From positions 1 through 34,389 of the IMG/VR virus record IMGVR_UViG_3300032050_000448: 34,389 bases of DNA; one strand, given 5' to 3'. The stretch comes from a virus. The position numbers were made by a program, and so were the translations under genes. The notes beneath the pieces were generated by a model, which saw only the letters and a program-made list of their open reading frames with translations, did not search any database and was not told the origin of the DNA. Shown here piece after piece: positions 1-34,389 of this stretch (the first letter of the stretch is position 1; every line of letters begins with the position of its first letter).

Positions 1-3000
1 AGCACTGTAGTTGCAAGATAGATTGATTTCTCTAAAACCAAAGTCGCTATCAGTAATGATAGGATAAGTATCCGTGCTTGCCTTCACAAGCTGGTCGCCA
101 TTGCCTGCTTCGTATACATCAATTCTTAGTTTATCAAGTCTTGGAGAGAAACTAATTGCCTGATCTAATATGATTTTCTTGTTTATCCAATCAATAGTAT
201 AAGCATCAGGTGATAGTGTAGTTCCCAACTCAGTAGTACCATTAATAACCTGTACTCTAAGTGTTACCGGAACATTTGCTAGATTTGCAAAGCTGTACTC
301 TAGCTGCGTTGCATTGATAGGTGCTACTTCAATAGAGTTGACGTTGAATCCAGTGTGTCCATATTCAACAACAGGCCAGTTAGATCCTGGTCTAGTGTTT
401 ACAATCAATGCGAGATTGTCGCTTACAACACCTGCTACTAATTCTTCCGGTGCATATCCGAATTGGAAGTTTGCACCCTTCACATCATATACCGGTACAA
501 TAGGATCAAACACTGAGGTCTCTTCCCAACTGATGCCATCAGCACTTGTTAGGATTGTGTTGTTTTCTCCTACTACAACGAACACTCCTTGATCTTCATT
601 ATACGTGACGTTATCTAAATTATTAGTAGTGTTGCTAGTGCGAGTTTCCCAAACGATGCCGTCTGTTGAGGTCTTGATAGTACCCTCATTACCAACTGTA
701 ATCCAAAGACTGTTTGCATACAAAATGTCGTTTAGTGTAGCTGGAATTGGATCACTAGCATCGTATACAAACATTCTTGTATTGTCAGGAATAGAAGCAC
801 TTGAAAGCGTGAGTACGCTACCATCAAGTGTTGACGATAGTGTTACTTGAGTTTGTGAAATTATTTCCTTGACATAGTAAGTAGTGTTTGCTACTATAGT
901 AGAGAATGAGTTATTGAATCTTACCGGGGTGCCTAGCGATCCATCAGTGAATCCGGCAGTGTTAGTGACGTTGAGGTAATTGTTGATGCTATCAACAAAC
1001 ACACATCCTACTTCATTTAGTCCAAGCCAATCAAAACCGTTTTGAGTGTAGTAGATTACTTGACGCTCACCCACTGCAATTACTGTAGTTCCGTCACTGG
1101 ATACGCCGTACAAGCCATTGCTAGTAAGAGGTTGAATCTGATTCCAGTTGACACTATTTTGACTGTAGAAGATTAGACCAACATCAACCAATTGCGTGAC
1201 GCCAGTTGAGTAATCAGGTTGTTTACCCTTACCTACTGCTACTAACCCCAAACAGTTTGCTCCTGTCACAGATGATACTGCATTAAGATTATATTCTAGC
1301 GATGGATTGAATTCGGTCAATTCTCTCCAAACAATTCCATCTTCGCTTCTTAAAATGTTTCTACCTACTGATACCCATGCATCACCGGTCGTGCAGTATG
1401 CAACATCATTTAGTGATAGTGAAGGTATATTCAGTGCTGCGAGATTTTGTAACTCTAGTTCAGTTGTTCCAAACGGTACAAAATATGATACCGCAGACCA
1501 TGCTACCCCATTAACACTTCTAAGAAGCGGAACAGTTGGGTTTGCTGACGTTAAGAAGTAGAACCCGTTCAACTGCGAAATGCTTGTGGTATTAATGTTG
1601 TTGTTTGTTAGTTGATTGATAGTCCATGTTTCACCATCTTCGCTTGTCAAGATAGCGTTGTATCCTGGCAAGTTAGCACTAGCCAAATAGTTGTCACCGT
1701 TCCAAATAATGCCGCTGATATCAACTTCACTAGGATAGAATGGAAGCGGAGTCAATATAGTATCAACACCATATTGTAAGTTTGGATCAAAGTTATTACC
1801 CTGATAGATTGGGTTAGGATATGTAGTACCCTCAAATAGCTGCTGTAGGTCAACACCGGGCATATTGCTCGTTGGCTGATAGTAACCAATGACTCTATCC
1901 ATCGCATTCAATCTACGGTCGCCGCTGTCTAACAGTTCCCACTTACCAAAGATGAATTCGTCATCGTTGTTAGAGACTACACAGACATATACTCGGTTAT
2001 TGAATCTAACAATACTTTGATTGAAGAAGAATGGTTCTGGAAGAAATGCGACACTTCCTAATTTAGCCATTGAATAATTCTGTGACGTTGCAGTGCTTAG
2101 AGGAATTACACTTCCGCCAGGAGTATCGCTAATCTGTAGTGTTGTAGCGGTGAAGTTTCCGTTGTCTAGGATGTAGTAAGTTTGACCTAAGTTCATGCCG
2201 CCAGTAACATCGCCAGTGAATACTACCGCATCATTGACTGCAAACTCGGCTGTGCTGTTTACGGTAATAATATCGGTTGATGTTTGGGTTTCTGTTACAG
2301 TCGCGGTAGTGTAACCTACGTAATCAAATTCAGCAGGAGTTGCTGGAATTGTTAATAGGCTGTTCTTATATACCGCAAGTGTGTTTGCTGAACGGACTTG
2401 CATGTAGTACTGATTTGCAACGCTTGGTGGAGTTCCTGAGCGAATTACTGAAGTAATACCGCCATCCTCATCTATTGTATTCACTGTCAATAGTATGTCA
2501 TTAGCTGGTGAAGTACCGTCAACTGCTGTTCCTGGAATTAAGATAGTGTTGCTAATTGCAAACCCTTCACCCGGAGTAGAGATAATAGCGTTATATCCGC
2601 CTAACAGATATGAAAGGTCAAATACTGGGTCTACTGTAATAAACTGAGTGAATGAAGAAGTAGCACTGTTGTCATCTGTCAATGCAACCGATGAGCCTCC
2701 CTTTGACGTTGATACCGTAATGTAGGGGTCGCCAGTGCCGACCATAAGTCCGTTAGCAAGAGTTAGTACCTTGACAGGTCCATCTACTACTTCGCTAACA
2801 GTAAATTGAGTAGCACTTACTATCGTTTTTACATAGTATTCTTGATCAATTACGATGCCACCTAAACCAGTTCCCTGGAATGTAATAGGCATTTTTTCGT
2901 AAAGTGAGTCAGTGCCATCAAATCCTCTAAGAAGGTCAACTGTGCAGGTCAACACATTTCCGATATCTGATGTGTTAGTAACTTCAACTTGAATATTAGG

Positions 3001-6000
3001 CAGCGTAAGTTCACTATCTAATGGATCAACCATTCCTGAGTATTCAGTTACAAAATACGTAGTACCAGTTACTAGTCCGCCTACGTTTGAGAGTACCTGA
3101 ATTGGCATGTTCACATAGAAGTTGAATGTTCCGCCATCGTTCTCAGAGATAGCAATCTTGTTTACTGTACCAATTGTAGCTCTGATTGGTCTTTCAATTA
3201 GGTCTGAATAGTTAGCACCTGAAGGAGTAATATCAGTAAACTGTCCGGAAGTTTTATACAATGTGAATAACTGTCCGTCAACTTGTCCTGGGCTAACCGG
3301 TAGAGAAACATTCATTGTCATTGAACCAGTAGCGTTCGTTAACTTTACAGTGTCCTTTTGGTTAGTCAAGACCGCAGTACCAACTCTACTAGCAACTGAT
3401 AGTACAGGACCGTTTACTACTTCAGAAATCGTAAGTTCGGTTGGGTTAATGAGCTGACTTACATAGTAAGTTCTACCTGCAACTATTCCGCTAGTAGCCA
3501 ATCCACCAGTCAAAGAAGTGATGATGATTGGATCATTTCTAGAGATTCCATTAATAGTTGAAACAACTAGACTGTTTCCACTAGCCTTAGTTTGTGTGAC
3601 AGTGACAGTTACTGGGTTTGGTGTTTCGCTGATTGTAAATGTCTGATTATCAATTACAGAGGTTACATAATAATTAAAGTTTTCAATTATTCCGCCGAAC
3701 ACGTTACCAGTAAAGAATACAGGAAGATTCGTGTAGAAACCAATTGTTCCTCCTGTTCCAACCGGCGATAGCGGCGCTGTAATAGCATTGATGACGCCTT
3801 CAGTTTGCGTTGCTTCAATAATACCTGGGTAATCAACTGAGACAATAACAGTTTCGTTGATGTTTCCTGTATAACACTCAAGCAATCGTGCGTTTACTGT
3901 TCCGTTATTGAGTACTCTTGTAGAACCGTTTATAGTGTCTGATACAGAGAACTTAATTTCGTCAATAATTTCTGAAACATAGTATGTTACGCCTTCTGAT
4001 AGGCCGCCTACTATAGTACCAACGAATTTAATAGGCATTCCGATGTAGAAACCGATTGTTGTTCCTGAAGCGTTTGGTTCTAACTCTGACAAGTCAGGGT
4101 TATTTCCGTCTTGTGGAATCAGACTAATAGAATTATCAACACTTGAGGTTCCGCTGACATAGCGAGTAAACGCAGACCAAACAAGTTCCTCTTCATCGGT
4201 AACATCACTAATTTGTAGTGCTACGCCTTGGGCACTTGCTAAGATAGTGTTGATATCTGGCTCAGTATTTTCTAGTGTGATGGCCGAACTTGATATCTTG
4301 TCACTGTTGTAGTATGTGCCAGCAAAGAATGCGCCATAGAATGTTCCTGATTCCCAATCAATAACTTGAGAATTGTAGGTAGTTCTATCAAAGCGCAATG
4401 TGATATTATTTTCTCTAGTAGGAGCTGAACTCGTAATAGTTGAGGCTCTAGCTCCAGGAGAAAGCGTCATATCATTAGAAGCTAAACCAGGTGCAATATT
4501 AATTCTATTTTGATCTTTTACTGCATCACTATAGTTAGTGTAGAGAGCTATGATTACTGAGGGCAGTGATTCAAGAACGCCGACGTAGTACCAAGAATCG
4601 TCTACAAGATTAGTTGGCTTTGCCCCATCGGTACCACTATTGAATTTAACTATCTCACCTGTTCTAAGGAAAGGAGCATTAATATTAATTGTGTTTAGGC
4701 TTGCGTTAATGTCAGTGTCCGAAAATGGAATTGTGTATGCAGAATCAATTCTAATTTCAGGTAAAACAACGTAGCCTTCGCCTGGATCAATAACTTGAAC
4801 TGAACTTACTCTTCCGCCACTCATTACTGCTTGTAATATTGCTTCTGTTCTAGGTGCAGGATACAATGCAGTATCAACGTATGCTGTTACTCTTGGTACT
4901 TGAGTGTAACCGGAACCTTCATCCAGCACTACCACCGCAGGCAAATCAATGAAGATATCTGAGTCAGGAATATGTTCTGATACTTGTGAGTTATTGAAAC
5001 CTCTTGACAAGCCTCCCAACAGATTTAAGTTTCTGTCAACAAATGCATAAGAAATTATTTCTTGATCAATTTGTATAACACCGTTGGATGGGAAACCGCT
5101 AGCATTATCTACCAGCATTACGTTAGAACCCAAATCCATATATGATTTTAGTGTAGTTATAAGGTAGTTTTCTTGCCCAGTCAATGACAAACCATAATTC
5201 TGATACCACTGAGTATATGGGGCAGTAGACCATATAGGCGAGGTTTCATCATACTGATATTCATTATCAGGGTCAGTGAATACAAGCTGCGGGCTTATAT
5301 ACTGATCAAAATTAGTATTGTATGTTGCAGGAACATCAAAGTCAGTAATGTTTCCATCATAGACTTCCATACCATCGTACTTAATCAAGAACTCTTTTAA
5401 GACTACGTGATAAGGTTTGACTTCGTTGATATAACCTTCTAAGAATTCAACATTGTCACTCTTGAATACTTCAAATGGTCGTAGTTCACGAACAGTGTGG
5501 AATACATCCATCAATGATGTTTTAGAAAGCCAAGGTAAGTAATTCTGTGACTCTATTGTTTCCGTTTGGATGTATTCTAAGAGTAGAATTAGACTCTTGT
5601 TTCTGTGAATCAACAACTCCTGAGTATAGATTTGCTCGTTTAGGAGACGAATGATATTTCTAGTTGCTTCGCTTGGATAGTCATCATATGGTATAGTATC
5701 ATAGAAATCGTTTCCGTATCCTAAGCCAAACTTAGCATACTCCCACAATGCGCTGCTGAATGCGATTGTTCCGTTTTCTAGACCAACTCGTGTCCAGACA
5801 CCTTCACCGTCATAGCGATAAATTTCAAACGAACCACTGCCGTTATTATCTACTTTAATTAAAGTGCCTGGGTTTACTGTAAGCTCTGCTAGATCGGCGT
5901 ACAACGGTACCTGTGCAAAAGCTCTAGTGCTGTTGTTATAACCCGGTGCCCACCAGTTGATGTACTCCCAATAATCTGCGGTATTGTAAAATTCATCCGA

Positions 6001-9000
6001 AACGAAAGCGAACGAAATGTCTGGCTTTATTTCAGTAATAGGATACTGTGCAAGAACTGCGTTAGCATATGTCAAGTAGTTCTTTAGTGCTTCAAATCTG
6101 TTGTAGAAGAAGCTTTGTCTTGGTCTTGATAGCACGCCTGACTGAACAGCTAGTGGCAAGAAAGGATTAGGTACAATCTCTCCACTAATAGTAGTACCTG
6201 ACAAACTATCAAGCATTCTTGCATATAGAGAGAATGGCTCTTCACCGGGCATCAGACCTGGTAAGAAGTCATCAGGGAAATTCTGACGAATCAATTTAAA
6301 TTCGTTGTGAGGAACATCAGTGTCTTGGTTAGTAGCAAATCCGATATGGAAAACGCTATCAATATCATTGATGTATTCTGCTGAGTTGTACAACGCAAAA
6401 GTATTAGGCAATAATGGTGCCATATATGCGATTCCAGAACTCTGTGGATTTGCAATGTATGATGCAAGTACTGCATCTGATAGGGTCTTCTCACGCTCTT
6501 TAACAATTAGGCCGCTATTTCTTACCCAGAAATAATAAACTGGAGTAACGATGTTAGACGCATTCAATCTACTACCGACTGCATACTTTGTAGGATCAAT
6601 TGGAGTTCCAGGTCCCTGATATTGACCAGGAAGAACATTGCTAGCTACCCAAGTGCATACTGAGATATCTGAGCCAGGGAATACAGTTCCCCAGTACTCG
6701 CTATTGTACACTACATCATTCTGATGGTAGTTCACGAATCTAACAGTTGATGTATCGAACCAGATTTTTCCTACTTGTAGACTTCCCCAAACATTAGCAG
6801 AAACATTTAGCGGATCAACGTTGTATTTGGCTGGGTCTTCTGGTGAAACATAATCAATGTTTTCTCTTATTGCACCCAATAGCTTATCCTGCAACGGATC
6901 CATGTAGTCTAGATTTATTAGGGTGTTATTAGTGCTAGCACTAAACAACTGTGTATTTTGAATCTTGTTAATATCTACGATTGGTGCGCTTTGACGATAC
7001 TCTGACCAGTCTCTTACACCAGTTGCATTAACAAAAGTCGTTACCTGGCCTACGCTTGATGGATTGATTATTTGATTTGGAGCACCCACAATAACAACGT
7101 TATCGTAGAAGTCAACAGCTTCACCGTAATACGGATTGATGACAAAATCTAGATTTGCACTGTTGGATGGCTGTGCGTATACAAATGCACCAGGATTCGA
7201 CAAGCTGCCGTTATTGTTTGTCAATAGATCAAACATGTAGACTGCGCCAGCGTTAGGATAATTCTCAACAAATCTAGTTGCATTGTTATCAAACACAGTG
7301 TCGTTGTCTAGATTCTCGTCATCAGTGAAGTCAAACGTAGTGGCTACAAAGTTAGGACCTGCAGGAGCAGCAATTACAACTGAGTCAAACTGATTGAACT
7401 TAATTGTCTTGCCGAACTCAGTTGGGCCTTCTTTGTGAGGGCAGGGAATTACTTGAGTAGGTGAATACACACTGATACCCAATTCATCTAAAGTAGCAGT
7501 ATCAAATGCAGTGACCATCAGCTGGTTATTGATTTCTGCTAAGTTTGGATCAACTACTTGAATGATAAGTTTATTGTCTGTAGTTGCAGATGCAGTAATA
7601 TTAGGTACTCGTGAATTTACGATTTGGTTGGCGACGGCAGCGGCAGTACCAGCAGCCAATGTGACTTGATATCCGTTGATTAAAATGCTGCGGGTTGTTG
7701 ATAGGAAGCATTGATTCTCACCTGCTACAATACCAAATCTTGCACCACCATTAGTAAATCTATATACCAAACCTTCTCTATTCTCAGAGTCAATTTCAAA
7801 TGGGCTGCCAATCAATAGTTCTGAGGCTTGTCGTGTAACGTCCAAATCATATCCAAATTGAATGTTGATTGCGCTATTAGAAGCAGCGTTGAACGTTTGA
7901 ACATTATAAAAATCATTACCACTGACTTCTACAATGTCTCCTGCATTTAGTGAGCCAGTATATACTAGTGAACTACCTACAACTGCATAATTATTATCCT
8001 GAACCATACGTCCGTTGACATTTACGAGCAACAATTCACTTTGAACATGGGCCGTTGCATTAGAAATGCTCGAAACGGTAGATAGTTGAACTATATCAGT
8101 GTTTGCTTTTGATCTTGATTCCTTAATAGTAATCGCATTGGACATAGGAAATACTTGAGCAACATAATATGTTTTATATGCAATAATATCTGTTCCAGCT
8201 AGACCAGTGCCCTCAAAAGTAATAGCATCATTTACACTGATTCCAGATACGTTCGCTAATGTGATTCTGTCAGTGCTGTCAGAGGTAGCTGTTACTGCTT
8301 TAGTTGCAGTATCAGGTGTCCAGCCTAATGCAAAGAATTGCGGCTGCGTTAACGTAGAAACAGCAGTTGATTCAAAGTTTTGAACAGAACGTTGGTAGAA
8401 GTAAACTTCTCCCCAATTAGTTACGCTCACGCTATAATCTTTGTTAGGTGCACCGATGAACAAGCAATCACTGTCAAAATCGGTAGAGATTGCAGTGCCA
8501 AAGCTGTTGCTTTGTGCTGATGCAGTTCCGGTTCCAGCGCCAATACCAGTAGCAGTAAACACTACCCCTACATTATTTGATGCTGCACCAACTAATGTAA
8601 AATCAGTATTTCCTAATGAAACGATTTTATATTCTTCTCCGATAACAAATGAACCGGCAGTCACAATGTCAGGATTTTCAATTATGTTTACTAATTCGTA
8701 TGTAGTATTGATTGCTGTACCAGTACCAGTTCCTATTCCTGTCGCTTCAAAAGTAATACCAACACTGTTTTCAATTGCACCAATTGCAGTAAAGTCAGTA
8801 GTACCCAACTCAGTAATTACATATGTTTGTGTTGGGACAAAGTAACCAGCAGAAAATTCTTGATTGTTCTTTCTGTAAACATATACTTGAGTGTTCAACG
8901 TATCTGAAATATAGACCCAATTACCATCGCCGGAGATAGCTAATTCACTTCCCCAATCAGTCACTCCCCCTGGAGCGGCGATAGTTTGAGCTAGTAACAA

Positions 9001-12000
9001 CTCGTTTGCTAAGGCAGTATCATTCCATGAGTATACATATACCGCTGGATTAGTAGTTGGCTGAGAAATTACAAAAGTATTATTGTTATGTACAATTTTC
9101 TCACCAAAACTATCATCGTTAGTAATAGTTTCAGCTAGATCGTAATTTGCATTTTTGTAATAATATCTATAGACTGTACCCGTAGCTGAATCAGCAACTA
9201 GGTAACCGGCACTTTCTGTAAATGCAACGCTATTACCAAATGTACTTGAAGTGGTTGTGGATAGCTCACCCTGTCTAGCGTAGTTGATACCTTTTCTGTA
9301 TACTGCCCAACCACCGTCAGTATTTTCGTCTACCCAAACAGTGTTCTTGGTGAACTCAGCTTCTAGAAGAGGTAGAGTATTAATATCACCGGGCTGTGCG
9401 ACTCGCTGACTGTAGATTAACATACCTATGCCTGAACCAGTGATACCGCTTGATTCAAGACCAGAAACATTCAAGTTGATTATTACTTGATTCAAGTTAA
9501 CAATCTGAGTTACGATATAGTAACCGTCTACGTTTTCACTAAAGTTAACGATAGCGATTGGATCTAGATTCTTCAAGTTGTGTGGCTTACTAAATGTTAC
9601 TGTCGCAGTATTATTTAGGTTCGCTGCTACTTCAACTACTTCACCGATTGGGCTCCAAGAAAAGATTCCCCACTTTTCTTTAAAGCTTGCTAACCATAGA
9701 TAGTCTCTTACATAGAAATTCTGAATAGGAACAACTATGCCTTCTTTGTTGACACCGTTAGGCAATCCACCATAGTAGAAGGACGACATTTTCACATCGT
9801 TAAAGTTAGCATAACCGGCTGATGGGTACAGATTATTATATGGGTCAGTGGTTACTGCCAATACATTTGGATCAGTAATAGTATCACCGTAGTTAAACAA
9901 ACTATAGATAGGTACTTCTTGCTGTGCGCCTTCAGTGTAGACACCGTTAGTTAATGACACGATGCTTGGGTTACCGGTCAAAAGATTTTGGTCAACTCTA
10001 AACTCTACAAAGTTTTGACTTAGCAAACCACCATAGTCACCTGACTTGATTGCCCAGTTTTCATAAACTTCGTATTCAATGCCGCCCTGAGGCAAGTTAA
10101 CACCGTCAAATGCAGTTACAGCATTAACAGTACCCTTGTTCTTGATCATGTTCTTGTAGACATTGATTTGGGTAATGTCTGTCAAGTCTGCTAATGCGAG
10201 ATAATCTCTTGGGCGATAACCAATCAATGAGAATGATAGTAGGTCGGCGTCCTGTTCTAGATTAGCCTCATTGCAGTTGTAGTACAAAGTGCTTTCGAAA
10301 GAGCGGGTTGCTGAGTTAGGTAGTAGACCTTTCTGTACATCTTCATAATTGATTAACTTCCAATCAAGGTCGGTAAATGTAGTTGTTGGTTCTGACAATC
10401 TTAGGGCAGCGTAATACTTGTTCTTATGCAGAACAATTGAGCCCTTAGGATACTTGATATCCTTTGACCATTCTTTTACATTGTTCTGATTGATGATGAA
10501 GCCCCAAGCGTCAACGGTACCGTTCCACTCGCTAGTCTTAGTTCCGCGCAATGTGATTCTATTCTGTCTCAATCCAGTGACAAGATTATAGATAACGTCA
10601 TTGAATAGCGTGGTGTTGTTGAACACGATGCCATGCTCAAAGTTACTCACATTAAATTGTGCGAAAGCCATGCTATCGCCTTCGTTCAATGTATGGAGTT
10701 TAAACAGTGTGCCGTCACGATTCACGCAAAGAGTATTAATCTGAATGGGGTACAAGTCTTGGTTAAGAATGAAGTTCTGCTGCTGAATAGTTAGCGGCTG
10801 AACAATGCTGCCTTCTTTGTCAAAGACAAGGTCAGTAGCAGCAGGATTTAGCGTGATTAAGCTTCCGTCTTCCCAACCCATCTGAGTCCAATACATGAAT
10901 TGCTTTACCATCAATTCCCAATTGACTTCAGTACCAGCCTCAACTTCATTAAACTTCATACCCTTGTCTTTTAGGTATGCGTTATAGCTCATTAGGAATT
11001 GTGCAACTTCTTGTATACTATAGAATGTTGTTCCGTAAGGGACAAGTACTTCTTTAGCTGAATAGTCCGTAGCTAATTTTACTGTCTTTTCTAATACAGT
11101 AACAAATTCACTTCTACCGTTATTAACAGGTGCCTTAATTCTAAAGTAAGCAAAGGACTGTGAATTGCCAAAAACAGTAAATCCACCTTGAACAGTTTTC
11201 TGAATGATTACGCTAGAGAAAACTACCTTGTCGAATGGCTGGTTATCGTAAAGAAGAACCTGATAGCTCTCATCTGGAATCAATAGCGATGCATTAGCAG
11301 TGTTTGGTGAACCCTTTTCAACGTAGAACTTGAGCAATGTCTTGTCACTATAACCAGCAAGACGATATGCCAATCTAACGTCTAGATTGTTTAGAGTCTC
11401 TTTAATTTCGTGTGTAGCATCTACACCAAACTGCTTTTCATAGTCTACGATCCAGTTAATGTAACTGGTCTTGGCAATACCATCACCGTAAATTTGAACA
11501 TCACTAATAATCAAGTGGTCACGGTTGTTTACCAAATATTGATTAAATTCAGCATTGTATTTGTAGTTGTCTAGGTCAACTGCTAAGTTGTAGAACTCAG
11601 CAGGCTTTGTCATTGCAAACAGCTTGATAACGTCAAACGGATACGTTGAGCTACGACGATAGCTAAGTTCTGCGGGGCCATCGTCACCTACTTTCCAATC
11701 TTTCTGGAAAGTATTTGGATTATAGTTACCTACAATGCTAATCAACGGACTTAATAGTTCGCCGTTTGAATTGACCGGAATAATCTCTAAAAGACCTGGG
11801 CGGGCTAACTCAGGAACAATGACACTTGTGCCATCTGCTGAATATACTCTACCGGCTTCGAGGTCTCCCCACAATACTAAGTTGTCACTTGTGTATGGGG
11901 CGGGGCCATAGCGTTCTTCCCACCAAGTCGGCTTGTTGGCAAAGCCTAACATTTCCCATGGTGTTAAGTTAGGAGTAGTAGTGTCATATAGATATTGATA

Positions 12001-15000
12001 TGCACCTCTCCAATATCCCTGCAGGATCTGAGAATTATCTAGCTTGTTGCTTGAATTGGTGTAGTTATATGTGAACTCGTTATTTCTGTTGAAGAACTGA
12101 GTCTTGTAGTCAATTCTGTTCTGACCAACCCAATTCAAGAAATTAGTTGAATACATCTGCAACCATTCATCATATGAATAGTCACTGTCTCTGAAGAAGC
12201 CAGGCAATACATCATAGAGCTTGATTGGAACTTCTGTGCTTAGCTTAACGTTGTTGTAAACTCTCTTTTCAAATTCCAATAGTGCTTGGTCTCTGAAGTC
12301 TAGCAGAGTATTAGTTTGAGGGACGTAAGTGCCATATAGCTTTGTATATGAGCCGTCGTGTCCTTTAATGAAATATGTAGGTGTAGAATAGTTGCTATCC
12401 AATACAACACTAGGCTCGTACAGATCATAGAGTCCCAACTTACTTGGGGTATAAGGAACATATGAACCGTATGTCTGATTGTATTCTTTAACAATGATTT
12501 GATCACCGGGTACCAAATCTAAAGTAACGGTGACTGTTGGACTATCAGCACTGATAGTATAGTCTACATTTCTTAGAAGCTGTCTTTGTACTAGATTGTT
12601 ATTGACGGTTCTGTTCAAGTATACCAATACGCTATCATAGTTAGCTGATTCAAAATTATAAACTTTGTTTAACGGGTAGCGAGTTACGTCGGTATTACTA
12701 TTAAAGTTATATGTGTTTACTGCTAGAGGTGATCTGTTTGGCAACATGTCTGACCAGTAGAATGAGCTAATCTCACTCTTACTAGCTGCAATCAGTTCAA
12801 TAGCTTCGTCTAGGATTTCTGCTGGGGTGTTTCTAATAGTGAACTGAGCGTTTTGTACAGTATCAACCAATAGTTGCTTGAACTTGACATATTCATTGCC
12901 GTTAAACATCAATGCGTTTAATAGGTCGTATTTTGTTTTACGCAAGAACACGCCTGGTAGTACCATTGAAGCACTGTTCTGAATAATCTTAGTACCGTAT
13001 GGAGTTAAGTCACCGCAATCTCTATAGTTGTTTGAGCCAAAAATATCACCAGTAGTATTTGGTGCATTGACAAAGATATCTTGATAGTGATTGCGAATGT
13101 CACCCAAATCTGCTACAGTCAAGTCTTCGTTGAATGGGTTGCTATTCAAGTTGTCAGGAATCTGATAGAATCCGCTCTGGCTGACTTGGTCGCTCAAGAG
13201 CAATACTTGAATTACAGTGTCTACATCAGGAACAGTGTTTAACGTAATTCTAGTAACGGTATCAAAAAGCTCAACTGTGTAGTCGGTTGGTTCTAGATAT
13301 GTGTTATTGTTGTACACCTTTACTCTAGGCCAACCCTTAACATCAACTGGTAATTCAGGCAACGCAGCCACATCACAAACAAACTGAGTTGTTGGGTTGG
13401 CAATATTATATCTGAAGTTGAATTCTTGATACTGTACGCTATTTTCTACTGCTGTTACCCAGCCCAATTCTCTAGTAAAATTAATTCTGCTAATGTAATT
13501 GTGTACGTAGCCAGTGTTTACTTTCTGTGTTATTGATTCAATGCCGCGCACATAATTAAAGGTATCAGAATTGATAGTAACATCAAAGCTAATATCTCCA
13601 ATGTTGCCCACATCAGTGAATCTTACAGGGAATCCTAAGATAGGATCGTCAACTGTTAATGGATTAATGCCGTATGAAAACAGTGTAGTTCCAGTAAAGC
13701 TTGTGCTATTGTAAACTGTGCTATCGCTGAAGCTAATGCCGTTATCATCAAACGCATCAAACAGAGGGGCCTGATTAACAGTTACTTTCTGCTGAGCTTG
13801 CAGCCACTCAATACCGTCAAAGTAGAATGTCTTACCTTGCTCGTTGAAGCCTCTTGTAATGACAACCTGTTGGTCAACTTCAACATTAGTATCTTCAGCT
13901 TCAATCAATACAATCTGTGGGCTACCGCCTAAAGTAGTAACAACGATATCTACAACATAGATCTTATGCTTCGTGCCTTCGTCAGTGTCGTTAGAAAAGA
14001 TTATTCTTGATCCAGGGAACACTGCATAGTTGCTTACTGTAGTATCAGTACCAACGATTGATGTTGTTCCTCCAACAATGTCTTGTGGGAATGGATAACT
14101 AATCGTAAGTGTGGTAGTTGTTCCGTCATCAGTAAGATTGATAATCTGTGCGTTAGTAGGTATAATATCTAATACGTCACCGACATACATCCCGATTTGG
14201 AATATTCCAGTAACATCACTTGATGGTACAGTGATTGTGGCTTCGTCATATATTAAACGTCCAGTACCTGTGCCTGGCACTAGTAAATCGTTTCCGTCTT
14301 TAGCGCATACAATTTTGTCACCAGGAAAATATGTAACGCCCAAAGTTCCTGCTAGATCATTCCATGAAGTTTGCAAAGTACCACTAACATTGACTAGCTC
14401 ATAGGTGTTACCTTGCAACATGGATGCTACACCTACTACAGTATTTGGTGTGCTGGCAACAACCGCAGTGTTGCTAGTGTAAGTTTCTACGTCAGGATAG
14501 TAATTTGCTAATCCTGCAACCTGAGACAATGCATCTGTTGCACGAGTATCAAAGAAGTCAACTGGTCTCTTACCTTGAGTACCTGCATCAAACATTTTTA
14601 AGTTAGGATAAAACTCAATGATTGGTCTCTTAGCTTTGTTGTCAAGAGTTGCATATTCTGTCAAGATATTTGGATTATCATTATACTGTGCAGTGGCGTT
14701 GATAACGTCAATGTGGAACCATCTGTTGCTTCTTGACCATGCGTTCTTGCTAATACTATTTCTAGCAATAGTGATGTAGTCGGGGTCGACAGGAACAAAT
14801 AATTCTATGTCGTAGCCAGTATCATCATATCCAACAGTGTCGTATGGTATGAAGTCGCCTCTAGAGAATTTCTCAGGGACAATTAGTTCACTAACAGGAA
14901 CCAATTCAATTGCTGTGCCCACGCCCTCAACATAATATTCGCCTGAGCGATATGAATTAGGGAAGACGTTACCATCAAATTGAACTTTTAGTCCGTTCGT

Positions 15001-16629
15001 AAACTGTACGCCGTTCGGTGATGTATAAGTTGTTTTGCCTAAGATTTCTGTTTCAATATTAATAAAGTTGTCTAAATCAGAATCATTAATTTTAATTACG
15101 CCGACTTTATTTGGATTGGTCCCGTCTTGATAATATAATACGTCAAGCGGTGCAGTAATGATAGGTATCATACTAATGACACCTATAGTATTTCTGTAAA
15201 ATGATCTGCTGATGTACTCAGTACCAAATCTTGGAGAAATCTTTTCATTATTAGGAATAGTACCGTCCGGCAATAGTCTAATGATGGGGTTGTCGGGGTC
15301 ACCCAAATATTGAATTCTGTAGAAGTTCTCGCTTACTACTGTGTTAAATCCGTTCTGAAACTGTCCCTGATTGATGTTAACAATCATGTTGGCGCCTGAC
15401 TGAGTGAACACTGTAACAGTGTCGCCCTGAAGGTCTTGTGAAATAGTGAAGTCAGTTGAGTTGATAATGTCTTTTACAAAATATACTTGACCTTCAACAA
15501 TGCCACCTAATAGCACTCCGCTAAAGGTCACAGTTTGATTAGGAATTAGATCATCTGTGGTGAAACCTAATGCCATTGAAAGTCTATTACCACTAGCGTT
15601 TGTGCTGCCAACAGTAACAGTTCTAGGTTCTGTAAAGAACGGGTCGTTAACATCATAAAATGTTTCATCGTAATAAGATGCTACATATCCTTGCTCATCT
15701 GGCACGCCAGTGTCATAGAACATTATTCTTAGACCGTCTAATCCAGTCACGCCATCAATGTTGTCTAGCCCAGGATAGCTTATACCCGTTGCAATGTCAT
15801 TGATTGTGTATAGATTTCTACCATTGACTTCATCAAACGGAATATTGCAAATTACGTCAACCATATTGTTGCCAGGGAAAACAAATTGATCCTGTGCATT
15901 CTTGAATGGGACGTTGAATGTTACGATGCCTACTTCAGCACCGTTGTTGTCTACACCAAAAACTTCTCGTGTGGGTAGATTTTCTTGTGTGGGGGAAAAT
16001 CCACTAGTACCTGGCTCAGTCTGAATCCAAAACTGAGAGTTTTGATTTACTTCAAATCTATAAGTTCCTCCGCGAATCACTGAGATTGTTGGATTGGTTC
16101 CGGTTCCTATGATTGAGCCAACTTCACTAATTTCGTAACTATTAGCAAAGTCAGTTACGATATAATCTTGGTTGATGAATACTGTGCTAGGTGCAACAGT
16201 AACCGCTGGGGCGCCAATTGGCAACCAGTAATATTCATAATAGTTGACTAGCTTATCTAGATTTGTAAAGCTGTCCCATGAGTAAATTTGACTGTTGAAT
16301 AGTCTGTTGTTATTACCAGTGACCGCACCCTGTTGCTCTAGTGAATCAATAATGCCTGGGTATGTAATAAAATCATTAGCAATTTCTTCTTCTGCTCTTG
16401 TAAACACCACGCTTGGATCTAGCTGATAGTCTGCACGAGTTTTGGTTGGCTCAGTAACATAATAATCAAGCGCATTAATACCCGAACCAAATCTGCTTCC
16501 GACATAACCCTGCACACGAGTAGACGAAGGGTTACTTACGAGTCTATCAAGTGTAGCCGAGAGGAACTGACTGTTTGTTGGTGTTTGGAAGATTTCCGGA
16601 AGAAAGTTTAGTGTTCTAATACGTGCCAT
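1..16629 (-). CDS. Giant virion structural (baseplate/tail) protein, at least 5543 aa, 3' end outside window
   Basis: The frame opens at the ATG at 16629, 8 nt after the gp6 stop, and I found no in-frame stop down to base 1, so at least 5543 codons are present and the C-terminus is missing. The N-terminus (MARIRTLNFLPEIFQ, then a YYEYYWLP stretch near residue 130) resembles, from memory, the very large virion structural proteins encoded after gp6 in aquatic T4-like phages. Visible parts are an N-terminal half rich in aromatic residues, Asn and Thr; an FG-GAP propeller (about residues 2456-2747); repeated YYV modules (about 4183-5267); and a propeller with SxDGxxW motifs (about 4996-5368). No transmembrane segment, protease or enzyme motif was recognised. 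Position and size suggest an extended baseplate-attached or fibre-like component. It is probably co-translated with gp6, because no strong ribosome site or promoter is visible before it. The coding call is very safe; the structural role is inferred. Confidence 0.93.
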   Translation of the reverse strand, partial: MARIRTLNFLPEIFQTPTNSQFLSATLDRLVSNPSSTRVQGYVGSRFGSGINALDYYVTEPTKTRADYQLDPSVVFTRAEEEIANDFITYPGIIDSLEQQGAVTGNNNRLFNSQIYSWDSFTNLDKLVNYYEYYWLPIGAPAVTVAPSTVFINQDYIVTDFANSYEISEVGSIIGTGTNPTISVIRGGTYRFEVNQNSQFWIQTEPGTSGFSPTQENLPTREVFGVDNNGAEVGIVTFNVPFKNAQDQFVFPGNNMVDVICNIPFDEVNGRNLYTINDIATGISYPGLDNIDGVTGLDGLRIMFYDTGVPDEQGYVASYYDETFYDVNDPFFTEPRTVTVGSTNASGNRLSMALGFTTDDLIPNQTVTFSGVLLGGIVEGQVYFVKDIINSTDFTISQDLQGDTVTVFTQSGANMIVNINQGQFQNGFNTVVSENFYRIQYLGDPDNPIIRLLPDGTIPNNEKISPRFGTEYISRSFYRNTIGVISMIPIITAPLDVLYYQDGTNPNKVGVIKINDSDLDNFINIETEILGKTTYTSPNGVQFTNGLKVQFDGNVFPNSYRSGEYYVEGVGTAIELVPVSELIVPEKFSRGDFIPYDTVGYDDTGYDIELFVPVDPDYITIARNSISKNAWSRSNRWFHIDVINATAQYNDNPNILTEYATLDNKAKRPIIEFYPNLKMFDAGTQGKRPVDFFDTRATDALSQVAGLANYYPDVETYTSNTAVVASTPNTVVGVASMLQGNTYELVNVSGTLQTSWNDLAGTLGVTYFPGDKIVCAKDGNDLLVPGTGTGRLIYDEATITVPSSDVTGIFQIGMYVGDVLDIIPTNAQIINLTDDGTTTTLTISYPFPQDIVGGTTSIVGTDTTVSNYAVFPGSRIIFSNDTDEGTKHKIYVVDIVVTTLGGSPQIVLIEAEDTNVEVDQQVVITRGFNEQGKTFYFDGIEWLQAQQKVTVNQAPLFDAFDDNGISFSDSTVYNSTSFTGTTLFSYGINPLTVDDPILGFPVRFTDVGNIGDISFDVTINSDTFNYVRGIESITQKVNTGYVHNYISRINFTRELGWVTAVENSVQYQEFNFRYNIANPTTQFVCDVAALPELPVDVKGWPRVKVYNNNTYLEPTDYTVELFDTVTRITLNTVPDVDTVIQVLLLSDQVSQSGFYQIPDNLNSNPFNEDLTVADLGDIRNHYQDIFVNAPNTTGDIFGSNNYRDCGDLTPYGTKIIQNSASMVLPGVFLRKTKYDLLNALMFNGNEYVKFKQLLVDTVQNAQFTIRNTPAEILDEAIELIAASKSEISSFYWSDMLPNRSPLAVNTYNFNSNTDVTRYPLNKVYNFESANYDSVLVYLNRTVNNNLVQRQLLRNVDYTISADSPTVTVTLDLVPGDQIIVKEYNQTYGSYVPYTPSKLGLYDLYEPSVVLDSNYSTPTYFIKGHDGSYTKLYGTYVPQTNTLLDFRDQALLEFEKRVYNNVKLSTEVPIKLYDVLPGFFRDSDYSYDEWLQMYSTNFLNWVGQNRIDYKTQFFNRNNEFTYNYTNSSNKLDNSQILQGYWRGAYQYLYDTTTPNLTPWEMLGFANKPTWWEERYGPAPYTSDNLVLWGDLEAGRVYSADGTSVIVPELARPGLLEIIPVNSNGELLSPLISIVGNYNPNTFQKDWKVGDDGPAELSYRRSSTYPFDVIKLFAMTKPAEFYNLAVDLDNYKYNAEFNQYLVNNRDHLIISDVQIYGDGIAKTSYINWIVDYEKQFGVDATHEIKETLNNLDVRLAYRLAGYSDKTLLKFYVEKGSPNTANASLLIPDESYQVLLYDNQPFDKVVFSSVIIQKTVQGGFTVFGNSQSFAYFRIKAPVNNGRSEFVTVLEKTVKLATDYSAKEVLVPYGTTFYSIQEVAQFLMSYNAYLKDKGMKFNEVEAGTEVNWELMVKQFMYWTQMGWEDGSLITLNPAATDLVFDKEGSIVQPLTIQQQNFILNQDLYPIQINTLCVNRDGTLFKLHTLNEGDSMAFAQFNVSNFEHGIVFNNTTLFNDVIYNLVTGLRQNRITLRGTKTSEWNGTVDAWGFIINQNNVKEWSKDIKYPKGSIVLHKNKYYAALRLSEPTTTFTDLDWKLINYEDVQKGLLPNSATRSFESTLYYNCNEANLEQDADLLSFSLIGYRPRDYLALADLTDITQINVYKNMIKNKGTVNAVTAFDGVNLPQGGIEYEVYENWAIKSGDYGGLLSQNFVEFRVDQNLLTGNPSIVSLTNGVYTEGAQQEVPIYSLFNYGDTITDPNVLAVTTDPYNNLYPSAGYANFNDVKMSSFYYGGLPNGVNKEGIVVPIQNFYVRDYLWLASFKEKWGIFSWSPIGEVVEVAANLNNTATVTFSKPHNLKNLDPIAIVNFSENVDGYYIVTQIVNLNQVIINLNVSGLESSGITGSGIGMLIYSQRVAQPGDINTLPLLEAEFTKNTVWVDENTDGGWAVYRKGINYARQGELSTTTSSTFGNSVAFTESAGYLVADSATGTVYRYYYKNANYDLAETITNDDSFGEKIVHNNNTFVISQPTTNPAVYVYSWNDTALANELLLAQTIAAPGGVTDWGSELAISGDGNWVYISDTLNTQVYVYRKNNQEFSAGYFVPTQTYVITELGTTDFTAIGAIENSVGITFEATGIGTGTGTAINTTYELVNIIENPDIVTAGSFVIGEEYKIVSLGNTDFTLVGAASNNVGVVFTATGIGAGTGTASAQSNSFGTAISTDFDSDCLFIGAPNKDYSVSVTNWGEVYFYQRSVQNFESTAVSTLTQPQFFALGWTPDTATKAVTATSDSTDRITLANVSGISVNDAITFEGTGLAGTDIIAYKTYYVAQVFPMSNAITIKESRSKANTDIVQLSTVSSISNATAHVQSELLLVNVNGRMVQDNNYAVVGSSLVYTGSLNAGDIVEVSGNDFYNVQTFNAASNSAINIQFGYDLDVTRQASELLIGSPFEIDSENREGLVYRFTNGGARFGIVAGENQCFLSTTRSILINGYQVTLAAGTAAAVANQIVNSRVPNITASATTDNKLIIQVVDPNLAEINNQLMVTAFDTATLDELGISVYSPTQVIPCPHKEGPTEFGKTIKFNQFDSVVIAAPAGPNFVATTFDFTDDENLDNDTVFDNNATRFVENYPNAGAVYMFDLLTNNNGSLSNPGAFVYAQPSNSANLDFVINPYYGEAVDFYDNVVIVGAPNQIINPSSVGQVTTFVNATGVRDWSEYRQSAPIVDINKIQNTQLFSASTNNTLINLDYMDPLQDKLLGAIRENIDYVSPEDPAKYNVDPLNVSANVWGSLQVGKIWFDTSTVRFVNYHQNDVVYNSEYWGTVFPGSDISVCTWVASNVLPGQYQGPGTPIDPTKYAVGSRLNASNIVTPVYYFWVRNSGLIVKEREKTLSDAVLASYIANPQSSGIAYMAPLLPNTFALYNSAEYINDIDSVFHIGFATNQDTDVPHNEFKLIRQNFPDDFLPGLMPGEEPFSLYARMLDSLSGTTISGEIVPNPFLPLAVQSGVLSRPRQSFFYNRFEALKNYLTYANAVLAQYPITEIKPDISFAFVSDEFYNTADYWEYINWWAPGYNNSTRAFAQVPLYADLAELTVNPGTLIKVDNNGSGSFEIYRYDGEGVWTRVGLENGTIAFSSALWEYAKFGLGYGNDFYDTIPYDDYPSEATRNIIRLLNEQIYTQELLIHRNKSLILLLEYIQTETIESQNYLPWLSKTSLMDVFHTVRELRPFEVFKSDNVEFLEGYINEVKPYHVVLKEFLIKYDGMEVYDGNITDFDVPATYNTNFDQYISPQLVFTDPDNEYQYDETSPIWSTAPYTQWYQNYGLSLTGQENYLITTLKSYMDLGSNVMLVDNASGFPSNGVIQIDQEIISYAFVDRNLNLLGGLSRGFNNSQVSEHIPDSDIFIDLPAVVVLDEGSGYTQVPRVTAYVDTALYPAPRTEAILQAVMSGGRVSSVQVIDPGEGYVVLPEIRIDSAYTIPFSDTDINASLNTININAPFLRTGEIVKFNSGTDGAKPTNLVDDSWYYVGVLESLPSVIIALYTNYSDAVKDQNRINIAPGLASNDMTLSPGARASTITSSAPTRENNITLRFDRTTYNSQVIDWESGTFYGAFFAGTYYNSDKISSSAITLENTEPDINTILASAQGVALQISDVTDEEELVWSAFTRYVSGTSSVDNSISLIPQDGNNPDLSELEPNASGTTIGFYIGMPIKFVGTIVGGLSEGVTYYVSEIIDEIKFSVSDTINGSTRVLNNGTVNARLLECYTGNINETVIVSVDYPGIIEATQTEGVINAITAPLSPVGTGGTIGFYTNLPVFFTGNVFGGIIENFNYYVTSVIDNQTFTISETPNPVTVTVTQTKASGNSLVVSTINGISRNDPIIITSLTGGLATSGIVAGRTYYVSQLINPTELTISEVVNGPVLSVASRVGTAVLTNQKDTVKLTNATGSMTMNVSLPVSPGQVDGQLFTLYKTSGQFTDITPSGANYSDLIERPIRATIGTVNKIAISENDGGTFNFYVNMPIQVLSNVGGLVTGTTYFVTEYSGMVDPLDSELTLPNIQVEVTNTSDIGNVLTCTVDLLRGFDGTDSLYEKMPITFQGTGLGGIVIDQEYYVKTIVSATQFTVSEVVDGPVKVLTLANGLMVGTGDPYITVSTSKGGSSVALTDDNSATSSFTQFITVDPVFDLSYLLGGYNAIISTPGEGFAISNTILIPGTAVDGTSPANDILLTVNTIDEDGGITSVIRSGTPPSVANQYYMQVRSANTLAVYKNSLLTIPATPAEFDYVGYTTATVTETQTSTDIITVNSTAEFAVNDAVVFTGDVTGGMNLGQTYYILDNGNFTATTLQISDTPGGSVIPLSTATSQNYSMAKLGSVAFLPEPFFFNQSIVRFNNRVYVCVVSNNDDEFIFGKWELLDSGDRRLNAMDRVIGYYQPTSNMPGVDLQQLFEGTTYPNPIYQGNNFDPNLQYGVDTILTPLPFYPSEVDISGIIWNGDNYLASANLPGYNAILTSEDGETWTINQLTNNNINTTSISQLNGFYFLTSANPTVPLLRSVNGVAWSAVSYFVPFGTTELELQNLAALNIPSLSLNDVAYCTTGDAWVSVGRNILRSEDGIVWRELTEFNPSLEYNLNAVSSVTGANCLGLVAVGKGKQPDYSTGVTQLVDVGLIFYSQNSVNWNQIQPLTSNGLYGVSSDGTTVIAVGERQVIYYTQNGFDWLGLNEVGCVFVDSINNYLNVTNTAGFTDGSLGTPVRFNNSFSTIVANTTYYVKEIISQTQVTLSSTLDGSVLTLSSASIPDNTRMFVYDASDPIPATLNDILYANSLWITVGNEGTIKTSTDGIVWETRTSNTTNNLDNVTYNEDQGVFVVVGENNTILTSADGISWEETSVFDPIVPVYDVKGANFQFGYAPEELVAGVVSDNLALIVNTRPGSNWPVVEYGHTGFNVNSIEVAPINATQLEYSFANLANVPVTLRVQVINGTTELGTTLSPDAYTIDWINKKIILDQAISFSPRLDKLRIDVYEAGNGDQLVKASTDTYPIITDSDFGFREINLSCNYSA
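526..1644 (-). repeat. Seven SxDGxxW-type propeller blade motifs inside the giant protein
   Basis: Within the giant reading frame, seven short motifs of the form [ST]-x-[DN]-[GS]-x-x-W recur. In N-to-C order: SEDGETW (1624-1644), SVNGVAW (1498-1518), SEDGIVW (1327-1347), SQNSVNW (1144-1164), TQNGFDW (1027-1047), STDGIVW (649-669) and SADGISW (526-546). The best copies are preceded by VGNEGTIKT or VGENNTILT, the usual form of blades in YCF48/BNR (Asp-box) related beta-propellers. Spacing is about 40 to 60 residues, except for a gap between copies five and six where a YYV-type module (around 830-960) sits. I infer one propeller of about seven blades with an inserted domain. Such propellers often bind ligands or partner proteins; no catalytic residues were identified. 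Confidence 0.75.
830..4080 (-). repeat. Array of degenerate YYV-type modules in the giant protein
   Basis: At least seven diverged modules of roughly 70 to 100 residues share the pattern GG(I/V)-x-x-G-x-x-YYV-x-x-(I/V) followed by a T-x-(F/L)-(T/S)-(I/V)-S strand. The YY/YF positions are near 877, 2175, 2838, 3058, 3469, 3670 and 3984 (minus strand). Further relatives occur near 8166 and 15482 in the same protein. The pattern suggests tandem small beta-sandwich or beta-prism domains such as occur in phage tail structural proteins. DNA identity between copies is low, so this is an old protein-level repeat and not a recent DNA duplication. The fold and function are inferred. Confidence 0.6.
8389..9264 (-). 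other. FG-GAP-like (integrin-alpha type) beta-propeller in the giant protein
   Basis: Four blade-like segments are readable in N-to-C order: TFGNSVAFTES..YLVAD (near 9180-9250), SFGEKIV..TFVIS (near 9060-9110), WGSELAIS..WVYISD (near 8900-8970), and FGTAIST..LFIGAPNKD followed by GEVYFYQR (near 8389-8512). Each blade ends in a VYVY, VYRY or VYFY strand. The FG(x)2(V/A)(A/I)(x)n(I/V)GAP signature is that of FG-GAP repeats, which form seven-bladed propellers. Classical calcium ligands are not clearly retained in all blades. Two Gly/Thr-rich modules (8521-8853) split the array between the third and fourth visible blades. A binding or architectural role is inferred. Confidence 0.65.
8521..8853 (-). 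repeat. Two tandem copies of a 65-residue TDFT-x-(I/V)GA module
   Basis: Two consecutive copies (8716-8853 and 8521-8658) lie 195 bp apart in the giant frame. Both follow the pattern (G)xFVxxxxYxIxxxG(T/N)TDFTxxGAxxNxVGxxFxATGIGxGTGTA. From memory, the same module recurs in structural and fibre proteins of many aquatic phages. Here it is inserted between blades of the FG-GAP propeller, so it may be a loop-displayed domain. DNA identity is modest, which indicates an old duplication. Confidence 0.7.
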
Positions 16630-16637
16630 AGTTGTAC

Positions 16638-19600
16638 TTATCTTATCTGTAATTCGTCGGGTGTGAGCGCGGGTATCACTAATACATCATTTGATGTAGC
16701 AGCGTTTACGAAAATTTCAAAAGGTCTGCATTTTATTTCATATAAGTCTCCAAACTTCATTGACGGATCATTCGGTACTAATACAGCAGAGCTAATCAAG
16801 TCTCCGCATTCGGCGTGCAAAAATGCGCTAAGTTCTGAGAAGTAGAATGTGTCACCAAAGTTCCAATTGTTAATATTAAAATATTGATCCATTGCTGCTA
16901 ATACTGCACTTCTTATTTCACTGTCACTTGCATTTGTTGTACTGTCTTTAATTACTTTAATTGTCGCTCTCAGTGCTGGTACTGCCTTAGGACCAAACAG
17001 TGGTTTGAACTCTACACTATTTAATATTACAGAATCCGACAACATTTTATAGTCTTGTAATTCAGTGTACTGTGAAGACAACTCAGTAATTGTTGGTCTA
17101 TTCGGTTCAGGAATAGTATTTGTTGTGTCAACAATGTATCTCTGATATTGTTCAAAGTAACTGAATGTAACTACGTACAAGTCAATGATATTAGTAGTTG
17201 CCGGATCAATTCTATTAGTGTTGTTTGAATTGTGCTTGTACTGATAGCTCAAGCCCTGTCTCCCAAACTTTACACTATAATTAAATTGTTCTACTAAATC
17301 ATAAACAATATTAGTTACAGTCTGATCTTGGACTGTTTTGTAGAACTTATTTTCGCTAGTTGCATAGAACAATTGTCCAACCGGATAATCATACTTCACT
17401 AGTTCAATTTGTGTTTGTGTAGGATATTGGAATCTTACTGAGCTAGTAGGGACAATGAATTCTTTAGTGAGATTGATTGGGTCCTGCACAGTCTCAAAGA
17501 ACACATATATACCAAAGTTATTGCTACCAGTAACAAACCCTGTAATCTCATTAAAGAAGTCTGGGTTCAGAATCAACTGATTGTTGTTCACATCTGTTGC
17601 TGCAACTTCAACTTCAAAGTCGTTGACGTATCCATCGCTCTCGACTGTTTGCCCAACAATGTTAATCTCGGTGTTCTTACCGATTGCAGTCGTAGACGAT
17701 GGTAAAGTATTGATACCCAACACTGAAACATTGTCTTGAATAATTTTACCAGTAAACGGATCATATACTAATTCATCTTTAGCAAAAGTAAATCTAGTAT
17801 CAGCGACACTACCAAAATAGTAAGACAGTGATCTATATGTCACAGTGTATCTATTATTACCTAAGCTGGTAAACTTCACAAACCAATTGGGGTCAGTAAT
17901 CTTTTTAATAGACCAGCGTGGCTGATTGATTAGTAGCGAGTTATCAAATACTAGTGTAAACTCTTGATTCAGTTCAATTCTAATTACTGCCTCTTGAATT
18001 ATCTCTCTAGGAATAATGTTACCGAACACAGGAATGATAGTGCTTACAATAACATCATTAGGGACATAGCCGCTAAGTCTGATAGGACCGGAGCCGTTAG
18101 CAAAGCTGCCTTGGTTATTATTTGAGCCGTCGCCTACTACATTTAGTACAGTAGTCCAAATAAATGTGCTGTCGCCTGATCCTGGAATACCTGCTACGAG
18201 TCTATTATCACTATCAAAATAGAAACCTGACGGTGCAGTGAATTTAATAATAGCACCAGTTGTCATATATTTCAAGTTAGTAGTGCTGAAGATGCCGACA
18301 CTAGTGGGCTGCTCTAATGAACCAGTAACTGTATAGACATAACCTGTTTCATTGTCTGCATTTACTGTACTAGTTCTCCAATATACTACTTCGTTTGCGG
18401 GAGTATCAGTATCAGTTACAGTATATCTAGGATAGTTCTGAATATAATATTGTGTAGCCTTGTTTAGAGACAATACATTAGACAATTCACCCGTGAAGAA
18501 TGCAATAATATCGCTGGTGTTGTTAATCGTTAGATTTAAAAATCCATTAACATCGTCTTGATACAATGCACCGTCGTTGCCATAACTCACTGTGCTAGAA
18601 TATTTTCCAGTAGGGTCTAATAAGTCAAGGTTTTTACTGACGCCAACGCTTGATCTATTGATTGCTTTACTTTTGACAATTGAGTTGTACAATGTATATG
18701 GGAAGTTATTGTAGTCTTCACCATTGACCATTCTGTTCTGCGTATAGTAACGAGTAGGCGCACGTTGTTTGATGCTGGCGAGTGATTCTCTTGTTTGGGC
18801 AGTGGTCACTGTCTGAGTCAATGCTAGACCAACCGTTAGTGTTTCTGCTCTACCCAAACGTGAAATGTAAGTGAATGTAACTGACAAGCCATTCATGTCA
18901 GATGGGTAGATAGTGTATGTGAGCGCATTGCCTGCACGTACATATGCTCTAAAGTTTCCTACAGGGATTTCGCTAAATACGCCATCGCCAAATACATATG
19001 TAACCTGATCGTTGAAACGTGAACTTACGGAGAACGTCTGCTTGAATGAGCTATTGCCTTGCAGTGATGCATTTGCATATACATTTTCTACTTGACGCCA
19101 TGGATCACGAGTACCGTCTTGATTAATCTTGTATAGCCACGTGTCGGAGTTGTTAATTCCCTGAATATCAATATCAATATTTTGGTTGCTGATTTGCTGT
19201 TGCAATGAGAAGTCAAATGTCTGTAGATTTCCCTGCTTGAAGTAGAAGAAGAAACCTGTTTCGGGGCTGCCAAATCCTAACTTGTCGTTACGATATAACA
19301 TATTGAATCTGCCACTAGGAGCAGGAGGAACTTCGTAGATTGATTCGCTGTCTAAGCTAGACACACTGCACAATTCAAAGTTCATATTGACGCCGCCAAC
19401 CGAACTACTAAAGGGGACAATAGGTAGATTATTAGGAGCAATCTGTAAACTATACTCGCTTGTGTTTACACCTGCGATTTCACTAACATTGCCGGGTCTA
19501 CCGATTCGCTGAGTGTCTACTAGGGCAGCGTTGATGATAGTGTTGAACTGTTCTAGCCAATTTGGGTTAGCAGGGTCATTCCACAATACAGGAACGTTAC

Positions 19601-20012
19601 TTAGATTGAAGCCGTTAAGATCATTTAGGTTCTGAGTAGTTTTAATACTTGTGACTTTTAAATAGCCCTGACCAGCAATGTTTCTTTTTGGCGTATAACT
19701 CACAAGATTGGCGAGCTTAACAACACTATCTCTGCGTTCAGCAGTATCAATAAAGTTTTCACGAGCATTCAAGTCATTGCGGAAAGCAAGACCTTGACCC
19801 ATAAAGGCAATAACGTCAAGCAAGGCAACAAATTCGCTTGATTCAACATAGTCGTTATATGTTTCTGGATAATTTATTTGTAGGTAGTCGATGAATGCTT
19901 TACGTAGGGTTTCGTAGTCATAGCTACGGAAGTCTGCTTGGTTGAACGTCTGGTAAATGGTTTTCCAGTCGTTAGGACCAAATAGTGCTGATTGTCTTGA
20001 ACTTGTTGCCAT
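16638..20012 (-). CDS. Baseplate wedge protein gp6-like
   Basis: This 1124-residue protein matches the gp6 / baseplate J-like family, the ring-forming wedge component of the contractile tail baseplate. The N-terminal block (about residues 10-115: FGPNDWKTIYQTFNQADF, then LDVIAFMGQGLAFRNDLNA and SVVKLANLVSYTPKR) is the characteristic gp6 start. The C-terminal block (about 990-1110, with FKPLFGPKAVPAL and NNWNFGDTFYFSEL) is the family's terminal domain. It is longer than T4 gp6 (about 660 aa), with extra beta-rich sequence in the middle. The ATG at 20012 has a GAGAG site 5 nt upstream and a late-promoter-like box a little further up. It follows gp25 and precedes the giant structural gene by 8 nt. 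Call: strong. Reason for the extra length: unknown. Confidence 0.92.
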   Translation of the reverse strand: MATSSRQSALFGPNDWKTIYQTFNQADFRSYDYETLRKAFIDYLQINYPETYNDYVESSEFVALLDVIAFMGQGLAFRNDLNARENFIDTAERRDSVVKLANLVSYTPKRNIAGQGYLKVTSIKTTQNLNDLNGFNLSNVPVLWNDPANPNWLEQFNTIINAALVDTQRIGRPGNVSEIAGVNTSEYSLQIAPNNLPIVPFSSSVGGVNMNFELCSVSSLDSESIYEVPPAPSGRFNMLYRNDKLGFGSPETGFFFYFKQGNLQTFDFSLQQQISNQNIDIDIQGINNSDTWLYKINQDGTRDPWRQVENVYANASLQGNSSFKQTFSVSSRFNDQVTYVFGDGVFSEIPVGNFRAYVRAGNALTYTIYPSDMNGLSVTFTYISRLGRAETLTVGLALTQTVTTAQTRESLASIKQRAPTRYYTQNRMVNGEDYNNFPYTLYNSIVKSKAINRSSVGVSKNLDLLDPTGKYSSTVSYGNDGALYQDDVNGFLNLTINNTSDIIAFFTGELSNVLSLNKATQYYIQNYPRYTVTDTDTPANEVVYWRTSTVNADNETGYVYTVTGSLEQPTSVGIFSTTNLKYMTTGAIIKFTAPSGFYFDSDNRLVAGIPGSGDSTFIWTTVLNVVGDGSNNNQGSFANGSGPIRLSGYVPNDVIVSTIIPVFGNIIPREIIQEAVIRIELNQEFTLVFDNSLLINQPRWSIKKITDPNWFVKFTSLGNNRYTVTYRSLSYYFGSVADTRFTFAKDELVYDPFTGKIIQDNVSVLGINTLPSSTTAIGKNTEINIVGQTVESDGYVNDFEVEVAATDVNNNQLILNPDFFNEITGFVTGSNNFGIYVFFETVQDPINLTKEFIVPTSSVRFQYPTQTQIELVKYDYPVGQLFYATSENKFYKTVQDQTVTNIVYDLVEQFNYSVKFGRQGLSYQYKHNSNNTNRIDPATTNIIDLYVVTFSYFEQYQRYIVDTTNTIPEPNRPTITELSSQYTELQDYKMLSDSVILNSVEFKPLFGPKAVPALRATIKVIKDSTTNASDSEIRSAVLAAMDQYFNINNWNFGDTFYFSELSAFLHAECGDLISSAVLVPNDPSMKFGDLYEIKCRPFEIFVNAATSNDVLVIPALTPDELQIR

Positions 20013-20033
20013 AGTTTCTCTCTATTGATAATA

Positions 20034-20041
20034 TATTTATC
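20034..20041 (-). promoter_or_regulatory. T4-type late promoter box before gp6
   Basis: On the minus strand this 8-mer reads GATAAATA, seven of eight matches to the T4 late -10 box TATAAATA, in the short 47-nt gap between gp25 and gp6. Transcription would start some 15 nt before the gp6 ATG, leaving room for the GAGAG ribosome site. The same variant occurs before gp48, and the cognate sigma factor gp55 is encoded in this window. Confidence 0.6.
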
Positions 20042-20059
20042 ATAGAAAAAAACCAGTTT

Positions 20060-20509
20060 TTATAGTAAAGCGGCTCTTTGTGTCGCTCGGTTCAAAGAAA
20101 TTTTTGCTGCGATTGGCTGATTGAAGGGCAGTATTGCACACTGTATTTCTAATAGTATTCCGTTATCATATGTATAAGTTACTAGCTCTGCAAGCTGAAG
20201 TCTAGGGTCTTGACTGGCTACTCGTCGTATTTCATTTTCAACATCAATTCGTGTAGTTGCGTTATTTGGTTCAAAGATAAAGTCCCAAAGTCTAGTCCCA
20301 TATCCTGGTTGTCCTACTTTAGTACCCAATCGTATATTCAAAGCATTAATAAAATCCTGTACTACTAGTTGGGCATCAGCGAGACTAAATTTATTTCCCC
20401 ACGAAATGCCTTCACGGATTCCGCCCGGGCCGCCGGCACTGCCCGAAGTCATATTAGTTGTCTTTGGGTTACACGCATTTATTGTACTGAATCCTAAGTA
20501 AGTTGCCAT
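20060..20509 (-). CDS. Baseplate wedge protein gp25-like
   Basis: This 149-residue protein belongs to the gp25 / type VI secretion TssE-like family, a small baseplate wedge subunit at the tail-sheath junction. The family pattern is visible from about residue 38: the helix LADAQLVVQDFINALNIRLG, then GQPGYGTRLWDFIFEPNN (the position of the conserved E-P motif), a helix IDVENEIRRVASQDPRL, and closing strands. The N-terminal 35 residues are Gly/Ser-rich and extra to the core. The ATG at 20509 has AAGGA 6 nt upstream. A weak late-promoter-like ACTAAATA lies at 20526-20533. It sits between the gp5-like spike and gp6, as expected for this baseplate cluster. Confidence 0.9.
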   Translation of the reverse strand: MATYLGFSTINACNPKTTNMTSGSAGGPGGIREGISWGNKFSLADAQLVVQDFINALNIRLGTKVGQPGYGTRLWDFIFEPNNATTRIDVENEIRRVASQDPRLQLAELVTYTYDNGILLEIQCAILPFNQPIAAKISLNRATQRAALL

Positions 20510-20533
20510 AAATTATCCTTTTTAATATTTAGT

Positions 20534-23500
20534 TTACGTAGTGGTTCCGGTACCGGGTGCGGGCGTACCAGCTGCTGCCGGATCTTTTGCTGGCGCAGCT
20601 TTTCTTGGTCGTTTACCTACATTTGCTAATTCTGTTCTTAAACTTGCAACTTTAGCCGTAGCATCATTGGATTTCTTTTCCAACGCAGCAAGACTTGGGT
20701 CACCTGCCGGCAGAGTATTAAATGCAGTAATGAATTCATTACCTGCTGCGGTTTCCTCTTCCTTTGCAGTATCAAGCTGTGCTTGAATTCTCCGTCTTTC
20801 TTCTCTTAAAGTGCGTGCCCTCTTTTCTATACTATCAATAGCATCACCTAGAATGTCACCCAACAGATTTGGTATTGGAATTCTAGCATCACCTAATACT
20901 CCTTTAATTTGGGCAGTAATGCCGTCTCTGTTTGTCGTATTGACTCCCAAACTAGGCAATTTGATAGGACTTGCGCCGCCAGCACCCAAAGCACTTACTG
21001 ATGTTAGAAGTTGTGTAACTTGTCCTATTGGAAGCTTGCTTGCAATAGCTGAAGTAAGTCCGCCAACTTTGCTAGCTGCTGAACTTAAGCTACCTAATCC
21101 TCCTGCTGCGCCGCCCGTAGCTCCTACTAGTTTATTTGCTGTGTTCAATGCAGATGAAGCGTCATTCAATGCATTACTCGCTGAAGTTAACGCTGAGTTA
21201 ACATCGCCAAGTCCATTTTTAACTCCCGTCTGCAAATCATTCATCAGACCTGTTAACTGACCGGTACCTGGTATCTGATTAGCAGCTTCATCTGCTTTAT
21301 CTAACACACTGGAGAAGGCTTTGACTCCGCCGGGCAAATTACTTACTCCGCTAGCCAGTGCAGATGCTCTAGCAGCAAGTCCGCCTCCCTGTGCCTTCTT
21401 AGCAGCATTAGCCAGACCTGACAAGCCGTTCTTAAGTGACGTTGCTCCTCCTACTAAGCTGTTAATGTTGTCAACTGCACCGCTAATATTATTTGCTAAA
21501 TTATCTACACCATTGCCTGTAGTTGAGTCAATCAGTGTAGTAATTTGTTGCCCTGCATTTGCTAAGTTGTTGCCTGCGTTGGCTAAGTTACTGACGGTGC
21601 CGGAAACGCTACCGGTACTGGTTACTAATTGTTCTGTAGAATTAACCACTGCATTGTTAACAGTGCTTACACCAATTGTGTTGGGGAGAGTACCGGATGA
21701 TACATCAGCAATTGAAGACAGTGTAGTGGTGATGTTATCAGTGCCAGCACTGCCCCTTGTGGCGTCGGCACCTTGACCACCTGATATCAGGGGAGTTCCG
21801 GGGCCGCCAGTAACAGTATTGATTGCATTAGTTAGACTGCTGGTAGGGCCCGTGATGCTGTTCACTGCGCCGGCTACTGCACCGGCTGCATTAGTTACAG
21901 CACCGGCTGCATTAGTTACAGCACCGGCTGCGCCTTTAACGGCTCCTGCCGCGTTCGATAATGCTTGTTTGGCTGGTCCAACCACGCTATTAATTGAATT
22001 ACTAAGATCACTAGATAGCTTAGCTGCCTTGTCAAATGCTTCGCCTGATTTTTTTACTAGGCCAGACAAGCTCTTAGCAAACGCCGGCTGCGATCCTGGA
22101 ATATTTTCAGTAATAGCAGTTTTAGCAGCTTTTTCTTTAGCAATTTCTGACAAGTTTTGAGGTACACCGGCTTCTAATTTACCAAATCCATCTTTGACTG
22201 CACTAAATGCAGATCCTGATACACCCTTAACTGAATCTAATAGTCCAGTTAATTCGCTGTTTGCATCTTCTAGAGCCTTGAGAGAATTTGCTATTCCTCC
22301 CAATCCACCTAGGCTATCAGCCAGCTTAGCTGCTGATATACCTGCTCCAATAGCGCCGGCAACATTTTTTGCTCCAGCAGCAGCGCCTGCCAATGCTGTG
22401 GCAGATGCTGTTGCATTGTTTACTAGGTTTGCTCCAGCTGCTGCGGTCGCTGCCGCGGTCGCTGCTGCCGGGATACCGACTGCATTGGCTGCTGCGGTGA
22501 GATTAGCTGTAGCAGTTTCTACTGATTCTGTAGGTGCGGAAGACTGTTTTACTGCGTCAACAACAGCGTCGGTGCCTAAAGCACCAGCAGCAGCTATTAA
22601 GCCGGCAGTTTGAGTTGTTGATTCACTACCGTTTATCACTCCTGCCCGAGTTAATTCCTGCTGGGCAACTGTCATTATGTTAACTGCTGCGGTTGCTTGT
22701 GCATCAGTGTTCGCTGCTAGTTGTTCTACTGATTCAGCGCCGGCTTTACCAGTAAACACTGATGTAGGAAGAGTATTAGTGAGTGTTTTTCCTGCAGTGG
22801 CTAATCCATTAACAAGACTTTCCGAACCAGGCTTCAAGACGCCGGAACGTGATAGTTGGTCAGCACTTTGTCCAAATGCTCCGACTGCCACCAGTGCCTG
22901 ACCTGCTGAACTTGCGCTTGTTAACTGTCTAATTGCAGCGATCCCGCCGCCCACAGCAGCAGCAACCTTCAATGCGCTGTTGATTCCTGAAATCAATGAA
23001 CTGCCTGGCTTCTTAACTACCCCTGCTCCAGCAGCAGTTGCTTCAGCGGCTGGTCCTTCTGCCGCTGCTGTTGCAGTTGATGCTAGCACAGCGTTAGTTG
23101 TTCCTGAACCTAATGTAGGGGAAGATGCCGGAACAGGAGGAACTGAGGCCACTGTAGCTACTGCCGGAGGAGTGGGTATAGTTGCTTCTGCTTGAGCATT
23201 TAATTGCTGCACTGGGGGTGACGAAGGTGCGGGTAAGTTATCAGCGGCGTTTGGACTATTTCTTATATCAACGCCCATGCCCGCATTGACCCAAGGATAG
23301 TGTGCCGGCGCTCTTGAAGCGATAGATAATAATCTAGCAGGCGCTGCTGCCCAGCCTACGGCTTCATCAAACAATGTATCTGTCTGTGCTGTTACAGGAA
23401 TGATAGGTACATCAGGCGGTAACAGTGCGGGACTACCGCTATTCAAATTAACTTTTGTACCATTAACAAAGGCTTCTGCACCTGCAACTAAACTTGCTTG

Positions 23501-24679
23501 ACCACCAGCTAACATTGCAATTGCAGAACTTGCTTTTACAGTAAAATTGTTTAGTGCAGTAATACTATATTCTTTACCTGCTCTGGATTTAGTTATCTCA
23601 TCACTATTAGTATGAATGTTTTTCGCTTGAAGATTGAAGTTCTCCATAGCATGTATGTTAACATTTCTATCGGCGTGAATATTAAAATCACCCTGAGTTC
23701 TCATGTTAATACTATTTGTACTGAATATATCTACAGTGCCTTCTTTACCTAATTCAATATAGCTTTGACCATTACTGTGTAAGATTGATAATGTTTGTCC
23801 ATCGTCGCTCATCATAATCTGATGGCCCAGTGCAGAGCGAATACGAATTAATTGATCACGACCAATTATGTCGCCGTCATCCATGACGATACTGTGACCG
23901 CCTCTTCGTGCAATAACATTAAGTCGTTCTGCGTTACCTTGTTCTAAATTGTCAGGTAGGGTTTCATCTGTGTATCCGCCCTCATATATAGGTCGGCCCG
24001 GAGTACTAACTCCCCATCCAACTCTACTTGTTTGTTCTCTACTAGCACTTGTACTAATGGGACCGCGAATAGGATCTCTTAATATGCCTTGCTGATTCAT
24101 GACGCTAGCAGCATAGCTATGCACTGGTCTAGCGGTATCTAAAAATTCATTGCTGTTCGATACGTTCGTATTATTGGTGTTGATATTAGTTACAGGCAGT
24201 CTAGTAGCGCCGCCAAACCCGGAAGCCTCACCGGAATTTAATGTAACATTTTCTACCGCACCAATTGCTGGAACCATCTGCAATGTTTGGGGAGTGGGAA
24301 TGGCTCCGATATAAAACCCTTTGTTAACATCGCCGCCGATAAAAATACACACAACTTCAGTACCAATATCGGGCGGAGCTTGCCAATGCCCGTATGAACT
24401 AGAATTATTCGTGTATGACCCTAAATCATTTGCTCCGCCACTGGCTTGTACTACGCCAAAAAATGAAGGTAAGTACTGCACTGGTGTCCAGCCACTTCGT
24501 GAATTAGGATTAGTGGGACCCTTGCCATCTTGTAGTGCGACCCAAATTTTTCCGGAACGATTAGCATCAATATTGTTTTTTACTACCCCAATGATTGGGT
24601 AATTTTTAGAGCCGCCTCCGTCACGGGTCGGTCTATTAAGTTTGCTCGTTCCGCGGGGTTTAAAATTATCTGTTGGCAT
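20534..24679 (-). CDS. gp5-like baseplate spike protein with a very long Ala-rich extension
   Basis: This 1381-residue protein has three parts. Residues about 25-130 form a gp5 OB-fold (YPIIGVVKNNIDANRSGKIW, later GTEVVCIFIGGDVNKGFYIG). Residues about 255-420 are a VgrG/gp5-like triple-stranded beta-helix with short alternating strands (IELGKEGTVDIFST, DFNIHADRNVNIHAMENFNL). From about 430 to 1290 follows an unusual low-complexity region dominated by Ala, Gly, Ser, Asn and Leu with many short amphipathic helices, ending in a charged coiled coil (about 1285-1350) and a Pro/Ala/Thr tail. No T4-lysozyme-type domain is visible between OB and beta-helix, unlike T4 gp5. The ATG at 24679 is preceded by GGAA at moderate spacing. 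The role is inferred to be the membrane-puncturing spike. The Ala-rich part may be a trimeric helical or tape-like extension; its function is unknown. Confidence 0.85.
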   Translation of the reverse strand: MPTDNFKPRGTSKLNRPTRDGGGSKNYPIIGVVKNNIDANRSGKIWVALQDGKGPTNPNSRSGWTPVQYLPSFFGVVQASGGANDLGSYTNNSSSYGHWQAPPDIGTEVVCIFIGGDVNKGFYIGAIPTPQTLQMVPAIGAVENVTLNSGEASGFGGATRLPVTNINTNNTNVSNSNEFLDTARPVHSYAASVMNQQGILRDPIRGPISTSASREQTSRVGWGVSTPGRPIYEGGYTDETLPDNLEQGNAERLNVIARRGGHSIVMDDGDIIGRDQLIRIRSALGHQIMMSDDGQTLSILHSNGQSYIELGKEGTVDIFSTNSINMRTQGDFNIHADRNVNIHAMENFNLQAKNIHTNSDEITKSRAGKEYSITALNNFTVKASSAIAMLAGGQASLVAGAEAFVNGTKVNLNSGSPALLPPDVPIIPVTAQTDTLFDEAVGWAAAPARLLSIASRAPAHYPWVNAGMGVDIRNSPNAADNLPAPSSPPVQQLNAQAEATIPTPPAVATVASVPPVPASSPTLGSGTTNAVLASTATAAAEGPAAEATAAGAGVVKKPGSSLISGINSALKVAAAVGGGIAAIRQLTSASSAGQALVAVGAFGQSADQLSRSGVLKPGSESLVNGLATAGKTLTNTLPTSVFTGKAGAESVEQLAANTDAQATAAVNIMTVAQQELTRAGVINGSESTTQTAGLIAAAGALGTDAVVDAVKQSSAPTESVETATANLTAAANAVGIPAAATAAATAAAGANLVNNATASATALAGAAAGAKNVAGAIGAGISAAKLADSLGGLGGIANSLKALEDANSELTGLLDSVKGVSGSAFSAVKDGFGKLEAGVPQNLSEIAKEKAAKTAITENIPGSQPAFAKSLSGLVKKSGEAFDKAAKLSSDLSNSINSVVGPAKQALSNAAGAVKGAAGAVTNAAGAVTNAAGAVAGAVNSITGPTSSLTNAINTVTGGPGTPLISGGQGADATRGSAGTDNITTTLSSIADVSSGTLPNTIGVSTVNNAVVNSTEQLVTSTGSVSGTVSNLANAGNNLANAGQQITTLIDSTTGNGVDNLANNISGAVDNINSLVGGATSLKNGLSGLANAAKKAQGGGLAARASALASGVSNLPGGVKAFSSVLDKADEAANQIPGTGQLTGLMNDLQTGVKNGLGDVNSALTSASNALNDASSALNTANKLVGATGGAAGGLGSLSSAASKVGGLTSAIASKLPIGQVTQLLTSVSALGAGGASPIKLPSLGVNTTNRDGITAQIKGVLGDARIPIPNLLGDILGDAIDSIEKRARTLREERRRIQAQLDTAKEEETAAGNEFITAFNTLPAGDPSLAALEKKSNDATAKVASLRTELANVGKRPRKAAPAKDPAAAGTPAPGTGTTT
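21879..21931 (-). repeat. 21-bp tandem repeat in the Ala-rich region of the gp5-like gene
   Basis: Two perfect adjacent 21-bp copies (21879-21899 and 21900-21920) and a partial third (21921-21931) encode repeated AAGAVTN heptapeptides. The unit keeps the reading frame. Near-identity at DNA level indicates a recent slippage or duplication event. Confidence 0.85.
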
Positions 24680-24696
24680 TTATTTTTCCATTAAGC

Positions 24697-27555
24697 TCAT
24701 GTTGTTGCCGGCGGCGTTGCTGGCGGCGTTGCTGGCGGCGTTGCTGGCGGCGTTGCGGTAGTTGTAGCAGCCGCATCTTGTTCACGCTGCTGTTCAGTTG
24801 GTGCAACCTGAGTTATGTCGCCGTTTAAGAACGGTTGGTTTGCCTCTAATGCCTGCGTAAACACACCGTTCTTAAAATTATGCGTAATCTCCGTAAGCAT
24901 ATAGACGACTCCGTTAATTTTATCACTAACACTGTCTGGGTAATTTACGAAGTTAATGCTATCATTAATTGATAGTGTACCTCCCGTACCGGTAACCCCT
25001 CTGCCATCTGAAAGTAAATCGCTAGCTCCGCCTACATCATAGTCAACTGCTTCTTTGAAATCAAGTTCAAAAAATACTTGTCCGCCGTTCGGATTAATAG
25101 TGAATCCTCCTCCACTATAAAATCTATTAAATGGAGTAGCACGGCCAATAGCATTACCAAGATTTGGGGACGGCTGCATAAGAAAATCAGGATCTCCTAA
25201 TATTTCAACTTTCGCTTTTGCATACGCACCAGGATCATATAATGTCGTTCTAACACTGTTAATTGTTTCCATACTGAGGGTTGCGCCTGAACCATCACTA
25301 TTAGTAGGTGATGTAGTATTAGTAGCTGTAGTGGTAAGTGAGGGAGAGGCTGCAGGGGTTGTTCCGCCAGCTGCCGGGTCTGTCCGTGTTCCAGCATTAG
25401 TCCTTTCACCCGGGGTACCTGTCGCTGCGCCGTCACCCGTAGCAGCGCCGCCGGTGCCAGTAGTACTTGTGGTATTATTGGAATTAGCTGCTGGGTTACC
25501 AGCAGCAACAATGTTGAAGAAACCTTTATCAATTGTCTGTTCAAATTTCAAAACTTCAGAATTTTGTCCAGTATACCAATAATCGTATCTTTTATGCGGA
25601 CCATAATATGGAGTATTATTGTTTACAAAGGGATTATCTATACTTGGAATAAGATAAGTTTGAATTGTATATGTAATACTGTATGCCCAATCATTTATTT
25701 TTGCGTCCCATTCAATGTTAGATATTTCCGGACTAATATGAAACCAAGTAAATTTCTTATTAGGCGTTGTCACCGCATTAGGAGCAGCAGTTTCTGGATT
25801 GTTTTGATTACTGTCTGTATAATTAAACGCTATAGAATCTTGTAGGTATTTGCTCATAGCAACAATCTGATCAATAGCCTGAACGATAGGTATGTTTGCA
25901 ATACTCAAATTACGTGAGGCATTGTTAGGCGATGCTCTAGTTTCAGATTCTGGATTAACTTCTGTAGTGGTTTCCGCAGTACTGCTTGTTTCGGCACCTC
26001 TGTCGGTTCTAGCGTCGGAAAGTATACTTGAGTTTGCAATACTTTCTGCATCTCCCAACCAGTTAATTTTATAGACAACGGGCTTCGTAATAGTATTGTT
26101 ATTAACCAAGTCTTGTTGTTGTTTGTTTAGTTGAGTAAAAAGTCCATTAGGACCAGAAAGATAATCTCTTACCGTAGAACCTGATACTGTTATACTCTGA
26201 GGTACCATCCCTTTTCGCACATTAATAGTAGTGCCAATAGATGCTGATTCAGCTTCAATGTTGTAAACTGTAGCCTTGCCATCTACTTTAAATTTTACCT
26301 CTTTGATTATGATATCATAAAAACTTTCAAACAACGTACCATTACCTGGTGCAGACGGGTCAATTGGATTACCATCAAAGACTTCAGGACCAGTAACTTG
26401 TACGCCGTTTTGGTCCCATCCAAAAAACCTAATTCCCAATATATAATATTGACTCAATGGATCACGGGGCACAGTCGCAACTGGTCCAGTAGCGCCAGCC
26501 ACCGGCGCCGCCAACGTGTCTTTGGCTTTTCTTAGTTTGGTTAATAAAGAAAAACCATATGGTTCAGTAATTTGAAATTTGTAAGAAGTAGCAGATACCG
26601 GAGCGCCAGTTGCAGTTGAGTTAACGTAATGTTTAAACGATAACCCATCTATATAATAGTCATATTCAAACCCGGGCGGGCGCTGGTCACTCCCTCCAAT
26701 TCCACCACTCTGTGCTATTAGAAATGCTCCATTCCGTCCAGCTTCGGCAGTTTGTTCAGGCGTAGTAGCACTAGTCGCTAATTGTTCTCCGTACAAGTTT
26801 ATGTTTCGTCTTCCGTTAGCGACAAATGCCTCATATGCCGGTGCAGTAATCATGTATAAGCTTAGTTGGTAATTATAACTTGCTAATGATCCTAAAGGAT
26901 TTTTAAGGCGTCTTCCTGGTCTACCGCCAGGCGTTGTTATTGATTCTTCGGTTACCCTAGTGAAGGTTTCATTCTCGTAAGGAGGATCACCTGAAGTGTT
27001 TGGGGAGGGGGTAGTGCCGGCTGCATCTGTTCTTTCAGTTCCTGGCTGGGGAGGTGCGCCGCCAGGTAATACCGGTGTTGGGGGCGGAGTAGTCGAAGTT
27101 CCGGCCGCTGTTGTAGCTGCTGAGGCGGGAGTCGTTGGTTGTGTGCCGCTATCGTCGCTTGCGGGACCTGATAAAGTATTAGTACCGGTTGGCGCAGCGT
27201 TAGCTGGTGCTGCGGTATTATCAATTGTGGGAGTAGCAGGTGGAGGTGGAAATAGTGCATCATATTTCCGATCAAGTTCTGCTATATCTGATCTTCCCTG
27301 ACTGCTGAGATAGGTACTAGCTTCTGCGGCTAGAGGATTATTTAGCGTCCCTAGTCTACTTATTGCCTCAAGTATCAACGCCTGCCCGGCAGCCTGTATA
27401 CTGCCTCCATCGTCTCTGCGGTTGGCTTGAGCGGAGGTTAAGAATTGTCCGGTTTCGGCATTATACACAGAAAGAGTATATCCTTGACTATCCAGGTCGC
27501 GGTCATACACATATTGTATGTTGCCTACCGTTTTAGTAATATTTGCTGTTGACAT
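24697..27555 (-). CDS. Probable baseplate hub protein (gp27 position)
   Basis: I do not recognise this 952-residue protein with certainty. It has a small N-terminal domain (about 1-85), a Pro/Thr/Ala linker (about 95-200), a structured core (about 210-680, with ILGIRFFGWDQNG, FYDIIIKEVKFKVDGKATVY and WFHISPEISNIEWDAKINDW), a Gly/Thr/Ala linker (about 690-765), a C-terminal domain (about 765-930) and a repetitive TPPA tail. It lies directly before the gp5-like spike and after gp53, where a hub protein that holds the spike would be expected; this is a positional inference. The ATG lies 3 nt after the gp53 stop, so translation is probably coupled. Its stop is 17 nt before the gp5-like ATG. Alternatives: another central baseplate protein specific to this phage branch. 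Confidence 0.6.
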   Translation of the reverse strand: MSTANITKTVGNIQYVYDRDLDSQGYTLSVYNAETGQFLTSAQANRRDDGGSIQAAGQALILEAISRLGTLNNPLAAEASTYLSSQGRSDIAELDRKYDALFPPPPATPTIDNTAAPANAAPTGTNTLSGPASDDSGTQPTTPASAATTAAGTSTTPPPTPVLPGGAPPQPGTERTDAAGTTPSPNTSGDPPYENETFTRVTEESITTPGGRPGRRLKNPLGSLASYNYQLSLYMITAPAYEAFVANGRRNINLYGEQLATSATTPEQTAEAGRNGAFLIAQSGGIGGSDQRPPGFEYDYYIDGLSFKHYVNSTATGAPVSATSYKFQITEPYGFSLLTKLRKAKDTLAAPVAGATGPVATVPRDPLSQYYILGIRFFGWDQNGVQVTGPEVFDGNPIDPSAPGNGTLFESFYDIIIKEVKFKVDGKATVYNIEAESASIGTTINVRKGMVPQSITVSGSTVRDYLSGPNGLFTQLNKQQQDLVNNNTITKPVVYKINWLGDAESIANSSILSDARTDRGAETSSTAETTTEVNPESETRASPNNASRNLSIANIPIVQAIDQIVAMSKYLQDSIAFNYTDSNQNNPETAAPNAVTTPNKKFTWFHISPEISNIEWDAKINDWAYSITYTIQTYLIPSIDNPFVNNNTPYYGPHKRYDYWYTGQNSEVLKFEQTIDKGFFNIVAAGNPAANSNNTTSTTGTGGAATGDGAATGTPGERTNAGTRTDPAAGGTTPAASPSLTTTATNTTSPTNSDGSGATLSMETINSVRTTLYDPGAYAKAKVEILGDPDFLMQPSPNLGNAIGRATPFNRFYSGGGFTINPNGGQVFFELDFKEAVDYDVGGASDLLSDGRGVTGTGGTLSINDSINFVNYPDSVSDKINGVVYMLTEITHNFKNGVFTQALEANQPFLNGDITQVAPTEQQREQDAAATTTATPPATPPATPPATPPATT
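24704..24756 (-). repeat. 12-bp tandem repeat encoding TPPA units at the hub protein C-terminus
   Basis: Three perfect copies of GTTGCTGGCGGC (24716-24751, plus-strand reading) are flanked by one copy with a single mismatch (24704-24715) and a partial copy (24752-24756). On the coding strand they give a short Thr-Pro-Pro-Ala array just before the stop codon. Copy number can change without shifting the frame, so length variation between relatives is likely. Confidence 0.9.
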
Positions 27556-27558
27556 AAA

Positions 27559-27873
27559 TTAGGTGCCTAATACTCTCTGTAGTGTGTTTTGCGTAGGTAC
27601 ATAAATCTGTAGACCTGCTACCATGTTAAAGTATGGGTCTGGTCCCAGTAAGTTAGGATTTCGTGCAGCAAACACCCACCATAATCTAGCATCGTTATAC
27701 AAGTCGTATGCTAATAGATCAGGTCTAAACTGATAAACTGGCGTAATAGTCATGAATACGTCCTGCGGGTTAAACGGTATAGGTCTATAGGTTGTAATGT
27801 CTAAAAACTTATTGTCAACGACAGGAGTATTATAATACGGACTCGTGCGTGGGTACGTTGATTGAATTGCCAT
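27559..27873 (-). CDS. Baseplate wedge protein gp53-like, 104 aa
   Basis: This small protein has the gp53 pattern: an N-terminal segment with TSPYYNTPVVDNKFLDI, then DLLAYDLYNDARLWWVFAAR and NPYF-like hydrophobic residues leading to a LysM-like end (GLQIYVPTQ). gp53 joins wedges into the baseplate ring. I chose the ATG at 27873, not the upstream in-frame TTG at 27879. The ATG overlaps the gp48 stop as TAATG and has GGAGG 9 nt upstream, a standard translational coupling arrangement. The stop lies 3 nt before the next gene. Confidence 0.8.
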   Translation of the reverse strand: MAIQSTYPRTSPYYNTPVVDNKFLDITTYRPIPFNPQDVFMTITPVYQFRPDLLAYDLYNDARLWWVFAARNPNLLGPDPYFNMVAGLQIYVPTQNTLQRVLGT

Positions 27874-29333
27874 TACCAAAATCCTCCGCGGAATGTATCT
27901 ACACCATTAAGTAGTGAGCCTGTTGCATATTTTTCAAAACTAAATTCATTTGACACTTGATTTCTACTCATCATCGGCACACACTGAATTGATAATTGTA
28001 TTTTGCTAGGTACCCAAGAAATTGTACCGGGTTCTGCGACTGGGGCAAATTGGGGAGGCGGTGGTACTCCTCCTGGGGCTACTCCGGTACCGTCAGTTCT
28101 ATTTGGAGGGGTAGTAGCAGCCGCAGTTGATGGGTTGCGACCTCCCATAGATGTTTGTATATAGTCTACGTTGTTGGGTAAGTTATAACTAAATCCTGAA
28201 ATCGCTAAGGGCTGACCCGCAAACTGATAGCTTCCCATACCATATATGTAACACAGGGGAGGTGGTGTACCTCTTCTTGGATTCTGATCTTGACCATAGA
28301 ACATTTTTGTAGCAGACCTAAAGAAGTGAATCACCGCTAGTAGATAATTAGCCTCGTACTCATCTTGTGCTGTAAAGTCGCATTGAATACTGACTGAATC
28401 AATTGAGCTACTGGAATATTGAAATGCTTTATAGTTACTGTGTACTAACTCAGTTGGACTATAGCTAGCCGCATAGTTAACAGTAATAGTAGGAGTATAA
28501 GGGAAGAGTACTCCGCTAGTAGCGTTCAATGGTTTAAGAATGCCGGGATTAGGCGCTTTATAAAGATAATTTACACTAGGATCATCTGATAGCGCAAGTC
28601 TAACTCTCCAATCTGCTCTAGCGTCATACGGAACTTGTGATAGTACTGCTTCTTGGGAAGCGATCGCCGACTCCGCCGCAAGTTCCTCTAATTCAGCTTG
28701 GTCAAATATTGGTGCGGTTAATGCCTCGTCACCAAGAGTAGTAACCGTTAATGGAATATCGTCTAGCTGAGAAGGGTCTGTCGTAGTTGGAGGAGATGAT
28801 ATTGTAGTAGGTGTACCGGTTGGTGTAGTTGATGTTGTATTAGATGTATTGGTTACTGATGTTCTAGTAGTAGTGTTGGCCGAAGCTGCTACACTCGTAA
28901 CAGGGTTTGATGTACCATTGCCAGTGGTAACCGGCTCAGTTTGACCTCTAGAAGTACCGGCTGATTGAGTAGTTCCTATATTTCTTTGTGCGGCGGCGCC
29001 TGCTGATTGCAATGAGTCTAAAGCGTTTCGATAATCAATCAATCCATTACCAGCATTTAGACCTATTTGCGCTCCTACCTGCGCTAGCTCTCTCTCAGTA
29101 AGATTAGCAGGGTTGGGCGGACGTCCTAACGCTGCTATTTGACTGTCTCTGGAATTAACAATTGCCTGTGCTTGCCTTTGCAACGCTGATAGTTGTGCAG
29201 TTGAATTCGGATTACCGGGATTTAACGCATTAAGTTGCGCGGTAATGGAGTTTAGCTGGCTAGCGGCTTGCGAGTTGATGCCGCCTGACCGCCTAACCCA
29301 GTTAACATATGCTTGTACCGATTCTGCTGACAT
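27873..29333 (-). CDS. Tail-tube cap / baseplate junction protein, gp48-like (or gp54-like)
   Basis: This is a 486-residue protein. The N-terminal 110 residues are helical and Gln/Asn-rich, residues about 120-195 are a Ser/Thr-rich low-complexity linker, and the core follows. The core contains a segment (about 325-415) with FTAQDEYEANYLLAVIHFFR, KMFYGQD and YIQTSM, and ends with VPSKIQLSIQCVPMMSRNQV. This resembles the tail-tube cap and tube-like baseplate proteins (gp48/gp54) that cap the hub and start tail-tube polymerisation. It is the first gene of the leftward late block, behind a GATAAATA box, with GGAG 12 nt before the ATG. The cap assignment is a family-level inference from sequence feel and position; gp54 is an alternative. 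Confidence 0.6.
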   Translation of the reverse strand: MSAESVQAYVNWVRRSGGINSQAASQLNSITAQLNALNPGNPNSTAQLSALQRQAQAIVNSRDSQIAALGRPPNPANLTERELAQVGAQIGLNAGNGLIDYRNALDSLQSAGAAAQRNIGTTQSAGTSRGQTEPVTTGNGTSNPVTSVAASANTTTRTSVTNTSNTTSTTPTGTPTTISSPPTTTDPSQLDDIPLTVTTLGDEALTAPIFDQAELEELAAESAIASQEAVLSQVPYDARADWRVRLALSDDPSVNYLYKAPNPGILKPLNATSGVLFPYTPTITVNYAASYSPTELVHSNYKAFQYSSSSIDSVSIQCDFTAQDEYEANYLLAVIHFFRSATKMFYGQDQNPRRGTPPPLCYIYGMGSYQFAGQPLAISGFSYNLPNNVDYIQTSMGGRNPSTAAATTPPNRTDGTGVAPGGVPPPPQFAPVAEPGTISWVPSKIQLSIQCVPMMSRNQVSNEFSFEKYATGSLLNGVDTFRGGFW

Positions 29334-29374
29334 TTTTGGTGTTTTCTCCGTAGCTAAATAGTTTAGTCTACATG

Positions 29375-29382
29375 TATTTATC
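29375..29382 (-). promoter_or_regulatory. T4-type late promoter box for the leftward baseplate block
   Basis: The minus strand reads GATAAATA here, seven of eight matches to the T4 late box, about 40 nt upstream of the gp48-like ATG. It would give a leader of roughly 35 nt. It is identical to the box before gp6 and sits in the divergent region beside gp55, whose product would recognise it. Confidence 0.65.
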
Positions 29383-29411
29383 GCTGAAAATTTGGTGATT
29401 TTTTACCCTAA

Positions 29412-29433
29412 ACTGTTGTAAATTTACAACGGT
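29412..29433. promoter_or_regulatory. Palindromic operator candidate overlapping the gp55 promoter
   Basis: GTTGTAAATTTACAAC (29415-29430) is a perfect 16-bp palindrome. Symmetry extends to 29412-29433 with one mismatched pair. It covers the -35 hexamer and the first part of the spacer of the gp55 promoter, the classic position for a repressor dimer site, and lies 33 nt from the leftward late box. The binding protein is unknown. A small RNA hairpin is unlikely because the transcript would start downstream of it. Confidence 0.6.
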
Positions 29434-29444
29434 GTAAGTATAAT
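29416..29444 (+). promoter_or_regulatory. Sigma70-type promoter for gp55
   Basis: The pair TTGTAA (29416-29421, 4/6) and TATAAT (29439-29444, 6/6) is separated by exactly 17 nt. Expected transcription start is near 29451. The gp55 ribosome site AAAGGA (29454-29459) follows 6 nt before the ATG. Host holoenzyme should therefore read gp55 before late transcription begins. Confidence 0.7.
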
Positions 29445-29465
29445 GTTCTCTCTAAAGGAATAACA

Positions 29466-30362
29466 ATGGCAGCTAAACCAAAAAAAATTAACTATCTAAA
29501 TAACAAAGACATTCTAAAAGAAATTCACAAAAGCAAAACCACATATTGCTCATTCGTAGATCCGGAGTACCATAGATACGATATCATCATTGATATGCCC
29601 GACAGCGAACTAACCACTAGTTTAGAATATGCGCTGAAACCAGAACAGATTCAACAAGCAAAAGAAACAAGAGCAATTAGGCTAACACAAGAAACCGGCG
29701 AGAAAGTATTAGCCGAAGACATTCCAACTACTGATTTGATTTTTCGTGTAATGACATGGGAGCATGTTCCAATGTCACAGAAGCAACCTAGAAAAACAAC
29801 CAAGAAAAAAACAGCCAAAGATATTTTTGTCTTTGAAGATGATGACGAAGATATCTTCTCTGATTTGGAAGACAAGACCACTAAGAAAGACGTTGACGAT
29901 ATGGTCCATGTCAAGGTCAACTTCCCTCCTTTCCAGCACTACAAGTTAGACGAAACTAACTCATTCATCTGCGTTGGTAAGAGTCACTGGGAAGGCGGTA
30001 TGGAGAACGGTCACTTCAACAAAGATCATGGGCAAATCACTAATAAGTTAGCGAGAATGTATATGATGCTTTGTGAGAAGTATTCAATGAAGTTTAACTG
30101 GAGAGGTTATACTTACCGTGATGAGATGGAAGCAAGTGCTATTCTACAGTTAACATATGTTGGTCTTAGATTCAATGAAGCAAAGAGTGCTAATCCATTC
30201 GCATACTATACAGCAGCAGTAAACAATAGTTTCTGTAGAGTGTTGAATACTGAAAAGCGAAGCCAAAACATTCGTGATGATATCTTAGAAATGAACGGGT
30301 TCAATCCAAGCTTTAGCCGTCAGATGAGCGGCAAGAAATTGGGTCAAGGACTCGCAGATTAG
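29466..30362 (+). CDS. Late-transcription sigma factor gp55-like
   Basis: This 298-residue protein looks like the T4 gp55 family, the phage sigma factor that directs host RNA polymerase to TATAAATA late promoters. The N-terminal NYLNNKDILKEI corresponds to the start of T4 gp55. Residues about 188-270 (ITNKLARMYMMLCEKY, WRGYTYRDEMEASAILQLTY, NPFAYYTAAVNNSFCRVL) form the sigma region 2-like helices. Between them lies an insertion of about 160 residues absent from T4 gp55 (185 aa). It includes FRVMTWEH, a Lys-rich patch, an acidic DDDEDIFSDLED stretch and a CVGKSHWEGG segment. The T4 C-terminal sliding-clamp motif (hydrophobic FLYE-like) is not obvious; the end is SGKKLGQGLAD. It is the first gene of the rightward block, with its own promoter and good AAAGGA site. 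Confidence 0.85.
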   Translation: MAAKPKKINYLNNKDILKEIHKSKTTYCSFVDPEYHRYDIIIDMPDSELTTSLEYALKPEQIQQAKETRAIRLTQETGEKVLAEDIPTTDLIFRVMTWEHVPMSQKQPRKTTKKKTAKDIFVFEDDDEDIFSDLEDKTTKKDVDDMVHVKVNFPPFQHYKLDETNSFICVGKSHWEGGMENGHFNKDHGQITNKLARMYMMLCEKYSMKFNWRGYTYRDEMEASAILQLTYVGLRFNEAKSANPFAYYTAAVNNSFCRVLNTEKRSQNIRDDILEMNGFNPSFSRQMSGKKLGQGLAD

Positions 30363-30374
30363 GTCACCAAACTG

Positions 30375-30414
30375 TTTGCTTTTTACGTTCATACCTAGTA
30401 TAAGTTAGAGTATG
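30375..30414 (+). promoter_or_regulatory. Promoter-like element and leaderless-type start of gp47
   Basis: TATAAG (30399-30404) lies 7 nt before the gp47 ATG, with TTGCTT (30376-30381) 17 nt upstream of it. Transcription would begin at or next to the ATG. The upstream TTTGCTTTT (30375-30383) resembles a T4 MotA middle-promoter box, but the spacing is a little long. The block TATAAGTTAGAGTATG is nearly identical to the one at the nuclease gene further right. No ribosome site at normal spacing is present. Confidence 0.5.
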
Positions 30415-31428
30415 AAAACTCTATTCAAGAAGGCAGCAGTCTTCACCGACATTCACTTTGGGCTTAAGTCTAACAGTGTACAACATAACCAAGATTGTTC
30501 AGACTTTGTTGACTGGTTTATTCAGAAAGCAAAAGAAGAAAATTGCGAAACTTGCTTTTTCTTAGGTGATTACAATCACCATAGAGCAAGTATCAATATT
30601 CAAACTATGCAGTTTGGTCTTCGTGCTTTAGAAAAGCTAAACAATAGTTTTGAGCATGTCTATTTCATTCCGGGCAATCACGACCTCTATTATAGAGACA
30701 AGCGTGATGTTCATAGTGTTGAATGGGCGAAGCATCTACCTAACGTAACAATCGTTAATGACTGGTTCATTCAAGATGAGGTAGTCATTGCTCCTTGGTT
30801 AGTCGGTGAAGATCATAAGAAGCTATCTAAGCTTTCAGGCAAGTATTTGTTTGGTCACTTTGAGCTTCCTGCATTCTACATGAATGCTATGGTTCAGATG
30901 CCCGATCACGGTGATGTGAGCGACAATGACTTAGCTGGCTTTGAGAAAGTATTCAGCGGTCACTTCCACAAGCGTCAAGCACGTAACAACATTTGGTACA
31001 TCGGAAACGCTTTCCCTCACAACTATGCAGATGCGGGCGACGATGCTCGTGGTATGATGATTCTTGAATGGGGCGAAGAGCCTGAGTTTCACGCATGGCC
31101 TGGGCAACCACTATTTCGTGTCTATAAGCTTAGTGACATACTAGATAACCCAGAAGGCTTGCTTCTTCCTAAGAGTAGTGTTAGAGTGCATCTTGATATT
31201 GATATCTCATACGAAGAAGCTAACTTCATTCGTGAGACATTGATTCCAAAGCACAACATACGAGAAATGTCACTTATCCCGATGAAGCTAGACCAACACA
31301 GTCAAGACTTAGCCCCAGGTGAGGTAAACTTTGAAAGTGTTGACCAGATTATTATTGATCAAATTTCTGCTATTGAGAGCGACTTCTTTGATCCAAAAGT
31401 ATTGTTAGAGATTTATAGAAACCTATGA
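30412..31428 (+). CDS. Recombination endonuclease subunit gp47-like (Mre11/SbcD family)
   Basis: This 338-residue metallophosphoesterase is the nuclease partner of gp46, processing DNA ends for recombination-dependent replication and host DNA breakdown. All nuclease motifs are visible: FTDIH (D13, H15), LGDYNH (D53, N55), PGNHD (N89, H90, D91), GHFE (H149) and GHFH (H184, H186). Length equals that of T4 gp47 (about 340). The ATG at 30412 fits the family start and is preceded by the TATAAGTTAGAGT element. The last four bases ATGA overlap the gp46 start, so the two subunits are translationally coupled. Confidence 0.95.
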   Translation: MKTLFKKAAVFTDIHFGLKSNSVQHNQDCSDFVDWFIQKAKEENCETCFFLGDYNHHRASINIQTMQFGLRALEKLNNSFEHVYFIPGNHDLYYRDKRDVHSVEWAKHLPNVTIVNDWFIQDEVVIAPWLVGEDHKKLSKLSGKYLFGHFELPAFYMNAMVQMPDHGDVSDNDLAGFEKVFSGHFHKRQARNNIWYIGNAFPHNYADAGDDARGMMILEWGEEPEFHAWPGQPLFRVYKLSDILDNPEGLLLPKSSVRVHLDIDISYEEANFIRETLIPKHNIREMSLIPMKLDQHSQDLAPGEVNFESVDQIIIDQISAIESDFFDPKVLLEIYRNL

Positions 31429-33512
31429 GCGTTGCATTAAAGAACATTACCCTACGAAACTTTCTTAGTATTGGTGCAGTAACACAAGCAGTAAACTTTG
31501 ACAGTAAAGAACTTACACTTATTCTAGGTGAGAACCTTGACTTAGGTGGTGACGGTGCCAGAAATGGTACTGGTAAGACTACACTAATTCAAGGCTTGAG
31601 CTATGTATTGTTTGGTAACCCTATCAATCAGATTCGTAAGGACAATTTGATCAATCGTACTAACGCTAAGGGTATGATGGTTACTCTTGAATTCAGTGTC
31701 AATGGAACCGAATACAAGATTGAACGTGGTAGAAAGCCTAATATTCTTCGTTTCTACGTAAACAACAGTTTGCAGAATAACAAAGAAGATAAGAACGAAT
31801 CTCAAGGTGAGAACAGAGAAACGCAGTTAGCGATTGAACACGCTATTGGCATGAGTAGTGATATGTTTAAACATATCGTTGCTCTCAACACCTATAGTGA
31901 ACCCTTCTTGTCAATGAGAGCTAATGATCAGCGCAATGTCATTGAACAGTTGCTCGGTATCACATTGCTATCTGAGAAGGCAGACTTGATCAAAGAAAAG
32001 ATTAGATTGAACAAGGATGCTATTCAACAAGAAGAATTCAGAAACAGAGCAGTTGAAGAAGCCAATAGTCGTGTTCAAGAACAGATTGATGGACTCAAGC
32101 GCCGTCAGAGATTGTGGCAGAAGCAACACGACGAATCATTGAACAAGCTTGTGCTTGATTACGATGAACTTAGCAAGATTGACATTGAAGCCGAACTTCA
32201 AGCGCACAAAGATTTAGCAGTCTATCTTGACTTGAAGCAAAAGCAGGAACGCTATGAAGCTATCTTAGCTCGACAAACTTCCTGGAAACAAAAGCTTGAC
32301 AGCGATGTTGCTGCATTGCAGGTTCAATATGATACGTTAAGCCATATTGATATTACGGCTGAGTTGCAATCTCACTTTGACCTTAAGGTCTATGAGGCTA
32401 ACAAGCTAGAGCTTGCAAATATAAACAAGACCATTACAACGCTTGAGTCTTCTTTGAAGAAGGATAAAGCACTTGTTGATAAGCTTGAACAAGAAATCAA
32501 GACACTTGAAGATAACAAGTGCTATGCTTGCGGTCAAGACTTCCACGATGAGAATCATACGAATGTTATCAACAGCAAACGTGAACTTCTTGTTAGCGCA
32601 ATTGAAGAACTTGCCCAAACCCAAAACTCTTTAGAAAAAAATAAAAATTCTGTATTCGTTTTGGGCGAGAAGCCAACTACGCATTACAAGACTGAGGCAG
32701 AAGCAATCAAGCATAGTTCTGAACTTGAAAGATTGCAGCAACAGATTGAAGCGAAGAAGAACGAAGATGATCCTTATGCAGATCAGTTGATTGAAAATGC
32801 TTGTGTGAGCGTAGGCACTCGTCCAGTCACACATTATGACACTGAGGCAGAAGCAATTGAGCATCGCACAGTCGTTGACAATCTAGAGAAAGCTATTGCA
32901 ACTAAGGCAGAAGAAACTGACCCATATCATGAACAGATTATTGATATGGAAAGTCGTGCGTTACAAACAATTACATTTGACAAGATTAACGAGCTAAGTA
33001 AGTACGGTGATCACTTGAAGTTCTTACTTGATATTCTCACGAGCAAGGATAGCTTTGTACGTAAAAAGATTATTGACCAGAACTTGAGCTACCTGAATGC
33101 AAGATTAACTCATTATCTTGATAAGATAGGATTGCCCCATACCGTTGTCTTCAAGAACGATCTATCGGTTGAAATTACCGAACTCGGGCGTGAGCTTGAC
33201 TTTGACAATCTATCTCGCGGTGAGCGGAACCGACTTATTCTTGGATTAAGTTTTGCGTTTCGTGATGTGTGGGAAAATCTATACTTCCCAATCAACACAC
33301 TATTCATTGACGAACTTATAGACAGCGGTATGGATACCATCGGTGTTGAAAACTCAATGGCTATTCTCAAGGATATGTCACGTAGACGCAACAAGTCTAT
33401 CTGGTTAGTAAGTCACAGAGAAGAACTAGCAGGACGTGTCCCGAGTGTTCTCAAAGTGCTGAAAGAAAATGGGTTCACAACCTACAGCACAGCTACAGAT
33501 GACGTAGAATAA
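31425..33512 (+). CDS. Recombination ATPase subunit gp46-like (Rad50/SbcC family)
   Basis: This 695-residue SMC-like ATPase works with gp47. It shows Walker A GARNGTGKT (about 44-52), a Q-loop region near 150, long coiled-coil arms (about 185-530), a zinc hook CYACGQDFH with C366 and C369, the ABC signature LSRGERN (596-602), Walker B TLFIDE (625-630) and an H-loop SH (663-664). T4 gp46 is about 560 residues, so the arms are longer here. Two internal duplications explain part of this: LSKIDIEAELQAH and LSHIDITAELQSH before the hook (56 residues apart), and two HYxTEAEAIxH blocks after it (50 apart). It starts inside the gp47 stop (ATGA). Confidence 0.95.
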   Translation: MSVALKNITLRNFLSIGAVTQAVNFDSKELTLILGENLDLGGDGARNGTGKTTLIQGLSYVLFGNPINQIRKDNLINRTNAKGMMVTLEFSVNGTEYKIERGRKPNILRFYVNNSLQNNKEDKNESQGENRETQLAIEHAIGMSSDMFKHIVALNTYSEPFLSMRANDQRNVIEQLLGITLLSEKADLIKEKIRLNKDAIQQEEFRNRAVEEANSRVQEQIDGLKRRQRLWQKQHDESLNKLVLDYDELSKIDIEAELQAHKDLAVYLDLKQKQERYEAILARQTSWKQKLDSDVAALQVQYDTLSHIDITAELQSHFDLKVYEANKLELANINKTITTLESSLKKDKALVDKLEQEIKTLEDNKCYACGQDFHDENHTNVINSKRELLVSAIEELAQTQNSLEKNKNSVFVLGEKPTTHYKTEAEAIKHSSELERLQQQIEAKKNEDDPYADQLIENACVSVGTRPVTHYDTEAEAIEHRTVVDNLEKAIATKAEETDPYHEQIIDMESRALQTITFDKINELSKYGDHLKFLLDILTSKDSFVRKKIIDQNLSYLNARLTHYLDKIGLPHTVVFKNDLSVEITELGRELDFDNLSRGERNRLILGLSFAFRDVWENLYFPINTLFIDELIDSGMDTIGVENSMAILKDMSRRRNKSIWLVSHREELAGRVPSVLKVLKENGFTTYSTATDDVE

Positions 33513-33535
33513 AAATTACGAGACTGATTGAAAGA

Positions 33536-33551
33536 TATAAATTAGAGTATG
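33536..33551 (+). promoter_or_regulatory. TATAAATTAGAGTATG start-site element of the nuclease gene
   Basis: TATAAA (33536-33541) is followed by TTAGAGT and the ATG, matching 15 of 16 bases with the element before gp47. Read as a -10 box, it places the transcription start on or next to the ATG. The first eight bases, TATAAATT, also match the T4 late box at seven of eight. No good -35 is seen at 16-18 nt, which fits a late-type promoter. No ribosome site at usual spacing is present. Confidence 0.5.
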
Positions 33552-34097
33552 CCGAGTCCACAGAAAGCTAAGGGTTCTTCTTTTGAACGAGAGATTGCAA
33601 CCTTCTTAACAAAGACGTATAACGAAAGTTTTATTAGAGCGCCCGGAAGTGGTGCTTATGTGGGAGGCAAGAATCAGTCTCGTAAAGAATTTCTTCATGA
33701 AGGACAAGTTAGAAGCTTTAAGGGCGATATCGTACCTGGACAGTCTTTTACTAAGTTCAACGCAGAATGCAAAAGTTATGCCGACTTTCCGTTTCACTTG
33801 TTAATGACAGGTGAATGCAAAGTTATTGATGGCTGGATCAAGCAACTAATGGATGTTGCTGAAACCGACGATTGCTCTATTCTGTTCATGAAGTTCAATA
33901 GAAAAGGCAAGTTTGTTGCTGTAGAATCTAAGTTCACTTGGGTCGCAGACAACTTCATCCACTACCGTTCCGAAACAGCAGGTGAGTGGATCATTATGGA
34001 ACATGAACACTTTTTTAAACTCAACAAAGACCTTCTTAAAATTTACTCAGGCTCAAACGACACCAAGTCAGATGAAATCTTGACAATCAATATTTAA
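33549..34097 (+). CDS. Hjc-like PD-(D/E)XK nuclease (possible Holliday junction resolvase)
   Basis: This 182-residue protein shows the archaeal-Hjc-type nuclease pattern: KGSSFEREIATFL with E13, RAPGSGA (30-36), KGDIV with D60, and the catalytic AECKSY with E73 and K75. Such enzymes cut branched DNA or Holliday junctions using two metal ions. It follows gp46 by 36 nt on the same strand, so a role with gp46/47 in recombination, repair or DNA packaging preparation is a fair inference. In T4 that resolving role belongs to the unrelated endonuclease VII (gp49). Alternatives are a general restriction-like or VRR-type nuclease. Residues after about 110 resemble an extra C-terminal domain that I do not recognise. 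Confidence 0.7.
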   Translation: MPSPQKAKGSSFEREIATFLTKTYNESFIRAPGSGAYVGGKNQSRKEFLHEGQVRSFKGDIVPGQSFTKFNAECKSYADFPFHLLMTGECKVIDGWIKQLMDVAETDDCSILFMKFNRKGKFVAVESKFTWVADNFIHYRSETAGEWIIMEHEHFFKLNKDLLKIYSGSNDTKSDEILTINI

Positions 34098-34108
34098 ACT
34101 CTTAATAC
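34080..34108 (+). promoter_or_regulatory. Promoter candidate for the downstream structured RNA
   Basis: TTGACA (34080-34085, 6/6) lies inside the last codons of the nuclease gene. It is followed after 17 nt by TAATAC (34103-34108), which matches the -10 consensus at only 3/6. Transcription would start near 34115, just ahead of the first hairpin. The perfect -35 and exact spacing support it; the weak -10 argues for caution. Confidence 0.35.
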
Positions 34109-34114
34109 AGAACC

Positions 34115-34389
34115 CTTCTACATCGACATGACTGTTACTACAGTCCTCCTTGAGGCTGCACCACGAATGAATGCGGCTGGATCTGGAGTATGCCTAGGAG
34201 CGATCCTAGGGAACACCGACAAGGCTCTCGCACGGTAGGCGAACCTTGAATGAGTCTATAGATATTCTGTCTTGATGCTATAGAACATGCGTTGCCGAAG
34301 AATAGAGTGAGTTCCACTCTATAGCTTCACTACAACCCAGTAAACTTTACAGGGCAACCGGTGGCGTTACACAGCATGTAAAGCTAGTG
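34115..34389 (+). ncRNA. 5' part of a large structured noncoding RNA, continuing beyond the window
   Basis: No convincing gene is present, but the plus strand holds consecutive strong hairpins. GACTGT/ACAGTC has loop TACT (34130-34145). GGCTGC/GCGGCT has two G-U pairs (34154-34178). CCTAGGA/TCCTAGG has a GCGA tetraloop (34193-34210). AAGG-TCGC/GCGA-CCTT (34221-34247). TCTATAG/CTATAGA (34255-34284). GAAG-ATAGAGTG/CACTCTAT-CTTC has a five-base loop (34297-34328). CTTTACA/TGTAAAG (34345-34383) could be closed by CACTA/TAGTG (34328-34332 with 34385-34389). The GNRA loop and G-U pairs favour the plus strand. No T-arm consensus, anticodon arm, group I core or tmRNA end was found. Large phage RNAs such as GOLLD or ROOL are possible relatives, but I cannot match a consensus. 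The 5' end is estimated from the promoter-like element. Confidence 0.6.

Follow-up and report, generated by a model that had tools for sequence, protein, structure and literature searches.

A probable large noncoding RNA of T4-like freshwater phages with links to the orphan RNA family Polynucleobacter-1

RESULTS

Noncoding DNA dense in hairpins follows a recombination nuclease gene

What occupies the noncoding DNA at the 3' end of the viral contig IMGVR_UViG_3300032050_000448? The window analyzed here is this whole record of 34,389 bases. It comes from a T4-like phage, with baseplate proteins encoded on the minus strand. On the plus strand, a gene for a gp55-like late sigma factor (positions 29466 to 30362) is followed by genes for SbcD/SbcC-like recombination nuclease subunits resembling gp47 and gp46 (30412 to 33512). 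The last gene encodes a PDDEXK_15 nuclease of the RusA-like resolvase family (33549 to 34097; PF24608, E = 6.4e-23; phrog_244, E = 1.6e-17). A sequence-only reading had proposed that the nucleotides directly behind this gene, 34098 to 34389, belong to a large structured RNA of unknown class with its own promoter. The observation was sound and its interpretation largely right: the structured RNA stood, and the promoter did not.

We found no ORF of at least 60 amino acids overlapping 34098 to 34389, and none that spans the element in 104 homologous elements, as that reading had held. The longest stop-free plus-strand stretch in the homologous elements was 32 to 99 amino acids (median, 49). A crude ORF caller gave a coding fraction of 0.85 to 0.98 in 15 related phage contigs. 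Since phage genes are packed so tightly, a noncoding RNA of about 460 nucleotides (nt) conserved across divergent freshwater phages would imply an important job. Elsewhere in the window, the minus strand of positions 1 to 16629 is one open frame of 5,543 amino acids that runs off the record and probably encodes a giant structural protein.

Homologues of the element share a covarying fold

A search with the nuclease returned at least 80 viral loci, and blastn with the 292 bases behind the gene matched 43 of the best 80 at 69 to 97% identity. In the sequences behind the nuclease, the stems change on both sides. The closest of the listed nuclease relatives, locus L002 (98% nuclease identity), holds the whole RNA element (L002:4563-5030). 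A scan for the core pattern, made independently of the nuclease, found at least 120 viral stretches, and a few of those listed sit on contigs of about 250 to 525 kb. Elements of this kind, here called family A, are 414 to 568 nt long (median, 460) when counted from an assumed 5' end, which agrees with the several hundred nucleotides first supposed. Homology to complete copies by blastn and covariance model, together with covariation, places the 5' part of a family-A RNA at 34108 to 34389 on the plus strand of the window, with an approximate 5' end. The rest lies beyond the record, which ends inside hairpin P9; the element does run off the window, as had been noted.

After removal of duplicates, elements with short flanks, L123 and L141 (no recognizable start), and L200, 104 sequences remained. 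These were reduced to 82 at 92% identity, of which 74 entered alignment A1, a separate alignment used for the helix count, and 42 entered alignment A2. An earlier set of 68 sequences had a median pairwise identity of 58%. In the 74 sequences, 92.5% of cells were paired, compared with 78.8 ± 0.3% in shuffled and 32.5 to 43.6% in slid controls. Two-sided changes were seen in 807 cells (239 shuffled, 70 to 145 slid), and 51 of the 72 pairs had such changes (38.4 shuffled). The covariation score was 0.418, compared with 0.165 for shuffled and 0.049 to 0.086 for slid controls. None of 500 shuffles reached the paired fraction, pair count, two-sided cells, or score of the family-A fold. We also used a tree-based null, a G-test in which substitutions were re-dealt among columns along a FastTree tree in 40 replicates. 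Beyond it, 25 column pairs were significant at E <= 0.025 in the 82 sequences; 22 were pairing columns, and the other three were two cross-echoes inside P6 and one identity pair. When runs of compatible columns were sought separately, P2, P2a, P3, P4, P5, P6, P7, P9, P11, and two pseudoknots were recovered.

The core covariance model R1, built from 42 sequences, matched window positions 34214 to 34363 at 154 bits (E = 2.7e-36). Folding energy agreed for the complete L002 element (-140.8 kcal/mol; z = -3.07; 0 of 100 shuffles as good), whereas the piece in the window alone gave a modest signal (z = -2.06; 7 of 200 shuffles as good). Covariation is the decisive evidence, and because of it we regard the structured RNA as confirmed: judged from aligned sequences, the window RNA is almost certainly real and conserved. 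The outcomes named at the outset as refuting the sequence-only reading (lack of covariation, a folding energy no better than that of shuffles, or an ORF across the stems) did not occur.

A closed core is tied to downstream strands by two pseudoknots

All features of the fold lie on the plus strand. Near the 5' end, hairpin P1 (GACTGT/ACAGTC; 34130 to 34145) is present with changed sequence in the rows of A1 by eye; like P8, it stands outside the helix count. P2 (34146 to 34188) pairs CTCC (34146 to 34149) with GGAG (34185 to 34188), is helix 1 of the count, and is 99.7% paired. It encloses P2a, helix 2 (34154 to 34160 with 34172 to 34178; 85.3% paired). P3 (34193 to 34210) is a hairpin of 7 bp with a GCGA loop of the GNRA type; it is 87.5% paired, with two-sided changes in all four counted pairs.

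The core is closed by P4 (34214 to 34363), in which CACCG (34214 to 34218) pairs with CGGTG (34359 to 34363). P4 is 97.0% paired, with a two-sided change in one of its five pairs and four pairs invariant. Within it, hairpin P5 (34220 to 34248; 34220 to 34224 with 34244 to 34248) is 99.7% paired, with two-sided changes in four of five pairs. Its inner TCG/CGA pairing (34228 to 34230 with 34240 to 34242) scored 35.6% as helix 6, which was mapped one column off. Hairpin P6 (34250 to 34288) joins 34250 to 34252 with 34286 to 34288 and 34255 to 34260 with 34279 to 34284, is 99.4% paired, and has two-sided changes in nine of nine pairs. Its loop holds the 5' strand of the pseudoknot PK1 (CTGTCT, 34267 to 34272; 98.2% paired; two-sided changes in five of six pairs), whose partner, AGACAG in L002, lies beyond the window. 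P7 (34291 to 34358) pairs GTTGCC (34291 to 34296) with GGCAAC (34353 to 34358), is 95.9% paired, and has two-sided changes in three of six pairs. P8, a two-part hairpin of 12 bp (GAAG plus ATAGAGTG; 34297 to 34328), is variable and at times reduced in relatives, as seen in the rows of A1. The 5' strand of PK2 (CCC, 34336 to 34338; 98.2% paired; two-sided changes in four of four pairs) also lies inside P7, and its partner GGGG is beyond the window. P9 (34364 to 34389), cut by the record end, is 91.9% paired, with two-sided changes in 10 of 11 pairs. The stems first read from the window, including the GNRA hairpin and the 12-bp stem, are thus in place.

In complete copies, the core is followed by P9 and then by a region in which hairpin P11 is flanked by two copies of a short word. 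PK1 runs from the P6 loop to a strand after P9, and PK2 runs from inside P7 to a strand directly before the partner of PK1. The covarying fold therefore has a closed core (P4 to P7) tied to two downstream strands. Two terminal hairpins close 62 of the 80 testable elements. By eye, the terminal hairpin motif stands just after the RNA in 13 of 15 contigs (G019 has none, and G021 has none at the RNA). The motif is not enriched phage-wide, with 18 matches in the 15 contigs versus 23 in one mononucleotide shuffle of each. We rejected a phage-wide terminator since shuffled contigs give as many matches.

No Rfam model matches the window RNA

None of the 4,227 families of Rfam 15, with GOLLD, ROOL, and OLE among them, matched the window RNA at the gathering threshold. 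The gathering scan covered the window and 16 loci, and a scan at E <= 10 covered the RNA element. The latter gave one chance match in 33900 to 34389, upstream and on the other strand. In the 16 loci, the only Rfam matches to the RNA were to RF01718, in four. The earlier label of an unknown class is therefore correct for Rfam models run on the window, and it gives way where intermediates link the RNA to an orphan family, Polynucleobacter-1 (RF01718). We found no recognizable description of the window RNA in a literature scope that leaves out preprints and most subscription papers; within that scope, one paper uses the name Polynucleobacter-1.

The window presumably ends in bases like those of a transfer-messenger RNA (tmRNA), and we therefore began with that reading. 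It was rejected: ARAGORN found no tmRNA in the window or 59 loci, Rfam gave no tmRNA match to the RNA element, and L002 has no tRNA-like end by eye. A group I or group II intron was rejected as well, as there was no Rfam match and the RNA lies after a complete nuclease gene and, in L002, before a convergent gene. ARAGORN found no tRNAs in the 59 loci. At the scale of 15 related phage contigs, it found 28 to 41 tRNAs in G016, G003, and G022 (L434-L439, L510-L515, and L504-L509) and few or none in most of the others.

Searches beyond metagenomic phages were negative for family A. Its pattern had 0 matches in 84,980 bacterial and archaeal species genomes. Among 50,697 isolate phages, blastn gave no match to window 33549-34389 at E 1e-5 and none to the L002 element at E 10. 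R1, run without a positive control, had 0 matches in 398 genomes from one bacterial family. A scan of the species genomes with the second-type pattern (described below) gave 67 matches, of which L401 alone has a matching word pair; we judged the others to be chance.

The RNA and the nuclease gene are neighbors in phages and also occur apart

Of the at least 120 RNA-pattern loci, 97 of those listed have 700 nt or more of upstream sequence and represent 77 distinct cores; every one of the 97 has the nuclease gene ahead of the RNA in the same orientation. The nuclease match ends 219 to 438 nt before the RNA core. This constant order means that the RNA may be the tail of the nuclease transcript, so that in phages the independent transcript first suggested is one of two possibilities. 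Starting from 123 distinct nuclease loci, we found a family-A core within 1.7 kb in 60, a second-type core in 40, and neither in 18; five were too short for the check, leaving 118 testable. Two of the 18, L257 and L337, were later recognized by profile, and the nuclease stands without a recognized RNA in 16 of the 118 testable contig loci. In L048 and L053, the RNA starts about 0.8 kb past the nuclease match. The nuclease was also matched in 56 isolate phage records, all at <60% identity. We inspected three of the 13 records whose coverage reached 80% or more: Pseudomonas phage PA5oct, Salicola phage SCTP-2, and Sinorhizobium phage Phosso. In these, the next gene begins 2 to 24 nt after the nuclease, and the RNA models gave no significant match behind it in any of the three.

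Two observations on the nuclease loci stand apart. A TAA lies inside the nuclease match at G013:C1:50200-50745 (the record of L142) and at G021:C1:12283-12795 (the record of L059), possibly where the match runs past the end of the gene. Behind more distant nuclease relatives, L046:3110-3750 and L049:4499-5150 are long, noncoding-looking stretches that are alike by eye; they gave no match to Rfam or to the family-A or second-type profiles.

The proposed promoter was not borne out. At the start of the RNA in L002 there is no convincing site, and among the upstream regions of 100 elements, 11 contain TTGACA and 3 contain TATAAT. A scan of L002 positions 4000 to 5300 gave six weak (9/12) matches over both strands, compared with 2.0 ± 1.4 in shuffles. 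The lone plus-strand match near the start of the RNA sits inside the element (4569 to 4596), and the others are not just before the RNA. A simple scan of the same stretch found no terminator-like site.

A second RNA type links family A to Polynucleobacter-1

At the same place, more distant phages carry a second type of RNA whose core is similar (TACAGGNCAACCG) and whose 3' part follows the same plan. By eye, P2 and P7 of the second type use other base pairs; P2 reads CACC/GGTG in L210 and CCCA/TGGG in L208. Behind the nuclease, Rfam recognizes RF01718 over 141 nt in 4 of the 16 tested loci (L050, L052, L056, and L062). Run against 50 loci, a profile of the family-A 5' domain matched eight of the second type at E values of 1e-10 to 2e-4; its ninth match was the family-A locus L257. 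Seven of these eight second-type loci supplied a 3'-half profile, which matched 22 of 39 other loci, and it matched L052, L056, and L050 at E values of 7e-20 to 1e-12. It did not match the RF01718-bearing L062, the family-A controls, or the chromosomal copies described below. The family-A core model had no significant match in second-type loci, and solely the window, L257, and L033 reached E < 1e-7. RF01718 did not match the window at gathering (37 bits), nor did it match 33900 to 34389 or L002 4540 to 5080 at E <= 10. Because of the 5'-domain match and the chain of profile matches, we treat family A and the second type as kin. As far as profiles reach, family A, the second type, and the RF01718-bearing RNAs are shown to form one superfamily.

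The likeness to Polynucleobacter-1 thus has several parts. RF01718 lies behind the nuclease in 4 of 16 loci, three of these four share the second-type 3' half, and the CTC/TCT word plan described below is found in five of six chromosomal copies. Polynucleobacter-1 was listed in 2010 under Burkholderiales from fresh water and estuary, according to the part of that report consulted (PMC2864571), a freshwater setting like that of the window RNA. The two differ in that RF01718 is 141 nt long and covers the 5' end alone, where family A has a different 5' domain. Taken at the level of homology, the comparison indicates that RF01718 would be the 5' part of a larger RNA.

Chromosomal copies lie in candidate satellite islands

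We sampled 398 genomes of the family to which a Caballeronia genome belongs, and six held RF01718 above its cutoff, on contigs of 1.8 to 2.2 Mb. These six chromosomes presumably belong to Polynucleobacter or close kin. The nuclease was not found in any of the six, in a search that detected the phage positive control. That nuclease-free chromosomes carry a related RNA favors action in trans. In the four 18-kb stretches that we inspected (L529, L530, L531, and L532), the RNA lies near a DUF6641 gene and a gene for a 188-amino-acid tyrosine recombinase. A second integrase is encoded there as well, along with an AAA ATPase that has the clamp loader of DNA polymerase as its top PHROG; the island proteins recur across the four stretches. 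Among 15 phage contigs, three hold distant matches to the ATPase (24 to 27% identity). We infer that the RNA-bearing islands are candidate phage satellites. With integrases and a phage-like replication protein beside the RNA, these putative satellites would resemble the PLE of phage ICP1.

A fast-changing word is repeated on both sides of P11

The identity pair among the significant column pairs joins columns 305 and 362 of family A. These carry the same letter in 73 of 82 sequences (GG in 41, CC in 18, TT in 11, and AA in 3), with the second-highest covariation score of all pairs and 0% base pairing. The two columns, which fall past the end of the window, open a short direct repeat (~xCGGCAA) that flanks P11. 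The longest shared word in family A averaged 5.63 nt, compared with 5.19 (maximum, 5.40) when second copies were swapped between phages; it is shorter and looser than the word of the second type.

In second-type and chromosomal RNAs, a 7-nt repeat follows CTC and TCT. The two words are identical in 34 of 43 such loci, with 13 kinds of word; when the loci are limited to <90% similarity, the count is 31 of 37. After dinucleotide shuffling of the word regions, identical pairs averaged 0.02 in 43 and never exceeded 1. The nine loci without an identical CTC/TCT-framed word include the chromosomal L528 and all three L074-type loci. The chromosomal copies change both words together (AACAAAA, AGCGAAA, and AGAGAAA) in five of six, L528 being the exception. 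In loci preselected for at least six of seven matching letters, 34 of 35 were identical versus a swapped mean of 4.1. Because this preselection favors agreement, we report the unselected 34 of 43 with its shuffle control. To our knowledge, two identical, fast-changing words occur in no other large noncoding RNA.

We found no consistent complement tracking the word changes within the RNA or about 1 kb around it. Across 15 contigs, a word was no more enriched in its own phage than in contigs carrying other words. Family-A words did exceed the Markov expectation in their own contigs (14 to 26 seen, 6 to 7 expected, in G001, G003, G022, and G024; 23 seen and 6 expected in G022), and words exceeded it in contigs with other words too (GCGGCAA in G016, 44 seen and 14 expected). 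By eye, 19 of 36 intergenic word copies are the RNA's own, and the remainder share no common context. A search of 25 phage records, many of which are fragments, found none with the reverse transcriptase domain RVT_1 (PF00078); controls were positive in 3 of 14. Identity without a complement suggests either two binding sites for one partner or copying that jumps.

DISCUSSION

We propose, and consider likely, that T4-like freshwater phages encode a noncoding RNA of ~460 nt that acts in trans and that the feature in the window is its first ~280 nt. Action in trans, taken by itself, is quite probable on the genomic evidence. The RNA would be made either as the last piece of a gp55-gp47-gp46-nuclease transcript or from an unrecognized promoter, and it would act as RNA or as a ribonucleoprotein particle. 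More tentatively, the pseudoknotted core may be a scaffold that holds the two single-stranded word copies at a fixed distance. One kind of partner might then be bound twice, as two copies of a protein or nucleic acid or as the halves of a dimer. Such two-site binding would account both for the coupling of the words and for the hairpin that separates them; we consider it possible but less likely than not.

The neighbors gp46/47, gp55, and the clamp-loader-like protein point to replication, recombination, or late expression. Because the related RNAs lie in islands with integrases and a clamp-loader-like ATPase, the partner may be a component that the phage uses in DNA replication, recombination, or late expression and that a phage satellite would gain from exploiting. 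The link of the RNA to replication or late expression is possible and rather doubtful. These findings connect the orphan Rfam family RF01718 with lytic-type phages and place it in bacterial islands resembling phage satellites, so that its function can be tested from both the phage and the island sides. For the mechanism, the two identical words and their rapid change offer a specific and falsifiable starting point.

A broader idea, which we would not bet on, is that T4-like phages and satellite islands share the superfamily and that its specificity is set by the self-identity of the word, used in recombination-dependent replication or late expression. Here a ~7-nt, fast-changing word is the same in two places, with no complement found in cis. 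A strand might transfer between the copies, or both might pair with one coevolving partner, and satellites would have copied or captured the RNA machine.

It is also possible, though unlikely, that the element acts in cis as a 3' untranslated region, a folded tail that stabilizes the nuclease transcript or terminates transcription where convergent genes meet. Such a role would fit the same-strand nuclease gene ahead of the RNA in 97 of 97 listed testable loci, the lack of a convincing own promoter, the convergent gene after the RNA in L002, and the two hairpins that end 62 of 80 elements. However, two pseudoknots and a closed core would seem to far exceed what a stabilizer or terminator needs, and the simple scan of L002 4000-5300 found no terminator-like site. 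Related RNAs are also present in six nuclease-free chromosomes and about 0.8 kb from the nuclease in L048 and L053.

We give a similarly low rating to the idea that the element, like GOLLD or ROOL, is an ornate phage RNA that forms a homo-oligomeric cage or ring. In the part of PMC12286853 consulted, GOLLD and ROOL are described as large, pseudoknotted, encoded by phages and prophages, and of unknown function. The window RNA resembles them in its phage origin, large size, and pseudoknots (PMC12286853, in part). It is shorter, at ~460 nt compared with 659 and over 800, and lies beside a recombination nuclease, whereas theirs is a place in tRNA islands; its relatives have a duplicated word, which the same part of PMC12286853 does not mention for GOLLD or ROOL. 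No Rfam model matches, and 0 of 59 loci scanned with ARAGORN have a tRNA, unlike the tRNA-island position of GOLLD and ROOL.

Both of these readings are better placed than a partnership with the neighboring enzyme, in which PDDEXK_15 and the RNA form a complex and the repeated word reads a target. The adjacency in 97 of 97 listed loci and the guide-like variation of the word between phages are what it would predict. IS607 TnpB with its RAGATH-18-derived RNA likewise joins a nuclease gene to a structured RNA that keeps its place downstream, as far as the consulted part of PMC11061315 goes. But the protein here is PD-(D/E)XK and resolvase-like, and no guide-target match or common target was found in 15 phage contigs. 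The nuclease (in three isolates, with no RNA behind it) and the RNA (in six chromosomes) each occur alone, and vertical descent of neighbors explains the adjacency. We consider such a complex very unlikely.

Marginally less probable still is a strand-transfer template, in which a polymerase would copy the region of the hairpin and switch from one of the identical words to the other, the words having to match only each other. Identical words with no complementary third strand are the pattern that such a jump requires, but RVT_1 was found in none of 25 phage records, and a host or other enzyme would be required.

A self-splicing intron, another ribozyme, or a tmRNA is the least probable reading; the double-pseudoknot topology is loosely like that of group I introns, which counts in its favor, but there is no Rfam match, ARAGORN found none in the window or 59 loci, and the RNA lies between genes. 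As a separate observation, permuted tmRNAs are present at L432:3933-4213 (plus strand) in G001, the closest relative of the window, and at L480:16-391 (minus strand) in G012. They score over the cutoff for RF04321 and RF01849, and ARAGORN reads their tags as VAANDNNVDLALAA and ANDEQFALAA.
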